Below are positions 1-64,000 of a stretch of 64,000 nt of DNA, in pieces. This DNA is from Gammaproteobacteria bacterium (lineage in GTDB: Bacteria > Pseudomonadota > Gammaproteobacteria > Pseudomonadales > Pseudohongiellaceae), in the NCBI GenBank assembly GCA_030654835.1, contig JAURWS010000015.1, positions 1-64,000 of the forward strand, in the 5' to 3' direction. The notes below the pieces were generated by a model. That model had not been told where the DNA came from, made no database searches, and saw only the letters and a program-made list of their open reading frames with translations. Position 1 is the stretch's first letter. Every line of letters starts with the position of its first letter. Both the position numbers and the translations under genes were made by a program.

Positions 1-2
1 TC

Positions 3-536
3 CCAGTGCTGGAGGATGCCAACGGCAATGTGCTGAAAGTCGGCCGCAAGACCCGCGCTATTCCGCCTTCAATCCGACGTGCTCTGCAGATTCGCGATCA
101 CGGTTGCCGCTTTCCAGGTTGCTGCGAATCCCGCTACGAGGACGCACACCATGTGCAGCACTGGTGCCATCGCGCCGAGACGAGGCTCGAGAATCTGGTG
201 CTGCTGTGTCGGCATCACCATCGGCTGTTGCATCAGGAGGGGTACGAAATAGTGACAAACGGGGAGCAGCAGTTCGAGTTTTTGACCCCTGCTGGTGGCG
301 CGATGCGAGCAGCGCTTGTCCCGCAATTTTCGGCGGAGGCCGAGGACATAGCGAGTGAAACTTTGGCTATCGAGAGAGAACATGACGGGCTTGGTTTGGC
401 GATTGATTCCCGCACGGCGGTGACGCGCTGGGAGGGGGAGAAGATGGATTATGATCTGGCGGTGGGGGCGATGTTGAGTGGGCGGATGCTGGGGTTTAAT
501 GCGGGACGGTGGTCCCCAGGAGTTCCGGCCCCTTGA
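3..536 (+). CDS. HNH endonuclease domain protein (DUF222/13E12-type), 5'-truncated by window edge
   Basis: Only the C-terminal part is in the window; the frame is open to the left edge, so the GTG at 6 is probably internal. The visible part holds a complete HNH nuclease motif: RDHGCRFPGC, then DAHHVQHW and LVLLCRHHHRLLH, with the Cys pair and the H-N-H residues that bind metal. This is the layout of the HNH tail of DUF222 (13E12 repeat) proteins, in which the missing N-terminal part would be the DUF222 domain. Such genes are often multicopy and mobile in bacteria. The last ~70 residues are low in recognisable motifs. The biological substrate is unknown. Confidence 0.8.
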   Translation, partial: PVLEDANGNVLKVGRKTRAIPPSIRRALQIRDHGCRFPGCCESRYEDAHHVQHWCHRAETRLENLVLLCRHHHRLLHQEGYEIVTNGEQQFEFLTPAGGAMRAALVPQFSAEAEDIASETLAIEREHDGLGLAIDSRTAVTRWEGEKMDYDLAVGAMLSGRMLGFNAGRWSPGVPAP

Positions 537-670
537 GCTTGTTACATAGGCTTTTCACGGTGAGTCTGGCATCAAGGCCAATCTGGAGTCGTGCATTCAG
601 GGTGTTGATTTGCGCGCTAGATTGGCCCACTGCCAGCTGGAGTGCGAAGTAGGTCCCGCAGTCGCAAGCC

Positions 671-1666
671 TCAAAGATCTCGGATTGTGAAGCCGTCAAT
701 CTCCTGCTTTTTCTCAACAAACCCTTCCATGATAGATGCCTGCATTTCGCTTCTTTTCAGATCTACCGCAGCCCTCAGGTCACTTTCAAATTCTTCGCGA
801 TTGTAATACTCATCAATCTCGATAATTACCTTATCCACGGCGAGCCATGTTGCTAACGCCCCCACCACGCCCCCAACGACCGAGCCAATAGGGCCAACCG
901 CTGATCCGAACATAGCGCCAGTGCCAACACCCGCCATCACGCTTGCGCCTTTCGCAGTAGCTTTGATTCCGCTCTTTACCAATAGCTTTGCTGACAATTG
1001 AGCAGCAATCTTCTGCGATGCTAATTTGGCCAGCGAAGCACCGCCCAATGAGCTGATGCCCGCCAATGGCACTGTATACTGAGCTCGATCTGAGATGTCC
1101 TTGATGATGGTGGAGCTGATGGGTCCAAGGCTTGCTATCTCAACGCCTGGGGGCAGTGACTCTTGAGTAACAGCCGACAAGTTACTCGAAAAAGAATTTG
1201 TGAACCGCGAGTCTATGTCTATCAGCTCTCCATCAAGTCGCTCGTCAAAGCCGTCGAATATCATGGTTTCGATACTGCTGGTGGAGTCAACCAAGACGGC
1301 GCCTACGAGTTCGGTGTACTCACCGAGCACTGTGTAGTGAAAATCCGTGTAGGCAGGGATTCCCGCATAAACCGGAGCAAAGACGCGTTCCAGAATTGCA
1401 TCGACGGGAATCTCAATTTGCTCCAAGGACATCTGTGACGCCCTTGGTATTGCCCTTTGCAGCACTTCACTTTGAATTTCATAAGTACGAGGGGCTTGTT
1501 CTGGCTCAGTGCCAACTCCGTATTGAGCCAGTGATCGCCCGTTGCCGGATAGAAACGACGGGGCTAGCACTAAGAGCAACGTGACCCCAATCAGAAGAAA
1601 AATCGTTATCCAGAAAGTCTTTTCGAATATCGCCACATTGCTTGGCGGCTGCTTATTGCTGCTCAT
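671..1666 (-). CDS. membrane-anchored protein with glycine-zipper segment, unknown function
   Basis: 331 aa. One hydrophobic helix near residues 14-36 (FWITIFLLIGVTLLLVLAP) is followed by a ~180-residue probably extracytoplasmic domain. A Gly/Ala-rich helical segment near 245-280 contains small-xxx-small spacing (GTGAMFGSAVGPIGSVVGG) typical of glycine-zipper membrane segments. The charged C-terminal tail (~285-331) is predicted helical. I do not recognise the family. Its 5' end overlaps the 3' end of the neighbouring membrane gene by 14 bp on the same strand, and a secreted GH88/105-like gene lies upstream, so the three look like one transcription unit. Confidence 0.6.
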   Translation of the reverse strand: MSSNKQPPSNVAIFEKTFWITIFLLIGVTLLLVLAPSFLSGNGRSLAQYGVGTEPEQAPRTYEIQSEVLQRAIPRASQMSLEQIEIPVDAILERVFAPVYAGIPAYTDFHYTVLGEYTELVGAVLVDSTSSIETMIFDGFDERLDGELIDIDSRFTNSFSSNLSAVTQESLPPGVEIASLGPISSTIIKDISDRAQYTVPLAGISSLGGASLAKLASQKIAAQLSAKLLVKSGIKATAKGASVMAGVGTGAMFGSAVGPIGSVVGGVVGALATWLAVDKVIIEIDEYYNREEFESDLRAAVDLKRSEMQASIMEGFVEKKQEIDGFTIRDL

Positions 1667-2444
1667 TCTGGACTACCCTGCTCATAAAGAGGCTTCTCAG
1701 GAATTCACTGATCGCTGCCGCAAACCTGACAATGACATAGGCGACAGCGACGCTGTTTATGAGATAAAGGGGCACAACCAGACTGGTCAGAGTTGATCCG
1801 TGCACAACCGCGTAGAGCTCAATTGCATCAATGGTGACAAAGAGTTCCATGAACTTGGCTATCAATCCGGTTCCTTGAGGGAGCGATTGCACTTTGAATT
1901 CCCATATCTGCGAAAAGCCGGCATTGCGAAGTTCTCCGGGAATAGTTTCGTTCGCAACATAGAATCCGTAAAGGAGAGCCGAAATGCTCCCTGCAATTAC
2001 CAGCGTAATCGAAGTGCTCATTGTGGGGAGGTAACGAGCGTTCACGTGGGGGTGCAATGTATTAATCTGCCTGCAATACATCACGACTGAGCCGACGAAG
2101 ATGAGTGACAACAAGACGAACTCGCCGCCCGTCACGACCAAGGCCTTATAGCCAATGAACAAGGTTGCCGTGAACCCGAATACCACGGAGGTAAACATCG
2201 CATAGACTCGCCCCTTCAGCCACTTCCTCAGCCATGTATCCTGAGTTAGCGCTGCGTCAAGATATGCTTGCCGACTTTGAACCACGCCGAGATAGCTTCC
2301 TGCTGTGCAAGCAACGAGTAGGGGTATCAAGACGAGCCAGCTGTACGCTGATACTTCATACAGTAGCCTCCAGATAATTAGTACTGATAGAGCCAGCATT
2401 GAGCTTCCTGCCAATACCTTCTTCACATTCACTTGCGTCGGCAT
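1653..2444 (-). CDS. polytopic membrane protein, unknown function
   Basis: About 263 aa from the ATG at 2444 (MPTQVNVKK). The frame is open upstream to 2513, but that start would run into the 3' end of the preceding gene, so I prefer 2444, 14 bp after that gene's stop. At least six hydrophobic stretches are visible (for example SSMLALSVLIIWRLLY, SWLVLIPLLVACTAGSYLGV, ALVVTGGEFVLLSLIFVGSVVMY, ITLVIAGSISALLYGFYV, LVVPLYLINSVAVAYVIV). No catalytic motif is seen. It probably acts in the inner membrane with the single-span product of the gene that follows it. Confidence 0.6.
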   Translation of the reverse strand: MPTQVNVKKVLAGSSMLALSVLIIWRLLYEVSAYSWLVLIPLLVACTAGSYLGVVQSRQAYLDAALTQDTWLRKWLKGRVYAMFTSVVFGFTATLFIGYKALVVTGGEFVLLSLIFVGSVVMYCRQINTLHPHVNARYLPTMSTSITLVIAGSISALLYGFYVANETIPGELRNAGFSQIWEFKVQSLPQGTGLIAKFMELFVTIDAIELYAVVHGSTLTSLVVPLYLINSVAVAYVIVRFAAAISEFLRSLFMSRVVQNEQQ

Positions 2445-2457
2445 ACCCTGTACCTTA

Positions 2458-4005
2458 TTAAATGCGGGGGCTAGTCGTATCTGAGGGGTAATTGCCGACC
2501 ATCTCATTCGCAAAATTCATGACCATGCCTCCAGCACGGTCGTCGCGACCGAGAATTGCAGGCCTGTCCAGATAGGCTTCCAGAGAGTCTAACTTGCCGG
2601 TACTAGTGCAGGCGTCTACAAACTCGCTGTCGAGACTCGTCCTCGCGAGCACTCCCTGCCAGGCTTTTTCCAGAACCGGTGCATAAAGCGATCGCTCCAA
2701 CCAACCACGATCGATTCCGCGCTTGATAGCGATGCCAATCATCGCTGTACTTGTGATCTCTGCAAATGCCCCGGGGTGATCGATAACTTCACGCCACATT
2801 CCATCTGCATCCTGATAGGGGAGCAGAGTAGCCAACAACTGCAAATAAGACTCAAGCACAGCGCCATAGGCAGGATGTGATAAAGGAATATCGCTGAGAC
2901 TCAGTGCCAGGCCGAGAGCAGGAAAGGCGTTACCCCTGCTCCAGGCCACATCGGCGAGCGGTGAATGCCGATACAAACCGTCTTCGCGTAGCAGCATTTC
3001 CTGCATGAAGGCGATATGGCGAGCTGCCATATCGAAAAATCTTGTCTCGCCGCTCAGTTTGCCTGCCTTCACCAGAAGTGGCGGCGCCATGAACACCGAA
3101 TCACTCATCTCGTTGTGAAAGGGTGCTGCTTCCAGCATATTGCCCTGATCATCAAAAGCGAGGCGTGCTGCACGCACTGCGATTTGTATTGCTGCGGTGT
3201 CGCCAGTACGCTCCGCGTATTCTGCAAATACGAGCTGTCCAGCCATCACCGAAGCATTGTCGACCGCTATTTCAGCGCCTGACAAATATGGCTGGATCAG
3301 GGCTTCAACGGCTTTGATTTCCCCGAGTTTCATGCGACCGATCAGACTCATGCCGGGGACGTAAACTGGTGCGGAAAATTCATGGCCATAAACCTGCGCC
3401 AACTGCTCAGCCAACTGTTGCGGTGAACGCTGTATGCGCCGGGTGAGTTCCTGACGTGCAGCGGATTCCACCACTGGAGGCATCTGTAGCAATTGTGCGA
3501 GAGATACCGCTGTTTCCGGCAACACCTGCACTGGAATCGAACCGACCCCCGCCACTTTCTCGCGCTGCAATGCATCACCCAGCCCTGCGGTATCAGAGCC
3601 AACAATGATGACAAGGTCCGGAGCGTGTACTGCCAGCCAGCGCCACAGCGCGTGAGAAACCGGATTTTCGCCATATGCCTCACCATCCGGGGGGAATTGC
3701 AGTCTCTCCGGGTCTGGATTTGCGACAGGGATTGCGATCAGGTTGATCGTGCGAGCTGCGTTGGATAATTGCGCATAGTCCTCATGCAGAGTGCGGATCC
3801 GCGTGGCGGCGGGTGAAGCTCCAGACAATCCGCCCAGATACACCACTGTTCGTGCATTCGGCAATCCAGCGCTGACGCCATAGGCTTCGATCACTGTTCG
3901 CTGCGCACTGAGTCCTATTTCCCAGGCTAGTTCTTGTGCGGTTGCGAGCGACGCCGGAAAACACAGCACCAGAACCAGAAGTGAATGGAAGCGCCAATTT
4001 CTCAT
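2458..4005 (-). CDS. secreted protein with a C-terminal GH88/GH105-like (alpha/alpha)6 domain
   Basis: 515 aa with a clear signal peptide (residues 1-23, cleavage after ATA). The C-terminal ~300 residues resemble unsaturated glycuronyl/rhamnogalacturonyl hydrolases of GH88/105: a VAWSRGNAF segment with the typical W-x-R-G-N, then DADGMWREVIDHP and an E-I-T-S-TAMIGIAI segment. The N-terminal part (about 30-200) has a different look, with VVYLGGLSG and IPVANPDPERLQFP, faintly like a degenerate M14 carboxypeptidase core, but I cannot identify zinc ligands. It is the first gene of a leftward set with two membrane proteins. The substrate is unknown; a role in polysaccharide handling at the cell surface is inference. 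Confidence 0.6.
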   Translation of the reverse strand: MRNWRFHSLLVLVLCFPASLATAQELAWEIGLSAQRTVIEAYGVSAGLPNARTVVYLGGLSGASPAATRIRTLHEDYAQLSNAARTINLIAIPVANPDPERLQFPPDGEAYGENPVSHALWRWLAVHAPDLVIIVGSDTAGLGDALQREKVAGVGSIPVQVLPETAVSLAQLLQMPPVVESAARQELTRRIQRSPQQLAEQLAQVYGHEFSAPVYVPGMSLIGRMKLGEIKAVEALIQPYLSGAEIAVDNASVMAGQLVFAEYAERTGDTAAIQIAVRAARLAFDDQGNMLEAAPFHNEMSDSVFMAPPLLVKAGKLSGETRFFDMAARHIAFMQEMLLREDGLYRHSPLADVAWSRGNAFPALGLALSLSDIPLSHPAYGAVLESYLQLLATLLPYQDADGMWREVIDHPGAFAEITSTAMIGIAIKRGIDRGWLERSLYAPVLEKAWQGVLARTSLDSEFVDACTSTGKLDSLEAYLDRPAILGRDDRAGGMVMNFANEMVGNYPSDTTSPRI

Positions 4006-4132
4006 ACATCACCCGGTTGTGTTCAGGAAATTCAGGATATGCGTTGCCGTTAGGTACTGACAAGTTAATTCCCAATCTGCCGCACAAGGCTGGAAGTAGA
4101 GGCTCTTGCCGAATCGGGCACCGGAGCGTACT

Positions 4133-4167
4133 CTTACAATTACAAGTTATAACTTTGGATTTGTAAG
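4133..4167. promoter_or_regulatory. nested inverted repeats at the ATPase start
   Basis: Directly before the ATG at 4168 lie CTTACAA (4133-4139) and its reverse complement TTGTAAG (4161-4167), and inside them a perfect 12-bp palindrome AAGTTATAACTT (4144-4155), which also supplies a possible -10 hexamer (TATAAC). This arrangement would suit autoregulation of the ATPase gene. No regulator is identified. Confidence 0.35.
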
Positions 4168-5319
4168 ATGATTCCACGAAAAGCCTCTGACACCTTGAAA
4201 CGCCTGGCCAAAGGCTTTCCCATCATCGCCCTGACAGGGCCGCGTCAGTCCGGGAAAACAACCCTCGCCAAGGCGGTATTCGGCGCGGATAAGCCCTACG
4301 TATCGCTCGAAAACCCAGACGAACGCGAATTTGCAGAACAAGATCCACTGCGTTTTCTGCAACGCTTTGCGAGCGGTGCGATTCTCGACGAGGTTCAGCG
4401 CTGCCCCGGTTTGTTGTCCTGGCTGCAAGGGATTGTGGATGAACGTGGTCACATGGGCGACTTCATCCTGACCGGCTCCGCCCAGTTTGAATTTGTCTCC
4501 AGCCTCACACAATCCCTGGCCGGTCGTATTGGCCGTATTGAACTGCTGCCACTGAGTGCTGGCGAACTGGCCGCCGCAGCGCTGTTGCCGGACCTGGACA
4601 CCTTGTTATGGCAGGGCAGTTATCCTGCGCTATATGACCGGGAACTGCGTGCCGACGACTGGTTCGCAAACTACGTGAATACGTATGTCGAGCGCGATGT
4701 GCGGCAATTGCTCGCAGTGCGTGATCTGACACAGTTCCAGCGCTTTCTGCGCATGTGCGCGGCACGTTCGGGGCAGCTGCTCAATCTGACAGCGCTGGGC
4801 GCCGATTGCGGCATCTCCGCAGTCACTGCGCGGGAATGGCTGAGTGTTCTGGAAGCCAGCTATCTGGTCGTGACACTGCAGCCCTATCACCGCAATTTTG
4901 GCAAGCGGCTGGTCAAAACACCCAAACTGTATTTCCTGGATACAGGGCTGATGGCCTGGCTGCTGGGCATACATAGCGCGGATGCGCTCGCCATTCACGC
5001 TCAACGCGGGCATCTGTTCGAGAGCTTTGTGATCAGTGAGTTCATCAAGCAACGCTACAACGCCGGTCGGCCCGCAGAGCTGTACTTCTGGCGCGACAAT
5101 GTCGGTCACGAAATCGATCTGCTGTACGAAACCCCGGAAGGCTTGCAGGCCGTGGAAATCAAGTCAGGTGCAACGTTTGCGTCCGACTGGTTGCAAGGCC
5201 CCGACAAGTGGCTCTCGTTTGCGGGCAACGACGCGTTGCCGCCGCTACTGGTATTTGGAGGCTCTGGCGCTTGGCTGCGCGGTCAGTGCAAGGTGGTGGG
5301 CTGGCGGGAGCTGGCATAA
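4168..5319 (+). CDS. AAA-family ATPase with DUF4143 domain
   Basis: 383 aa. The N-terminal domain has a Walker A motif at 24-31 (GPRQSGKT) and a Walker B/sensor region (AILDEVQRCPGLLSW; ILTGSAQF). The C-terminal half is DUF4143, ending in a nuclease-like fold segment (FWRDNVGHEIDLL...AVEIKSG) with the D and E-x-K residues usual in this family. Members are common solitary ATPases of unknown role, frequently in variable regions. No partner gene is adjacent: a divergent secreted protein is on the left and a toxin-antitoxin pair on the right. Confidence 0.85.
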   Translation: MIPRKASDTLKRLAKGFPIIALTGPRQSGKTTLAKAVFGADKPYVSLENPDEREFAEQDPLRFLQRFASGAILDEVQRCPGLLSWLQGIVDERGHMGDFILTGSAQFEFVSSLTQSLAGRIGRIELLPLSAGELAAAALLPDLDTLLWQGSYPALYDRELRADDWFANYVNTYVERDVRQLLAVRDLTQFQRFLRMCAARSGQLLNLTALGADCGISAVTAREWLSVLEASYLVVTLQPYHRNFGKRLVKTPKLYFLDTGLMAWLLGIHSADALAIHAQRGHLFESFVISEFIKQRYNAGRPAELYFWRDNVGHEIDLLYETPEGLQAVEIKSGATFASDWLQGPDKWLSFAGNDALPPLLVFGGSGAWLRGQCKVVGWRELA

Positions 5320-5487
5320 GCGGAACCGATGAGAAGATCAAAATGAGGTGAATTCAACTCCGAAGTGCATAACTCAATTGAGCCAGAAAAAGCGGCCAGC
5401 CACCGATAGGCTCACTTCCGTTTCACTGCTATCCCTATTTGCAGCCACCCATCGTAGTGACATTGCACAATGTTAGGGGTATCCTTC

Positions 5488-5512
5488 ATTTGAAGTTTTA
5501 AAGACGTCAAAT
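5488..5512. promoter_or_regulatory. inverted repeat upstream of the toxin-antitoxin pair
   Basis: ATTTGA (5488-5493) and TCAAAT (5507-5512) flank a short spacer containing GACGTC, ending 10 bp before the antitoxin ATG at 5523. Xre/ParS antitoxins usually repress their own promoter, so this is a candidate operator; the match is short. Confidence 0.35.
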
Positions 5513-5522
5513 AGGAAATCAA

Positions 5523-6125
5523 ATGAATCCCCCGAAAGAAGCCAACAAAAGTGCTTCCGCAAAGCCAAAAGCGAGAGCACCAAAGACCAAAACCCCGAAG
5601 GCGAGAGCGCTAAGAGGCACGGTCGTAGCTAAAGCAAGGGCACCCAGCCGGTTAAACCAAATAGCTCGAGGGCTGACATATTCGCGCGCAATTGGTCAGG
5701 GTAGTTCACGCGCAGCAGCTTTCTGGAACTTTGTGGGTCTGCATCAGAAGATGACAGAAGATGAACGTCTCAGAAATATACAAGGCGGTCTATCCGTCGA
5801 GATTCCCTATGGATTGCGCGACGCCCTGGATATCAACGCCTCCGTGGTCGCCAAGCTTCTGAATATCTCAACTTCCACGCTAGAGCGGCGCATTAAAAGC
5901 GAAGAGCCACTGGGTCAGGTGGCCTCTGAGCGACTTGACCGTATTGCCCAAATCACTAGCATGGCAGAGGATGTCTTGGAGAGCCGAGAAGAGGCGGCAA
6001 GATGGCTGACACGGGCTCACTCGGCCCTGCGGGATCAAGCGCCTATTACTCTGTGTGACACAGAGATCGGGGCGCGCCAAGTCCGGCGAATTCTTAGTGC
6101 GATAGAGTGGGGTAATGCTGCCTGA
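5523..6125 (+). CDS. ParS/Xre-MbcA family antitoxin
   Basis: 200 aa. The C-terminal ~130 residues match the antitoxin partner of RES toxins: a helix-turn-helix region (NASVVAKLLNISTSTLERRI) followed by the toxin-binding domain ending in DTEIGARQVRRILSAIEWG. Unusually, residues 1-45 are a very basic Lys/Ala/Pro-rich extension (AKPKARAPKTKTPKARA), which could bind DNA or RNA non-specifically. The stop codon overlaps the start of the RES gene (TGATG), so the two are translationally coupled. A short AGGA precedes the ATG. The product should neutralise the RES toxin and repress the operon. Confidence 0.85.
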   Translation: MNPPKEANKSASAKPKARAPKTKTPKARALRGTVVAKARAPSRLNQIARGLTYSRAIGQGSSRAAAFWNFVGLHQKMTEDERLRNIQGGLSVEIPYGLRDALDINASVVAKLLNISTSTLERRIKSEEPLGQVASERLDRIAQITSMAEDVLESREEAARWLTRAHSALRDQAPITLCDTEIGARQVRRILSAIEWGNAA

Positions 6126-6613
6126 TGCTCGCTTGGCGTACATGCAAAGCAAAACGCTCCAGAGACTTGAGCGGGGCCGGCGCCGCGCTTAACGGGGGGC
6201 GCTGGAACAACATCGATGACAAAGCACTTTACATGGGATTGACGCATGCTATCACCGTGCTAGAGACGTTGGTGCATTTTAACGGATCCGCTGTTGTTGG
6301 ACTGAAGAGCGTACTATTCGAATTACCTGATGACGCCTCTTTGTACTGGCGCGTGCCAATTAGCGAGCTCCCTGACGGTTGGGAGCGTGTTCCTTATGAC
6401 AGTCAGAGTATGAACTTTGGCTCCAAGTGGATTAAATCAAACTCTCATCTGGGGTTGATCGTTCCTTCTGCCATCGCTCCACTGGAGTGTAATCTTGTAA
6501 TTAACCCAAGCCATCCTGCTGCTAAATCCATAACAATAAAAGGGGAGTACGACTTCGCCTTTGACCCGCGCCTGCTAGATCTGCTTAACAGCGCAGGAAG
6601 GCTAAGGGAATAA
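6125..6613 (+). CDS. RES-domain toxin (NAD+-degrading type)
   Basis: 162 aa, normal length for the family. The conserved residues are present: R5 in MLAWRTCKAKR, the GGRWN segment at 24-28, Y36 in ALYMG, E47 in VLETLVH, and the Ser of VINPSHPAAK. Together these give the R-E-S signature. RES toxins lower cellular NAD+ by phosphorolysis or hydrolysis and arrest growth. The start overlaps the antitoxin stop by one base. The gene is intact, so the pair is probably functional. Confidence 0.88.
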   Translation: MLAWRTCKAKRSRDLSGAGAALNGGRWNNIDDKALYMGLTHAITVLETLVHFNGSAVVGLKSVLFELPDDASLYWRVPISELPDGWERVPYDSQSMNFGSKWIKSNSHLGLIVPSAIAPLECNLVINPSHPAAKSITIKGEYDFAFDPRLLDLLNSAGRLRE

Positions 6614-6964
6614 ACATAAAAGTCGCAGCTACATCGAAATCTGACCCAGTGATTGCATTTAATTTTGACCCTCAAAAGGACGCCCCCCCCCCCCCGCAAT
6701 TGAGTAGTCGGCAGATTAAGTGCTGTGTATTCGACAACCCAAGCAACGGACGTGGCGGCCATGTGGAAGATGTAAGGTTCAACTCTCAAAGAGAAATCAA
6801 TCCCGAACTGGTTTTTGCGTCGTATTGAAATTTGGGTCGGTATTGGTTCGGTGGAGGAGGGTCTTGCGAGGAGAGTGCTTTCCGAGAGTCAACAAAATCA
6901 AGGGCTTATGGGAAGGGCGGAAGCTTGGAGCAACGGACAAGAGATCCCTACAAACGTCCCCCGA
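6614..6964. other. 350-bp gap with a 13-C homopolymer
   Basis: No convincing gene. A run of 13 C lies at 6683-6695. A frame starting at GTG 6649 stays open through it to TGA 6828 (59 codons, reading the run as a Pro stretch), but there is no ribosome binding site or recognisable motif. It may be remnant sequence between the toxin-antitoxin pair and the restriction locus. Confidence 0.4.
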
Positions 6965-7423
6965 CTAGACTGGCGTGGCTGCCTTGCGGGCTTTGTCTGT
7001 AAGGACATAGTGTCGCGACTTGCCTTCCCTGCGCTGAACCAGTCCTTGATCCATCAGGGCAGCCAGCAGGAACCCCGCCGTATTGACGCTCTTGCCATTG
7101 AACAGACTCCGCAGATGAATGGACGTGAGCCAGTCGCAGTGGTTACAGGCGGCGAAGATCTTGCCCCACGCCACCCACTCCTGAGAGAAGAATCCCCCGG
7201 CGTTGTTGGCCACCACTCTGAAGTAAGTTTCCTTGGCTTCATCCGAGCCGATCTCATACTCCAGCACTCCGGTGTCGGACAGGCTTGGGCAGGAGCCCTT
7301 CTTGATCACCTTGATGGCGATCTCTGGGGCTGCGACGACAGGGGCTGTCTTGGCGGGTTTTGCTTTGGGCAGTGCTTTTGCGGGGGTGGCTTTCTTGGGG
7401 CTGGCTTTTGGTTTGGTGCTCAT
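6965..7423 (-). CDS. basic protein with possible C-terminal winged helix, unknown function
   Basis: 152 aa. The first 28 residues are Lys/Ala/Pro-rich (TKPKASPKKATPAKALPKAKPAK). The middle holds VLEYEIGSDEAKETYFRVVANNAGGFFSQEWVAW split around a compact domain, and the C-terminus (HLRSLFNGKSVNTAGFLLAALMDQGLV, then RREGKSRHYVLT) looks like a winged-helix DNA-binding end. AAGGAG lies 9 bases before the ATG. It is transcribed divergently from hsdM across a palindromic site, so it could be a regulator or accessory protein of the restriction locus; that is inference. Confidence 0.6.
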   Translation of the reverse strand: MSTKPKASPKKATPAKALPKAKPAKTAPVVAAPEIAIKVIKKGSCPSLSDTGVLEYEIGSDEAKETYFRVVANNAGGFFSQEWVAWGKIFAACNHCDWLTSIHLRSLFNGKSVNTAGFLLAALMDQGLVQRREGKSRHYVLTDKARKAATPV

Positions 7424-7515
7424 GGGTATTGCTCCTTTGGGGATTGAAGGGGGTTTATAACAGGGGACACTTGCCGGGAATGCGGAATACCGCTATGTTC
7501 CGGGGCAGTTGCCTT

Positions 7516-7548
7516 TATGAATCAGAAGGATATGAATCTGATTCATAT
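7516..7548. promoter_or_regulatory. triple TATGAATC operator-like site in the hsdM upstream region
   Basis: A perfect palindrome with one central base, ATATGAATC-T-GATTCATAT, spans 7530-7548. A third half site, TATGAATC, lies at 7516-7523 in direct orientation, 15 bp before the second; it forms an extended inverted repeat (TATGAATCAGA 7516-7526 with TCTGATTCATA 7537-7547). TATAAG at 7546-7551 could be a -10 box. The site lies between the divergent 152-aa gene and hsdM. Confidence 0.5.
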
Positions 7549-7611
7549 AAGATGGCGTTTTTCCCGCACTTATAAGAACAGGGGCACACAGCCAAGGAGC
7601 GATAGCCAGCC

Positions 7612-7704
7612 ATGCCAATACCCGATTTTCAGACCGTCATGCGTCCCGCACGCATTGCCTCGCGCATGAAGACCACACTCGCCCGCCCTGTTTACAGCCA
7701 CTGA
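7612..7704 (+). pseudogene. remnant of an Mrr-like restriction gene N-terminus (30 codons)
   Basis: ATG at 7612 opens a 30-codon frame beginning MPIPDFQTVMRP, which closely resembles the first residues of Mrr-type restriction endonucleases (winged-helix N-terminus). The similarity stops after about 12 residues and the frame ends at TGA 7702. AAGGAG lies upstream (7593-7598). I read it as the 5' stub of a deleted gene just before hsdM; a leader peptide is the alternative. Confidence 0.4.
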
Positions 7705-7732
7705 CACCCCGTACTTCAAAAGCGAAAACTCA

Positions 7733-9187
7733 ATGTTCGAACAAGCTTTCAAGAATATCGACGACATCCTGCACAAGGACGCTGGCTCTTCCAGCGAACT
7801 GGATTACACCGAACAAACCTCCTGGCTGTTGTTCCTGAAATATCTGGACGCGCTGGAGCAAGACAAGGCAATGGAGGCCGCGCTGGAAGGCAAGCCATAC
7901 AGCTTCATTCTGGACAAAGCCTACCAATGGGAAACTTGGGCCGCCCCCAAGACAGAGGACGGCAAGATCGATCACCACAAGGCGTATTCAGGGCCGGACC
8001 TGACCGAGTTCGTCGATCAGAAACTCTTCCCGTATCTGAAAGGGTTCAAGCAGCGCGCCACAGGGCCCAACACCATCGAATACAAAATTGGCGAAATCTT
8101 TGGCGAGATCAAGAACAAGATCCAGAGCGGCTACAACCTGCGCGAAGTGCTGGAGATCATCGACGGCCTGCGCTTTCGCTCGCAGACGGAGAAGCACGAG
8201 CTCTCACATCTGTACGAAGCCAAGATCAAGAACATGGGCAACGCCGGGCGCAACGGCGGCGAGTACTACACGCCGCGCCCCTTGATCCGGGCCATGGTCC
8301 AGGTGACGCAACCCAGGATCGGCCAGACAATCTATGACGGTGCGTGCGGCTCTGCAGGCTTCCTGTGCGAGGCGTTTGACTACCTGACCCAGCAGCCCAA
8401 CCTCACGACCAAAGACCTCAAGACGCTGCAAGAGAAAACCTTCTACGGCAAAGAGAAGAAATCCCTCGCCTATGTCATTGCCATCATGAACATGATTCTT
8501 CATGGCATCGAAGCGCCCAACATCATTCACACCAACACGCTGGCCGAAAACCTGTCGGACGTGCAAGACAAAGATCGCTTCGACATCGTGCTGGCCAACC
8601 CGCCATTCGGGGGAAAAGAGCGCAAGGAAGTGCAGCAGAACTTCCCCATCAAAACCGGCGAGACCGCGTTCCTGTTCCTGCAGCATTTCATCAAGTTGCT
8701 CAAGGCCGGTGGCCAGGGCGCGATCGTCATCAAGAACACGTTCCTTTCCAACACCGACAACGCATCAGTGTCCTTGCGCAAACTGCTGCTGGAGAACTGC
8801 AACCTGCACACCGTGCTCGATTGCCCCGGCGGCACGTTCATCGGGGCGGGCGTGAAGACCGTGGTGCTCTTCTTCGAGAAAGGCACCAGCACGCGCAAGG
8901 TGTGGTACTACCAGCTAGACCCCGGCCGCAACATGGGCAAGACCAATCCACTCAATGACGATGATCTTGCCGAATTCATCGAGCTGCAAAAGAGCAAAGG
9001 AGATTCGCTCAAGAGCTGGAGTGTGGATGTTGCGGACATTGACGCAAGCACCTTCGATCTGTCCGTGAAGAATCCGAATGGGGGCGAGGAAGTCACGCAT
9101 CGCAGTCCGCAGGAGATCATGGATGAGATCGCGGCGCTGGATGCGGAGAGTGCGAAAGTGCTGGCAGGGATAAGGGCATTGCTATGA
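7733..9187 (+). CDS. hsdM: type I restriction-modification DNA methyltransferase subunit HsdM
   Basis: 484 aa, typical length. The N-terminal helical HsdM_N domain (1-150) is followed by the N6-adenine methyltransferase domain: GEYYTPRPL (176-184), SAM-binding DGACGSAGF (202-210) and catalytic NPPF (289-292). It methylates adenines in the target chosen by HsdS and forms the M2S methylase and R2M2S restriction complexes. Its ATGA end overlaps a short downstream frame, and a diverged copy of its last 18 codons recurs at 9307-9361, just before hsdS. Confidence 0.96.
   Translation: MFEQAFKNIDDILHKDAGSSSELDYTEQTSWLLFLKYLDALEQDKAMEAALEGKPYSFILDKAYQWETWAAPKTEDGKIDHHKAYSGPDLTEFVDQKLFPYLKGFKQRATGPNTIEYKIGEIFGEIKNKIQSGYNLREVLEIIDGLRFRSQTEKHELSHLYEAKIKNMGNAGRNGGEYYTPRPLIRAMVQVTQPRIGQTIYDGACGSAGFLCEAFDYLTQQPNLTTKDLKTLQEKTFYGKEKKSLAYVIAIMNMILHGIEAPNIIHTNTLAENLSDVQDKDRFDIVLANPPFGGKERKEVQQNFPIKTGETAFLFLQHFIKLLKAGGQGAIVIKNTFLSNTDNASVSLRKLLLENCNLHTVLDCPGGTFIGAGVKTVVLFFEKGTSTRKVWYYQLDPGRNMGKTNPLNDDDLAEFIELQKSKGDSLKSWSVDVADIDASTFDLSVKNPNGGEEVTHRSPQEIMDEIAALDAESAKVLAGIRALL
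9133..9187 (+). repeat. hsdM 3'-end repeat, copy A
   Basis: This 55-bp stretch, the last 18 codons of hsdM including the terminal ATGA, recurs at 9307-9361 with about 43 of 55 positions identical by eye. Both copies encode a tail of the form ALxxESAxVL...GxxALL and both end in ATGA. Confidence 0.6.
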
Positions 9188-9342
9188 CTACGCACGCAAC
9201 AGACACAACGCTTGCGCTCATGGCCAATAAATGTGCCAAGGACTGGAGTGACAACCAACTACGGCATTGTCTCCGCGCTGCGGAGAGTTTTCCCGGCGGA
9301 CGATGGGGCGCTGAATTCGGAGAGTGCGGAAGTGCTGGGTAA
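9184..9342 (+). CDS. 52-codon frame inserted between hsdM and hsdS, probably a relic
   Basis: ATG at 9184 overlaps the hsdM stop (ATGA). The 52-residue product (MTTHATDTTLALMANKCAKD... ending FGECGSAG) matches no family I know. Its 3' part lies, in another frame, over the second copy of the hsdM tail, so the segment looks like the result of recombination or duplication at the hsdM-hsdS junction rather than a real gene. Translation is still possible because of the stop/start overlap. Confidence 0.25.
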   Translation: MTTHATDTTLALMANKCAKDWSDNQLRHCLRAAESFPGGRWGAEFGECGSAG

Positions 9343-9361
9343 CATTGGGGCGTTGTTATGA
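9307..9361 (+). repeat. hsdM 3'-end repeat, copy B (vestigial hsdM tail)
   Basis: Diverged copy of 9133-9187. In the hsdM-like frame it reads ALNSESAEVLGNIGALL and stops exactly over the hsdS start (ATGA), reproducing the usual coupled hsdM/hsdS junction. It seems to be the tail of a second hsdM allele whose body has been lost. Confidence 0.55.
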
Positions 9362-10575
9362 AAAATGGTTGGCAGAAAAAGAAGCTTGGCGAAGTCTGCA
9401 ACCTCATGACTGGTGGTACGCCGAGTAGGGGAAAACCAGAATATTTTGGCGGCAATATTAGATGGCTAGTCTCTGGTGACATTCATGCAAGAGAAATTTT
9501 TGACTGTGAGGGAAGAATTACCAATGAAGGAATGAATAATTCAAATGCAAAGTTGTTGCCAATAAACTCAGTAATGATTGCTCTTAATGGTCAAGGAAAA
9601 ACCAGGGGGTCTGTCGCATTGTTACGAACAGAAGCGACTTGTAACCAGTCGTTAGTTTGTATCATTCCGAAAGAACCAGCTAAATTGTTACCTGAGTTTT
9701 TGTATGCAAATCTTCATGGCCGTTATCAAGAAATTCGATATTTAACTAGCGACGCTGACAATGATCGTCGTGGTTTAAATATGCCGATCATTCGGGATAT
9801 TGATATTCCGATTGCCCCGATTGAAGAGCAGCAGCGAATCGTCAGCCTCCTCGACGAAGCGTTTGAGGGTATCGCCACCGCCAAGGCCAACGCCGAAAAG
9901 AACCTCCAGAACGCACGCGCTCTCTTCGAAAGCCATCTGCAATCTGTGTTTACTCATCGTGGGCCGGGTTGGGTAGATCGGCCTCTTGACGCAGTTTCGT
10001 CAATTCTTAATGGCCATGCCTTTAAGAGTACTGATTTCGACACTAAGGTGGGTACAAAGTGCATTAAGATTACGAATGTTGGCGTAAGAGAATTCGTCTG
10101 TAATTCCGATGGTTTTCTACCTGTTGGATTTGCTGAAGAGTATAAAAAAGTATCGGTCAAGGCGGGTAGCATTGTGATAGCACTGACCCGAACAATTATC
10201 TCTGGAGGGCTAAAGGTTTCTATTGTGCCTGAAGAATACAACGGCGCACTCCTAAACCAACGCGTTGCTGCATTAGTTGCAAACGAAACCATATTGAGTA
10301 GTGGATTTCTATTTTCTTATCTCTCGACTCAGTTAGTCGTTGAATATGTTAGAGAGAAAGTAAATACATTGATGCAACCGAACCTTTCAATCGCAGACCT
10401 TCGAGCTATGCCGATTCCTTTACCTCCTCCCGCAGAGCAGGAGGCATTTAACTCGAAAATTGAATTTCTTAGTGAAGAGACCCAGCGCATCACCCAAATA
10501 TATCAAAAGAAAATCGCCGCACTCGACGAACTGAAAAAAGCACTCCTGCACAAGGCGTTTAGTGGAGAGTTGTGA
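9358..10575 (+). CDS. hsdS: type I restriction-modification specificity subunit HsdS
   Basis: 405 aa. Two target-recognition domains (about 1-150 and 200-355) are each followed by a helical spacer: IAPIEEQQRIVSLLDEAFEGIATAKANAEKNLQNARALFES in outline (151-192) and PLPPPAEQEAFNSKIEFLSEE onward. The last residues LKKALLHKAFSGEL are the classic HsdS end. The subunit determines the bipartite DNA target for methylation and cleavage. Base composition in the recognition domains is more AT-rich than in hsdM and hsdR, as is usual for exchanged specificity modules. Confidence 0.95.
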   Translation: MKNGWQKKKLGEVCNLMTGGTPSRGKPEYFGGNIRWLVSGDIHAREIFDCEGRITNEGMNNSNAKLLPINSVMIALNGQGKTRGSVALLRTEATCNQSLVCIIPKEPAKLLPEFLYANLHGRYQEIRYLTSDADNDRRGLNMPIIRDIDIPIAPIEEQQRIVSLLDEAFEGIATAKANAEKNLQNARALFESHLQSVFTHRGPGWVDRPLDAVSSILNGHAFKSTDFDTKVGTKCIKITNVGVREFVCNSDGFLPVGFAEEYKKVSVKAGSIVIALTRTIISGGLKVSIVPEEYNGALLNQRVAALVANETILSSGFLFSYLSTQLVVEYVREKVNTLMQPNLSIADLRAMPIPLPPPAEQEAFNSKIEFLSEETQRITQIYQKKIAALDELKKALLHKAFSGEL

Positions 10576-10585
10576 GTATGAACAG

Positions 10586-12007
10586 ATGACCATCACACTT
10601 GAAACATTACAGCACTGGCTTACCGCACCGGCCGAAAGCGAGCACCTTGAATTCAAGGAGGCCAAGTCCGGCTATCAAAACGAAAAGTTACTGCGCTATT
10701 GCGCCGCATTGGCGAATGAAGGTGGTGGTTATCTGGTGTTGGGAGTGGGTGACAAGCTGCCGCGCCGCGTGGTCGGATCGCAAGCCTTTGTTGCAGCAAC
10801 CGAACTCAACCATATAAAAAAGGTGATTACTGACAAATTCCGCTTTCGAGTTGAAGTCATGGAACTGCAACATCCTGATGGGCGCGTACTCGTGTTCGCT
10901 ATTCCTTCAAGACCGATTGGCCATCCGATCGACATTGACGGCGCCTATCCGATGCGCTCAGGTGAAAGTCTGGTGAATATGACGCCTGACATGTTGAAGA
11001 GAATTTTTGCCGAAGGCCAGCCGGACTGGTTTGCACAAGCAGCCAAGAGCGATGCCGGTGCCGATGAAGTGATTGCCCTGCTTGATACGCAAACTTACTT
11101 TGATCTGGCCAAGTTACCGTTTCCCACTAGCCGTGATGGCGTATTGGAGCGCTTGTCGAATGAAAATCTGATTGCACGAACTTCGCGGGGCTGGTCGATC
11201 TCGAATCTGGCTGCCATTTTACTTGCCAAAAAGCTGGATGCTTTTTCACCAGAGTTGGCGCGAAAGGCCCCCCGCGTGGTGATCTATGAAGGCAAAGACA
11301 AGACTAATACCCGTGAAGACAAACCGGGCAATCGAGGTTATGCAGTTGGTTTTGAAAGCCTCGTCGATTTTGTGCATTCCGCCGCACCGCAAAATCGCAG
11401 CATCGAGGAGGTTGTGCGCGAAGAAGTAAAAATGTTTCCCAAGCAGGCATTGCGAGAACTGATTGCCAATGCGCTCGTGCATCAGGATTTTCTGGAAACG
11501 GGCGCATCCGTGATGATTGAGATGTACGCCGATCGTGTTGAAATCTCCAACCCTGGCAAACCGCCCATCAGCGTTGAGCGATTTATTGATGAGTATCGTT
11601 CACGCAATGAGCGGCTGGCAGATCTGATGCGCAGGCTCGGTATTTGTGAAGAAAAAGGCAGCGGCGTGGATAAGGTTATCAAGGCTGCCGAGGTTTTTCA
11701 GTTGCCTGCGCCGGATTTCCGGGTAGGAGCTATGCGCACTACGGCCATTCTGTTTGCTCATCAGGACTTTTCGTGCATGAGCAAGGCAGACAGGGTGCGG
11801 GCCTGCTACCAGCATTGTTGCCTGATGTATGTGAGCAACCAGCGCATGTCCAATCAGTCATTGCGGGCGCGGTTTGGAGTGCCTGAGTCCAAGGTAGCTA
11901 CGGTTTCTGTGGTGATTGCGGCCGCCAGGGAGGCCAATCTGATCAAGGCAGACGAATCTGAAACTACTTCGACACGCTATGCTCGCTACCTGCCTTTCTG
12001 GGCTTGA
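10586..12007 (+). CDS. AlbA_2 (Schlafen-like) ATP-binding protein in the RM locus
   Basis: 473 aa from ATG 10586 (MTITLETLQHW); an upstream GTG at 10562 lies inside hsdS and is less likely. The N-terminal AlbA_2/Schlafen domain shows EHLEFKEAKSGY and ANEGGGYLVLGVGD. The middle domain looks like HATPase_c_4 (ALRELIANALVHQDF, then VEISNPGKPP). The C-terminus (about 390-473) looks like a helix-turn-helix segment. Genes of this type are often found as extra genes inside type I RM and other defence loci. The role may be regulatory or a separate nucleic-acid-acting effector; neither is shown here. It sits between hsdS and hsdR on the same strand. Confidence 0.8.
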   Translation: MTITLETLQHWLTAPAESEHLEFKEAKSGYQNEKLLRYCAALANEGGGYLVLGVGDKLPRRVVGSQAFVAATELNHIKKVITDKFRFRVEVMELQHPDGRVLVFAIPSRPIGHPIDIDGAYPMRSGESLVNMTPDMLKRIFAEGQPDWFAQAAKSDAGADEVIALLDTQTYFDLAKLPFPTSRDGVLERLSNENLIARTSRGWSISNLAAILLAKKLDAFSPELARKAPRVVIYEGKDKTNTREDKPGNRGYAVGFESLVDFVHSAAPQNRSIEEVVREEVKMFPKQALRELIANALVHQDFLETGASVMIEMYADRVEISNPGKPPISVERFIDEYRSRNERLADLMRRLGICEEKGSGVDKVIKAAEVFQLPAPDFRVGAMRTTAILFAHQDFSCMSKADRVRACYQHCCLMYVSNQRMSNQSLRARFGVPESKVATVSVVIAAAREANLIKADESETTSTRYARYLPFWA

Positions 12008-12097
12008 TAGTGTTTTAGTGCAAACCGTTTGGATAATGCGACTCTCAGTTTTGTGGAAGCAAAATCAACAACTTAAGTGTTTTAACGCAAACCCGGA

Positions 12098-14449
12098 GTG
12101 CCAGTGAACGAAGCCGAAACCCGCGCTGAACACATAGACCCCGCCCTCAAGGCTGCGGGTTGGGGCGTCGTGGACGGCAGCAAGATTCGGCGCGAGAAGT
12201 CGGCCTATGAAATCACGCCCGGTCGCATTCAGGGCGGCGGCAAACGCAGCAAGGCCGAGATTGCCGACTATGTGTTGGAGTATCGCAACCTGAAGCTGGC
12301 AGTCATTGAAGCGAAGGCGTGGGACAAGCATTACACCGAGGGCGCAGCCCAAGCTAAACGCTACGCGCAGAAACTCAATGTGCGCTTCACCTATGCCACC
12401 AACGGCCAGCGCATTTACGGTATCGACATGGTCACGGGCCACGAGGGCGATGTTTCCGCGTATCCCACGCCGGATGAATTGTGGACCCTGACATTTGCCG
12501 AGCAGAACGAGTGGCGCGACCGCTTCGCCGCCATTCCGTTTGAAGACAAAGGCGGCACCTGGGGCGCTCGCTACTATCAGGACAACGCCATCAACGCGGT
12601 GCTGGAAGCCATCGCCGACAAGCGGGATCGCATTCTGCTCACGCTGGCCACCGGCACTGGCAAAACCTTCATCGCGTTTCAATTGGCGTGGAAGTTGTTT
12701 CACAGCCGCTGGAATCTGAGCGATTGGAGAAGCGGTGAAACACCGAGCCGGCACCCGCGCATACTGTTTTTGGCCGACCGCAACACGCTGGCAAATCAGG
12801 CCTACAACTCCTTCTCGGCGTTTCCTGAAGACGCGCTGATCCGCATCAATCCGGCCGACATTCGGAAGAAGGGCAAGGTGCCCAGAAATGGCAGCATCTT
12901 CTTCACCATCTTTCAGACCTTCATGAGCGGCCCGGGCGACACCGCCTATTTCGGGGAGTACCCCGAGGACTTCTTCGATTTCATCATCATCGACGAATGC
13001 CATCGCGGCGGCGCGAATGACGAAGGCACATGGCGCGCCATTCTGGAGTACTTTTCCCCGGCGGTGCAGCTGGGATTGACCGCCACGCCCAAGCGCAAGG
13101 GCAATGTGGACACCTATGAATACTTCGGCGAGCCCGTGTATGTGTACTCGCTGAAGGAAGGCATCAACGACGGCTTCCTCACCCCGTTCAAGGTCAAGCA
13201 GATTGCCACCACACTCGATGAGTATCTGCATGTGCCCGGCGACGGCGTGGTGGTGAAGGGCGAGGTGGAGCCCGGCAGGTTGTACGTGGAGTCTGACTTC
13301 AACCGCATCATCGAGATTCCTGAGCGCGAGGAATACCGGGTGAGGTTTTTCATGAACATGATCAACCAGAACGAGAAAACCATTGTCTTCTGCGCCACAC
13401 AGCAACACGCGCTGGATGTGCGCAACCTGATCAACAAGGTGAAGAAGTCCAGAGACGTGGACTACTGCGTGCGGGTCACCGCCGATGACGGCGAAGCGGG
13501 CGAACAGTTCCTCCGGGACTTTCAGGACAACGAACGTAGCATTCCCACAATCCTCACCACGTCGCAAAAGCTATCCACCGGCGTGGATGCCCGCAATGTT
13601 CGCAATATCGTGCTGATGCGCCCTGTCACCAACATGATCGAGTTCAAGCAGATCATCGGACGCGGCACGCGCCTGTTTGAAGGCAAGGAATACTTCACCG
13701 TTTACGACTTCGTGAAAGCCCACTACCTGTTCAGTGACCCGGCATGGGACGGCGAGCCGGAAGATCAAACCACCACGACAATTTCGGGCGAAGGCCCCGG
13801 GGTGGGCCAAGTCGGCGAGCCAAACCCGCCGCAGCCACCGAGGCAGCCACGCCCGGAGATCATAACCGTCACCCTTTCAGACGGCAGTGTGCGCAAGATC
13901 AAGAGCATGACAGCCACCATGTTCTGGGGCGCCGACGGCAAGCCAATGTCCGCCGCGCAGTTCCTGGAAAACCTGTTCGGCACCCTGCCGGAGTTCTTCA
14001 AGGATGAAGATGAACTGCGCACCCTCTGGAGCGCACCGAACACGCGCAAGGCACTATTGCTCGGCCTGGAGGAAAAGGGCTTCGGCAAAGAGATCATGTC
14101 CGAGATGCAGGCGATCATCGATGCGGAGAACAGCGACCTTTTCGACGTGCTTGCCTATGTGTCGCTGGCACTCGACCCGATTCCCCGCGCCGACAGAGCG
14201 GCGAAGGCCCGGCAGCAAGTGCACAACAGCTTCAATGCCAAACAGGAAGCCTTCATCGACTTCGTGCTGTCGCAGTATGTGAGCCAGGGCGTGGAGGAAC
14301 TGGATGCCGAGAAGATCACGCCGCTGCTGCGCCTCCGATACAACGACTCGCTGGCTGATGCTGTTGCGGACCTTGGTAGCCCCGAGAAGATCAGGGAAGT
14401 GTTTGTGGGGTTTCAGAGGTACTTGTATCAAGCGGGTGGCAGGGTTTAG
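12098..14449 (+). CDS. hsdR: type I restriction enzyme subunit HsdR (EcoEI-like)
   Basis: 783 aa. The order is an N-terminal nuclease domain with D57 and E71-A-K73 (IADYVLEYRNLKLAVIEAK in outline), then SF2 translocase motifs: ATGTGKT at 184-190, DECH at 299-302, GLTATPKR near 328 and the late motifs around TSQKLSTGVDA and QIIGRGTRL. A C-terminal EcoEI_R_C-type domain (about 600-783) follows. It translocates and cleaves unmodified DNA with HsdM and HsdS. The start is either GTG 12098 or GTG 12104; the latter is better spaced from a CGGAG. There is a ~90-bp gap from the AlbA_2 gene. Confidence 0.95.
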   Translation: MPVNEAETRAEHIDPALKAAGWGVVDGSKIRREKSAYEITPGRIQGGGKRSKAEIADYVLEYRNLKLAVIEAKAWDKHYTEGAAQAKRYAQKLNVRFTYATNGQRIYGIDMVTGHEGDVSAYPTPDELWTLTFAEQNEWRDRFAAIPFEDKGGTWGARYYQDNAINAVLEAIADKRDRILLTLATGTGKTFIAFQLAWKLFHSRWNLSDWRSGETPSRHPRILFLADRNTLANQAYNSFSAFPEDALIRINPADIRKKGKVPRNGSIFFTIFQTFMSGPGDTAYFGEYPEDFFDFIIIDECHRGGANDEGTWRAILEYFSPAVQLGLTATPKRKGNVDTYEYFGEPVYVYSLKEGINDGFLTPFKVKQIATTLDEYLHVPGDGVVVKGEVEPGRLYVESDFNRIIEIPEREEYRVRFFMNMINQNEKTIVFCATQQHALDVRNLINKVKKSRDVDYCVRVTADDGEAGEQFLRDFQDNERSIPTILTTSQKLSTGVDARNVRNIVLMRPVTNMIEFKQIIGRGTRLFEGKEYFTVYDFVKAHYLFSDPAWDGEPEDQTTTTISGEGPGVGQVGEPNPPQPPRQPRPEIITVTLSDGSVRKIKSMTATMFWGADGKPMSAAQFLENLFGTLPEFFKDEDELRTLWSAPNTRKALLLGLEEKGFGKEIMSEMQAIIDAENSDLFDVLAYVSLALDPIPRADRAAKARQQVHNSFNAKQEAFIDFVLSQYVSQGVEELDAEKITPLLRLRYNDSLADAVADLGSPEKIREVFVGFQRYLYQAGGRV

Positions 14450-14540
14450 GGGGCGTGTCCAAAACGGCAACCTCTTATAGATTTCCACCTATGGTTTTTG
14501 CTTTAGCACTTTTGAAATACCAGATAACCAAGGAAGTGAG

Positions 14541-15620
14541 ATGAAGGAAGGTATAAATCGACTGTTGTCCGGAGGTGCTCTTCTTACGGCCAAGCATATT
14601 TCCAAGGAACTCGGAATGGCGCGTAAAGAGGTGAACTCCTTCCTCCATCAAAGTCAGGACACTTATGAGAAAGATGCCGACTTTAGGTGGCGCTTGATTG
14701 ATGCCAAGCACGCGAGGATCGCTCTTCCAACCGGGTGGGTGACGGGTGAAGCGTTTGAGACGATCTTTCAGGAGGCGGGTGATATTCTGGATGGTCCTTG
14801 TCAGCGCATCGATTTCGTCTTCTCTCCCAAATGCAAGACGATGATCGACTGTATTGCGAGATTGCTTGCGGTAATGAACCAACTGGCCCATCGGGGCAAG
14901 CAGGTCACCGCTGATTTCACAGAAGCCGGTGGGACGCTGACATATCTCAATCGTGCAGGTTTTTTCGACCTGCTGGACCAAGGCGTAGCAGTCCTTCCGC
15001 GCCGCCCATCCGTGTCAGCCGCGAAGCGGTATCAAGGCAATAGCGGCAATCTTGTCGAGTTTGATCGAGTCGATCCCAAAGGGAGCAACAACGATCTTAT
15101 CGAGCAATTGACCAACAAATTTGTGCAGCACTCTACGACGGACCATCGGGTGGCGGCCCTGACTGTGTTTGGAGAACTCATTGGCAATGTATTCGAGCAC
15201 AGTGAATCACCACTGGCAGGATTCGCTGGATTGCAAAAGTACGGCGGTCATCGCAATCACATTCAGACAGTCGTCTCCGATAGCGGAATAGGTATCGCTA
15301 GAACACTGCGGCCTGGACTAAAGGCGCATTACCCCGCGCTGTACAAGACGTTCGGGGAGCCGTCGCTGGAATCGGACATCGGTCTGGTTACGGCGGCCAT
15401 GAGCAAGGGAGAGATAAGCCGATATGGCGATGGGCGCGGCCTTGGCTTCAAAAGTAGCCGCGAACAGGCTATAAAGTTCAATGCGGAGATCTCCGTTAGG
15501 CAGCAGGAGTTTTGCTTAAAGTTTAAATATTGCGAGGGCGAGCTGATTAATGTTGAAAGGCGGAGCGATCTCTCAAACTTGATGGGAACCCACATTTGCT
15601 TCGACTTTTATCTTGATTGA
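14541..15620 (+). CDS. GHKL/HATPase-type ATP-binding protein, first of a pair
   Basis: 359 aa. The N-terminal ~40 residues look like a small helix-turn-helix (LTAKHISKELGMARKEVNSFL). A middle domain (about 75-150) follows. The C-terminal half has Bergerat-fold ATPase features: N-box-like ELIGNVFEHSE, G1-type VSDSGIGIA, and a glycine-rich YGDGRGLGF near the end, with no histidine-phosphotransfer motif. AAGGAAG lies just before the ATG. It is followed by a STAS-like/DUF4325-type gene, a pairing seen widely in variable regions and reminiscent of anti-sigma/anti-anti-sigma partners; the function here is not known. Confidence 0.7.
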   Translation: MKEGINRLLSGGALLTAKHISKELGMARKEVNSFLHQSQDTYEKDADFRWRLIDAKHARIALPTGWVTGEAFETIFQEAGDILDGPCQRIDFVFSPKCKTMIDCIARLLAVMNQLAHRGKQVTADFTEAGGTLTYLNRAGFFDLLDQGVAVLPRRPSVSAAKRYQGNSGNLVEFDRVDPKGSNNDLIEQLTNKFVQHSTTDHRVAALTVFGELIGNVFEHSESPLAGFAGLQKYGGHRNHIQTVVSDSGIGIARTLRPGLKAHYPALYKTFGEPSLESDIGLVTAAMSKGEISRYGDGRGLGFKSSREQAIKFNAEISVRQQEFCLKFKYCEGELINVERRSDLSNLMGTHICFDFYLD

Positions 15621-15648
15621 ATCTTCTTAAGGCCATATAGTTAACCAG

Positions 15649-16206
15649 ATGAAGCAGGATCATATGATAATTTCCCTTTCCGCCGTCACTGACGAGAAAG
15701 ACTTTTTATCCGGCAATGTACTGGGCAAGAAAGTCTTTCAAGCTCTACAGCTTCTCACAGACTCGCATCCGGAAGTGGCCATCTTTGGGATTTCGTTGAA
15801 GGGCATTTTGGCCACTGATGCGTCTTTCCCAAGAGAGAGCGTTATTTCTCTGGCTAAGCTGCTATGCGGAGAAAAGGGCTTTTTCCTGAAAGACTTTGTT
15901 TCCGATGACTTGATTGACAACTGGAATTACGCGGCGAAGGCAAAGAACCAGGCGGTCATTGTTCTTAAAGGATCGAAGGACTACGCCGTTATCGGACCGG
16001 AGCTCAGCACAGGAAACAAAGAGCTACTCGACTTCGTCATGAAAGAAAGAGTGGTTACCACATCGAAGGTCGCAAAGAGATTTGACGTTTCGGCTCAGAA
16101 CGCCAGCGCGAAAATGAAAAAGCTGCATTCCATGGGGCTGGTACTCGGCTCAAAGGAAACGGCAGAATCGGGGGGGTTGGAGTTCGTATATCAAGCAATC
16201 CGATAA
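15649..16206 (+). CDS. STAS-like (DUF4325-type) protein with C-terminal winged helix
   Basis: 185 aa from ATG 15649. ATG 15664 (MIISLSAVTDEKDF) has a better upstream AGGA and may be the real start. The N-terminal part, with FLSGNVLGKKVFQAL and the following alternating strands, fits the STAS-like DUF4325 fold. The C-terminus (about 125-180: VTTSKVAKRFDVSAQNASAKMKKL) is a winged-helix domain. It follows the HATPase gene by 28 bp and is closed by a terminator-like hairpin, so the two genes form their own unit, probably a switch in which the HATPase protein controls the DNA-binding partner (inference). Confidence 0.65.
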   Translation: MKQDHMIISLSAVTDEKDFLSGNVLGKKVFQALQLLTDSHPEVAIFGISLKGILATDASFPRESVISLAKLLCGEKGFFLKDFVSDDLIDNWNYAAKAKNQAVIVLKGSKDYAVIGPELSTGNKELLDFVMKERVVTTSKVAKRFDVSAQNASAKMKKLHSMGLVLGSKETAESGGLEFVYQAIR

Positions 16207-16249
16207 AACGGCTTGCGTTAACCAGAATGTGAGGCTACATTAGCGACAT

Positions 16250-16267
16250 GGCGGAAACGCCTTTTTT
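16250..16267 (+). terminator. probable rho-independent terminator after the STAS-like gene
   Basis: GGCG (16250-16253), loop GAAA, CGCC (16258-16261), then six T (16262-16267). The stem is short but all G/C with a GNRA-type tetraloop. It separates the HATPase/STAS pair from the ubiquitin-like operon. Confidence 0.55.
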
Positions 16268-16275
16268 ATCGGAGT

Positions 16276-16293
16276 CTGATTAATCAGGTTAAC
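16276..16293. promoter_or_regulatory. palindrome upstream of the ubiquitin-like operon
   Basis: CTGATTAATCAG (16276-16287) is a perfect 12-bp palindrome 27 bp before the first ATG. It overlaps GGTTAAC (16287-16293), which is the inverse of GTTAACC at 16217-16223. It is a candidate operator for the operon; no regulator is identified. Confidence 0.35.
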
Positions 16294-16314
16294 TTTAACA
16301 GAAACGGAGAGATA

Positions 16315-16488
16315 ATGGCTACCAACCCCCCGAAAGGCGATGGTCATCGTAATGGCTCGGTCCGCAGCAGATCCCAGACGCAAACATCGTCCGGGCACTA
16401 CGTCAAACGCAATGCCGATACCGGGCGCTTCATGGATGTGAAGACATCCGACAAGAGCCCCTTCAAAGGCGTCAGAAAAGAGAAATAG
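16315..16488 (+). CDS. 57-aa basic protein, first gene of the ubiquitin-like operon
   Basis: ATG 16315 to TAG 16486, with an excellent GGAGA four bases before the start. The product (MATNPPKGDGHRNGSVRSRS...) is Lys/Arg-rich. Its second half holds SGHYVKRNADTGRFMDVK and a C-terminal FKGVRKEK, a short conserved-looking pattern that I associate with small proteins encoded beside such operons. It is followed by the ubiquitin-like gene after 8 bp, so it is co-transcribed. The role is unknown; a substrate or adaptor of the conjugation pathway is possible. Confidence 0.7.
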   Translation: MATNPPKGDGHRNGSVRSRSQTQTSSGHYVKRNADTGRFMDVKTSDKSPFKGVRKEK

Positions 16489-16496
16489 GAGGCACC

Positions 16497-16748
16497 GTGA
16501 AAGATCACAACTCGAAACCGAATTCGCCAGAGCTTTTTATCGACAATGAACGCTATGACTGGCACGAGGACACCATTACAGGTGCGCAATTGCGTCAGCT
16601 AGGGGCATTGCCGGACGATGTCCAAATCTTCTGGAAGAATCCCGGTCATCCGGATCTTGAGGTCAAGAACGACACTGTTATCAACCTCAAAAATCACCCC
16701 GGCCCTGATCGCTTTTCAACCCAGTCAGTTGGTTCCCAGGCGGGGTGA
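16497..16748 (+). CDS. ubiquitin-like protein (multiubiquitin-domain type, single repeat)
   Basis: 83 aa from GTG 16497, preceded by a perfect AGGAGG. One beta-grasp repeat of the prokaryotic multiubiquitin type is visible: LFIDNERYDWHEDTITGAQL, then RQLGALPDD, VQIFWKNPG and INLKNHPGPDRF. The chain ends in ...QSVGSQAG, i.e. with a C-terminal Gly, as needed for adenylation by an E1 enzyme. It sits directly before E2-like and JAB-E1 genes, so it is the likely modifier that is activated and conjugated. Only four bases separate its stop from the next start. Confidence 0.8.
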   Translation: MKDHNSKPNSPELFIDNERYDWHEDTITGAQLRQLGALPDDVQIFWKNPGHPDLEVKNDTVINLKNHPGPDRFSTQSVGSQAG

Positions 16749-16752
16749 GAAA

Positions 16753-17157
16753 ATGGCGTTGCTTCTGGACACAGACTACGAGGAGTTGAATGCGTGCGGG
16801 CTCGAATTCGTCGAAGACGAGCCTAACCGCTTCCTCGTCTTGTCGAACTACCAACTCCCTGACGACATGTATCGTCAGAAGAGCTGCGACATTCTGATTC
16901 TCGTTCCCCAGGCCTATAACCGGGATGGCAATGACATGTTCTGGACGCATCCACGTCTTGTCCGTACCGATGGCAAACAGATTCCAGCAACGAATGAGTC
17001 AGGGGGTGGTGATAACCGGGTATTCAACGGGACAGAATTCTGCCGTTGGTCTCGGCACTGGCAGAGTGGCCCCTCTGTCTGGAGGCCAGGGAGGGACAAT
17101 ATTGTCACGATCTTGCGCCGTATTGCGTGGGCCGTCGGGAACCCTGACGCGCAATGA
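16753..17157 (+). CDS. E2/UBC-like conjugating protein (prokaryotic E2 type)
   Basis: 134 aa from ATG 16753; the frame is open further upstream, but that part overlaps the ubiquitin-like gene. The features are those of prokaryotic E2 families linked to multiubiquitin genes: a beta-sheet core (FLVLSNYQLP, CDILILVPQAY), W64-T-H-P67 in DMFWTHPRL, and a C-terminal WSRHW-x(6)-WRPGRDNIVTILRRI helix. Three Cys are present (15, 45, 97); C97 lies just before the WSRHW segment, but whether any of them is catalytic cannot be decided by eye. Its stop overlaps the JAB-E1 start (ATGA), which implies coupled synthesis. Confidence 0.78.
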   Translation: MALLLDTDYEELNACGLEFVEDEPNRFLVLSNYQLPDDMYRQKSCDILILVPQAYNRDGNDMFWTHPRLVRTDGKQIPATNESGGGDNRVFNGTEFCRWSRHWQSGPSVWRPGRDNIVTILRRIAWAVGNPDAQ

Positions 17158-18602
17158 ACAACGGACGCATTACATTACTGAACTCCCAGCATGAGACGCT
17201 GACATCATTTCTGGACTCTCATCCTGATGGGCATGAGAAAGCGGCTGTTGTGTTGTTTCGCAGACTGCATATTCCGGTTGAAGGGCTAGAAGATTCCGAC
17301 CGCTATATCGCTAAGGAGATCATTCCATTTGAAGAGTCATGGGTGAGCGGTAGTTCACCGGTGTATATCGCTTTCAAACTCGCATCTTTGCGAAACCTGT
17401 TCAGAAGATGTGAAGAGGAGGGGCTGGTTTTTGGGTTTGTGCATAACCACCCGGGCGGACCAACGGAGTTTTCAACCGTTGATGATGAAAACGAAATCAC
17501 CCTGTTAACAGCGCTTCGGAACCGAAACGGAAACAACATCACCTTTGTAGCGATGCTGTGGGCAAATGGGAAGTGGGTAGCCCGCACACGTCGTGCGAAT
17601 GCTCCTGAAGTTGCTATCCCGGTAAGGCATACGCTCGTGCTGTCAAACCGTCTTCATCTCTATGGATATCGGGAGAGCAGCGCAGATCATTCGGAAATGC
17701 AGGCTCGACAAGCTGCTGCTTTTGGTCGACCCTTCGTCGATATGCTCCAGTCGCTTCGCGTTGCTGTTGTTGGTTGTGGCGGCACCGGAAGTCCCTTGGC
17801 CACACTGCTTGCGCGTTCCGGTATCGGCGAACTCGTTCAGATTGACAAAGACACACTTGCGAAAAGCAACCTAAACCGAGTCAGAGGCCTGAGGGCAGCA
17901 GATGTCGGCGAGAATAAGGCGCGCGCACTTAAGGAATTTATCGACAGTATCGGTTTGTCGGTTAAGGTCGCTGCCTTCGAGTCTGAAGTTGACAATGATC
18001 CTGTGGCACTTGATGCCCTTGCCAGCTGCGATGTTGTCTTTGGATGTACTGATGATTACGCTGGTCGTGGTGTAATGAGTACTGCGCTTTATGTCTATGC
18101 GCAGCTTCTAATCGATGTTGGGCTCGGTGGCCGAGTTCACGGTGACCTTGATGGGCAGCCAGTCCTTCGCTACCACTTTGGTCGAATCAGCAGTATTTTG
18201 CCTGAGGCAGGACAGTGCCTGTTTTGTCAGGATGTTGTTCGCGATGTTTGGATTCGTACGCAACAGGCGCGTCGGGAAAATCCAGAGATTACCGAAGAAG
18301 AGCTCAAAGAAAGATACCTTGAAGATGGAGGTACCGGCGCTCCTGGCGTTGGTCCGTTCACGAGCGCGACAGCCGATTTTGCGATAGCAACGTTGTTTGA
18401 TCTGATAAAGCCGTTTCGGCGATTTCCACTAGCGTTGCGCAAGGACATGTACATCGTCGACTTCGTAACAATGGAAATCCGCAGTTACCAGGTCGAAGAG
18501 AAGCCTGATTGCCCGTATTGCCGTCAGCGCGAATTTCTTCTAATGAAAGAGGTGTATCGATTGAATCAACCATATTTAGGCAAGCGCGATGAATTTACTT
18601 AA
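17154..18602 (+). CDS. JAB (JAMM) deubiquitinase-like / ThiF-E1 fusion
   Basis: 482 aa. The N-terminal ~150 residues are a JAB/JAMM metalloprotease with E28, H97-N-H99-P and S107-x-x-D110, so all metal and catalytic positions are present. Residues ~195-480 are a ThiF/MoeB/E1 adenylation domain: GCGGTGS (207-213), the D/N/R set in QIDKDTLAKSNLNRV (from 230), GCTDD (297-301), and two zinc Cys pairs, C355-x-x-C358 and C453-x-x-C456. One protein therefore carries both the activating and the cleaving activity. It is part of a tightly overlapping operon with the E2-like and DUF6527 genes. Confidence 0.92.
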   Translation: MNNGRITLLNSQHETLTSFLDSHPDGHEKAAVVLFRRLHIPVEGLEDSDRYIAKEIIPFEESWVSGSSPVYIAFKLASLRNLFRRCEEEGLVFGFVHNHPGGPTEFSTVDDENEITLLTALRNRNGNNITFVAMLWANGKWVARTRRANAPEVAIPVRHTLVLSNRLHLYGYRESSADHSEMQARQAAAFGRPFVDMLQSLRVAVVGCGGTGSPLATLLARSGIGELVQIDKDTLAKSNLNRVRGLRAADVGENKARALKEFIDSIGLSVKVAAFESEVDNDPVALDALASCDVVFGCTDDYAGRGVMSTALYVYAQLLIDVGLGGRVHGDLDGQPVLRYHFGRISSILPEAGQCLFCQDVVRDVWIRTQQARRENPEITEEELKERYLEDGGTGAPGVGPFTSATADFAIATLFDLIKPFRRFPLALRKDMYIVDFVTMEIRSYQVEEKPDCPYCRQREFLLMKEVYRLNQPYLGKRDEFT

Positions 18603-18987
18603 CTGGATTGGTAAGTGGTTTGGCAGCCTGTTTCGCACCGATTCTGACCAACCTCAAGGGTCGGTAACGCCAGTTCTCTTTCCTGAGGTCAAGGTCGTCT
18701 ACGCTGCTCCACGGAACGAGCAGATTTTGTTAGGGTTGCTCTACTGTGTGATGTCCGCGGGCAAGCCGAAGTGGTCATTGTTTCGATGTCCTTGCGGTTG
18801 CGGGGATGTCATCACATTATCCCTACAAGCTGCTCATAGCCCTCATTGGAGATTAACGAATTCAGATTCGGGGCGACCAACTCTGTATCCGTCGATATGG
18901 AGAGACAAGGGTTGCCTCAGTCACTTTTGGCTCAGGGATGGTCAGATTACTTGGTGCTTCGACACGGGAAGCCATCCATCGCAGTAG
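18589..18987 (+). CDS. DUF6527-type zinc protein, last gene of the ubiquitin-like operon
   Basis: 132 aa. Its start lies inside the end of the JAB-E1 gene (14-bp overlap). A Cys cluster C67-P-C69-G-C71 and a second set C109-x-x-H112 near SHFWLRDGQITWC suggest a zinc site. Between them LQAAHSPHWRLT and TLYPSIWRDKGC follow the pattern I know from DUF6527 proteins found with bacterial E1/E2/JAB operons. The N-terminus (LLNWIGKWFGSLF) is amphipathic and could touch membrane. The function is unknown. Confidence 0.75.
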   Translation: MNLLNWIGKWFGSLFRTDSDQPQGSVTPVLFPEVKVVYAAPRNEQILLGLLYCVMSAGKPKWSLFRCPCGCGDVITLSLQAAHSPHWRLTNSDSGRPTLYPSIWRDKGCLSHFWLRDGQITWCFDTGSHPSQ

Positions 18988-19164
18988 CGGAGCAACCAGC
19001 GGCTCTAAGCTCGTGTTGATGGTGCGCACTAATAATAAGTTGAGCCAACGATTTCTCTCCAGACTATGTTTCGGACAGCATGCGCGCAGTACGGCCCCTC
19101 CCGGAGCAACGGATGCATAGTCCGTCGCCCCAACCGACCAAAAGTCCGTTGCCCAGCTGCTAAA
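18988..19164. other. gap with a tRNA-like hairpin remnant
   Basis: No gene seen. ACGGA (19109-19113) pairs with TCCGT (19121-19125) around a 7-base loop, and the adjoining CAACCGACC resembles a D-arm, so on the minus strand the segment looks like the anticodon and D arms of a tRNA. No T-arm is found. Confidence 0.3.
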
Positions 19165-19260
19165 CAGATGAAACGTAAGAGGTTTTTCGAAGGAAATCTG
19201 GGGAATTTGGTGGGCCCACCTGGACTTGAACCAGGGACCAACGGATTATGAGTCCGCTGC
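19165..19260 (-). repeat. attachment-site repeat: partial copy of the tRNA 3' part (left copy)
   Basis: 96 bp matching 20323-20418 with about five mismatches, all in the part outside the tRNA gene. The copy carries the tRNA 3' end including CCA, the T-arm, variable loop and anticodon arm (19208-19260), then diverges. Such a copy is the usual footprint of an element integrated at a tRNA 3' end. Confidence 0.8.
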
Positions 19261-19314
19261 CGACATCAACGCAGCATTCGATTGGGCGGACAGCTTAAGC
19301 CAGCAAAGCCACAA

Positions 19315-19354
19315 CACTAAAAGCTAAAAAGCGTACGGCACTAAAAGCTAAAAA
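19315..19354. repeat. two 16-bp direct repeats near the attachment site
   Basis: CACTAAAAGCTAAAAA occurs at 19315-19330 and 19339-19354, a 24-bp period, 55 bp inside the left attachment repeat. Direct repeats so placed can be arm-type sites for an integrase or excisionase. Confidence 0.5.
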
Positions 19355-19416
19355 TAGTCCGAAAGTGGGGCGTTCATAAAATCGAGTAGTACCCCCATTT
19401 TCGAAAAAGTCAGGCC

Positions 19417-19818
19417 TCAAGCCGTCCTGATCTCATCAATCAGGTTGGGGTGCCGATCCAGTAACTTGAGCAGTTTGATCAAGGCCACTGGCGGTTTGGT
19501 TTTGCCGTTTTCGTAGCGCGAAAAGGCATTGATGCCACCGCCAAAAATTTCAGCTGCCTGACGCTGGTCAAGGTTGAGCTTTTTGCGCACCGTGACGATA
19601 AAAGCCGGATCAACAATCGCCGCATTGACTTGTTTGGAAAAAGCGCTCATTTCACGCATAACCCGGTTGGTTTCACCTGCGTCAAGAATAGATTCTGCAC
19701 AGGCTGGGCAGAAATCGCCCGTCACTGCCGCGACGACAGTTGTCTCGCCCTTGTAGGTGTAAGGCAGGTTGCGCGTGTCGTGGATCAGTTCCGCTGCACC
19801 ACAAACCGGACATTTCAT
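19417..19818 (-). CDS. mqsA: MqsA antitoxin (zinc and HTH domains)
   Basis: 133 aa from ATG 19818, preceded by AGGAG; the longer frame upstream belongs to the toxin region. The N-terminal zinc domain has C3-x-x-C6 and C37-x-x-C40, and the C-terminal half is a helix-turn-helix (LDQRQAAEIFGGGINAFSRYE split over the recognition helix, then NGKTKPP). MqsA binds MqsR and represses the operon. The order toxin-then-antitoxin with 2 bp between the genes is the same as in E. coli mqsRA. The pair lies inside the small element between the two tRNA repeats. Confidence 0.92.
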   Translation of the reverse strand: MKCPVCGAAELIHDTRNLPYTYKGETTVVAAVTGDFCPACAESILDAGETNRVMREMSAFSKQVNAAIVDPAFIVTVRKKLNLDQRQAAEIFGGGINAFSRYENGKTKPPVALIKLLKLLDRHPNLIDEIRTA

Positions 19819-19820
19819 CG

Positions 19821-20117
19821 TTATAGCTCCTTGAAGGACACAATCAGTAAATCGTCCACAACCGTCAGCTTCAGGTACACACCACCCGACTGAGAGGCAG
19901 GGCGGTATACGTCCTGCCAAAGTGTATGATCAGCGTAGGTAGTCATGCTCTTGTAGAAATCCGCCGATGTCATCGCCATCACTGTGTTGAGCATATCTGA
20001 GAGGGTCAGCCCCAACTCACTCGCGCCGGCACGTGCAGCGTGCGTGGTACGAACTTTCCCCGCTGTTGCAAGCGCCTGAACCACTGCCAACTTGTAGTGT
20101 GGCGTCATTTTCTCCAT
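19821..20117 (-). CDS. mqsR: MqsR toxin (mRNA interferase)
   Basis: 98 aa, normal length. The sequence MEKMTPHYKLAVVQALA, SALGLT-like SELGLTLSDMLNTV and the C-terminal GGVYLKLTVVDDLLIVSFKEL region fit MqsR, a RelE-fold ribosome-independent mRNA interferase specific for GCU-type sites in the known members. Y56-F54-type aromatic residues and K-rich positions are preserved as far as can be seen. Start ATG 20117, with a second ATG three codons later. Its stop is 2 bp from the mqsA start. Confidence 0.9.
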   Translation of the reverse strand: MEKMTPHYKLAVVQALATAGKVRTTHAARAGASELGLTLSDMLNTVMAMTSADFYKSMTTYADHTLWQDVYRPASQSGGVYLKLTVVDDLLIVSFKEL

Positions 20118-20128
20118 GGCTTGAATTT

Positions 20129-20159
20129 AACCTGCTTGGTTATTTTTAGCAACTTGGTT
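20129..20159. promoter_or_regulatory. mqsRA operator-like palindromes
   Basis: AACC-TGCTT-GGTT (20129-20141) and AAC-TTG-GTT (20151-20159) lie 12 and 34 bp upstream of mqsR. MqsA is known to bind AACCT-spacer-AGGTT palindromes, so these are probable autoregulatory sites. Confidence 0.55.
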
Positions 20160-20322
20160 AATGGTTGGGCGCTGTCAATCAGGCGGGCAACCGTGTATCT
20201 GAGAGATCAAGGTCTGAACTCAGTACAAAGAGTATAGATGCTCGTAAGTCTGCACGAACAATCGAGTGCATTTTATGCGGCAGTCGAAAGTTTCCAATAT
20301 AAAACAATGGGTTAATTCTGTT

Positions 20323-20442
<120 letters not shown>

Positions 20443-20621
20443 TTTGCACTGCGAAGGCCGCGAATTATATGCGGGTGCCGCCAATCTTGCCAGCGCTAAG
20501 TCGGCGGCCCCCGGGCACGCTTGACACCCCTCGCGGCTCCCGTCCATAGTGGCGCCCGACCGACTCTCCCGGCCAAAACCATCGTCCCAATCGCCCGACC
20601 AACTGAGTGAAGCTGCCGCGC

Positions 20622-22328
20622 ATGGACTCCAATGTTCCCGATCCACTGAGTGGTGCCGTGCCGCACAGCTCCAGACGCCGCATGCTGTCAGTGTCCCTCA
20701 ATGTCCAGGCCCTGGCCTTCATCTTCGCTGCCTTCGTCATTCCCAACCGCCTGAGCTGGGTCACGCCGCTGTCCTTCGCTTATCTGCCGCTGGAGGCCTT
20801 CGTGCTCGGCCTGCTCCTGCTGGTGCCGGGGCGCAACGGACTCATAATCCGCTGCTTCGCTGCCGTGCTGATAGGGGCGGGCGTGATCTTCCGCATCGCC
20901 GATATGTCGGCGTTCATGGTGTTTGCGCGGCCCTTCAATCCTGTGCTGGATCTCTATCTGCTCGCCGATGGCATGAATTTGCTGAGCAGCTCGATCGGGC
21001 AGGTCGGCGCGGTGGTGGTGGCGGTGCTGCTGGTGGCGCTGGCAGTGGGGATTCTGGTGCTGAGCTACTTCGCGCTGGCGCGGGCCAGGGCGTTGCTGCT
21101 GAGCGTGCCGCAGCGGCAGGCCGGTGCGGTGCTGCTGGCTGGAATGGTAGTGTGGACGGGGCTGTTTTTTATGGGCGTGCCGCGTGTATCCAAATATTTC
21201 TATGATCAGCTGGCGATGCATGTGTCCAACACCCGCACCAGTCTGGCTGAGCTGCGCTCGTTCCGCGAGGTGGTGAATATCGATGCCTATGCCGATGTGC
21301 CGGGCGATTCGCTGTTCGGCGCGCTACGCGGCAAGGACGTGCTGGTGGTGTTCGTGGAGTCCTATGGTCGCATCGTGATCGACAGCGAACACTATTCGTC
21401 TCATGTGCGTCCGGCGCTGCAGCAGGCGACGGCGGATCTGGCTGCCGGTGGCTTCGAGGCGCGCAGCGGTTTCCTGACCTCGCCGACGGTGGGTGGGATC
21501 AGCTGGCTGGCGCATGGCACGGCGTTGTCGGGGATGTGGATCGACAGTCAGATTCGTTACGACAGCCTGATGATCAGTGAGCGGCCGTCGCTGGTGCGGC
21601 TGTTCAACCGTGCCGGGTGGCGCACGCTGGGGGTGATGCCGGCGATTACGATGGCGTGGCCCGAGGGGCAGTACTTCGGTTATGACCACGTCTACGATTC
21701 ACGCGAGCTGGCCTATCAGGGCAAGCCTTTCAATTACGTGACCATGCCGGATCAGTTCACGCTGGCGCAGTTCCAGAGGCTGGAGCGTACGCCCGGACCG
21801 CGCACGCCGGTGATGGCGGAAATTGCGCTGATCTCGTCCCATGCGCCGTGGACGCCGGTGCCGCAGCTGATCGACTGGCGCGCGGTGCGGGATGGTTCGG
21901 AGTTCGACGAGCAGGCCACGTCGGATGACCCTCCTGAGGTGGTCTGGCAGAATCGGCAGCGGGTGCTGGATCACTATCGCGGAACGGTGGAGTACGTGGT
22001 GCAGACGCTGGTGTCATTCGCTACGACCTTCGGCGACGAGAATCTGGTGATGCTGATTCTGGGCGACCACCAGCCGATGCCCTACGTCACCGACGAGACT
22101 GAGAATCGCGACGTGATGGTGCATCTGATCGCGAAGGACCCTGCGGTGTTCGCGGCGATGGCGGATTGGCAGTGGACCGCAGGCATGCTGCCCGCCGACG
22201 ATGTGCCGGTGTGGCGCATGGATGAGGTGCGGGATAGATTTGTGGAAGCGTTTTCTGTGGGAGCGGGCCCTGCCCGCGATGCCGAAGCACTTCCTGTGGG
22301 AGCGGGCCTTGCCCGCGATGCCTTTTGA
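20622..22328 (+). CDS. sulfatase/phosphoglycerol-transferase-like membrane protein
   Basis: 568 aa from ATG 20622; a GTG at 20607 is an alternative. Four to five membrane helices fill residues ~25-185, then a periplasmic alkaline-phosphatase-fold domain starts with VLVVFVESYG (the metal/nucleophile region) and ends near LGDHQPMPYV, with D and H metal ligands. This resembles LtaS/MdoB-type enzymes that move phospho-alcohol headgroups, or sulfatases. The last ~23 residues (VGAGPARDAEALPVGAGLAR then DAF) are encoded by two REP repeats, so the native C-terminus was probably shorter or different. It precedes a cluster with lipid and glycan enzymes. Confidence 0.8.
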   Translation: MDSNVPDPLSGAVPHSSRRRMLSVSLNVQALAFIFAAFVIPNRLSWVTPLSFAYLPLEAFVLGLLLLVPGRNGLIIRCFAAVLIGAGVIFRIADMSAFMVFARPFNPVLDLYLLADGMNLLSSSIGQVGAVVVAVLLVALAVGILVLSYFALARARALLLSVPQRQAGAVLLAGMVVWTGLFFMGVPRVSKYFYDQLAMHVSNTRTSLAELRSFREVVNIDAYADVPGDSLFGALRGKDVLVVFVESYGRIVIDSEHYSSHVRPALQQATADLAAGGFEARSGFLTSPTVGGISWLAHGTALSGMWIDSQIRYDSLMISERPSLVRLFNRAGWRTLGVMPAITMAWPEGQYFGYDHVYDSRELAYQGKPFNYVTMPDQFTLAQFQRLERTPGPRTPVMAEIALISSHAPWTPVPQLIDWRAVRDGSEFDEQATSDDPPEVVWQNRQRVLDHYRGTVEYVVQTLVSFATTFGDENLVMLILGDHQPMPYVTDETENRDVMVHLIAKDPAVFAAMADWQWTAGMLPADDVPVWRMDEVRDRFVEAFSVGAGPARDAEALPVGAGLARDAF

Positions 22329-22412
22329 AGGAGGCTTTGCCGTGGGAGCCTGCCTGCAGGCGATCTCTGAAGGGTGGCATTCAACCCCATCGCGAGCAGG
22401 CTCGCTTCCCAC
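22257..22412. repeat. REP cluster (two direct, two variant copies)
   Basis: GTGGGAGCGGGCCCTGCCCG-CGAT at 22257-22280 and its close copy at 22296-22319 lie inside the 3' end of the sulfatase-type gene. A variant (GTGGGAGCCTGCCTGCAGG-CGAT, 22342-22364) and an inverted variant (22389-22412) follow in the intergenic space before the convergent methyltransferase gene. Confidence 0.85.
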
Positions 22413-22418
22413 AGAGTG

Positions 22419-23249
22419 TCACGTAGTGGGTAGCGCGAGCACGTCCTGATGGCCGACGACGCAGCGGCCGGTGGCAGCATGCGCCATTCGGAAATCCTTC
22501 CACTCTTGCAGCGCATGGGTGTCCAAACCATAACCTTCTGCCACAGCGTTGGCAATCCCGGGAATCAGTTCTCTCACCAGTGCCGCATCGGCCGGGCCAA
22601 GCGTCCACGGGCTGTCGGCAACCCATATCGTGTAGCCGGCTCGGGTCAGCGCCATCTGCAGATAGTCCCCCGCGTCCGGGCCGAGTGCGAGCCCCAATCC
22701 CTTGTCTTTGCGCTGATCCTGATTGAAGGCCGCGAGCACGTGCCCGTCGAGCGGGTGCGGCGGCGTCCAGGTGGTGGTGCCGTCGTAATTGAGCGCGGCG
22801 TAGAGTCCGGCCCGGTGTTGCACGAGGCGCGCGGTCAGCGCATCGACGACGGACAGTGAGACCAGATCGAACAGCGCGGATGCAGTCACCAGTCGTGCAC
22901 CGGTCAGCGGCAGTGTGGCGAGGTCGAGCAGGTCGGCCTCATGGTCTTCGATGACGTGCGTTTTGCCGTGGCGGCGCAGGGCTTCGTTGAGCAGGGCCGG
23001 GTTATGGTCAACGAGGCGCCAGACTAAATCACCATCGGGGCTGCGAGGACTATCGCGAGCGGGGCTCGCTCCCACAAGGGATAGGGCGCGCAGTGTTGAG
23101 CCAGTGCCGGAGCCGAGGTCGACGATGATCGGCATGGCGGCCTCATCTGCTGTGAGCCAGCTTAGTGCCTGTGCTGCCAGTGCTTTGTCGCGGGCAGCAT
23201 TGTCCGCGCGCTCCCGCAGGTCCAGCCATGCCACCGAAAATCCACTCAT
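22419..23249 (-). CDS. class I SAM-dependent methyltransferase
   Basis: 276 aa. Motif I is IIVDLGSGTGSTLRAL (41-56), followed by a motif-II-like acidic region (WRLVDHNPAL) and VIEDHEADLLDL with LVTASALFDLVS. Between motif I and motif II a segment VGASPARDSPRSPDGD is encoded by a REP element (23052-23075 on the other strand) and looks like an in-frame insertion in the loop. The gene is 7 bp from the glycosyltransferase gene on the same strand, so the two are co-transcribed. The substrate is unknown; a small molecule of the neighbouring cluster is likely. Confidence 0.8.
   Translation of the reverse strand: MSGFSVAWLDLRERADNAARDKALAAQALSWLTADEAAMPIIVDLGSGTGSTLRALSLVGASPARDSPRSPDGDLVWRLVDHNPALLNEALRRHGKTHVIEDHEADLLDLATLPLTGARLVTASALFDLVSLSVVDALTARLVQHRAGLYAALNYDGTTTWTPPHPLDGHVLAAFNQDQRKDKGLGLALGPDAGDYLQMALTRAGYTIWVADSPWTLGPADAALVRELIPGIANAVAEGYGLDTHALQEWKDFRMAHAATGRCVVGHQDVLALPTT
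23052..23075 (-). repeat. REP element inside the methyltransferase gene
   Basis: ATCGCGAGCGGGGCTCGCTC-CCAC, a variant of the local REP. It reads in frame in the gene as VGASPARD without breaking it. Confidence 0.75.
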
Positions 23250-23256
23250 GCGTTTT

Positions 23257-24336
23257 CTACTCCTGTTCCTGCGAAGACTGTTGCTGCGAAGCTGTTCGAA
23301 TTCGATTGATCAAGTTGGCGACGATGCGCGCCGTATCTGTCCACGTCGGCAAGCGGGCAGCGGCCTGTTGTGCGCCGAGTTGCAAAGACTGGCGCAGGGC
23401 TGGCTCGGTCAGCAGACGGCGCAGCGCTTCTGCCAAAGCCTGAACATCGCCCGGTGGCACCAAAATTCCTGCTGACTCCGGCACCACATCCGGCACCGCT
23501 CCGGCTCGGGCGGCAACCACCGGCAGGCCGTGCGCAAGCGCCTCCGCGAAGGCCATGCCATAGCCTTCGAACAAGGAGGGGAGGACGAATAGATCAGCGC
23601 CGTCGTACTCGTGCTCCAGTGCGGTCAAGCCGCCGAGGAAATGAATGCGTTGTTGCAGCCCGCAGGCGTGAACTTTGTGTTGCAGCGCTGTGGCCCAGGC
23701 CGGGTCGAACTCCATGCCTCCGACAAAGCGCGCGCTCCAGGGTAGATCGCTGATCTGCGCCAGCGCTTCGATCAGCACGTCGTGCGCCTTGCGCGGCGTG
23801 AGCGTCGCGACAGTCAGCAGCATGGGTGGGTTGCCCGTGCACGGCGCGAAGTGTTGCCGGTCAGTGCCGGGCAGTGCCACCGTGATTTTTGACTCAGAGA
23901 TCGAAAATTGTTGGGTCAGCAGATTCGCCGTCGGCGTGCTGGTGACGAGGACGGCGCGTGCGGCCTGCAGCGCGCGCTGCTCGGAGAGTTGCAGACGCTG
24001 CGCCTCTGCTGCGGACAAACCTGCTTCCAGCGCCAGAGGATGGTGGCAGAGGGCGATGATCTGCAGCCGTGCGCCATGGCGTTCGACAATCTCCTCCATC
24101 ACGCCAAAGGCCAGCCCGTCGGCGATCACGATGGCGCCGTCCGGCAGCGTGGCGAAGCGTGACTCGGCATCCGCCAAGGCCGCTGCATCGGGAACGGGGA
24201 AGGTTCCTGAAAGCGGCATGTGGGCGACGCTCAAACCGAGTGCCTGCAGCCCGGCGATCAGGCGACGATCATAGCCATAGCCTCCGGTGAGAGTCTGCAG
24301 GTCGCCGGGAATGGCAAAGGTGAGGTCGGGAGTCAC
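23257..24336 (-). CDS. GT4-type glycosyltransferase
   Basis: About 359 aa from GTG 24336 (product starting TPDLTFAIPGDLQTLTGGYG). The frame is open to 24498, but that start overlaps the divergent ribA gene, and the sequence before TPDL has no family character. GT-B features: GGYGYDRRL near the N-terminus, LLTVATLTPRKAHDVLIEAL, RIHFLGGL, and the nucleotide-sugar site LFVLPSLFEGYGMAFAEAL with the E-x7-E pattern, followed by PVVAARAGAVPDVV. It uses a nucleotide-sugar donor; the acceptor is unknown. Paired with the methyltransferase gene. Confidence 0.85.
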   Translation of the reverse strand: MTPDLTFAIPGDLQTLTGGYGYDRRLIAGLQALGLSVAHMPLSGTFPVPDAAALADAESRFATLPDGAIVIADGLAFGVMEEIVERHGARLQIIALCHHPLALEAGLSAAEAQRLQLSEQRALQAARAVLVTSTPTANLLTQQFSISESKITVALPGTDRQHFAPCTGNPPMLLTVATLTPRKAHDVLIEALAQISDLPWSARFVGGMEFDPAWATALQHKVHACGLQQRIHFLGGLTALEHEYDGADLFVLPSLFEGYGMAFAEALAHGLPVVAARAGAVPDVVPESAGILVPPGDVQALAEALRRLLTEPALRQSLQLGAQQAAARLPTWTDTARIVANLINRIRTASQQQSSQEQE

Positions 24337-24485
24337 GGCGGTTTCCAGAGATGTCCGAAGCGGTTGCGGTTGGCCATTGTATGCAAATCCCCGCGCGGGC
24401 AACACCACCATGTAGTGCCGGGCGGTCCAAACATACCCGGACCGCAGCTTGCCTATTACCGGCCTGCGCCGTAACATTCCCCGCC

Positions 24486-25154
24486 ATGTCAAAACCATCC
24501 GTTACCCGCATGACCTGTGCTCGAATCCCTACTGAATATGGGGATTTCCAGCTTTGCTATTACACCAACACCGTCGACAAGAAGGAGCATCTGGCCTTCT
24601 GTATGGGAGATTTGGCACAGTCCGAAAATGTGCTGGTGCGCATCCACTCCGAGTGCTTCACCGGGGACGTGATGGGCTCGCAGCGCTGCGATTGCGGCGA
24701 ACAGTTGCACCGCTCCATGGCGATGGTGGCCAGCGAGGGGCAGGGCGTGATCGTTTATCTGCGTCAGGAAGGGCGTGGCATCGGTCTGCTGCAGAAACTG
24801 CGTGCCTATAATCTGCAGGACCAAGGCTACGACACTGTTGATGCCAACCTGATGCTGGGTCACAAGGCGGACGAGCGTGAGTACTCGCTGGCGGCACGCA
24901 TCCTCGACGATCTCGACGTCAAATCGGTGCGCCTGATGACCAACAATCCACTGAAGATTGAAGCGCTGCAGGCCGAAGGAATCCGGGTGACTGCGCGCGT
25001 GTCGCTGGAAGGTGCCGTGAATCCCGAAAACGAACAGTACCTGCTGACCAAGGCTCGCCGCATGGATCATCTGCTGGCCCCCAGGTCTGGTTATTCCGCG
25101 CCAGCCTCCGAAAAAAAAGTCAGTGAACCCCATGCACCTCAATCAGCAAATTGA
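24486..25154 (+). CDS. ribA: GTP cyclohydrolase II (RibA)
   Basis: 222 aa from ATG 24486. Zinc ligands C57, C68 and C70 are present in SECFTGDVMGSQRCDCG, and the catalytic region YLRQEGRGIGL and TNNPLKIEAL are complete. It opens GTP to 2,5-diamino-6-ribosylamino-pyrimidinone phosphate, the first step of riboflavin synthesis. There is no DHBP synthase domain. Here it heads a four-gene operon with a RibD-like reductase, a dehydrogenase and a PTPS homologue and not with other rib genes, so a specialised pathway is possible. Its 3' end overlaps the next gene. Confidence 0.93.
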   Translation: MSKPSVTRMTCARIPTEYGDFQLCYYTNTVDKKEHLAFCMGDLAQSENVLVRIHSECFTGDVMGSQRCDCGEQLHRSMAMVASEGQGVIVYLRQEGRGIGLLQKLRAYNLQDQGYDTVDANLMLGHKADEREYSLAARILDDLDVKSVRLMTNNPLKIEALQAEGIRVTARVSLEGAVNPENEQYLLTKARRMDHLLAPRSGYSAPASEKKVSEPHAPQSAN

Positions 25155-25860
25155 GCGCTGGCTGGCGGCGAGCCGGGAGCGTTTTTCCCAGCACGAACGG
25201 CCGTTTGTCACACTTAGTTATGCGCAGGGCTGGGACGGTAGCATCACACTGCGAACCGGCCAGCCGCTCGCCCTGAGTGGCGAAGAATCCACGCGTCTGA
25301 CTCACCACCTGCGCAGCCAGCACGACGGCATTCTGGTCGGCATCGGCACGGTGCTCTCGGATGACCCGCAGCTCAATGTGCGGCAGTGGTCTGGCCCGAC
25401 TCCTCCCGGCCCCAATCCACAACCCATCGTGCTCGACAGTCAGTTGCGAATTCCTGCGGCGGCACGGCTGTGCCATCTGGCCGACAAGCGTTGCTGGGTG
25501 CTCACCAGTCGCAGCGGTGCAGAGCTGGTCGACTCATCGTTGGAGATCATTACCCTGCCGGGCGACGCCGAAGGACATGTGTGTCTGCATGAGGCGCTGC
25601 GTGAATTGCGCCGCCGCGGCATTCGCAGCCTGATGGTGGAGGGCGGCGCCAACGTCATTACCGCCTTCCTGCGGGAGCGGCTGGTCGACGCACTGGTGCT
25701 GACCGTGGCGCCGACACTGGTGGGCGGTTACAAGGCCGTCGGCGATCTGGGTATCGCCGTCAAGGCGCAGCTGCCGAGTATCGCGCCGGTGTTCAGTAGC
25801 CGACTCGGAGACGATGTGATTCTGTGGGGTAATTTACATTACGAAGGGGCGTCCTCATGA
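25123..25860 (+). CDS. RibD C-terminal-domain (DHFR-fold) reductase
   Basis: 245 aa from GTG 25123, or 242 from ATG 25132; either start lies inside the end of ribA. The domain shows RPFVTLSYAQGWDGSI near the N-terminus, GILVGIGTVLSDDPQLNVR in outline, and LMVEGGANVITAFL with the Gly-Gly nucleotide site. It lacks the deaminase half of RibD, so it is a stand-alone NADPH-dependent pyrimidine reductase type. It would reduce the product of RibA, before or without deamination. ATGA overlap with the next gene. Confidence 0.88.
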   Translation: MNPMHLNQQIERWLAASRERFSQHERPFVTLSYAQGWDGSITLRTGQPLALSGEESTRLTHHLRSQHDGILVGIGTVLSDDPQLNVRQWSGPTPPGPNPQPIVLDSQLRIPAAARLCHLADKRCWVLTSRSGAELVDSSLEIITLPGDAEGHVCLHEALRELRRRGIRSLMVEGGANVITAFLRERLVDALVLTVAPTLVGGYKAVGDLGIAVKAQLPSIAPVFSSRLGDDVILWGNLHYEGASS

Positions 25861-26918
25861 TTTCGGCGGCCGATCACTCTTCGCTTGCGAAGCCACAAAA
25901 GGCGCAGCAATTGTGGTTCACGAAACCCTTCGCGGTGGAGGTGCGCGAGCAATCCTTGCCGATGCCTGCGGCCGGTGAATTGCTTGTCAAAACGCTGAGC
26001 TCGGCGATCAGCGCGGGCACCGAGATGCTGGTTTATCGCGGCCAGATTCCCGGCGCCATGACTCTTGATGCCAGCCTGGATTCCCTGCAGAGCACGGCGA
26101 ATTATCCCTTGCAATACGGTTACGCCAGCGTCGGTGTCGTGCAGCAGATTGGAGAGGGTGTCGATCCCGAATGGACAGGCAAGCGGGTGTTCTCGTTTCA
26201 GCCTCATGCGAGCCATTTTCTGGCGACGCCCGCCAGCGTCATCGTGTTGCCGGATGACATCGAGCCTGAAGCAGCCGTGTTTCTGGCCAACATGGAAACG
26301 GCAGTGAATCTGGTGCAGGACGGCGCTCCCGCAATCGGCGAACGTGTCGCGGTGCTGGGGCAGGGCGTGGTGGGCTTGTTGCTGACGGGCCTGTTGTCCC
26401 GCTTTCCACTGGCCGATCTGATGGCGGTGGACGGTATTGCGGCACGACGCGCCCAGGCTTTGCGCGCTGGTGCCCGGCAGGCTTTTGCTCCTGAAGTTGT
26501 CGTTGAGTCTGTGGCGAAGTCGCCGCAGCAAGAATCGGCGTTCTGTTCGGACGCCGATCTGATCTACGAAGTCAGCGGAGTGCCCGAGGCACTGAATCTC
26601 GCCATCAGCCTGAGTGGCTACAGCAGCCGCATCGTCATCGGCAGCTGGTATGGCAGCAAGAGCACTGTGGTGCCGCTCGGCGGCGAGGCGCATCGGAACA
26701 GATTGCACATCAGCACCAGTCAGGTCAGCACCATCGCGCCGTCGTTGAGCGGACGCTGGGACAAGGCGCGGCGCTTCGAGCTGGCCTGGGAGATGATCCG
26801 GCAGACACGGCCACAGCAGTTGATTACTCATCGCGCGCCGCTGCATGAAGCGGATGTGCTCTACAGACTGTTGCACGAGGCGCCTGGCGACGTGCTGCAG
26901 GCAATCTTTCGCTTTTGA
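25857..26918 (+). CDS. zinc-type MDR alcohol dehydrogenase-like protein
   Basis: 353 aa. A medium-chain dehydrogenase fold with a GroES-like N-terminus (LLVKTLSSAISAGTEMLVYRGQ) and a Rossmann segment RVAVLGQGVVGLLLTGLL. The usual catalytic Cys and structural four-Cys zinc lobe are missing: the early region reads SAGTEM where many members have CGTD. It may therefore be zinc-free or bind metal differently. It is translationally coupled to the reductase gene and 26 bp from the PTPS gene. The substrate is unknown. Confidence 0.82.
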   Translation: MISAADHSSLAKPQKAQQLWFTKPFAVEVREQSLPMPAAGELLVKTLSSAISAGTEMLVYRGQIPGAMTLDASLDSLQSTANYPLQYGYASVGVVQQIGEGVDPEWTGKRVFSFQPHASHFLATPASVIVLPDDIEPEAAVFLANMETAVNLVQDGAPAIGERVAVLGQGVVGLLLTGLLSRFPLADLMAVDGIAARRAQALRAGARQAFAPEVVVESVAKSPQQESAFCSDADLIYEVSGVPEALNLAISLSGYSSRIVIGSWYGSKSTVVPLGGEAHRNRLHISTSQVSTIAPSLSGRWDKARRFELAWEMIRQTRPQQLITHRAPLHEADVLYRLLHEAPGDVLQAIFRF

Positions 26919-26944
26919 AAAAACAGGGAAAAAAGGGAACCACC

Positions 26945-27322
26945 ATGTACACAGTAGCCGTCACCAAAGATTTCATCGCCAACCACTTTCTCATCGGTGG
27001 CGATTGGGGCAGTGAGAATTTTCCGCATGCGCACCATTACGTCGCCGAGGTCAGCATCGAAGCTGCGCAGCTGGATCGTCATGGCTATCTGGTTGACATC
27101 GTGGAGATCGAAGGTGCACTGAACAGCATCGTCGCTTATTTCCGCGACTGCGTGCTCAATGAGAAGGAAGAGTTCGCGGGCTTGAATCCCAGCATCGAAC
27201 ATTTCAGCCGCATCATCTGTGAAAATCTGCTGACGCTGATTCATCCGCCCGGCACTGGCACCCTCACTGTCAAGCTATGGGAAAACGCCAGCTGCTGGGC
27301 GGCCTTCCGTCAGACCTTCTGA
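26945..27322 (+). CDS. 6-pyruvoyl-tetrahydropterin synthase/QueD homologue with Glu in place of catalytic Cys
   Basis: 125 aa from ATG 26945. The zinc ligands H14 and H28-x-H30 are present (FIANHF; FPHAHHY), but the position four before H28, a Cys in QueD and PTPS, is E24 (SENFPHAHH). A Glu there is typical of PTPS-III enzymes, which make 6-hydroxymethyl-dihydropterin from dihydroneopterin triphosphate. The C-terminal VKLWENASCWAAF keeps the substrate-binding Glu. It ends a four-gene operon after ribA and overlaps the convergent lipid-transport gene by 13 bp. The reaction is inferred from this substitution only. Confidence 0.8.
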   Translation: MYTVAVTKDFIANHFLIGGDWGSENFPHAHHYVAEVSIEAAQLDRHGYLVDIVEIEGALNSIVAYFRDCVLNEKEEFAGLNPSIEHFSRIICENLLTLIHPPGTGTLTVKLWENASCWAAFRQTF

Positions 27323-28290
27323 GCGGCCCGCAGACACAGCAGCCCCGCCAGCAGCACCAGAGCATCACGCAAGCGCATCAGCGCGATGACGCCAACGGCG
27401 GCGCTGGCAGGCAAGTCCAGACTCTGAAAGGACCACAATACCGAGGCCTCCAGCGTGCCGATGCCGCCGGGCAGCGGCAGCAGCAAGGCCAGCCGCATGG
27501 CGACCATGATCAACACGAATCCCGCCACATCGACTTCGATATTCAGAAACGCCAGCACCAGCGCCATTTCCGCGAAGATGACAACCCAGCCGAGTACCGA
27601 CAGAGTCAGCGCCCACAGCAGGCCGGGCTTGCGGGTGTTGAAGACATTCTGCAGATCGGCGCCGAGCGCCTGCCAGTGATCGTCGAGTTGACGCAGACGC
27701 GGACTCTGCAGCCAGCGCTGGCTCAAACGCTCCAGACGTCCTGAAACCCAGCGCGGCCTTCGTAGCGCCAGCCATCCCAGCCCTGTGAGAACAGCAATCA
27801 TACCCAACAGAGCCGCCATGATCTGCGGCAGGTCGGCACCCGTCTGTACTGGCGAGAGCAACAGCAGCGCCACGCCCAGCAACAGCACGGAGAAGTTGAT
27901 CCACAGTTCAAAAAAGCGATCCATACCCAGCGCCAGCACGGCGCTGTGAATCGCGATGCCGCAGCGTTGGTAGAGCCAGTAAATCTGCAGCGGTTCGCCA
28001 CCGAATTGCGGGCCCGGTGTGATGAAACTCACCGTCTGTCCGGCTTGGCGAATCAACAACAGTGGCAGGAATTTCACCGGCAATCCGAGCAGACGCGTCA
28101 GCACATGCCAGCGTTCCGTCCCCAGCAAGATGATCAGCACATTCACGCCGCCCCACGCCAGCCATTGCGGCCAGGTCAGCGCCTGCATGGTCTGGCCGAT
28201 AGCCTCCAGTGGCAACTGCGTCAGCGTCCATCCCACCAGAGCGAGTGCCAGCAGCCACAGCAGCAGCGCGATCCTTTTATAGCGGGGCAT
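27310..28290 (-). CDS. LPG-synthase transmembrane-domain (UPF0104/AglD-like) protein
   Basis: 326 aa with about eight membrane helices. Family features are FITPGPQFGGEPLQIYWLYQR in outline (after ~90) and the late LLLPLPGGIGTLEASV. Proteins of this type resemble the flippase half of MprF and act on lipid intermediates in the inner membrane. Its start overlaps the stop of the CDP-alcohol phosphatidyltransferase gene (TGATG), so the two work together, presumably making and moving a lipid-linked product. Confidence 0.82.
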   Translation of the reverse strand: MPRYKRIALLLWLLALALVGWTLTQLPLEAIGQTMQALTWPQWLAWGGVNVLIILLGTERWHVLTRLLGLPVKFLPLLLIRQAGQTVSFITPGPQFGGEPLQIYWLYQRCGIAIHSAVLALGMDRFFELWINFSVLLLGVALLLLSPVQTGADLPQIMAALLGMIAVLTGLGWLALRRPRWVSGRLERLSQRWLQSPRLRQLDDHWQALGADLQNVFNTRKPGLLWALTLSVLGWVVIFAEMALVLAFLNIEVDVAGFVLIMVAMRLALLLPLPGGIGTLEASVLWSFQSLDLPASAAVGVIALMRLRDALVLLAGLLCLRAAQKV

Positions 28291-29408
28291 CAGGCACCAT
28301 CCTGACGATTGACCCAGTGGTCATCGCCCTGCCACAGGCTGTAGCGGCCACAGCCCAGCAGGAGAATGCCGATGGCGCTGAAGAGGGTGACGGCGCTGAG
28401 TGGGTCGAGAGATGCGGTGGCTGGCTGCCAGGCCAGCAGCATCAGCACGATGAGCGCGCCAGCGCGACCTGCGACTCCCAGCAGCACCAGCAGGGCGGCA
28501 CCGCAGGACAGTGCGATGATAATTGACTGCGCGGCGGTGGCAGTTGTCTCTTGAGCTGTGGAGGTCAGCAGCGCGACGAGCGCGAGTAATAGAATTATGC
28601 GCAAAGCTGGCTGAAAAAATCCGGCGCTGAATGACGCCAGTCGACGAAAGAAAAGGGCAGTGTCAGGTTGCTCCGGACGGATGCGACCCGAGACAACCAG
28701 CCAGTCCACAGTGAACCCGAGCAGCAACGGCACCATGAAGCCGAACCCCGCTGGCACCGTCACCTGTGCCAGCAGCGGCGGCCACAGCACCACGGCGACA
28801 TAGCCCATCTGAAACCCCGCCAGTGTGCGCCGCAGCTGGCTCGGCGCGAGAGGATAGACTCGCAGCTCTTTACGGCGTCTGCTGTGGATTCCCCACTGGA
28901 ACAGGTAATACGCGACACTCACCAGCAGGTAGCTCCAATGCACCTTGCCATAGCTGACCGCGAGCAGTGGGGCTACCAGCAGACCCAGCGCGTCAAACAC
29001 CGTGTCGAGTTCGCTGCCCAGCAAGCTGGTGCTTTTGGTGCGCCGTGCCACGAAGCCATCGACGCGATCGAGCATGGCCGCCACGCTGTAGAAGAGAGCT
29101 GGTAGCCAGCCGATGACGCCTGCGAAGGCAGGAAAGAGCAGGAAGCCGCCGGTCGCCGCGATCAGGCCACCGCGCAGCAGTGTGAGCTGGTTGGCCAGGC
29201 CAAGCGTCGAATAGGGCGCTGCAATGGACGTGGCGCGATTCAGGTGGCGTCGCTGCCAGGTTTGTTGCCAGACCAGCGCCCACAGCGCAACGCTTTGTAT
29301 AACCCACTGGGCGGCGGTTGCTCCGTCCAGCTGCATCGCCAGCGCACCGCCCATGCCGAGAAGCACGACCAGCCCCAGCAGCCCGCTGATGTGCAATTCA
29401 CGTGTCAT
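28290..29408 (-). CDS. CDP-alcohol phosphatidyltransferase family protein
   Basis: 372 aa, many membrane helices. The full catalytic signature is present: D114-x-x-D117-G-x-x-A-R-x(8)-G131-x-x-x-D135-x-x-x-D139. It would join a CDP-activated lipid or alcohol to a hydroxyl acceptor in the membrane. It is longer than housekeeping PgsA/PssA (~200 aa), with extra C-terminal helices (about 230-372). It is coupled to the flippase-like gene that follows and convergent with the ribA operon. The product lipid is unknown. Confidence 0.85.
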   Translation of the reverse strand: MTRELHISGLLGLVVLLGMGGALAMQLDGATAAQWVIQSVALWALVWQQTWQRRHLNRATSIAAPYSTLGLANQLTLLRGGLIAATGGFLLFPAFAGVIGWLPALFYSVAAMLDRVDGFVARRTKSTSLLGSELDTVFDALGLLVAPLLAVSYGKVHWSYLLVSVAYYLFQWGIHSRRRKELRVYPLAPSQLRRTLAGFQMGYVAVVLWPPLLAQVTVPAGFGFMVPLLLGFTVDWLVVSGRIRPEQPDTALFFRRLASFSAGFFQPALRIILLLALVALLTSTAQETTATAAQSIIIALSCGAALLVLLGVAGRAGALIVLMLLAWQPATASLDPLSAVTLFSAIGILLLGCGRYSLWQGDDHWVNRQDGA

Positions 29409-29564
29409 GGCGCACTCTGGGTTGCAGCGACGTGCCGAGTGCAGGGGAGAAGAGCTGTTGTATGCAGGAAGTCAGAGTCATAGCGGCTGCCGCAGTAAGT
29501 TCGCGGCATGTTCCCGCAATTCGGCAGCAACTACAACTCTGCAGGCGCACTTGGCAGGCGGTGC

Positions 29565-29587
29565 AAAGGCGGCCCGATCAGGCCGCC
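29565..29587 (-). terminator. probable terminator after the ferredoxin reductase gene
   Basis: Read on the minus strand, GGCGGCC-TGATCG-GGCCGCC followed by TTT overlaps the end of the reductase gene. The stem is strong but the T run is short. Confidence 0.45.
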
Positions 29588-30606
29588 GCAGACACTCGGC
29601 GTTCGATGAAGGGGTCGCAGAAGATGTGACTCGACTTCGCTCCCTTCAGGAAGATCTTCTTGCGCAGCAATTGCACCAACTCGGGCGCGCCGCAAAGATA
29701 GACGCGGGTCTGTGCGATGCTGCCGACATTGAGATGGCGCAGAATGACTTCATCCAGTGCACCGACTTCCAGTGCACCGACTTCCACTGTGTCATGGTCT
29801 GACAGACTTTCCGGCGCCTTCAGGCACGACGCATGGTAGTGAAATTGCGGATGTCGCGATTCCAGTGCGCGCAAGGCCTCCACGCAATACAGATCTCGTG
29901 CAGTGACTCCGCCATGGAACAAGTGTATGGGGCCTTGATGCCCTTCACGCAGAGCTTCGTGGACGATGCCATACAAGGGTGCTAGGCCAGTTCCGGTGCC
30001 CGCGAGCACCATGGGGAAAGTCTCTTGCGTCGGGTTCGAGTAAAAGCAATCGCCCGCAGGGCCACGCACATGCAGAATGTCGCCGACTCGGGCCTGCGTA
30101 AACAGCCAGCCGGTGAAGGCTCCCATGGGCATGTGCTGAATATGCAGCTCGATGTATTGATCATCTGCATAGTGGTTGGCGATGGAGTAGCTGCGGCTGA
30201 TACCGGCGGCGTTGGTGACGTTCAGATATTGCCCTGGGTGATAGGGAAACATGGGACTATCACCGCTCACCTCCAGAAGCAGACGGACGATGCGGTGGTT
30301 CAGCGGTTCGATGCGGCTGATCCGCACGGCCACCGCGCACTCGTCGAGGGCTGGCAGGCTGACGCGAACATCCTGCTCGGGAACCCACTGACAGGCGAGC
30401 GCATAACCCTGCGCTTGCAGTGTCGGTTTGAGCGACTTCTGAGCCCGTGCGGTGGCGTCCTTGTCGACGGCCTTTACCAGGCACGCCTGACACACGCCCG
30501 ACTTGCAGGCGTGTGGCACTTTCTGCTCGTGGCGCAGCAGGCAGTCGAGCACATTTTCGTTCTCCTGCAGCGGGAACGCTGCGGAGTTGAATTGAACTGT
30601 CGGCAT
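29578..30606 (-). CDS. 2Fe-2S ferredoxin/FNR-type NAD(P)H reductase
   Basis: 342 aa. The N-terminal plant-type ferredoxin domain has C34, C39, C42 and C72. The flavin domain shows RSYSIAN (FAD) and the nicotinamide domain MVLAGTGTGLAPL and YLCGAPELV. A short duplication VGALEVGAL near 275-285 is encoded by a repeated GTGCACCGACTTCCA-type unit. It would pass electrons from NAD(P)H to a partner. It lies 15 bp after the truncated haemoglobin gene, so it is the probable reductase of that haemoglobin in NO dioxygenation. Confidence 0.88.
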   Translation of the reverse strand: MPTVQFNSAAFPLQENENVLDCLLRHEQKVPHACKSGVCQACLVKAVDKDATARAQKSLKPTLQAQGYALACQWVPEQDVRVSLPALDECAVAVRISRIEPLNHRIVRLLLEVSGDSPMFPYHPGQYLNVTNAAGISRSYSIANHYADDQYIELHIQHMPMGAFTGWLFTQARVGDILHVRGPAGDCFYSNPTQETFPMVLAGTGTGLAPLYGIVHEALREGHQGPIHLFHGGVTARDLYCVEALRALESRHPQFHYHASCLKAPESLSDHDTVEVGALEVGALDEVILRHLNVGSIAQTRVYLCGAPELVQLLRKKIFLKGAKSSHIFCDPFIERRVSAAA

Positions 30607-30621
30607 GATGGGGTCTGCGAA

Positions 30622-30978
30622 TCAGAGATTGAGGACGTCGTCGTGAGTGCTGCCGGCGATAGTCAGCACTTCGTCGATCAGCGGCTGGGGGACATTCAGT
30701 TCCTGCAGCGTGCCTGCCAGATGGCCAGCCACGGCATTGAAGTGTTCTTCCTTCAGGTGCATGTGTTTGTGCGCTTCGCGCATGTCTTTGCCGCTGTAAT
30801 GATTTGGCCCGCCGAAGGCCATCGTGAGGAAGGCTTTTTGCTTGCCGATCTGTCTGTCCATGTCGACTGAATCGAAGAAGTGGCTGATCAGATCATCACT
30901 TAGCACTCGTCGGTAAAAAATATCCACGGCGGCATCTACAGCTGCTGCACCACCGATTTTCTCGAAAACACTGCTCAT
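30622..30978 (-). CDS. group I truncated haemoglobin
   Basis: 118 aa from ATG 30978, with AAGGAG upstream; the longer open frame has no family character. Group I features: FEKIGGAAAVDAAVDIFYRRVL with the B10 Tyr, FLTMAFGGPNHYSGKDM, and the proximal His in AHKHMHLKEEHFNAV. These proteins bind O2 and NO and can oxidise NO to nitrate if a reductase is supplied. An nsrR gene upstream and a ferredoxin reductase downstream, on the same strand, fit that job. Confidence 0.92.
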   Translation of the reverse strand: MSSVFEKIGGAAAVDAAVDIFYRRVLSDDLISHFFDSVDMDRQIGKQKAFLTMAFGGPNHYSGKDMREAHKHMHLKEEHFNAVAGHLAGTLQELNVPQPLIDEVLTIAGSTHDDVLNL

Positions 30979-31074
30979 ATCGACTCCTTGAATGGCCGCC
31001 CGAAATTGTTGGGTCGGTCGGCATTTACTGTTGGCAAACTTATTGGAAAGGGAGGCGAAAAAATTATCGCCCTT

Positions 31075-31100
31075 AATGATGTATTGCGTGCACATTATTT
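31075..31100. promoter_or_regulatory. candidate NsrR operator before the haemoglobin gene
   Basis: AATGATGTATT (31075-31085) faces CACATTATT (31091-31099), whose complement reads AATAATGTG. The imperfect dyad resembles the ATGxATTT-based half sites known for NsrR. It lies in the nsrR-haemoglobin gap, about 100 bp before the haemoglobin ATG. Confidence 0.4.
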
Positions 31101-31161
31101 ACGGAGCGGCGCCAGGGGTCAACCGTTTTTTGCTGATCCAGCGCAAAGAATTGCGTGGTTT

Positions 31162-31584
31162 TTATTCTCGACTGAAGCTTATCAGGCGCGGATCTCTGAT
31201 GAGATCGCTGAGATGGTACTGCCCAAGCGTATCCATAAAACTCTTGTGAGCCTGAGCCAGAATTTGCTTCAGGCCGCAGGCTCCGTGGATGGGGCAGGTA
31301 TTGGTTTGGGCGTCAAAACACTCGACAATCTTCGAGCTCTCGAACTGCATGACGACATCGCGGATATTGATCGCACTCGGGGCCATGGCCAGGCGGATAC
31401 CGCCGTTGCGGCCCTGCGTGGTGGCGAGATAGCCGAGCTGAGAGAGCGAGTGCACCACCTTGCGCAGATGTTCCTTGGAGATGCCAAAGGCATCCGACAC
31501 CCTGCTGATGGTGACGGGCTCGCTGGCCGTGGCCGTATACAGCAGGACTCTGAGTGCATAGTCGGTATGGGTCGTTAAATGCAT
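31162..31584 (-). CDS. nsrR: NsrR-type Rrf2 nitric-oxide-sensing repressor
   Basis: 140 aa. An N-terminal winged helix (MHLTTHTDYALRVLLY; ISKEHLRKVVHSLSQLGYL) is followed by the cluster-binding Cys C89, C97 and C103 (ECF...TCPIHGAC). NsrR holds a [4Fe-4S] cluster that reacts with NO and thereby releases repression. The downstream genes on the same strand, truncated haemoglobin and reductase, are sensible targets. Confidence 0.92.
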   Translation of the reverse strand: MHLTTHTDYALRVLLYTATASEPVTISRVSDAFGISKEHLRKVVHSLSQLGYLATTQGRNGGIRLAMAPSAINIRDVVMQFESSKIVECFDAQTNTCPIHGACGLKQILAQAHKSFMDTLGQYHLSDLIRDPRLISFSRE

Positions 31585-31630
31585 CGCGAGTCAGGCTCCG
31601 GACTGCGGTTGGCTGCTCTTCAGCGACGAA

Positions 31631-33496
<1,866 letters not shown>

Positions 33497-33602
33497 GGGT
33501 TCCCGTTGTCGGCCGAGGGTGACCGAATGTTGAGCGTGGTAGTTTAAAAGAGCCGGGCATTATAGCCACATAGTGGCAACCTTGCCAGCTGCCGGTTCAA
33601 TA

Positions 33603-35465
33603 TCAACCGCCTGTATTACCTGACCGCAGACGAGGTTTCAGTTGTTCAATCAATTGCTTCTTGAATTGCTTTTTCTTTGCATCGGCGAGAAGGCTCTCCA
33701 TCAGGTAGTGGAACTCGCTCGCGACCCCTTCAAGGGGCGTAATCTTTTCATTCTTCATCAGCAAGGTCAGCTGACTTCCCAGTGGCGTGCCGTAGCAGTG
33801 GCCAAGCATCGTGTAGGTGTTAGTTGTGGGGCTTGATGCCGTTAATTCAATGAGTTCCAGCAATAAATCTGTGTACTGGTCGCCATTTTCGCGCAATGGT
33901 TCCAGATCCTTGTCCAGGCCGTGTGCAACCTCTGGTTTATAGAGCAGCAATTCGATGGCCTTGAGTCCTGGACTGCGTGGTTCCTGCTTCTGGCGTGCCG
34001 CTGGTTGCCGCGCACTCGTGCCTCGTTTGGGGCCGGCGCTGCGCGGGCTGAAGTCACTCTCGGGCGGCATCGGATAGTCGTAGTCAGGGGGCGCTGAATC
34101 GACGGAGGGCTGCGGGGCTGGCGTACTTTTGTTGACCATGGCCTCGATGGAACGGCTTTCCACCCCTGCCAAGCTGGCGAGGCGATCGAGCATCAATTGC
34201 CGGTAGATACCATTGGGCAGCAGGCGCAGCAGTGGAATGGCCAGGCTGCTGAGCTTGGCCTTGCCTTCTATGCTCTCGGCATCCAGTCCTTCACGCAGGT
34301 GGTCGAAGAAAAAATCCGCGAGCGGCGTGGCATGGTCGATCAGGTTGTTGAACCTGTCTTTGCCGATTTTGCGCACCAGCGTGTCCGGGTCCTCGCCATC
34401 GGGGAGGAACAGAAAACGCACCTGTCTGCCATCTTCAAGGACGGGCAGCGCCGTCTGCAGGCCGCGCCATGCGGCGGTGCGGCCGGCGTTGTCGCCGTCG
34501 AAACAATAAACCACTTCCGATACCAGCCGGAACAGCCGGGTCAGATGCGTGGCATTGGTGGCGGTACCCAGCGTTGCCACGGCATAGTCGATGCCATGCT
34601 GGGCCAGCGCTACCACGTCCATGTAGCCTTCCACGATCACGAAACGCATCAGCTTTGGGTTGGCGCGGCGCGCCTCATAAAGGCCGTAGAGCTCATTGCC
34701 TTTGTGGTAGACGGGGGTTTCCGGCGAATTCAGGTACTTGGGCTTATCGTCGTTGAGCACCCTGCCGCCGAAGCCGATCACTCTTCCGCGGGTGTCGCGG
34801 ATCGGGAACATGATGCGGTCGCGGAAGCGGTCGTATTGGCCTTCCTTGCGGGGACCTTGCTGTGATGAAGCCTCTTCGGCGTTGTCTTGATCGCGCTTGA
34901 TCAGCAGGCCGGACTTGATCATGGACTCGATGGTGGATGCGTTGTTGCCCAGTGCCTTGAGCAGATTGTCCCAGCCGGGCGGCGCGAAGCCGATGCCGAA
35001 CTGTTTGGCGACCTCGCCGGTCAGTCCGCGTTTTTTCAGGTAATCGACAGCGCGGGTTTTGAGGGGATGTGCGCGCAGTTGCTTCTGGTAGAACTGGTTG
35101 GCGTCGTGCAGTACTGCGAGCAATTGCTTGTTTTCGCTCTGGCGTTTGTCTTCGCCCTTGCCTTCCTCGCGCGGCACTTCCAGGCCATAGTCTCCTGCCA
35201 GCGCCTCGACGGCCTGCGGGAAATCCATGCGTTCGTAGTCCATGACGAAGCCGAGCGCGTTGCCGCCCGCGCCGCAACCGAAGCAGTAATAGAACTGCTT
35301 GTCGGGCTCGACGCTGAAAGAAGGAGATTTTTCTGTGTGGAACGGGCAGAGCGCGGAGTAATTCTTGCCGGTTTTGCGCAGTTTGATGCGCTTGTCGATC
35401 ACATCGACAATGTCGACCCGGCTGAGCAGATCATCAATGAATGCTTGCGGAATCAGACCGGCCAT
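33603..35465 (-). CDS. dnaG: DNA primase DnaG
   Basis: 620 aa. Zinc-binding domain CPFHTEKSPSF...YYCFGCGAGG (41-67), the RNA-polymerase domain, TOPRIM with VIVEGYMDVVALAQHG and YCFDGDNAG, and a C-terminal DnaB-binding domain. A Pro/Ser/Gln-rich linker lies near 425-480. It synthesises RNA primers at the replication fork. Confidence 0.98.
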   Translation of the reverse strand: MAGLIPQAFIDDLLSRVDIVDVIDKRIKLRKTGKNYSALCPFHTEKSPSFSVEPDKQFYYCFGCGAGGNALGFVMDYERMDFPQAVEALAGDYGLEVPREEGKGEDKRQSENKQLLAVLHDANQFYQKQLRAHPLKTRAVDYLKKRGLTGEVAKQFGIGFAPPGWDNLLKALGNNASTIESMIKSGLLIKRDQDNAEEASSQQGPRKEGQYDRFRDRIMFPIRDTRGRVIGFGGRVLNDDKPKYLNSPETPVYHKGNELYGLYEARRANPKLMRFVIVEGYMDVVALAQHGIDYAVATLGTATNATHLTRLFRLVSEVVYCFDGDNAGRTAAWRGLQTALPVLEDGRQVRFLFLPDGEDPDTLVRKIGKDRFNNLIDHATPLADFFFDHLREGLDAESIEGKAKLSSLAIPLLRLLPNGIYRQLMLDRLASLAGVESRSIEAMVNKSTPAPQPSVDSAPPDYDYPMPPESDFSPRSAGPKRGTSARQPAARQKQEPRSPGLKAIELLLYKPEVAHGLDKDLEPLRENGDQYTDLLLELIELTASSPTTNTYTMLGHCYGTPLGSQLTLLMKNEKITPLEGVASEFHYLMESLLADAKKKQFKKQLIEQLKPRLRSGNTGG

Positions 35466-35530
35466 GCGTCACGATACCTGAGAGTGATGAATCGGGGGAC
35501 TTGCGGGGTCTATCGTCCTTGCGCTGCCAG

Positions 35531-35989
35531 CTAGCTGCCGGACAGTTGTTGCTTGATGATCTGGCTGACAGCGGCCATGTCGGCACGGCCGATCACCGCA
35601 GGGCGTACGGCCGCCATGACTTTGCCCATGTCCTGAATGCCAGTGGCTCCGGATTCTGCCAGCGCTTTGCTTATGATCGCTTTCAGGTCATCGGCAGACA
35701 GTGCCTGGGGCATGAATTCCTGCAATACACTGATTTCGGCAGTCTCGATGTCGGCGAGGTCCTGACGATTGCCGGCCTCGTACTGCCTCACCGATTCGCG
35801 GCGCTGCTTGATCATTTTGTCCAGAATGCCGGTGACGCGAGTGTCATCCGGATCGATGCGCTCGTCGACTTCGATCTTCTTGATTTCGGCCAATGCCAAA
35901 CGAATAGTCCCCAGGCGAACCTTGTCTTTGGCCCGCATGGCGTCTTTCATTGCTTCTGTGATCCGCTGTTTAAGCGCGCTTTCTGCCAT
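35531..35989 (-). CDS. GatB/YqeY domain protein
   Basis: 152 aa, full-length YqeY family: MAESALKQRITEAMKDAMRAKDKVRLGTIRLALAEIKK at the N-terminus, and the C-terminal tail-like GATGIQDMGKVMAAVRPAVIGRADM. It resembles the tRNA-binding tail of GatB but acts alone; its role is not well defined. The gene between rpsU and dnaG is the usual place in this group of bacteria. Confidence 0.93.
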   Translation of the reverse strand: MAESALKQRITEAMKDAMRAKDKVRLGTIRLALAEIKKIEVDERIDPDDTRVTGILDKMIKQRRESVRQYEAGNRQDLADIETAEISVLQEFMPQALSADDLKAIISKALAESGATGIQDMGKVMAAVRPAVIGRADMAAVSQIIKQQLSGS

Positions 35990-36060
35990 TTGCTGTCCAG
36001 TGAACTTGATGAGCCGAGGCCCGAAAGTCGGGCTGCTCTCAACAGACTGCGATTATGCGA

Positions 36061-36276
36061 TTAATAGAAGCGCTTGGTCTTCTTGTTTTCGCGTTGCAGT
36101 TTCTTCAGATGACGCTTCACCGCTGCTGCTGCTTTGCGCTTGCGTGCTGCTGTGGGCTTCTCGTAGAACTCTTTGCGGCGAACTTCTGCCAGCACTCCGG
36201 CTTTCTCACATGAACGCTTGAATCTGCGCAGGGCTACGTCAAACGGTTCATTTTCTTTCAGTTTTACCATCGGCAT
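36061..36276 (-). CDS. rpsU: 30S ribosomal protein S21
   Basis: 71 aa. [20 protein letters not shown] then [20 protein letters not shown] is the standard S21 sequence, with a very basic C-terminus. It sits on the 30S platform and helps translation initiation. First gene of the macromolecular-synthesis set, divergent from tsaD across a ~250-bp gap that should hold both promoters. Confidence 0.98.
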
Positions 36277-36527
36277 AATGACTGGATACCTTCCAAAGTT
36301 GTTGCGCTAATTACTGTTTCCGGCCGCCCCCACAACGAGGGTTGCCCATTAAAATCAAAGGGGGCATATGTTAATGCGGCAATCAGGCAAATGCAAAGGA
36401 ATCATACGAGAGAAAGCGACATTGCCCGCAAGCCCTTGAGCGACGCGGACTTTGTGGCTTCTGGCTGGTTATTTTCGCTGCTGCTGGCATATGATAGCGG
36501 CCTTTTCGAGAAAGGGTTGTCAGGCTG

Positions 36528-37598
36528 ATGCGGGTTTTAGGTATAGAAACATCCTGCGATGAAACCGGTGTTGCTGTCTACGACAGTGAGCAGGGGCTCC
36601 TCGCAGACAGTCTCTACAGTCAGGTCGACATCCATGCGCGCTTCGGTGGTGTGGTGCCGGAACTCGCCTCCCGCGATCATATCCGCAAGACATTGCCCCT
36701 GATTATGGAGGTGCTGGAACGCTCAGGAACGGCATTGTCTGATCTGGATGGCATCGCCTATACCTCAGGGCCTGGGCTCATCGGGGCTCTGCTGGTAGGT
36801 GCGAGCGTTGGTCGCTCATTGGGCATGGCCCTGGATGTCCCGACGATCGGCGTGCATCACATGGAGGGCCACCTGCTCGCCCCGATGCTGGAAGAGTCGC
36901 CCCCAGCCTTCCCGTTCGTTGCCTTGCTGGTCTCCGGTGGACATACCCAGCTGGTGCGGGTCGATGGTATCGGCAGTTACACCCTGCTCGGAGAGTCGTT
37001 GGATGATGCCGCAGGCGAGGCATTCGACAAGGTCGGCAAGATGCTCGGCCTCGCCTATCCGGGCGGGCCACGAGTTGCAGCGCTGGCAGAGTCCGGTACT
37101 CCCGGGCGGTTTACCTTCCCGAGGCCGATGACCAACCGTCCCGGCCTTGAGTTCAGTTTCAGTGGTCTGAAGACCTTCGTGCGCAACACACTGGTGGAGG
37201 CACTCGCCAGCAGTGCCAATGGTGAGGTCGATCAACAAACCAAGGCGGACATCGCCTTCGCCTTCGAGGACGCCGTCGTTCAGACCTTTGTGATCAAGTG
37301 CCGCCGCGCACTGCAACAGACCGGGCTGAAGACCTTGATCATTGCCGGCGGAGTCAGCGCCAACCTGCGTCTGCGGGCCGGGCTGCAGGCGATGGTCGAG
37401 AAGGAGAAGAGCCAATTGTTCTATGCCAAGCCGCGTTTCTGCACCGACAATGGCGCCATGATTGCCTATGCGGGATGTCAGCGTCTGCTGGCTGGCGAGC
37501 GCGACGGACTGGAGCTGAACGTCAGGCCGCGCTGGCCGCTGGCGAGCCTTGCGCCCATCGGTACTTCCAACAACACCCCCAGCGGTTCTTCCCACTAA
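36528..37598 (+). CDS. tsaD: tRNA N6-threonylcarbamoyladenosine transferase TsaD
   Basis: 356 aa. [19 protein letters not shown] is the family start; the metal-binding [10 protein letters not shown] (H110, H114 region) and [11 protein letters not shown] follow, with the nucleotide site [12 protein letters not shown] and the final [10 protein letters not shown]. It transfers the threonylcarbamoyl group to A37 of ANN-reading tRNAs with TsaB/TsaE. The divergent rpsU upstream is the common arrangement. Confidence 0.98.
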
Positions 37599-37617
37599 CA
37601 GCAGGTCTCTTGCCAGC

Positions 37618-38007
37618 ATGGACATCGTCTACATTCACGACCTGCGGATCGAGACCATCATCGGCATCTATGACTGGGAGCGCGAACGTCGGCAAACCAT
37701 CAGTCTGGATATGGAGATGGGAACCGATATACGGCCCGCCGCTGCCAGCGACGACATCGCGCTCGCGCTGGATTATCACGCCGTCGCCATGCGTCTGATT
37801 GGCTTTATCGAGGGGAGTGAGTTTCTGCTCCTCGAAACCATGGCCGAGAGCGTGGCGGCCCTTGTGATGCGCGAGTTCTCCGTGCCCTGGCTGCGCCTGC
37901 GTATTGGCAAGCCCGGCGCCGTTGCCGGTGCCAGGGACGTCGGCGTCAGCATCGAAAGAGGCTCACGCAGCGCAGCGCAGCCTATCGTCAGCAGCGCTGC
38001 GGAGTAG
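37618..38007 (+). CDS. folB: dihydroneopterin aldolase FolB
   Basis: 129 aa from ATG 37618. MDIVYIHDLRIETIIGIYDWER, ALDYHAVAMRLIGFIE, the catalytic EFLLLETMAE and LRIGKPGAVAGARDVGV are all typical. It makes 6-hydroxymethyl-dihydropterin and glycolaldehyde for folate synthesis; the next gene, folK, uses the product. A few bases separate the two genes. Confidence 0.95.
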   Translation: MDIVYIHDLRIETIIGIYDWERERRQTISLDMEMGTDIRPAAASDDIALALDYHAVAMRLIGFIEGSEFLLLETMAESVAALVMREFSVPWLRLRIGKPGAVAGARDVGVSIERGSRSAAQPIVSSAAE

Positions 38008-38013
38008 CGCGCC

Positions 38014-38535
38014 ATGACACTCGTGGCTCTGAGTCTGGGCAGCAACAGCGATCCCGAACACTATCTCATTGCGGGACTGAATGCGCTGCAGGCGAAATTC
38101 GGTGCCTTGCAGATATCCTCTGTTTTCGAGAGCAAGCCGGTTGGGTTTACGGGTGCCAATTTTCTGAACCTGGCCGTCGTCATCGATACCATCGACACAC
38201 TGGAGGAGTTGGCGCGCTATCTGAAGCGGCTGGAGGATGAGCACGGCCGCATTCGCAGCGAACCGCGATTCAGTGGCCGCACGCTGGATATCGACATCCT
38301 GACCTATGGAGATCTCTGTGGAGTCCATGCCGGGATCGTATTGCCGAGGGAAGAGGTGATAGAGAACGCCCATGTGCTGTGTCCATTGGCGCAGCTATGC
38401 GGTGATTGGCTGCACGCCTCCAGCGGTCGCACCTACGCCCAGCTATGGGATGCCTATGACAAGTCCCGCCAGCCTTTGTGGCCGGTGAACTTCGAGTGGC
38501 GCGGGCGACAGATATCAGCGCGCATGACGCCCTGA
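38014..38535 (+). CDS. folK: 2-amino-4-hydroxy-6-hydroxymethyl-dihydropteridine diphosphokinase FolK
   Basis: 173 aa. LVALSLGSNSDPEHYL at the N-terminus, the FLNLAVVIDT strand, and the ATP/pterin site RTLDIDILTYGD, then LPREEVIENAHVLCPLAQL. It pyrophosphorylates the FolB product. The spacing of 6 bp to folB indicates one transcript. Confidence 0.96.
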   Translation: MTLVALSLGSNSDPEHYLIAGLNALQAKFGALQISSVFESKPVGFTGANFLNLAVVIDTIDTLEELARYLKRLEDEHGRIRSEPRFSGRTLDIDILTYGDLCGVHAGIVLPREEVIENAHVLCPLAQLCGDWLHASSGRTYAQLWDAYDKSRQPLWPVNFEWRGRQISARMTP

Positions 38536-38598
38536 CTCAGCGCCGTAATCGATTTCCCCGATTGATGCGGTGCATGGGAATGCCCTCATGGCGCTGAG
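38536..38598. repeat. 9-bp inverted repeat in the folK/antiporter convergent gap
   Basis: CTCAGCGCC (38536-38544) and GGCGCTGAG (38590-38598) flank the short convergent gap. It could act as a shared transcription barrier; there is no T run. Confidence 0.3.
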
Positions 38599-40142
38599 GT
38601 CGGCAGGATGTTCCGCCGCACATGTTCTGCCAACCCGAACCCTGCTTCCGACATCGTCAGATAGGTCTGGTCCGCACCAGCCGCCATGATCTGGCGCGCC
38701 TCGTCCTCGTGCATGCTGTGCGACACCACCAGTCCCTTGAAGCCACTCTTGCGCAGCTTGCGGGTAGCGATCTGTTTGGCCTCAGCCTCGTTGAGGCTGA
38801 GAATTACTGCCCGCACGGAGCCGTAATCTAGGCGGCTCCAGAACATCGGATCCTCGGCGTCGGCGAAGAAGATATGGTGACCGAGCTTGTGATGCTGCAG
38901 CACTCGCGCCGGGTCAGAATCCAGTGCCACCACCTTGCACTTGTCCTGCAGGTATTCGTATGCGGCGCTGCCGGTGCGCCCCATGCCCATGATGAGCACG
39001 TCGGCGTCGCCCAGCGACAGAGGCTGTTCGTCAGGATGGCGAATATCGCGCTCCAAGGGGAGCAGGTGCCGGGCCAGCCGCTCATAAAGCGGATGCGCGA
39101 AGCGATTCAAGGGGGCGGACACGACGAAGGAGAGAGCGACGGTCAGAGCCAGCGGCACAATCCAATCTGGCGAGGCGACGCTGGCGACAATGAGGCCGAA
39201 TTCGCTGTAATTGGTAAGACTCAGTCCGGACAGGAAGGCGCTGCGAGCCCGCAATTTGAACGCGACCAGCACCACGATGAAGAGCAGCGCCTTCAATGGC
39301 AGCAGCGCCGTCATGATCAGCGCGAAGATCCAGGCATCGGCATCGGGCAGACCACCGACGCCGATCTGCAGGAAGAAGCCCACCAGGAAAAATTCCTTGA
39401 TGCCCCACAAGGCCTTGGAGAGTTCTCCGGCGCGCTTGTGCCCCGCCAGCAGGGCGCCGAAGATCAGCGCCCCCAGCTCCGAACTCAGCCCGGCCTGCTC
39501 GAAACCGAAACCCCCGATCACCAGTGCCAGCAACAGGCCGAACAGAACCTGCAGGTCGTCACTGCCGCTGGCATCCATCAACTTGAACAGCAGGGGGCGC
39601 AGCAGGGGCAGGCCAAAGACCAGCAGTGCCCAGGCCGAGGGTGTGGTGCCGTTGGCGAAGCTCATCACCAGCATGGCCAGCAGATCCTGCAGGACCAGGA
39701 TGCCGATGGCGACACGGCCATGGAAGGCGCGCAGCTCGCGCTTGCCCTCCAGCACCTTGGCGGCCAGCACCGTGCTGGAGAATGACAAGGCCAGCGCCAG
39801 CATCAGGGCTTCGTACAAAGTGATATCCATGAACAGATAGAACGCTGGCGTCAGCAGGGCACTGGAGAGCACGAAATGCAGAGTGCCACCGCCAATCACT
39901 TCCGGCTTGATCAGGTTGCGCACGTTGAGCTTGAGGCCAACCGTGAAGAGCAGGAGCAGAACTCCGAGATGGGAGACATGACTCAGGACCTCGCCACTGC
40001 CTGATGGTAGCCCGAGCAGGGAAGATTGGGATGAAATCAGAAAACCGGCGGCGAGGTAACCGACCAGTGGTGGCAATCCGGTCAGGCGCACCAAAAAGCC
40101 AACGCTGAACGCAAATCCAATCCACACGGCCTCAAGCATCAA
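38586..40142 (-). CDS. Kef-type cation:proton antiporter with RCK domain
   Basis: 518 aa. About 11-12 membrane helices of the CPA2/NhaP-like Na_H_Exchanger type ([28 protein letters not shown] region with the family STVL motif) fill residues 1-365. A cytoplasmic RCK_N domain follows ([17 protein letters not shown], nucleotide site, ~385-510). It probably exports K+ or Na+ in exchange for H+ under NAD(H) or redox control. No ancillary KefF/KefG gene is beside it. Its start overlaps the end of cca by 11 bp. Confidence 0.88.
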
Positions 40143-41448
40143 GAGTCTCCTTGCTTTTCAATGCTGTGGCGATGGCGATGGCGATGGTGCGCTGCTGGCG
40201 GATCAAGTCCTGTGGAAGCGGGCCGTGCCCGCGATCGATTGACTCCTTATCTGATCGTGGGCGGGCCTTTATGCCCTCGGGTACGCTCCCACAGGTTTCC
40301 AGCAAGGCTTTGATGTCGACGCTCAGGGCCGCCTGCAGCGCGTGCCGCAGCCGTTCAGCCTGCGGATACGCCGTGTCTTCGAATCCGGTACGCCCGCGCG
40401 CATCGGCCTCGCAGACGAGCAGAAACTGCTGCATCTGCTCAGGCCTGCGGAAGGCATCCAGTGCTTCCAGCAGGCGCAATATGGTCGCTGGACGCAGTTC
40501 GGCGATGCGGTGGCAGTGGGTATGATATTCGCTCGCCAGCCGCGCTATGGCGGCGTATTTGTTGGGCACGCGCAGTCGTTCACACAGGCGTTTCAGTGGC
40601 GTCAGCCCGAGCTTCTCGTGGCCGTAGTGATGTGGCCAGTTGCCGGGCGGTGTGACGGCCTTGCCGAGATCGTGCACCAGTGTCGCGAAGCGCACGACAG
40701 GGTCTGAGGAAAGGCGTGTGGCCTGCTCCAGGCACATCATGACATGCACGCCGGTGTCGACCTCCGGGTGATAGTGCTCCGGTTGTGGCACGCCGAACAG
40801 GGCATCCACTTCGGGCAGGATCGCCGCGAGTGCGCCGCAGGCGCGCAGCGTGCGAAAGAATACCGCTGGGGAACGTTCCCGCAATGCCTTGTCCATCTCC
40901 TGCCAGACCCGTTCGGCCACCAGGTGGTCGAGTTCACCGCTGGCACTCATGCGCGTCATCAGCGCCAGTGTCTCATCGGCGACGCGGAATCCGAGGTGGG
41001 CGAAACGCGCGGCAAAGCGTGCTACCCGCAGCACGCGCAGGGGATCTTCACTGAAGGCGGGTGAGACATGCCGCAGGACGCGCTGTTCGAGGTCGGCCTG
41101 GCCGTGGTAGGGATCGATGAGGTTGTCGTGTTCGTCCTGGGCGATGGCGTTGATGGTGAGGTCGCGGCGCAGCAGGTCCTCCTCAAGCGTCACACTGGCG
41201 GAGGCATTGAAGGCGAAGCCTGTGTAGCCGGGCCCGGTCTTGCGTTCGGTGCGGGCGAGGGCGTATTCGGCTTTGGTCTGGGGATGGAGAAATACGGGAA
41301 AGTCGCGGCCTACCTGCTGATAACCCAGAGCCAGCATCTCGGCGACACTGCCCCCGACGACCACGTAGTCCCGGTCCGAGCCGGAGGCCGAATTTGAAAA
41401 CCCGAGCAGTCTGTCGCGTACGGCGCCCCCGACGAGGTAGGTTTTCAT
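40132..41448 (-). CDS. cca: multifunctional CCA tRNA nucleotidyltransferase
   Basis: 438 aa. [16 protein letters not shown], the [13 protein letters not shown] region, [10 protein letters not shown] with the catalytic DxD-type site, and the HD domain ([21 protein letters not shown]) show the gammaproteobacterial CCA-adding enzyme with phosphatase/phosphodiesterase HD domain. It adds or repairs tRNA 3' CCA. The last ~45 residues (from [10 protein letters not shown] on) are encoded across a pair of REP elements (40212-40291), so the C-terminus is extended compared with what the family needs. Confidence 0.95.
40212..40291. repeat. inverted REP pair inside cca
   Basis: GTGGAAGCGGGCCGTGCCCG-CGAT (40212-40235) faces a diverged inverted copy (40254-40291, ending GCTCCCAC). 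The pair lies in the 3' coding part of cca and is read through in frame. Confidence 0.75.
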
Positions 41449-41499
41449 GAGTTCGGGTGGGTTCCAGTGAAAGCTGATGGTGAGAGTGTAACGCCCGGC

Positions 41500-42315
41500 T
41501 CAGACGCTGAACAGTTGATGGTCCTCCAGACGCATCACGCTCAGTTCCCGCCCCCAGACACAGCCGGTGTCCATGGCGTAGACGAGGGGGTTGCCGGTTT
41601 GGCCCTCCAGGGCGGCCCAATGGCCGAAGAGGATGCGGGTGGCAGGGGTTAGCTTCTCGAATTTGTACCAGGGGTGGTAGCCTTCGGGGGCAGCAGTAAG
41701 CCCTTCTTTCACTTGCAGATTCAATGTGCCGCGTTCGTCGCAGAAACGCATGCGGGTCAGGTAGTTGGTGATGCAGCGCAGGCGCTCGTACCCGACCAGG
41801 CTGTTCTTCCAGCGCTTGGGAGTATCCCCGTACATGTTTTCGAAGAAATGCAGGAAATCGGTGCCGCGCAGGGTCAGTTCCACCTCTGCGGCCAGCTCCA
41901 GAGTCTTTTGCAATGACCATTGTGGTGCCACACCCGCATGCACCATGAGGAAATATTGCAGGCCCTCGTTGGTCTCGATGCAGTCATAGTGGGCGAGTGG
42001 TTTGCGACGCAGCCAGTCGCTCAGCTCCGCGCAATCGGGAGCATCCAACAGCTGCTGCAGGGTGTCTTTGGCGCGCGAGGGCGCGACGCCGTAATAGATG
42101 GCGAGGAAGTGCAGGTCGTGGTTGCCGAGCACGATGGTGGCGGCGCTGCCGAGGTCCCGCAGATAGCGCAGGGTATCCAGCGACTTCGGCCCCCGGTTGA
42201 TCAGGTCGCCGACGCACCACAGCCGGTCCTGGCCGGGCTTGAAGTCGATATTGGTGAGCAATTGCCGCAGGGGTTTGTAACACCCCTGAATGTCTCCGAT
42301 CACGTATGTCGACAT
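41500..42315 (-). CDS. apaH: symmetrical bis(5'-nucleosyl)-tetraphosphatase ApaH
   Basis: 271 aa. Metallophosphatase motifs GDIQGCY, GDLINRGPKSLD and LGNHDLHFLA are all present, with HAGVAPQWS and FGHWAALEGQT later. It hydrolyses Ap4A to two ADP and also removes NpnN RNA caps in known cases. apaG lies 19 bp upstream on the same strand. Confidence 0.97.
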   Translation of the reverse strand: MSTYVIGDIQGCYKPLRQLLTNIDFKPGQDRLWCVGDLINRGPKSLDTLRYLRDLGSAATIVLGNHDLHFLAIYYGVAPSRAKDTLQQLLDAPDCAELSDWLRRKPLAHYDCIETNEGLQYFLMVHAGVAPQWSLQKTLELAAEVELTLRGTDFLHFFENMYGDTPKRWKNSLVGYERLRCITNYLTRMRFCDERGTLNLQVKEGLTAAPEGYHPWYKFEKLTPATRILFGHWAALEGQTGNPLVYAMDTGCVWGRELSVMRLEDHQLFSV

Positions 42316-42334
42316 ATTGCCCGGCGGCCTTCCT

Positions 42335-42736
42335 TCAATGCACAGTCAGTGGTCGGGACAGGAGAAATGCCGGTATCGGAGCGGCAAATTTCTCGCCATC
42401 CTCGCTGACCATTTCGTAGCTGCCTTGCATGGTGCCGAAGCCGGTAGTCAGGACTGCACCGCTGGTGTAGTGGAAGACCTGTCCTGGCTCGATCATGGGC
42501 TGCTGGCCGATGACGCCACTGCCGCGCACTTCTTCGACCTTGTCGTTGTCGTCGGTAATTATCCAGTGGCGCGACAGCAGCTTGACGGGCTTCTCGCTCT
42601 TGTTCTCGATGCCGATGGTGTAGGCGAAAACATAACGGTTGTTGTCGGGGTCAGACTGTTCCTGCAGATATTGCGACTGCACAGAAATGTCGATGCCCTG
42701 GGGTGTGGCCAAATGCCTGAACTCATTATTCAACAT
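42335..42736 (-). CDS. apaG: ApaG protein
   Basis: 133 aa. ISVQSQYLQEQSDPDNNRYVFAY, RHWIITDDNDKVEEVRGSGVIGQQP and GSYEMVSEDGEKF fit the fibronectin-like ApaG fold. The function is poorly defined; it is almost always next to rsmA and apaH, as here. Its start overlaps the end of rsmA by 11 bp. Confidence 0.96.
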   Translation of the reverse strand: MLNNEFRHLATPQGIDISVQSQYLQEQSDPDNNRYVFAYTIGIENKSEKPVKLLSRHWIITDDNDKVEEVRGSGVIGQQPMIEPGQVFHYTSGAVLTTGFGTMQGSYEMVSEDGEKFAAPIPAFLLSRPLTVH

Positions 42737-43661
42737 AGGACTCCTCCTGTTCTGCTGCCTTCGACCCGGTACCGGCGGCCCTGGTGATACTGTCGCTTAT
42801 CCTGGCGTAATCCGCCAGTGACAGATTCTCAGGTCGCAAACCCAGATCGATTGACAGCTTGCTTAACTCTGCCTCTGATATGAGGGTGCGCAGGCTATTC
42901 TTCAAGGTCTTGCGGCGCTGAGTAAAAGCGACACGCACCACATCCTGCAGGCAGCGCACGTCGAGCACCTTTACGGGCAACTCACGGTGCGGGGTCAGGC
43001 GTACGATGGCAGAGCAGACCTTGGGCTGAGGAGTGAAGGCGCCGGGCGGCACATCAAACAGATGTTCGACCTCGCAGTAGTACTGCATCATCAGGCCGAG
43101 ACGGCCGAATTCTTCATCGCCGGGTTGCGCCGCCAGACGCTGTACGACTTCCAGCTGCAGCATGAAGGTCATGTCCTGAATCAGGTGGCTGTAGTTGAGC
43201 AGGTGGAACATGCACGGCGTGGAGATGTTGTAGGGCAGGTTGCCGACCACGCGCAGTGAGCGCGGCTTGTCGCCATTGGGGTCACAAAGGGTGCTGAAGT
43301 CGAACTTCAGCACGTCGCCCAGGTGCAATGCAAAGCGCGGGTCTTCCCCCAGCGTCTGCTGCAGATAGGCGGCGAGGTCGCGGTCCAGTTCGACGGCATC
43401 CAGCTTGCCGCAGTTGGCGAGCAGCTTGCGCGTGAGAGCGCCCTGGCCGGGGCCGATCTCGACCATGTGATCCGTCGGCTGCGGATGAATGGCGTTGATG
43501 ATGCGCTGGATGACATTCTGGTCGTGCAGGAAGTTTTGCCCGAAGCGCTTGCGGGCGCGATGTTCGAAACCGTCGTTCTGCAGCCCCTTCTTTGCTGAGG
43601 AATTACGCCCGCCATCACGAGAATCAGCGTCAACATTGCGCTTGCGCGGGAACTTGTTCAT
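42726..43661 (-). CDS. rsmA: 16S rRNA dimethyladenosine transferase RsmA (KsgA)
   Basis: 311 aa. After a basic N-terminal extension (~35 residues, rich in R/K/D) come RFGQNFLHD, the SAM site EIGPGQGALTRKL, and catalytic NLPYNIST. It dimethylates two adenines near the 3' end of 16S rRNA. The extension is longer than in E. coli KsgA; a start at a later Met is not available, so the extension is probably real. Confidence 0.96.
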   Translation of the reverse strand: MNKFPRKRNVDADSRDGGRNSSAKKGLQNDGFEHRARKRFGQNFLHDQNVIQRIINAIHPQPTDHMVEIGPGQGALTRKLLANCGKLDAVELDRDLAAYLQQTLGEDPRFALHLGDVLKFDFSTLCDPNGDKPRSLRVVGNLPYNISTPCMFHLLNYSHLIQDMTFMLQLEVVQRLAAQPGDEEFGRLGLMMQYYCEVEHLFDVPPGAFTPQPKVCSAIVRLTPHRELPVKVLDVRCLQDVVRVAFTQRRKTLKNSLRTLISEAELSKLSIDLGLRPENLSLADYARISDSITRAAGTGSKAAEQEESYVE

Positions 43662-43667
43662 GACTGG

Positions 43668-44681
43668 CTACCTCCCATGTCTTGTGTGTCTGGCCATCAG
43701 CTGCGCGGTGGCGATCGCCTCTTGCAGGCTGCCGACACTGGCCTTGCCGGTTCCGGCCAGATCCAGCGCCGTGCCGTGGTCCACCGAGGTGCGGATGATC
43801 GGCAGGCCGAGCGTGATATTGCTGGCATTGCCGAAGCCTTTGAATTTGAGCACTGGCAGTCCCTGATCGTGGTACATCGACAGCACGGCGTCGGCATGGT
43901 CCAGGTATTTGGCAGTGAACAGGGTGTCTGCCGGCAGCGGACCGATCAGGTTCACTCCCAGCGCGCGCATCTCGTGCAGCACCGGCTCGATGATCTCGAT
44001 TTCCTCGCGCCCCAGATGCCCACCTTCCCCGGCATGAGGATTAAGCCCGCAGACCAGAATGGCCGGGCGTGCGATGCCGAAGCGATGCCGCAGGTCGGCG
44101 TCGAGAATGCGGATGATGTTGCGCAGCAACGGCACGGTGATCGCTGTCGGTACCTGGGCCAGTGGCAGGTGCGTGGTGGCCAGCGCCACCCGCAGGCCGG
44201 GGGTGGCGAGCATCATCACGGTCAGCTCAACGCCGCACAAATCGGCGAGGAACTCCGTGTGGCCGGTGAAGGGGTAACCCGCATCGTTGATGATGCTCTT
44301 CTGCACTGGGCCGGTGACCATCGCATCGGCGTCACCCTTCTTACAGACGCTCACGGCGGTGCGCAGGGTCTCCAGCACATAGTCAGCATTGGCGACATTG
44401 AGCTGCCCCGGAACGGTCGGCTCGCGCAGGCTGACGGGAATGATGCTCAGGGTGTTGGCCGCACTGGCGCGGCGTGGCGCCGCGGGGTCGAAGGGGCTGA
44501 GGATCAGGGGCAGGCCCAGTTGCGCCGCGCGCTCCAGCAACAGCAGCGGGTCGGCGATCACAATGCGCTCGCTGTCCGTGCTGGGCTCGCGGGCGAGCTG
44601 GATGCACAGGTCCGGGCCGATACCGGCAGGTTCCCCCGGGGTAATGACGATGCGATCAATGACAGGAGTCGGGGCGTTCAC
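43668..44681 (-). CDS. pdxA: 4-hydroxythreonine-4-phosphate dehydrogenase PdxA
   Basis: 337 aa. [14 protein letters not shown], the metal histidines in GHTEFLAD and [11 protein letters not shown], and [13 protein letters not shown] are typical. It acts in pyridoxal phosphate synthesis. The genes surA-pdxA-rsmA share a strand with 1-6 bp spacing. Confidence 0.97.
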
Positions 44682-46012
44682 TACTCGATAATCTTGACGT
44701 AGGCCTTCTCGCGAATCTCGACCAGCCAGTTCTGCAATTCGATCTCGAACTTGCGGCCGCGCAGCGTGTTTTCTGCCTGCTGGCGGCTGAATTCGCGGCT
44801 CATGTCCTGCTCGCGGCGCTCCAGCACTTCGGCAATGTGCCAGCCGAAGCTGGTGCGGAAGGGCGCGCTGACCTTGCCGATTTCCATGTCCTTTATGACG
44901 GATTCAAAATCGGGCGGCATGCCGCCTTCATTGGCCCAGCCCATGTCCCCGCCCGCGACCACTGACGCGGAGTCATCGGACATCTCGCGGGCGATCTGGG
45001 CGAAATCCTCGCCATTGTTGATGCGCGCATAGAGAGAGTCGATAAGAGCCTTGGCCTGTTCTTCTGTGCGGATCTCGTTCGGGGTGATCAGGATGTGGCG
45101 GGCACGGGTTTGATTGACCATGCTGGCGATGTCGCCTTGCACTTCCTTCAGAAACACCAGATGGAAGCCGCTGGGGCTGCGAATCGGGCCGCGGATTTCC
45201 CCGGCCTTCATGGTCGGAACCAGATCGACGAACAGTGTGGGCAGGGCGTCAGCCTTGCGCCAGCCGAGTTCTCCGCCAGTGGCCTGATAAGCAGTGGGTG
45301 GTGTGGCGGCAGCGCCACGCTGGGCAATAGCGCGGGCCTGAGTGAAATCCGTGCCGCCTTGAATGGCTTCCAGCATCTGTCGGGCGAACTGCTCCTTGGC
45401 CTGAATCAGTTCCTCTGGGTCGTCTTCACCCACGGCGATCAGCGTCTGATCGACGAGGTAGTCCGGCGCCATGGTGACGCGGCCCATCTCCGAATTCAGG
45501 AAGTTTTCGATCTCCTGATCGGTGATGTTGATGCGACGGTTGACCATGCCGCGTTGCAGGTCGCGCAGGGTGAGTTCTTTGCGGATCTGATCGCGGGTGG
45601 TCAGGTATTCGTTCCGACCTTCGAGCATGGTGACGTAATCGTCGAAGGACATGTTGTTCTGCTGGGCAATCGAGTTGATCACGTCATTGATGGTGTCGTC
45701 GTCATAACGAATGCCCATGCGCTCAGCCAGTTGTACCTGCAGATTTTCCACCACCAGTGTCTCGATCAGCTGGGTGCGCAGTTCGGCGGCGGCAGGCAGC
45801 GGCTGTCCGGCAGCGGCGGACTGTTCGCGCACCTGCTCCATGCGCGCTTCAAGCTCGCTCTGCAGGACGACGCCTTCGTCCACAATCGCCAATACCTTGT
45901 CCAGCACTTCACGCTGCGCCCAGGCGCCGCTGCTGCTCAGCAGGGTGAATATCACAATGGCGAACGCCGCCCAGGCTTGTGGCCCGCGCGCGGTGAATTG
46001 CAACTTACTCAT
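44681..46012 (-). CDS. surA: periplasmic chaperone/peptidyl-prolyl isomerase SurA
   Basis: About 443 aa from ATG 46012 ([10 protein letters not shown]); ATG 46021 is also possible. A signal peptide ends at GAWAQ; an N-terminal chaperone domain starts [22 protein letters not shown] in outline. Two parvulin domains follow (the second with [11 protein letters not shown] and [16 protein letters not shown]). It escorts outer-membrane proteins such as LptD, whose gene lies directly upstream and overlaps its start. Confidence 0.95.
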
Positions 46013-48659
46013 CTTGTCCATACTCCTTGAAGCCCAGGATGCCGTCACTGAGCAGTCTGCTGATACCACCGCCGTTGATGTTGCCGAGGCCGTTGAGTGT
46101 CAGCTGAAAAAATACGCCGGTGTTGGTTTCGTCATGCAGCAGGTAGAACTCGTCGTCATCGATCCACTCCCTGCCGACCAGTCGGATAGTGGCGCAGCAG
46201 TTGCTGTATTCGACGCCTGCAAAGGTGTCGAGATTGCGGCTGTTGCTGTGATCATAGTTCCATCGACCCAGCAAACGCCAACTATTGTTCAGCGGCCAGA
46301 TGGCGGAAACGTCGCTCTGTTTGATGCGTGGATCGATCTGGACAGGCACCGCTCCATAGAGATCCACGAGCAGACGGTAGCGGTAGGCCAGATTGAAAAT
46401 GTGGTTGGCGTCGGACTGATAGCGGAAGCCGAAGCTGCCCTCGTCGACGTGCTGCTGATCTTCATTCCATTGCACGTCGGAGTTGATGCGCCAGTGGTCG
46501 TTGAACTGGTACAGCCCCTCGCCCACGATCGCCGAACGGTCGGTGTTGCGGGCCTGCAATGTCACCCAGTTCTGCAGCAGGCTGTCCATGGAGACGATGC
46601 GGTCTTCGAAATAGACGATCTGCCCAAGGCTGATTCTGGCCTTCTCTTCGCCGCTGGCGTTGATGAAGCGACTGGCGAGCGCGACGCTGAGCTGATTGGC
46701 GTCGCCAATGCGATCCTGACCACTGAAGCGGTTGTCGCGGAACAGCTGGCCGTAGCTGAAGTTGAGCTGCGCGGTGTCGAAGGTCGGCAGCAACGACTGA
46801 TCTTCCTGCTCGCTGTACAGGTAGTAGAGGCGCGGCTCCAGGGTTTGAGTGAAGCCATTGCTCATGGGGCGGTCGAAGAACAGGCCGGTGTCCAGGCTGA
46901 AGACGCCAAGACCACGGTTGGGGTTGTCCAGCGTGCCGTTGGCCTGCTGATCCAGCTGCCAGGTGGTGTACTTGTATTTGGCCGTCGGCACGAAGAATCC
47001 GGCGTTGCCACGCACCGGCCAGCTGATCTGCGGCTCGATGTGGGCGCGCGTGCCGGTGACCAGTGCGCCGTTGTTCAGTTGCGCGATCGTGAGCAGGTCC
47101 TTGTCCAGGGTGCGATCGAAACGCACATGGCTGGCATCGAAGCCGACACGCAGGGGGCCGAGCGCGTATTCACTGCCCAGCAGCAATTCCGGGAGACGGT
47201 CATAGGGGCGGTTCAGGTCGCTCGCGGAAATGAAGGGATCGATGATGTCGATGCTCTGCACGCGGGTGCCGGCGTACCAGTTTGCCGAGCGGTAGTTGAG
47301 CTGGCCGCTGCGTTGCAGGTGCGTGCGGCTGGAGACATTGAGGCCGCTGCTGCCGAGGTCGTGGAAGTAATCGACATCGCTCACGTCCTCGTAGTTGATC
47401 TGCGTGCTCCAGTTGTCGCCGATGGCGCCCTGATGTTCGTAGCCGACGAACCAGCGGTTTTCCTGGGGCGGTGAGCTGGAGCCGGGGATGTTGGCGGTGG
47501 CGACGTTATAGCGTTTGTCGCCGGGTAATGTCGCCAGGCTCAGCGTGTTCATGGACCAGTCGGCGAGATAACGCGCCTCGGCGCTGACCATCATGCCGCG
47601 GTCGGCGATGAAGCGCGGGGTGAGCGTCGCGTCTGCCTGCGGGGCGATGTTGAAGTAATAGGGCAGGGCAACATCGAGTCCGCCGTCGCTGGTGGAGCCG
47701 ATGCTCGGAGCGAGGAAACCGGACACGCGCTGGTCACCGAGCGGGAAGGGCACGGTGAAGGGGTAGTGGAACACCGGCACATCTTTGATGCGCAGGGTCA
47801 CGGCGGTAGCGGTGCCGATGCCGGCCAGCGTGTCCAGCGTCATACTGCGGGCCTGCAGCTTCCAGAACTCGTTGCCGGGTTCGCAGCGGCTGAATTCACC
47901 ATTCTCGATGGCGAGCACCTCACCGGCGCTGTCATAGACAATCACGCTGGCAGCGCCGTGCACGCCGTACTGATGCAGGACGTAGTCGGCATTCTCGATG
48001 CGGTTGATGCTGTTGGCCTGGTCCATGAACGCTGCGTCACCGGTCAGCAGCACGCCGGGCTCGCGGAACACCACGTCGCCGGTCAGAGACACGGTGTTGG
48101 CGTCCTGATCGATCACGGTTGAGGAGGTGTTGGTGACGGTGCGATTACCCTGCTGGATGGCGACATTGCCGTCGATGCGTGCCACGTTGCCATTGGTCTG
48201 GTCGATGCCCCCCGGGGCGCTGAACAGCGTCGGCGCACCGACAGGATCTGCATCCGGATCGACCGGCTGGCCGTCGAGGCCCTGACGCACGGGCTCAATG
48301 TAAGCGCCGCAGCAGTTGGCGGGCATTGCTGCGCGCTGCTCTGGCGTCATTTGTTCAGTGGTGGTCCAGTCCAGTGTGTTTTGTGCTCGTGTCGCTGTCG
48401 GGCTGCCGACTGCATTTTGAGAAGTGCTGCGGCCCGAGGCTGAGCGGGTAACGACGATGCCGGAATTGAGAGTCGCTCTGGCAGATGCGGGATTTTCGAC
48501 ACATTGCCAGCTGCCATCGGCCGCTGCGCTGCATGTCCACTGTCCCTGATCCGAGGCGGGAGTCTGAGCCTGCGCCGATGCTGAAGGTTGACTCATCAGG
48601 ACACCGGCGGCGAGGATCAGGGAGATGTTGGAGCACAAAAGGCTTTTTCGAAACTGCAT
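46005..48659 (-). CDS. lptD: LPS-assembly outer-membrane protein LptD
   Basis: 884 aa from ATG 48659 (MQFRKSLLCSN), which begins a signal peptide ending at SASAQ; the upstream open frame is not needed. An OstA/LptA-like jellyroll domain (GNVAIQQGNRTV, ADAAFMD-type repeats, ~160-310) is followed by the 26-strand barrel. Paired Cys near the end of the jellyroll (SRCEPGN) and barrel (SNCCATIRL) should form the inter-domain disulfides. It inserts LPS in the outer leaflet with LptE. Confidence 0.95.
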   Translation of the reverse strand: MQFRKSLLCSNISLILAAGVLMSQPSASAQAQTPASDQGQWTCSAAADGSWQCVENPASARATLNSGIVVTRSASGRSTSQNAVGSPTATRAQNTLDWTTTEQMTPEQRAAMPANCCGAYIEPVRQGLDGQPVDPDADPVGAPTLFSAPGGIDQTNGNVARIDGNVAIQQGNRTVTNTSSTVIDQDANTVSLTGDVVFREPGVLLTGDAAFMDQANSINRIENADYVLHQYGVHGAASVIVYDSAGEVLAIENGEFSRCEPGNEFWKLQARSMTLDTLAGIGTATAVTLRIKDVPVFHYPFTVPFPLGDQRVSGFLAPSIGSTSDGGLDVALPYYFNIAPQADATLTPRFIADRGMMVSAEARYLADWSMNTLSLATLPGDKRYNVATANIPGSSSPPQENRWFVGYEHQGAIGDNWSTQINYEDVSDVDYFHDLGSSGLNVSSRTHLQRSGQLNYRSANWYAGTRVQSIDIIDPFISASDLNRPYDRLPELLLGSEYALGPLRVGFDASHVRFDRTLDKDLLTIAQLNNGALVTGTRAHIEPQISWPVRGNAGFFVPTAKYKYTTWQLDQQANGTLDNPNRGLGVFSLDTGLFFDRPMSNGFTQTLEPRLYYLYSEQEDQSLLPTFDTAQLNFSYGQLFRDNRFSGQDRIGDANQLSVALASRFINASGEEKARISLGQIVYFEDRIVSMDSLLQNWVTLQARNTDRSAIVGEGLYQFNDHWRINSDVQWNEDQQHVDEGSFGFRYQSDANHIFNLAYRYRLLVDLYGAVPVQIDPRIKQSDVSAIWPLNNSWRLLGRWNYDHSNSRNLDTFAGVEYSNCCATIRLVGREWIDDDEFYLLHDETNTGVFFQLTLNGLGNINGGGISRLLSDGILGFKEYGQDE

Positions 48660-48796
48660 TGTCGCAGGCAATCCAATAGAATAGGGTGGCTTCGGGAGGT
48701 CGCTGCAACGGGAAACGTGCTGCTGCGGGCGCCGATCAGTGAACGGCATAATAATTCATTGGGATTCATATAGAAACACTGCAAATCGGGAACGTG

Positions 48797-49966
48797 ATGG
48801 ATCAGAGAAAGAGCGCGTTGTCGGCTTGGGCGCGACGATGTCTGGAGGATTTGGCCGGTCTGCGGCCGGAGAGTGAAACGGCTCGTGCGCTGGCGCAAGC
48901 GCCGGTGGAAACGGTGTCCGGGGATGCCAGTTTTCGCCGCTATTTTCGCATCCGTCTGGATGGCTCGCTGCTGCGTGGCGGTGGCGTTGTTTTCGAACAG
49001 CGGCAGCCACTGCAAGAGTTGCTGAGCGCCGCAAGCTTCGTGCTCGTCGATGCGCCGCCAGCGCACGAGGATTGTCATAAATTCGTGCGCATCGCTCGTC
49101 TGCTGCGTGATGCAGGATTGCTGACTCCCCGTGTCATTCAGGCGGATTACGAGCAGGGCTTCATGTTGTTGGAGGATTTCGGGGACACGCTGTATCTGCC
49201 GCAACTGCTGGCGAGTGAAGCGTCAGGTGATGCCGCTGCCGACACGCTTTATCAAGCGGCGATGGCGGCGTTGATCGAACTGCAGGCGCGCGGCAAAGGC
49301 GGCGAGCTGGCACCTTATGATCGTGCGCTGTTGCGTCGCGAGATGGCGCTCTTTGACGAATGGTTCTGTGAACGTTTTCTGGGGCTGAAGTTGAGTGTGC
49401 AAGAGAGGGCGCTGCTCGATGAGACCTGGACCTTCCTGGAGGATGCAGCACTGGCACAGACTCAGGTGTGTGTGCATCGCGATTATCACTCGCGCAATCT
49501 GATGATTCTGCACGACGACATTACTCATGCGCCGGGTGTGATTGATTTTCAGGACGCGGTACTCGGGGCCTGCACCTATGATCTGGTGTCGCTGCTGCGC
49601 GACTGCTACATCGTCTGGCCGCAGGAGCGTGTGCGCGATTGGGTGCTTCAATTTCGGGAGCAGGCGGTGCTGCGCGGCATCATCCCTGCTGGCGATGAGT
49701 CTGGTTTTCTGCGGGATTTCGATCTGATGGGGCTGCAGCGCCACATTAAAGTGATTGGCATTTTCTGCCGACTGAATCTGCGCGATGGCAAGGTGCGTTA
49801 TATGGCCGACGTGCCGCTGGTGATCGATTATGTGTTGCGTGTTGCGATCATGCATCCGGAGATGAAGCCTTTCCTGGATTGGTTTCAGAATGAAGTGTTG
49901 CCGATTGCGTTGCCGAAGTTGCGGGCGTTTTCCGAACAGGGTGTTATCAGCGAGGGAGTCGAATGA
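48797..49966 (+). CDS. amgK: N-acetylmuramate/N-acetylglucosamine kinase AmgK
   Basis: 389 aa from ATG 48797 (a GTG codon precedes it). The aminoglycoside-phosphotransferase fold shows the N-terminal DASFRRYFRI, the catalytic VHRDYHSRNLMI loop and the DFQDAVLGACTYDLVSLLRD metal segment. It phosphorylates MurNAc/GlcNAc at C1 in peptidoglycan recycling. The ATGA overlap with murU and the divergent position from lptD are as in Pseudomonas. Confidence 0.95.
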   Translation: MDQRKSALSAWARRCLEDLAGLRPESETARALAQAPVETVSGDASFRRYFRIRLDGSLLRGGGVVFEQRQPLQELLSAASFVLVDAPPAHEDCHKFVRIARLLRDAGLLTPRVIQADYEQGFMLLEDFGDTLYLPQLLASEASGDAAADTLYQAAMAALIELQARGKGGELAPYDRALLRREMALFDEWFCERFLGLKLSVQERALLDETWTFLEDAALAQTQVCVHRDYHSRNLMILHDDITHAPGVIDFQDAVLGACTYDLVSLLRDCYIVWPQERVRDWVLQFREQAVLRGIIPAGDESGFLRDFDLMGLQRHIKVIGIFCRLNLRDGKVRYMADVPLVIDYVLRVAIMHPEMKPFLDWFQNEVLPIALPKLRAFSEQGVISEGVE

Positions 49967-50670
49967 AGGCGATGATCCTGGCGGCGGGACTCGGGACGCG
50001 CATGCTGCCACTCACTGCTGACACTCCCAAGCCGTTGTTGAAGGTGGGCGGGCGTTCCCTGATCGAGTATCACATTCTCAATCTGGCGGCGGCGGGCGTT
50101 ACTGATATCGTCATCAATCACTTCTACCTTGGCGAGAAGATTGAGAAGGCGCTGGGGGATGGGCGTGACTATGGCGTGCGGATTGTTTACTCGCCCGAGA
50201 TCGAGCGCATGGAGACGGCCGGGGGAATCATCCGCGCGCTGCCGTTGCTGGGCGATGACCCGTTCATTGTGGTAAGCGGGGATATCTGGACGGAGTTTCC
50301 TTTTGCAAGCCTCACGCCGGTTGACGGCGACAAGGTGTTGGCGAGGCTGGTGATGGTCAACAACCCGGAGCACCATTCCGGTGGTGATTTCCATCTCGAC
50401 CAGACTGGCTTGCTCAGCAAGCCTCCCGAGGGTTCAACTCTTCCGTGTTTCACCTACAGCGGCGTCAGCGTCATGCACCCGAAGCTGTTCGCTGGCTACT
50501 CCGAAGCCCCGCTGCCCCTGCGCCCGCTGCTCCTTGCTGCCATGCTCCATCACCAGCTGCAAGGCCAGCTCTACACCGGCCCCTGGCTCGACATCGGCAC
50601 CCCCGCCCGCCTCCACGACCTCGACTGCACCCTCGCGACCCTCGCGGGTCAGACCCGCGCAACATATTGA
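49963..50670 (+). CDS. murU: N-acetylmuramate alpha-1-phosphate uridylyltransferase MurU
   Basis: 235 aa. MKAMILAAGLGTRMLPLT, then PKPLLKVGGRSLIEYHI and the metal residues VVSGDIWTEFPF and WLDIGTPARLHDL are typical nucleotidyltransferase motifs. It converts MurNAc-1-P to UDP-MurNAc, bypassing de novo MurA/MurB, which gives natural tolerance to fosfomycin in bacteria with this route. The last codons overlap a GC-rich palindrome (50643-50659). Confidence 0.95.
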   Translation: MKAMILAAGLGTRMLPLTADTPKPLLKVGGRSLIEYHILNLAAAGVTDIVINHFYLGEKIEKALGDGRDYGVRIVYSPEIERMETAGGIIRALPLLGDDPFIVVSGDIWTEFPFASLTPVDGDKVLARLVMVNNPEHHSGGDFHLDQTGLLSKPPEGSTLPCFTYSGVSVMHPKLFAGYSEAPLPLRPLLLAAMLHHQLQGQLYTGPWLDIGTPARLHDLDCTLATLAGQTRATY

Positions 50671-50855
50671 TGTAGCTTGTTTTATTTGAATTATTTGTCA
50701 GATTTTCTGGCTTAACACGTCACTTTCACCCCTCAAAAGTAGACGTAAATTTACTTCAATTTGCCATGCTAAAAACGCCATATAAGCTTCCTTAAGAGCG
50801 GTTCTTGATCGATATTTTCTTAAAATTCAGTGAGTAGCGTGGGTCTGACCCACGC
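50643..50855. repeat. two related palindromes flanking an AT-rich gap between murU and rpe
   Basis: CGCGGGTC-A-GACCCGCG (50643-50659) and GCGTGGGTC-T-GACCCACGC (50837-50855) are followed by GCAACATA and GCAGCATA respectively, so they are ~24-bp direct repeats of a palindromic unit. Between them about 180 bp are much more AT-rich than the surroundings. The first forms the end of murU and may be a terminator-like hairpin; the second lies ~90 bp before rpe. Confidence 0.5.
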
Positions 50856-50941
50856 AGCATACCCACGCAGCAACAAAAGCCATGCAGATTGGGATAATCC
50901 CTGTAAAATGGCGCCACTACGCCAATTCAAGGGTTTGAGAC

Positions 50942-51622
50942 ATGAGGAAGTACCTGATTGCCCCCTCCATTCTTTCCGCCGACTTCGCCCGCCTGGGCGA
51001 AGAAGTGGATGCCGTACTGGCCGCCGGGGCCGATGTGGTTCACTTCGATGTCATGGATAACCACTATGTCCCGAATCTCACGATCGGGCCAATGGTGTGT
51101 CAGGCGCTGCGCAAGTACGGTATCAAGGCCCCTATCGATGTGCATCTTATGGTGTCGCCCGTAGACCAGTTGATCGTCGACTTTGCCAAGGTCGGCGCCA
51201 GTATCATCACGTTCCACCCCGAGGCCAGTAATCACGTTGATCGTTCGCTGCAGCTGATTCGCGACAGCGGCTGTCAGGCCGGCCTGGTGTTCAATCCGGC
51301 CAGCAGTCTCGATTGCCTGCAGTACCTGATGGACAAGATCGACGTCATTCTGCTGATGTCCGTCAACCCCGGCTTTGGTGGCCAGAAGTTCATCCCCTCG
51401 ACGCTGAAGAAACTCAAGCAGGTTCGCAAACTGATCGACGAGAGCGGCTATCCGATCCGCCTGGAAGTGGACGGTGGCGTCAGCGTCAAGAACATCGGTG
51501 AGATCGCCGCTGCGGGCGCCGATATGTTCGTCGCTGGCTCGGCCATCTTCAACAGCGACAGCTACGCCGCCACCATCGCCGCCATGCGAGTCGAACTCGG
51601 ACACACTCCCATCAACCACTGA
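50942..51622 (+). CDS. rpe: ribulose-phosphate 3-epimerase
   Basis: 226 aa. [19 protein letters not shown], the metal set [38 protein letters not shown] and [11 protein letters not shown] are all standard. It interconverts ribulose-5-P and xylulose-5-P. trpE follows after 16 bp; in many relatives gph lies between them, and it is missing here. Confidence 0.98.
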
Positions 51623-51638
51623 AGCAGTCTCCATCGCC

Positions 51639-53117
51639 ATGAATTCAGAACAATTCTCCGCACTGGCCGCACAGGGCTATAACCGCATTCCTCTGGTCAG
51701 GCAGGTTCTCGCCGATCTGGAAACCCCCCTGAGTACTTATCTGAAACTGGGGCGCGGCCTGCACACCTACTTCTTCGAATCCGTGCAGGGTGGCGAGAAA
51801 TGGGGACGCTTTTCGATCATCGGCCTGCCCTGTCAGACCATCGTGCGCGTGGTCGGCAAGCAGGTCACCGTCGAAAAAAATGGTCAGGTGATAGAGAGTC
51901 TGCATTGCGATGATCCCTTCGTTTACATCGAAGACTTCAAGTCACGTTATCACGTCGCCCCGCTGCAAGGCACACAACGTTTCTGTGGTGGACTGGTCGG
52001 CTATTTCGCTTACGATACCGTGCGTTATGTCGAGCCGGGACTCGGTGTGGCACCGGGCGAGGATGACATCGGTACGCCCGATATCCTTTTGATGGTGTCT
52101 GAGGAAGTCGTCGTCTTCGACAACCTGCGCGGCACGCTGTCGCTGATCGTCAACGTCGACCCGCAGGAGCACGGTGCGCTCGAAGCCGGTGAAAGGCGCC
52201 TCGACGCCCTCGAAGCCGCACTCGCCAAGCCAGTGCCGCTGCCCGCCAAGCCGCAACGCCGCCAGGTCAGCGAGACCGATTTCGTCTCGCGCTTCAAACA
52301 ACAGGATTTCGAAAAGGCCGTCGACCGCATCAAGGACTACATCCTCGCCGGAGATGTCATGCAGGTCGTGATCGCGCAGCGCATGTCCGTACCCTTCGCG
52401 GGCGACCCGATGAATGTCTATCGCGCCCTGCGCTTCCTGAATCCCTCACCCTACATGGTGTTCTTCAACATGGGCGATCATCATGTGGTCAGTGCCTCGC
52501 CGGAGATTCTCGCGCGCGTGGAAGACCGCAAGATTACCGTGCGTCCGCTGGCCGGCACCCGCAAGCGCGGCAAGACAGAAGAGGAAGATCTGGCGCTGGA
52601 GCAGGAACTACTGGCCGACAGCAAGGAGATCGCCGAGCACCTGATGCTGATCGATCTGAGCCGCAACGATTCCGGCCGTGTCTCCGAGACCGGCAGCGTC
52701 ACCGTGCCGCGCAAGATGTTTGTGGAACGCTACTCTCACGTCATGCATATCGCCTCCATCGTCGAGAGCGAGATGCGTGCCGACAAAAACGCCCTGGACG
52801 TGCTCAAAGCCACGCTGCCGGTCGGCACGCTCAGCGGCGCTCCGAAAGTGCGGGCGATGGAAATCATCGATGAGCTGGAGCCAGTCAAACGCGGCATCTA
52901 TGGCGGCGCCATGGGCTACCTCGGCTGGAATGGCAACATGGATATGGCAATTGCCATTCGCACCGCCGTGATCAAGGACGAGCGACTCTTCGTGCAGGCC
53001 GGTGCTGGCGTAGTTGCCGACTCTGTGCCGCGCATGGAATGGGAAGAGACCATCAACAAGGCGCGCGCGATTTTCCGGGCGGTCGAGTTAGCGGAGAAGG
53101 GACTGCAGGACCTCTGA
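51639..53117 (+). CDS. trpE: anthranilate synthase component I TrpE
   Basis: 492 aa from ATG 51639. N-terminal Trp-binding region ([27 protein letters not shown]) and the chorismate domain ([38 protein letters not shown] in outline, [18 protein letters not shown]). It makes anthranilate with TrpG, which is not in the window. A REP hairpin follows 13 bp after the stop. Confidence 0.97.
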
Positions 53118-53130
53118 GCGCCGATTTTTT

Positions 53131-53197
53131 GTGGGAGCGGGCCTTGCCCGCGATTGATCACAATCAAAAACTCATCGCGGGCAAGGCCCGCTCCCAC
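53131..53197. repeat. perfect inverted REP pair between trpE and the photolyase gene
   Basis: GTGGGAGCGGGCCTTGCCCG-CGAT (53131-53154) and its exact reverse complement (53174-53197) form a long hairpin in the convergent gap, preceded by T6. It probably blocks transcription from both sides. Confidence 0.85.
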
Positions 53198-53201
53198 ATG
53201 G

Positions 53202-54644
53202 CTACAAGGTTTTGAACGCCGCCAAAGCCCGCTCGCGCGACTCCTTCAGATCGACAATCGCGCGCGGATATTCGCGCCCCAGCACCACCCCCGCAGCACT
53301 CAACACAGCCCCCGGTGCCGACGACGGATCATGCAGATACTTGTCCGGCATGCGAGCCAGTTCCGGAACGTAGCGTCGGATATACACCCCCTGAGGATCG
53401 AACTTCTCGCTCTGAGTCACCGGGTTGAACACCCGGAAGTAAGGCGCCGCGTCGGCGCCACAACCAGCGATCCACTGCCAGCTCGCGCTATTGCTGGCGA
53501 GGTCCGCATCCACCAGACAATCCCAGAACCAGTCTTCGCCGCGATGCCAGTGCGTCAGCAGATTCTTCACGAGGAAAGACCCCGCCACCATACGCACACG
53601 GTTATGCATGTAGCCTGTCTGCCACAGCTCCCGCATCCCGGCGTCGACCAGAGGGTAACCCGTAGCCCCGCGCTGCCAGGCCTGCAACAGTGCGCGGTCG
53701 TCGCCCCAGGGAAAACGATCGAAACGTCTCTGCAGATTCTCGCGGGTCAACGACGGACGGTGATACAGCAGATAGGTCGAGAATTCACGCCAGCCAAGCT
53801 CGGAGAGGAAGCAATCCAGATCGTCTTCGGCATGTTGCTCCAACCCCGCCTGCTGAGCCTGTGCCCACACCTGCTGTGGCGAGACCTCACCGAAGTGCAG
53901 GTGTGGTGAGAGGCGCGATACATTTGGACGTTGCGGGATGTTGCGGCCTTCGCGGTACCCCACCAAGCCTGTGTCCAAAAAATCTTGCAGACGTCGCTGC
54001 GCCGCCTGTTCACCGATCTGCCAGGTCGCGACCATGGTGCGATCCCAGGGAATCGTCGGCAGCAGCTGCAGAGCTTCGATGCCCGCTGCACCGGCGCCAG
54101 TCGTCTCTTGCAATGCCAGCGATACAGGGACCGGCAACGGCAGTCGCGGCGCCACGGCGTTAAGACACCCGCGCCGGTAGTAAGGGGTAAACATCTGATA
54201 GGGGGTCTGGTCGCTTTTCAAAACCAGCCACGGCTCCCACAGCAGCGCACTGTTGTGGCTGTGCACGGTGACGGAAGCGCCTTGCAGATGCTCCTTGAGC
54301 AGCGAGTCACGTTGAATTCGCCACGGCTCATAGCAGCGATTCCAGTGCACCGCACTCGCACCGCTCTGTTGAGCCAGTGCGGGGAGCAACTGCAGAGGAT
54401 CACCGCGCAGCACCAGCAAACGTCTTTGCAGGCTTTCATTCAAGCGCTGCAGCGAATGATGCAGCCACCAGCGACTTGCACCGCCCATGGTCCATTCGCC
54501 GCTGTGGATGTCGTCCAGAATGTAGACTGGCAGCACGCTGCCATGCTCCGCAGCCGCGCTCAGCGCGGGGTTGTCGGACAGGCGCAGATCCTGACGGAAC
54601 CAGACAATGGTCGTGGAGGAGGAAGTAGAAATGGAAACGGAAAT
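53202..54644 (-). CDS. DNA photolyase, probably initiated at an ATT codon
   Basis: 480 aa if read from ATT 54644. The first ATG/GTG-type start in frame is GTG 54536, but the frame upstream of it encodes TTIVWFRQDLRLSDNPALSA, the conserved photolyase N-terminus, so the gene must start earlier. An in-frame TAG lies at 54656-54654, and between it and WFRQ there is no ATG, GTG or TTG. AGGAG (54655-54651) lies 6 bases before ATT 54644 and 3 before ATC 54647. The FAD domain has GRDWFWDCLVDADLASNSASWQW-type residues (GEDWFWD, LASNSASWQW) and YIRRYVPEL. It repairs pyrimidine dimers with light. Confidence 0.88.
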   Translation of the reverse strand: MSVSISTSSSTTIVWFRQDLRLSDNPALSAAAEHGSVLPVYILDDIHSGEWTMGGASRWWLHHSLQRLNESLQRRLLVLRGDPLQLLPALAQQSGASAVHWNRCYEPWRIQRDSLLKEHLQGASVTVHSHNSALLWEPWLVLKSDQTPYQMFTPYYRRGCLNAVAPRLPLPVPVSLALQETTGAGAAGIEALQLLPTIPWDRTMVATWQIGEQAAQRRLQDFLDTGLVGYREGRNIPQRPNVSRLSPHLHFGEVSPQQVWAQAQQAGLEQHAEDDLDCFLSELGWREFSTYLLYHRPSLTRENLQRRFDRFPWGDDRALLQAWQRGATGYPLVDAGMRELWQTGYMHNRVRMVAGSFLVKNLLTHWHRGEDWFWDCLVDADLASNSASWQWIAGCGADAAPYFRVFNPVTQSEKFDPQGVYIRRYVPELARMPDKYLHDPSSAPGAVLSAAGVVLGREYPRAIVDLKESRERALAAFKTL

Positions 54645-54715
54645 GATGGACTCCTATCGAGAGCAGTCGGGCGCGTATACATGTTGACAGTATACGCGCC
54701 CGGCGCTCGACAGGA

Positions 54716-56245
54716 TCACACAACCGGAATGTAACCGATGCCTGTCTGGGCCAACCCCACGATGTCGATGTTCGTCAAGTTCAACGAGACGTCGGCCGCC
54801 AGGACGCCCAGTTGTCCTGCGGTCATTTCGCCGCGATCCAGCATGCCGGCAAACTGATTCAAAGTCGCTGTGTCGGGAGCAACGCTGGTGAGGTTCTGGT
54901 AGATCAGTCCGACCACGCCAGTGGAAGTGGTTTTGCCGCCGAGCACGACGTTAAGCGCCAGTGTTGCAATGTCTGCCGGAGACATGCCCTTGTCGAGCAA
55001 GTCCAAAGCGATGCCGACATACTCCTTGTTGGCCGCAGCCGTCTTTCCGGCGATGGCACCAAGCAGCTTTGCCGCCATGCCGGCGTTACCATCGATATCG
55101 AACGCCAGCGCCTGGTCAGTGAAAGTCAATCTTTCCACAGTGCTGAGAGTATCGGTTCCCAGAGCGCCCGTGCTGTCTGCCACAGTCAGTTGGCTGTTCT
55201 GCTTCGTCACCTGAAAGTTGGCCCGCGTGCCGACGTAAGTGGCGATGTCGATGCCTTCGCCACCACTGATGACATCGTTGCCCGCACCACCGGTGAATAT
55301 GTCGCTATCGATATTACCTGTGAGCACGTCATTGCCAGCCGTGCCAGTGATTCTGTCCTGCACAGGCGCGACGGTGATCACGACCTGGCCGGGAGCAGAG
55401 GTCGCCACACCGTCTGAGGCGGTAAAGGTAAATTTGTCGGCACCCGAGTAATTGGTGAGCGGTGTGTACACAAATTTGCCGTCTGCCGTCAGCGTGATGG
55501 TGCCGTGCGCCGGACCTTCGGCAACGGCATAGGTCACGCTCTGGCCGTCCGCGTCGGTCGCAGTCGGCACTGCCCCGGACACACTGGTGTCTTCGGTGGC
55601 GGCGAGCTGGGCGTTGCCGACCACGGGCGCGTTATTGGCGACGGTATTGAAGTTGTAGGACACCGCTGCCAGTGCATTGCCCGCCGTGTCGGCCACGGCG
55701 CCAGTGCTCAGCGCGATGGTATAGGTGGTGCCGTAGGCCAGGTTGGCGGTCGGGTTGATGGTCAGCTGCGTGGTGCTGGTGCTGACCTTGGAACTGGTGG
55801 CCATGTTGAAGGTTTCGATGAGCGTGCCGTCGATCTTGCTGAGAGTAACGGAGGTGGTGCCGCGCGCGATGTTCTCGCTCAAACCGAACACCAGGCTGGT
55901 ATCCACCGGCGCCCCGCTGGCGAATGAGTGCATGTTGAAGGTGGTGATGGTTGGTGCCTTCACATCCTTGAACATCGCCGTCAGGTCAACGACGTCGCGC
56001 CCGCTGTTGAAAAGGGCAAACTCGACGTCCTTGAGGCGCAGGTGATACGTGCTGCTGGCGCCGCTGACCGAGTCGATGTGGATATAGCCGGTGTCTGCAT
56101 TTTGCGTGATCAGAAAGCGGCTGCGGGGCAGGCGCTCGAAGCTGAGCCTGTCGGTCCCCGCCAGGCCGTCGATCAGGGTATTGCTGGGGTCACCATACCT
56201 GGGCACTTCCCAGGTGTTGTTGCCGGTGGATGCTGCATAAGCCAT
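54716..56245 (-). CDS. RTX-type secreted/adhesin-like protein with Ig-like domains
   Basis: 509 aa, no signal peptide. A ~100-residue N-terminal part is followed by a bacterial Ig-like (Big_5/SbsA type) domain (SLVFGLSENIARGT to AAVSYNFNT), a cadherin-like/VCBS-type repeat (ATEDTSVSGAVPTATDADGQ...KFVYTPLTNYSGADKFTFTASDG), two RTX calcium nonapeptides (GTAGNDVLTG, GGAGNDVISGGEG), and a C-terminal DUF4214-like tail ending VGLAQTGIGYIPVV. The layout suggests type I secretion; no ABC exporter gene is adjacent. It lies 12 bp after dsbD on the same strand. Confidence 0.8.
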   Translation of the reverse strand: MAYAASTGNNTWEVPRYGDPSNTLIDGLAGTDRLSFERLPRSRFLITQNADTGYIHIDSVSGASSTYHLRLKDVEFALFNSGRDVVDLTAMFKDVKAPTITTFNMHSFASGAPVDTSLVFGLSENIARGTTSVTLSKIDGTLIETFNMATSSKVSTSTTQLTINPTANLAYGTTYTIALSTGAVADTAGNALAAVSYNFNTVANNAPVVGNAQLAATEDTSVSGAVPTATDADGQSVTYAVAEGPAHGTITLTADGKFVYTPLTNYSGADKFTFTASDGVATSAPGQVVITVAPVQDRITGTAGNDVLTGNIDSDIFTGGAGNDVISGGEGIDIATYVGTRANFQVTKQNSQLTVADSTGALGTDTLSTVERLTFTDQALAFDIDGNAGMAAKLLGAIAGKTAAANKEYVGIALDLLDKGMSPADIATLALNVVLGGKTTSTGVVGLIYQNLTSVAPDTATLNQFAGMLDRGEMTAGQLGVLAADVSLNLTNIDIVGLAQTGIGYIPVV

Positions 56246-56257
56246 GGAATTTCTCCT

Positions 56258-58180
56258 TCAAAGCGTCAGTGGATTGATGGCAGCGAGGAACCGGTCGGCA
56301 GGGGTAAAGCCGATGATTCTGGAATGAGGCGCTTCCTCTGTGCTGCTACTGTCAAAAAGAATGATCCCCGGAGGGCCGTAGAGGTTGAACGCCTTCATGA
56401 GCGCTCGGTCGTCCGCGTTGTTGGCTGTCACGTCTGCCTGCAGCAGCGTGAATTTCCCCATGGTGGCGGCCACCTGGGGATTACTGAAAGTGAAGCGCTC
56501 CATCTCCTTGCACGCTACACACCAGTCGGCGTAGAAGTCGAGCATGACCGGGGTGCCGGTGGTGGCTGCAATATCGAGTTGCTGCTGCAGATCGGCGAGG
56601 CTGGCGATGCGCGTGAACTGCGGCGCGTTGTCGGCCTCACGTGGCGCTGCACCGGAGCTGGCCAAAGCGAGCGGACGCAAGGGGTCGCCTGAGCCGCTGA
56701 CGGCACCGATCACCTCGGAGAGGCCGACGATCAACAGCAACACCGAGAAGGTGGCGCGGATTCGTGACGTGAAATCGGTGCGGGTGCTGGGACCATCGAA
56801 TACGCCCAGATACATCGCGCTCAGGATTGCCAGCGCGCCCCACAGCAGCATGATGGGCTGGGTCGGCAGTACCGGCGTCACCATCCAGATGGCAACCGCC
56901 AGCAGCAGAATTCCGAACACCACCTTGATCTGCACCATCCAGGTGCCGGCACGTGGCAGCAGGCTGCCTGCGGAGAGGCCGGTCAGCAGCAGGGGGACGC
57001 TCATGCCCATCGCCATGGAGAACAGGGCGGTAGCGCCCAGCACCACGTCGCCGGTCTGGCTGATGTAGATCAGTGCGCCAGCCAACGGGGCGGCCACACA
57101 AGGGCCGACGATCAATGAAGAGACCGCGCCCAGCAGGAACACGCTGGCGAAGCGGCCACCCTGGAAGCCACCGCTCACCCCGTCGAGCTTGCCCTGCAGC
57201 GCCTGCGGGAGCTGCAACTGATAGACGTCGAACATGGAGAGCGAGAACACCACCAGCAACGTGGCAAAGGTCAGCAACAGCCAGGGGGCCTGCAGATACG
57301 CAGCCAGCCCCTCGCCGAGCAGGCCGGCGGCCACGCCCATGCCGGTGTAGACCAGCGCCATGCCCAGGCAATAGGCGACCGACAGGCTGAAGCCGTGCCA
57401 GCGGCTGCGTTGTGCACCGTTGTCCATGCCGACGATGATCGAGGACAGGATCGGCACCATCGGCAGCACGCAGGGAGTGAAGGAGAGCAGCAGGCCGAAC
57501 AGCAGGAAGCCGCCGCCGATGGTCCACAGATTGCTGGACTGCAGCATGCGGGTGGCGATACTGGTCTCATCCACGGCTGCGCTCGCTGGCGCTGCGGCGG
57601 CGGTCACGGACGAAGTCGCCGGTGTAGCCGCTGATGTCGCCGTTGGTACCAAGAGCGGTGTCGAGGCCGGTGCTCCAAACAGCGAGTTGGTCGCAGCAGG
57701 TGCCACAAGTCCTTCATAGCCCGGTTGCAGCGTGAACTGCTTGGTGATGGGGGGATAACAGAGCCCCGCATCCGCGCAGCCCTGATAACCGATGGTGAGC
57801 GTTGTCTGCTCCGCTATCGCGGTGATCGGTAGCGTCAACTGCATGGGCGCCTTGTAAGCCTCCATGGTCTCGCCAAAATTTTCATCGAAGAAGGATATCG
57901 CTGGGGGCATGACGATGACCGACGTGTCGGTGCCCGGCAGCTGGATGTTGATCTTGTCCTTGTAGAGCTTGTAGCCATGCTCGACGTACCAGTGCATGGT
58001 GAGTTGCTGCGCTTCCTGCGTCACGCTCAGCACGAAGGCCACCTCGGGGTCGAGGAACTCTTCTTGTGCCGGTTCCGATTCTTGTGCAGCCGCACCCGTG
58101 CTCCACAGCAGCAGGGCAAGCAATGAGGCCGCGAGGACTTGTTGTGACCGATTTAAAGACTGAATTAAAGACTTACGCAT
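56258..58180 (-). CDS. dsbD: thiol:disulfide interchange protein DsbD
   Basis: 640 aa. A signal peptide (ends GAAAQ), the n-domain with C135 and C141, eight membrane helices (with the conserved TPCVLPMVPILSS and a later VGPCVAAPL), and the C-terminal thioredoxin domain with WCVACKEM. It brings electrons from cytoplasmic thioredoxin to the periplasm. It ends the leftward redox cluster and overlaps apbE by 8 bp. Confidence 0.96.
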   Translation of the reverse strand: MRKSLIQSLNRSQQVLAASLLALLLWSTGAAAQESEPAQEEFLDPEVAFVLSVTQEAQQLTMHWYVEHGYKLYKDKINIQLPGTDTSVIVMPPAISFFDENFGETMEAYKAPMQLTLPITAIAEQTTLTIGYQGCADAGLCYPPITKQFTLQPGYEGLVAPAATNSLFGAPASTPLLVPTATSAATPATSSVTAAAAPASAAVDETSIATRMLQSSNLWTIGGGFLLFGLLLSFTPCVLPMVPILSSIIVGMDNGAQRSRWHGFSLSVAYCLGMALVYTGMGVAAGLLGEGLAAYLQAPWLLLTFATLLVVFSLSMFDVYQLQLPQALQGKLDGVSGGFQGGRFASVFLLGAVSSLIVGPCVAAPLAGALIYISQTGDVVLGATALFSMAMGMSVPLLLTGLSAGSLLPRAGTWMVQIKVVFGILLLAVAIWMVTPVLPTQPIMLLWGALAILSAMYLGVFDGPSTRTDFTSRIRATFSVLLLIVGLSEVIGAVSGSGDPLRPLALASSGAAPREADNAPQFTRIASLADLQQQLDIAATTGTPVMLDFYADWCVACKEMERFTFSNPQVAATMGKFTLLQADVTANNADDRALMKAFNLYGPPGIILFDSSSTEEAPHSRIIGFTPADRFLAAINPLTL

Positions 58181-59123
58181 CTTGAGACTCCTGATGAATC
58201 CTGCCTTCCTGATCTACTGCCAGAAAGCTCAGTCCTGATGTGTGCAGAAAGTCCAGAGCCTTCTCTTCCATCAGCATCGCGATGGTGGAGAAACTGCCGG
58301 CGATCAGCGTGTTTGGAGCGAGCACGGAGACTGACTGCCAATAGCTGGCGGGATAGCCCGTGCGTGGGTTGAGGATGTGGCAATAGCGTTTGCCGTCTTT
58401 CTCGAAATAGCGTTCGTAGTCACCGCTGGTGGCCAGCGCGCCGCTGCTCACGGGAATGCTGGCAAGCAGGCGGTCGGCGTGGCGGGGATGACGGATGCCG
58501 ATGGACCAGGGTTCGCCATTGGGTTTGGGGCCGAGGATGTGCATGTCTCCGGCCAGATTGACGTAGCCGCTGTGCACGCCGCCCTTCAGCAACACGGCCG
58601 CCGCGCGATCCGCCGCGTATTCTTTGCCGAAGCCGCCGAAGTCCAGTTCCATGCCAGCCACCGGCAGGGCGACGGTGTCGCCCTCGCGCACGACGGCGGG
58701 CCAGTTGATCAGGGGCAGCAGGGCTTGCAGAGCTTGCGGTTCCGGCACTTGCTTGAGTTGAAAATTCCACGCGCGGCGCAGCACGCCGCTGGTAATGTCG
58801 AACAGTCCACCGCTGTGCTGGTAGAGCAGTTCGGCTTTGTCGAGAAGGTCGAGAGTCTCCGCGTCGCAGGGGACGGTAATGGCTGCGACCGGCGAGGAAT
58901 CCATCGCGGGCGAGGCCCGCTCCCACGAGCGGTTGATGACCGAGAGCAGGCTGGCGGGGCGATAGCGGGAGTATTTGTGCTCGATGCGCAGCACCTCGGC
59001 TTCGGCCAGTGCTGACAGGCGCCGCGCCTCTTCGGCGGAGACCCCGGCCAGCACCACTTCGCAGTGGCTGGCCATGGCCTTGAACTCATGTCTGTAGGTC
59101 AGTGCTGACATGGACTGCTTCAT
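58173..59123 (-). CDS. apbE: FAD:protein FMN transferase ApbE
   Basis: 316 aa from ATG 59123 (MKQSMSALTYRHEF); ATG 59111 is possible. ApbE features are HEFKAMASHCEVVL, ELDFGGFGKEYAADRAA, the VNLAGDMHILG segment, HILNPRTGYPA and the final metal residues near AGSFSTIAMLM. There is no signal peptide visible from this start. Residues around SWERASPAMDSS are encoded by a REP element, an in-frame insertion in the N-terminal domain. It attaches FMN to Thr/Ser of partner proteins outside the cytoplasm; the neighbours suggest a redox function. Confidence 0.92.
   Translation of the reverse strand: MKQSMSALTYRHEFKAMASHCEVVLAGVSAEEARRLSALAEAEVLRIEHKYSRYRPASLLSVINRSWERASPAMDSSPVAAITVPCDAETLDLLDKAELLYQHSGGLFDITSGVLRRAWNFQLKQVPEPQALQALLPLINWPAVVREGDTVALPVAGMELDFGGFGKEYAADRAAAVLLKGGVHSGYVNLAGDMHILGPKPNGEPWSIGIRHPRHADRLLASIPVSSGALATSGDYERYFEKDGKRYCHILNPRTGYPASYWQSVSVLAPNTLIAGSFSTIAMLMEEKALDFLHTSGLSFLAVDQEGRIHQESQDA
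58903..58926 (-). repeat. REP element inside apbE
   Basis: ATCGCGGGCGAGGCCCGCTC-CCAC. In apbE it is read as WERASPAMD, a different frame from the VGAGLARD reading in the sulfatase-type gene. Confidence 0.75.
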
Positions 59124-59131
59124 CTCTACGG

Positions 59132-60325
59132 CTAAAAGGAATGACTGATCCCGAATTGAATGCTGCGGGCACCGAAGTCCTTGAGACCATCGCTGCCATT
59201 GCCCAGCGCCCAACTGCCCTTCTGTTCGTACTGCTCGAACTTGACGTCTGCGATCCAGTTTTCACCGAAGTGTTTGGTCAGCTTCGCGCCATATGTAATC
59301 GCGCCGAACGACGAGAGGCGCTGATCCATGGAGGCAAAGCGACCCTCGGCATACAGCGGGTAGACCACCGAGATTGGCGCGCCGAAAGTGTCGGCGTCCG
59401 CCCAAGGGTCGTTCGCCACAGGGTCGTAGTAGAAGCTGGCGGCGGACTGCGAGTAGTACCGCAGCAGCGGCGTGACGCTCCACTGATTCGGCAGGTTGAA
59501 CACGTAATCGAACTCCAGCGTGTGCGCGTTGATATCGTTGCTGTCGGTGTAGTAGCGATAAGACGAGTGCAGTGTGTTGGCGCTCTCGATGAAGTGATGA
59601 TTCCAGCGCACCAGCACCGAGTCGCTGTCGCGATTGTCCGGGCGGGCGTCATAGAGCTTGTACTGATCGGAGTAGTAACCGCGACCACGGGTGTGGTGAT
59701 AGGTCACCTGCGCGATGTCGGTCTGGCTGAGCACCTGAGTGACGCCAAGTGCCACGTCGACCACGCGCTTGTCTTCCTTCTGGGTCAGGAAAATGCTGTT
59801 GGGAATAATCTGATCTGCGGTGTAGCCGAGGCCAACGATGAACGTGGTGTTCTGGCTCGGTGTGGACCACGAGTTCTGGATCGAGTAGTTGCGGGAGATA
59901 TAATCTGTTTCCTTCGAATAAGCGGTGCCTACCGTCACGCTGCCCTGCTGGAAGTAGCGGGTCACTGCGCCAGTATAAGCCTTGCGGGTGTCCTTGACCT
60001 GGGCGAGCGAAGACGAGTGGTAGCGCGGAGAGGCGCCGGATATCGCATCATGCACGGCCGTGCCGGTGACGCTCCACTGGCCGGCGATCGGTACCTGGAT
60101 GAGGAACGATTCGGCATCGATGTTGATCCTGTCGTCTGAGGGCTGATAGTCGCGATAGGACAGAGTCTTGAAGTTGATCGTGGATTTTTCCGGTGCTGCC
60201 TCGGCAAATACCGGCTGAGCCACGAGTGCGGCAGATGTCGCGGCGACTGCTATCATGCCGCTGCGGCGCAATGCACTCACTAGCAATGCTCTCATGAGTT
60301 GGTTGCCATCGGGAGTGTTTTTCAT
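59132..60325 (-). CDS. DUF3570 outer-membrane protein
   Basis: 397 aa from ATG 60325 (MKNTPDGNQLMRALL). A signal peptide-like N-terminus ends at PVFAEA. Many short amphipathic strands with aromatic ends (INFKTLSYRDYQPSDDRINI, SVTGTAVHDAISGASPRYHS, to FGARSIQFGISHSF) and a C-terminal Phe indicate a beta-barrel; the sequence is of the DUF3570 type. The family usually lies with DUF4266, ApbE and thioredoxin-like genes, as here. The transported or bound molecule is unknown. Confidence 0.88.
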   Translation of the reverse strand: MKNTPDGNQLMRALLVSALRRSGMIAVAATSAALVAQPVFAEAAPEKSTINFKTLSYRDYQPSDDRINIDAESFLIQVPIAGQWSVTGTAVHDAISGASPRYHSSSLAQVKDTRKAYTGAVTRYFQQGSVTVGTAYSKETDYISRNYSIQNSWSTPSQNTTFIVGLGYTADQIIPNSIFLTQKEDKRVVDVALGVTQVLSQTDIAQVTYHHTRGRGYYSDQYKLYDARPDNRDSDSVLVRWNHHFIESANTLHSSYRYYTDSNDINAHTLEFDYVFNLPNQWSVTPLLRYYSQSAASFYYDPVANDPWADADTFGAPISVVYPLYAEGRFASMDQRLSSFGAITYGAKLTKHFGENWIADVKFEQYEQKGSWALGNGSDGLKDFGARSIQFGISHSF

Positions 60326-60360
60326 CGTTGATTCCTTTACGTCTGATTGATTGCTGTCGA

Positions 60361-60618
60361 TCAGTTGCAACCGCAACCGCCGCCGCCCACGCCCGCGCCA
60401 CCGAAGGCGGCCTCTTTGCTGCTGTAGGTGTGCTCCACATAGGCCGAGTCGAGCCTGTCTTCATCGAAGATCATTTCCGGCTTGGCAAGAGTGCCTTTCT
60501 CCCAGGGCTGCACGGGCTGGATCAGCGAACAGGCACTGGTGCTGGCGGCGAGCACTGCCAGAACGATGGCTTTCTGCAGCAGGGGCAAGCCGGGCTTGTT
60601 GAGGCGGGTCGGTTGCAT
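60361..60618 (-). CDS. DUF4266 lipoprotein
   Basis: 85 aa. A signal peptide with lipobox ASTSAC (Cys 30) leads to IQPVQPWEKGTLAKPEM, the DUF4266 hallmark, and a C-terminal glycine/cysteine tail GGAGVGGGGCGCN. The tail could bind metal or be modified. It lies between the tlpA and DUF3570 genes. The function is unknown; an association with the barrel protein is likely. Confidence 0.9.
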   Translation of the reverse strand: MQPTRLNKPGLPLLQKAIVLAVLAASTSACSLIQPVQPWEKGTLAKPEMIFDEDRLDSAYVEHTYSSKEAAFGGAGVGGGGCGCN

Positions 60619-60644
60619 TGGTCGTTCTCCTTTATTGAACTGTT

Positions 60645-61163
60645 TTATTTGGTCTCAATCGCCTTTTGAATGGCGGCCTCAAGATCGGCTTTGTGTGAAT
60701 CGTTGAAGCCGGTGTGTTGAAGAATGATTTCGCCGTTGCCGTCGATCAGATAGCTGGTCGGCATGCCTTTGACGCCGTACTGCGGCGGCATGGTGGCCTG
60801 GGGGTCGAGTGCCACAGTAAAGCTGGCAGGGTTGTCGGCGAGGAAGTGATCCGCGTCGGCACGGGCGGCATCGAGATTGACGGCGATGATTTCAAAGCCC
60901 TGAGCCTGATACTTGCTCAGCATCTCGTTCATCCATGGGAAGGATTGACGGCAAGGGCCGCACCAGGAAGCCCAGAAGTCGACATAGACAATCTTGCCCT
61001 TGTGATCTCCAAGACTGACGTTGGCGCCAGTGGTAGTCGGCAGCGTGAATGCGGGAGCCGGAGCGGCCATGCTGCCTATGGCAAACGCCAGCGCAGTGGC
61101 ACCAAGGGCGAGCGAGGCAAGGCGACGAATCGTGTGTCTGGCGTGAGGTAAGGAGGTGTGCAT
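60645..61163 (-). CDS. TlpA-type periplasmic thioredoxin
   Basis: 172 aa. An N-terminal signal peptide (ends SMAAPA) and a thioredoxin fold with W67-C68-G-P-C71 and the cis-Pro segment GVKGMPTSYLID. It would reduce disulfides in the periplasm and be kept reduced by DsbD, encoded four genes further on the same strand. Confidence 0.92.
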   Translation of the reverse strand: MHTSLPHARHTIRRLASLALGATALAFAIGSMAAPAPAFTLPTTTGANVSLGDHKGKIVYVDFWASWCGPCRQSFPWMNEMLSKYQAQGFEIIAVNLDAARADADHFLADNPASFTVALDPQATMPPQYGVKGMPTSYLIDGNGEIILQHTGFNDSHKADLEAAIQKAIETK

Positions 61164-61428
61164 GTGAAGTCCTCGTTCAGGGTTTTTCAGGAATGAGATG
61201 ATAATGGCGCGTCAAACTTAAGGGATTATTAATCGCTGAGGGGGGGGTCTTGAAGATTCGTCACCACATGTTGATCCAAAGGGTTGCATTGTAACTATTT
61301 GTATCCATTGCGGATCGCGTGAAATAAATGAGGTATATTCCGGCACCTGTTGAAACAAGCCTGTCTGTTTCTGCCTCGGAAGCAAGGCGGAAAGAGTGTT
61401 TTCTATCCAACAAGAAGAGCGTTTGCCG
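61164..61428. other. divergent promoter region
   Basis: Lies between the leftward tlpA cluster and the rightward DUF5916 gene. TATATT near 61332 could be a -10 box for the rightward gene. A run of eight G occurs near 61241. No further gene is seen. Confidence 0.35.
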
Positions 61429-63855
61429 ATGTTTAAAAAGAATCAAAAGTCCCTGCTGGCGCGCGCCAGTGCAGCCGCCACGCAGGCCGCCACCCTTGCC
61501 GCGCTATCTCTTACTGCAATACCCCTCGTTGCTCATGCCCAGGACATCGTTCCCCAGTTAACCAAGATCGATGAAAGCGAGGCCAACATCCGTCTTGATG
61601 GTCGTCTTGACGAGGGCATCTGGCAGCGTATTCCCGTTGTCGATGACATGAAGGTGGTGATTCCCGATACTCTGGCAGATGCCTCATTGGAGACCCACAC
61701 CCGCATTTTCTACACCGAACGTGGCATCTATGTCGGCATCATGAACTTCCAGGAAGAATCGACCCTGGTGGCCCGCATGACTTCGCGTGACACCCGCCTG
61801 GAACGCGATGGCGTCGTCATCATGATCGACCCCTCCGGTGAAGGCCTCTACGGTTACATGATGCGCGTCAATCTCGGCGGCTCCATGACAGATGCTACGA
61901 TCCTGCCGGAGCGTCAGCTCAATCTGCAGTGGGACGGCTCCTGGGATGCCGAGACCAGTGTGGTCGACGGTGGCTGGGTAGCGGAGTATTTCATTCCCTG
62001 GTCCATGGTGTCCCTGCCACAGGTGGCTGGTGACTCACGCCGCATAGGCTTCTACACGGAGCGCCAGATTGGCTCCACTGGCGAGACCTGGTCTTCGCCA
62101 GCGCTGCCTGAGACGGTCAATGAGTTCCTGTCCGCATTCCGCAAATACGAGCTGCAGGACATCGAACCGCGTACCCAGATTACCTATTACCCTTATGTCT
62201 CCACGACCCATGACAGCATCAAGAACGATTCCGACATCCGTACCGGTGCCGAGGTGTTCTGGCGTCCATCGTCCAACACGCAGATATCAGCAACACTGAA
62301 CCCGGACTTCGGCAACGTCGAATCCGACGACGTGGTGGTCAACCTGACGGCCTTCGAGACCTTCTTCCCGGAGAAGCGCTCCTTCTTCCTGGAAGGTCAG
62401 GACGTCTTCAACACCTCGCCGCGTTCGCAGGGCGCCCGTGGGCCGGGCGGACCATCGACCATGTTGAACACGCGCCGTATCGGTGGCGCTGCGAAATTCA
62501 CCGTTCCCACCGGTGTCCGCGTCACAGCCACCGACCTCAGCCAGCCGTCAGACCTGCTCGGCGCATTGAAGCTGACCGGGCAGAGTGGCAGCTGGCGCTA
62601 TGGCACCCTGGTCGCGTCCGAAGATGACATGGAGATTCGCGGCTACCGTGCCGATGGCTCCCGTGTGAAGCTGGAATCCCAGGGACGTGATTTCGCCGTT
62701 GCCCGCGTTCTCTATGAAAACACCAATGGAGGCGGACGTCGTGCCATCGGTTGGATGGGCACCAGCAGTATGCATCCGGACAACGACGCCATCGTCAATG
62801 GCGTGGATCTGCACTACTTCTCTGCCGACACCCGCTGGGTGGCCGATGCTCAGCTGTTGCACAGCGACACGCGCGGCGTGACCGGTGCCGGTGGTTTTGC
62901 CGACATCGCGTATCAGCCCATGCGCGGCCGTCAGCATCGCGTGGCGCTGTCCTATCTGGACGAGACCATCGACATCAACGATCTTGGCTTCCTGAGCCGT
63001 AACGACAACGTACAGGCTGAATACAGCTACAGCCGCAACGAGTCCAACATCGAAGGGCTGCGCTCACGCAGCAGCAGTTTCCAGTTGATAAACCAGTGGA
63101 ACATCTCCGGTCAGCCCACGCGACTCGGCCTGTTCTTCACGCGTAACTACACCTTCCTGGACAACACTACGCTGCGCACCGGTGTGCGATATTTCAACCC
63201 GCGCATCGACGACCGTCTCGGTCGTGGCTCGGGTGAGTTCCGCATTCCCGAGCGCTGGGCAGCCAATATTGGCTGGAGCAGCGATCCTGGTCGTCCGCTG
63301 AGCTACGGTTTCAACCTCGACGGCAACCAGGAAGATCTGGGCAAGAAGATTGTCACTACGTCCGTGGATGTGAGCTACCGCCCCGTGGACAGTTTCTCCC
63401 TCGGATTGGATGTGTCTTACGCCGACCGTGAGGCGCTGTTGGTTTACAAAGGCAATGGTCGCTACACCAGCTTCGAAGGCTCACAGTGGTCACCGAAAGT
63501 CACCATGGACTATTTCATCAGTGCCAAACAGCAACTGCGTTTCAGTATGCAGTGGACTGGCCTGAAGGCGCAGGAAGACCGCTTCTGGCAAGTTGACGCG
63601 AAGAAGTTGCGCAATCTGCGCCCGGTGGCCAAGTCGAACCTCGTCTCCGACGACTTCATCATCAGTCGCATGACTTTCCAGGCGCGTTATCGCTGGGAGA
63701 TCGCACCGCTGTCGGATCTGTTCGTGGTATATACCCGTGGCTCCAACATTCCGGGCACCATGTATGACGACTATGGCAGCCTGCTGTCCGAGGCCTGGTC
63801 TGAGCCGATCGTTGACACGATTGTCGTGAAGCTGCGGTACCGTCTAGGCTCGTGA
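61429..63855 (+). CDS. DUF5916 protein: N-terminal CBM9-like domain and C-terminal barrel
   Basis: 808 aa from ATG 61429 (MFKKNQKSLLARASA); a GTG at 61396 is in frame but has a poorer context. A signal peptide ends at VAHAQ. Residues ~60-230 are a carbohydrate-binding family 9-like domain (IRLDGRLDEGIWQRIP). The following part has the DUF5916 pattern FETFFPEKRSFFLEGQDVF and then beta-strands ending KLRYRLGS, typical of a large outer-membrane barrel. The family is frequent in marine gammaproteobacteria and Bacteroidota; a surface-binding or uptake role is inferred. Confidence 0.88.
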   Translation: MFKKNQKSLLARASAAATQAATLAALSLTAIPLVAHAQDIVPQLTKIDESEANIRLDGRLDEGIWQRIPVVDDMKVVIPDTLADASLETHTRIFYTERGIYVGIMNFQEESTLVARMTSRDTRLERDGVVIMIDPSGEGLYGYMMRVNLGGSMTDATILPERQLNLQWDGSWDAETSVVDGGWVAEYFIPWSMVSLPQVAGDSRRIGFYTERQIGSTGETWSSPALPETVNEFLSAFRKYELQDIEPRTQITYYPYVSTTHDSIKNDSDIRTGAEVFWRPSSNTQISATLNPDFGNVESDDVVVNLTAFETFFPEKRSFFLEGQDVFNTSPRSQGARGPGGPSTMLNTRRIGGAAKFTVPTGVRVTATDLSQPSDLLGALKLTGQSGSWRYGTLVASEDDMEIRGYRADGSRVKLESQGRDFAVARVLYENTNGGGRRAIGWMGTSSMHPDNDAIVNGVDLHYFSADTRWVADAQLLHSDTRGVTGAGGFADIAYQPMRGRQHRVALSYLDETIDINDLGFLSRNDNVQAEYSYSRNESNIEGLRSRSSSFQLINQWNISGQPTRLGLFFTRNYTFLDNTTLRTGVRYFNPRIDDRLGRGSGEFRIPERWAANIGWSSDPGRPLSYGFNLDGNQEDLGKKIVTTSVDVSYRPVDSFSLGLDVSYADREALLVYKGNGRYTSFEGSQWSPKVTMDYFISAKQQLRFSMQWTGLKAQEDRFWQVDAKKLRNLRPVAKSNLVSDDFIISRMTFQARYRWEIAPLSDLFVVYTRGSNIPGTMYDDYGSLLSEAWSEPIVDTIVVKLRYRLGS

Positions 63856-63866
63856 TACAACCCAAT

Positions 63867-63937
63867 GTGGGAGCGGGCCTGCCCGCGATAGCTTTCATTG
63901 CAAGTCAAAAGCAATCGCGAGCAAGGCTCGCTCCCAC
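63867..63937. repeat. inverted REP pair after the DUF5916 gene
   Basis: GTGGGAGCGGGCCTGCCCGC-GAT (63867-63889) and an inverted variant (63914-63937) form a hairpin 11 bp after the stop codon. Confidence 0.8.
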
Positions 63938-64000
63938 AGTCTCTGCAAAGCTGACTGAATAAATGAAGCCCATCATCGGGTCCTGTAAGGGGTCTGGTGG

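Follow-up and report, generated by a model that had tools for sequence, protein, structure and literature searches.

A Bub operon, probably inducible by DNA damage, behind a portable small-protein gene in a Pseudohongiellaceae genome

The window, that is, the whole stretch of 64,000 nucleotides analysed here (positions 1 to 64,000 of contig JAURWS010000015.1, assembly GCA_030654835.1), carries five close-packed genes at positions 16315-18987. The open reading frames were checked on the sequence, and each of the five genes had the expected coordinates. The spacings given in a preliminary description of this DNA (8 bp, 4 bp, an ATGA overlap, and a 14-bp overlap) were all verified. Two further genes, capK and capS, lie directly upstream; they had been overlooked in that description and belong to the same unit. 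A type I restriction-modification (R-M) locus at 7733..14449 on the forward strand precedes capKS. RES-Xre and mqsRA are also in the region, and a 111-nt repeat including part of a tRNA-Met gene lies near the operon. The features are as follows.

7733-9187, forward strand: HsdM (Pfam)
9358-10575, forward strand: HsdS (Pfam)
10562-12007, forward strand: AlbA_2/RecG-like protein (Pfam)
12098-14449, forward strand: HsdR (Pfam)
14541..15620, forward strand: CapK-type kinase, 359 aa, GHKL ATPase domain (Pfam HATPase_c, 2.9e-6; identity to capKS-locus proteins)
15621..15648, forward strand: capK-capS spacer with TTAA-N10-TTAA at 15627-15644, a candidate CapS operator (sequence motif)
15649..16206, forward strand: CapS-type repressor, 185 aa, C-terminal winged-helix region (51% identity to plasmid CapS)
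16207..16314, forward strand: putative operon promoter region containing four TTAA half-sites, of which three lie within 16280-16298 (sequence motif)
16315..16488, forward strand: 57-aa basic protein (PADLOC PDC-S38 family), encoded at the head of the operon
16497..16748, forward strand: ubiquitin-like protein (Ubl, BubA-like), 83 aa, GTG start (Pfam Multi_ubiq, PDB 9d59)
16753..17157, forward strand: E2-like protein (BubB-like), 134 aa (Pfam Prok-E2_E, Citrobacter BubB)
17154..18602, forward strand: fused JAB deubiquitinase and E1 (BubCD-like), 482 aa (PDB BubCD, ThiF)
18589..18987, forward strand: DUF6527 protein, 132 aa (Pfam DUF6527)

The Pfam and PDB matches supported the claimed set of Ubl-conjugation genes. 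The Ubl matched the multi-ubiquitin protein of PDB 9d59 at 2.8e-8 and Pfam Multi_ubiq at 1.9e-4 (22 bits, below the 24.5 cut-off); it has only one domain, unlike a multi-ubiquitin, and its C-terminus ...SQAG leaves the Gly exposed. The E2-like protein matched Pfam Prok-E2_E at 9.3e-34 and the Citrobacter BubB in the PDB at 1.3e-9. Given these relatives with solved structures, a beta-grasp fold is predicted for the Ubl and a UBC fold for the E2. The JAB-E1 protein, a single polypeptide that combines a JAB region with one ThiF domain, matched the Citrobacter BubCD in the PDB at 2.1e-25, Pfam ThiF at 1.7e-33, and Prok-JAB at 0.007, the last being below its cut-off. All the JAMM residues named earlier (E28, H97, H99, S107, and D110) were present, and they were invariant in 11 aligned JAB-E1 proteins. 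As for the claimed E1 motifs, the nucleotide motif GCGGTGS was found as described; both CxxC pairs were present here, yet in only 7 of the 11 aligned proteins. DUF6527 was also recognised by Pfam (9.1e-24).

An identical gene order, i.e., hsdR, CapK, CapS, 57 aa, Ubl, E2, JAB-E1, and DUF6527, was found in another Gammaproteobacteria MAG (L003, QNFP01000027.1), which alone was returned by the search of genome contigs. Protein identity between the window and L003 across the eight genes was 45-86%, and no dN/dS ratio is given since dS was saturated for all eight. Because of the Pfam matches and the same order in L003, the gene set should not be due to chance. The sequences of the last four genes (Ubl, E2, JAB-E1, and DUF6527) identify them almost certainly as a Bub (bacterial ubiquitination-like) operon. 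The operon is therefore a further example of an already described type, not a new system.

The Bub system of Citrobacter (PDB 9ea4, 9ea5, 9ea8, 9eae, and 9eav) shares with the window the fused JAB-E1 with JAMM and an E2 with RWSRH. However, the Citrobacter BubCD is without the first CxxC pair, and the Citrobacter E2 has Gln at the position of Cys97. The relationship is distant, the window JAB-E1 being 25% identical to the JAB-E1 of a related Enterobacter plasmid. In an alignment of seven E2 proteins, the motif W99-S100-R101-H102 was invariant and no Cys was conserved, Cys97 being common to the window and L003 only. Judging from this single alignment, the E2 nucleophile is at least as likely to be Ser100 of WSRH as a cysteine. 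The Ubl of L003 ends in ...SQAGA and would need trimming, whereas the window Ubl already ends in Gly. In the bacterial ISG15-like (Bil) operons, Ubl, E1, E2, and JAB genes also stand together, but the E1, with two adenylation domains, and the JAB protein are separate. Membership in Bil was ruled out by this architecture, the window having JAB and E1 in one chain.

In the DUF6527 protein, C67, C71, C109, and H112 were invariant in an alignment of 10 proteins and likely form a metal site. No convincing PDB relative was found (best E 0.87), and a structure predicted from four sequences reached a pLDDT of 40. Among viral contigs, no relative was found with a single-protein query and one weak match with an alignment query; a distant viral-contig protein kept C67, C109, and H112 in a 4-row alignment. 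DUF6527 was present in 14 of 19 JAB-E1 loci (4/5 class genomes, 5/8 phylum genomes, and 5/6 plasmids, a count that leaves out L003 and viral contigs), and it is a usual companion of JAB-E1. The eight phylum genomes came from a second sample of 18, in which the window's own genome had already been counted and nine had an E1-type stretch only; in those eight, E2 was detected in six and Ubl in two. E2, JAB-E1, and DUF6527 occurred together in L003, L078-L080, L170-L174, L245-L249, and L179. JAB-E1 was without a detected DUF6527 in L081, L175, and L250-L252, and L250 and L251 were also without a detected E2. The order Ubl-E2-E1-DUF6527 was seen on Synechocystis plasmids and, with an IS element inside, on Celeribacter plasmids. 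The literature search returned no paper linking DUF6527 with bacterial ubiquitin-like systems, and PMC13373217 was the only one on Bub among papers with two Bub terms.

The CapK-type protein was 45.7% identical over 99% of its length to a Vibrio gigantis protein and 39.8% identical to Enterobacter-type plasmid proteins. An N-terminal HTH was suggested by an HTH_Mga match below the Pfam cut-off only. At E 1e-15, CapK was found in 1 of 274 class genomes, namely the window's own. CapS shared 51% identity (90/177) with its counterpart in a plasmid-borne capKS-Bub locus (L173), and its Ser59 aligned with Ser54 of the Enterobacter plasmid CapS; in Pfam, its winged-helix matches were all below the cut-offs and STAS was not recognised. 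In the passages of PMC13373217 considered here, CapK and CapS are described as a DNA-damage-activated kinase/repressor pair, and R-M genes lie upstream of capKS in 88 of 443 loci. The order of capK and capS and their position after the R-M locus agree with this published arrangement. In the capKS-Bub loci of the Enterobacter/Citrobacter IncHI2A plasmids (L173 and L174) and of E. roggenkampii (PMC13373217), CapK and CapS are followed by Bub, as here. On L173 and L174, capS directly precedes a long multi-ubiquitin gene, whereas the window has the 57-aa gene in between, a one-domain Ubl, and a separate E2.

The half-site of CapS is given in those passages of PMC13373217 as TTAA, in palindromes whose halves are 1 bp apart ahead of capS and 10 bp apart ahead of the operon. 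In the window, the region 16207-16314 contains four TTAA compared to 0.11 expected from the whole-window frequency (P 5e-6). Compared to the region's own composition, the expectation was 0.7-1.0, and 0.35-1.5% of random versions reached four. The excess is thus weak evidence because P is only 0.004-0.015 against the region's own composition. The promoter half-sites are separated by 5 bp and 2 bp, and the outer ones by 11 bp, compared to the published 1 or 10. In addition, the 10-bp-spaced pair of the window sits before capS, whereas the published wide pair precedes the downstream operon. Control of the operon by CapKS is still considered likely, slightly less so than before the TTAA count was compared with the region's own composition.

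The first gene of the operon encodes a protein that is basic, as previously claimed (13 Lys+Arg vs 5 Asp+Glu). It matched PADLOC PDLC05010 (PDC-S38) at 5.7e-30 over 57/57 positions, a single-gene phage defence candidate that exists there as a name only, without an assigned function; Pfam and NCBIfam gave no match. The literature search found no paper naming PDC-S38, and a small leader gene goes unmentioned in the consulted passages of PMC9122588, PMC9122601, and PMC13373217; nor did any of the 10 titles listed out of 14 deal with such a gene. Standing first, 8 bp before Ubl in the window and 10 bp in L003, and with Lys at 7 of its 57 residues, this protein could be thought a dedicated part of the conjugation, such as a substrate, an E3-like adaptor, or an E2 cofactor. 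However, besides L003, only one of the 13 sampled genomes that encode a full-length JAB-E1 had the gene, and the other 12 lacked it; Bub genes were absent from the loci read in which it accompanies CBASS, YegP, or other genes. None of the six Bub plasmids opened was among the 38 tblastn-positive plasmid records, and no 57-aa match was obtained in the two related enterobacterial plasmids opened or, with a 57-aa HMM in six frames, in any of 22 further loci carrying JAB-E1, Bub, or DUF6527 genes. The 1/13 genomes and the 0/22 loci rechecked rule out the 57-aa gene as a Bub component, which leaves a dedicated conjugation role very improbable; the 57-aa protein is, with high probability, a module separate from Bub. 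The type with the 57-aa protein and DUF6527 had been called less described, but the Bub operon has published relatives, DUF6527 is a usual companion in it, and the 57-aa gene is outside the Bub set. On plasmid p1 of Vibrio gigantis (L021), R-M, CapK, CapS, and a 57-aa gene (86% identical) follow each other as in the window, but the payload is of the CBASS type (SAVED and nucleotidyltransferase genes) instead of Bub.

The 57-aa gene lies directly after a putatively regulated promoter, and the conserved entity might then be a DNA or RNA element (an operator or a leader) of which the 57-aa frame is a by-product. This is contradicted by the codon-position counts: among 1,050 pairs at 60-70% identity, codon positions 1, 2, and 3 differed in 0.28, 0.24, and 0.64 of codons, i.e., the third more than twice as often as the first and second, and different codons were used for 63% of the residues that were identical (leaving aside Met and Trp; 60-70% protein identity). 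Such an element is extremely improbable; the 57-aa gene evolves as a protein under purifying selection. The protein was 86% identical between the window and L003, and the proteins of the seven neighbour genes were 45-70% identical. Its predicted fold is a small beta sheet (pLDDT 73.6). Damaged copies exist: those of G201 and a Methylomonas plasmid were truncated, that of G009 was frameshifted, and that of G055 was without a recognised start, and the gene can thus be lost.

A CapKS, WYL, or XRE-M78 regulator was found within 1.5 kb of the 57-aa gene in 11 of 17 sampled genomes (excluding G226, G250, G257, G293, and G461, whose weak matches are to a remote '...YVKIDR...' relative or to some other divergent form). 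The same was true of 14 of the 20 plasmids that were opened. Among 49 distinct viral contigs, some of which have flanks shorter than 1.5 kb, only 3 had such a regulator. Such a regulator was absent in 6/17 genomes, 6/20 plasmids, 46/49 viral contigs, and all three phage records opened out of 16 with the gene. The 20 plasmids, from 38 records with the gene, are not 20 independent events since they include near-copies (H28/H31, H11/H12/H14, and H16/H18/H20/H22). WYL neighbours numbered 7 compared to 0.04 expected, a count resting on an independent Pfam search, as the regulator HMMs drew in part on these very loci. The genes of L059, L060, L064, and L066 were assigned by Pfam, and the XRE-M78 of G055 (L061) by a local HMM alone. 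Searching from the regulators, we found the 57-aa gene in only 3 of the 30 loci, all read, that accompanied the 37 WYL matches to a CapW alignment (18/30 belong to a recA-linked WYL group), and after capKS on 3 Vibrio records of 39 CapK plasmid records, many of them near-copies. The gene was absent from all 14 control genomes, and the Vibrio gene searched by DNA gave no E. coli match.

Downstream of the 57-aa gene were CBASS, Bub, YegP, annotated PD-(D/E)XK, or other genes. The 57-aa gene might be a selfish or independent passenger (a toxin, an antitoxin, or a mobile-element gene) that favours damage-inducible promoters and has no immune part. It was indeed found beside ars genes on Hymenobacter plasmids, in temperate phages, behind a WYL gene on small plasmids without an annotated immune gene, and in chromosomes without a recognised partner. 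Nevertheless, it keeps the first, same-strand place before CBASS (2 bp in L021 and 143 bp in L022), Bub, and YegP (4 bp in L065) genes in several lineages, and the passenger explanation is rather unlikely. Since the gene precedes CBASS, YegP, annotated PD-(D/E)XK, and other genes beside three unrelated kinds of regulator, we speculated that the 57-aa protein acts alone, outside the ubiquitin chemistry, on a target common to many bacteria. This common cellular target is a tentative proposal, since Foldseek of the model against the PDB gave 0 of 762 matches at E <= 0.001. Still more tentatively, PDC-S38 may be a shared first-response element that heads DNA-damage-induced immune operons, whatever their regulator (CapKS, CapW-type WYL, or CapHP-type XRE-M78) or effector (CBASS, Bub, or others), and acts on one conserved cellular or phage target.

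Taken together, the locus is probably a Bub operon that is induced by DNA damage and has a portable small protein encoded at its head. By analogy with the published pair, CapS would keep the promoter ahead of the 57-aa gene closed. Single-stranded DNA, whether it arises through damage, an attacking phage, or the restriction system upstream, would activate CapK, which would phosphorylate CapS at Ser59, and the operon would open. From what their families do, the E1 half would adenylate the Gly end of the Ubl and hand the Ubl to the E2, the E2 would attach it to target proteins, and the JAB half would remove it; the DUF6527 protein probably binds metal in an accessory role. Conjugation of the Ubl to proteins by this operon is predicted with high probability.

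The operon could also serve a DNA-damage or general stress response and not an anti-phage one, its island position coming from shared mobility and regulators. The CapKS authors, in the passages of PMC13373217 (2026) considered here, state that phage protection by Bub is not demonstrated and leave a DNA-damage or stress role open, and what the regulator responds to is DNA damage rather than the phage itself. However, the defence-type region described earlier was confirmed: the operon sits among type I R-M, RES-Xre, and mqsRA, near the tRNA-Met repeat, and a role in defence may be inferred. Moreover, 90 plasmid records match more than 80% of the JAB-E1 length. The relatives Bil and Type II CBASS are known to defend against phages. 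The stress response is possible but the less probable explanation.

As a clear example of capKS-Bub, the operon combines an E2 lacking a conserved Cys with a one-domain Ubl already ending in Gly, and these features are useful for testing Bub conjugation. The most interesting part is the portable 57-aa protein, which heads immune genes that differ both in effector and in regulator family. Should any such system be weakened when it is deleted, several defence systems would have this component in common. The gene tends to be skipped by annotation because it is so small, and no feature was annotated under the 57-aa match in H16, H17, H20, H21, H23, and H24.

Other small proteins were seen in the same slot of two Bub loci, a DUF2188 protein (L081) and a 49-64-aa 'TSKKAAS' protein (L079), and YegP/DUF1508 directly followed the 57-aa gene or capKS (L065 and L085). 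Since such positions are occupied by these proteins, a general leader slot may exist for small helpers.

The five tightly packed genes claimed in the preliminary description at 16315-18987 on the + strand were confirmed on the sequence, with their lengths, spacings and overlaps, and the five-gene operon is real. The matches of their products to known families were as follows.

Family matches of the five products, in gene order, all on the + strand
First gene, +: 57-aa protein; PADLOC phage defence candidate PDC-S38 over its full length (5.7e-30)
Second gene, +: ubiquitin-like protein (Ubl); Pfam Multi_ubiq, weak (1.9e-4; 22 bits, cut-off 24.5)
Third gene, +: E2; Pfam Prok-E2_E, firm (9.3e-34)
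Fourth gene, +: JAB-E1; Pfam ThiF (1.7e-33), with a JAB match below cut-off
Fifth gene, +: DUF6527 protein; Pfam DUF6527, firm (9.1e-24)

No match for the 57-aa protein was found in Pfam or NCBIfam. Among solved structures, the best relatives of the JAB-E1, the E2 and the Ubl were Citrobacter BubCD (2.1e-25, residues 5-426), Citrobacter BubB (1.3e-9) and the multi-ubiquitin protein 9d59 (2.8e-8), respectively. Since these are the closest relatives, we identified the operon, by sequence similarity, as a bacterial ubiquitination-like (Bub) operon, and it is thus a further example of an already known system. The Bub family was defined by Gong et al. (2025) and by Ye et al. (2026), as cited in PMC13373217.

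The residues expected for conjugation and removal were then compared among homologues. All five JAMM residues of the JAB-E1 were present, as had been proposed, and were invariant across 11 aligned JAB-E1 proteins, as were, in the E1 part, G207, G212, S213, D231 and R242. None of the JAB-E1 cysteines was invariant in these 11 proteins; C298, in the FGCTDD stretch, was kept in 10 of them and the two CxxC pairs in 7. Likewise, no cysteine was invariant in seven aligned E2 proteins, Cys97 being shared by the window and L003 (QNFP01000027.1, a gammaproteobacterial MAG contig) only, and the motif W99-S100-R101-H102 was invariant. An oxyester intermediate has reportedly been described for Bub, and the alignment is compatible with Ser100 as the putative E2 nucleophile. 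The DUF6527 protein displayed four invariant metal-ligand-like residues (C67, C71, C109 and H112; 10 aligned proteins). The Ubl already ends in Gly in the window and in Gly-Ala in L003; therefore, the JAB domain may serve for removal only in the window, and for trimming as well in L003.

Upstream of the five genes lie CapK (14541-15620) and CapS (15649-16206), a kinase/repressor pair. CapK shared 45.7% identity with a Vibrio gigantis protein that has the same gene arrangement and 39.8% with an Enterobacter-type plasmid protein. CapS shared 51% identity with its counterpart on an IncHI2A capKS-Bub plasmid (L173), and its Ser59 aligned with Ser54 of that protein. According to PMC13373217, CapS binds TTAA half-sites and represses the downstream operon, and CapK phosphorylates a conserved serine of CapS (Ser54 in E. 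roggenkampii) when ssDNA is present. In the same paper, capKS stands ahead of Bub operons in 231 of 443 loci and downstream of an R-M system in 88 of the 443. All elements of this arrangement are present in the window, in the order type I R-M, capK, capS and operon. Four TTAA sites were present in the operon promoter region, compared to 0.11 expected from the TTAA frequency of the window and 0.7-1.0 expected from the more AT-rich composition of the region itself; random versions of that composition carried at least four in 0.35% (shuffles) to 1.5% (Markov) of cases. However, the spacings were 5 and 2 bp (outer, 11), which differ from the 1 or 10 of the published CapS sites, and a TTAA-N10-TTAA site was located before capS and not before the operon. 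Therefore, the operon promoter region contains only a candidate, though plausible, CapS operator.

To what extent the five genes belong together was judged from their co-occurrence. Gene content and order from hsdR to DUF6527 in L003 were identical to those in the window, which favours the set as claimed; nevertheless, judging from 13 sampled genomes, the 57-aa gene is no part of the Bub set. All 13 encode a full-length JAB-E1 (class, 5 of 274; phylum, 8 further among 398, partial matches dropped), and the window's was the only one with the 57-aa gene. None of the six Bub plasmids opened was among the 38 plasmid records carrying the 57-aa gene, and L178 and L179, two Bub-carrying viral contigs, also lacked the gene. 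A role of the 57-aa protein as a Bub part was thus rejected (1/13 genomes, 0/6 plasmids, 0/2 viral contigs). Both viral contigs encode Bub JAB-E1 and E2, L179 additionally Ubl and DUF6527, and an XRE-M78-like gene was close to the Bub genes in L178 and, weakly, in L179. A third viral contig, in which no Bub E1 or E2 was detected, has a DUF6527-like stretch (L177, 4938-5207).

What is surprising in the operon is its portable 57-aa protein. Proper members were found in 17 genomes (7 of 274, and 10 more among 398), and a regulator lay within 1.5 kb of the gene in 11 of them (CapKS in 1, WYL in 7, XRE-M78 in 3). The seven WYL neighbours compare with 0.04 expected for 17 genes, given a density of 35 WYL genes per 67.6 Mb. 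Among the 20 plasmid records opened, 14 had a regulator nearby (CapKS in 3, WYL in 11). The labels CapW-type for the WYL genes and CapHP-type for the XRE-M78 genes refer to the domain only, and DNA-damage sensing by such regulators is taken from the papers on CapW, CapHP and CapKS. The genes behind the 57-aa gene varied among the opened loci: CBASS-type genes (L021, on Vibrio gigantis plasmid p1, and L022), Bub (the window and L003), genes annotated PD-(D/E)XK (L023, L026), YegP (L065, L085), YdjM (L060), DUF1883 (L027) or, in L082, a hypothetical gene followed by a type I R-M locus, with nothing obvious in L084 and L086. An XRE-M78 gene with a short gene that by eye looks like PIN was observed divergent from the 57-aa gene in L059 (8298-9837), L064 (6336-7878) and L061 (~6264-8253), and divergent from a Bub-like E1 in L252 (6368-7990).

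A regulator was absent within reach in 6 of the 17 genomes and 6 of the 20 plasmids, in 46 of 49 distinct viral contigs (several with short flanks, and searched with HMMs from proteobacteria), and in all three opened of 16 phage records. From the regulator side, the CapW alignment led to 30 loci that were read; the 57-aa gene was present in only 3 of them, and 18 of the 30 formed a recA-linked WYL group. Therefore, seen from the 57-aa gene, the association is strong in genomes and plasmids of proteobacteria but weak in viral contigs, and it is weak when seen from the regulators. In the 18 loci (L148-L164, L166), what we take to be a RecA-like N-terminal motif was near the WYL gene, in 16 of them in a divergent reading frame; a WYL regulator apparently stands beside recA in many genomes of the class. 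Three Hymenobacter plasmids had near-identical 57-aa copies, two of them adjoining arsenic genes, and none of 14 control genomes had the gene. Damaged copies were truncated (genome G201 and a Methylomonas plasmid) or frameshifted (genome G009), and the start of the copy in genome G055 was not recognised. In two phages, one staphylococcal and one streptococcal (L043, 4001-4171; L044, 3001-3171), the 57-aa frame runs opposite to both flanking genes, and in phi575 an annotated opposite-strand gene covers most of it.

Codon positions 1, 2 and 3 differed in 0.28, 0.24 and 0.64 of codons (1,050 pairs at 60-70% identity, 63 distinct members). Because third positions differ far more, the 57-aa gene is judged, from its codon pattern, to encode a true protein. 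Thirteen residues were invariant in 24 aligned members, and between the window and L003 the protein was 86% identical, compared with 45-70% for seven neighbours. An AlphaFold model gave four short strands (16-23, 29-33, 39-42 and 53-55; pLDDT 73.6, pTM 0.53). Neither the fold nor the sequence (best E 0.32) had a significant relative in the PDB. Such conservation beside unrelated effectors and regulators suggests that its partner may be common to many bacteria or phages. No paper on the protein was found in the literature searched, mostly the main texts of freely available papers. A distant short relative of it (...NPRTGHYVKIDRTEGKI...) was observed in two copies on contig C14 of the window genome (L076, 292-465 and 4099-4266), one of them near HTH-like genes.

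Two of the other four Bub loci of the class held a different small gene in the place of the 57-aa gene, flanked by divergent M78-type genes and by the Ubl gene.

Small genes in that place
L081, 10409-10705: DUF2188 protein (Pfam 1.4e-23), next to an M78 gene in divergent orientation
L079, 4152-4346: 49-64-aa TSKKAAS protein, no Pfam match, beside divergent XRE and M78 genes

Moreover, YegP follows capKS in 57 published loci (PMC13373217). Taken together, these cases make it a fair hypothesis that such loci have a "leader slot" in which small helper proteins are encoded.

Downstream of the operon, the following features were located.

Features beyond the operon
19165-19275 and 20323-20433: 111-nt direct repeat, 89%
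19417-19884: mqsA, between the repeat copies
19821-20117: mqsR, between the repeat copies
20366-20442, -: tRNA-Met gene, mostly covered by one repeat copy

The repeat region resembles an integration site terminating the island. Elsewhere in the window, the type I R-M genes hsdS and hsdR are separated by a gene for an AlbA_2 and RecG-C-terminal protein (10562-12007), and a gene pair for an Xre-like antitoxin and a RES-domain toxin (5523-6613) lies on the other side of the R-M locus. The reading frame at 20607-22328 has two head-to-tail 39-nt copies (90%) at its end (22245-22322).
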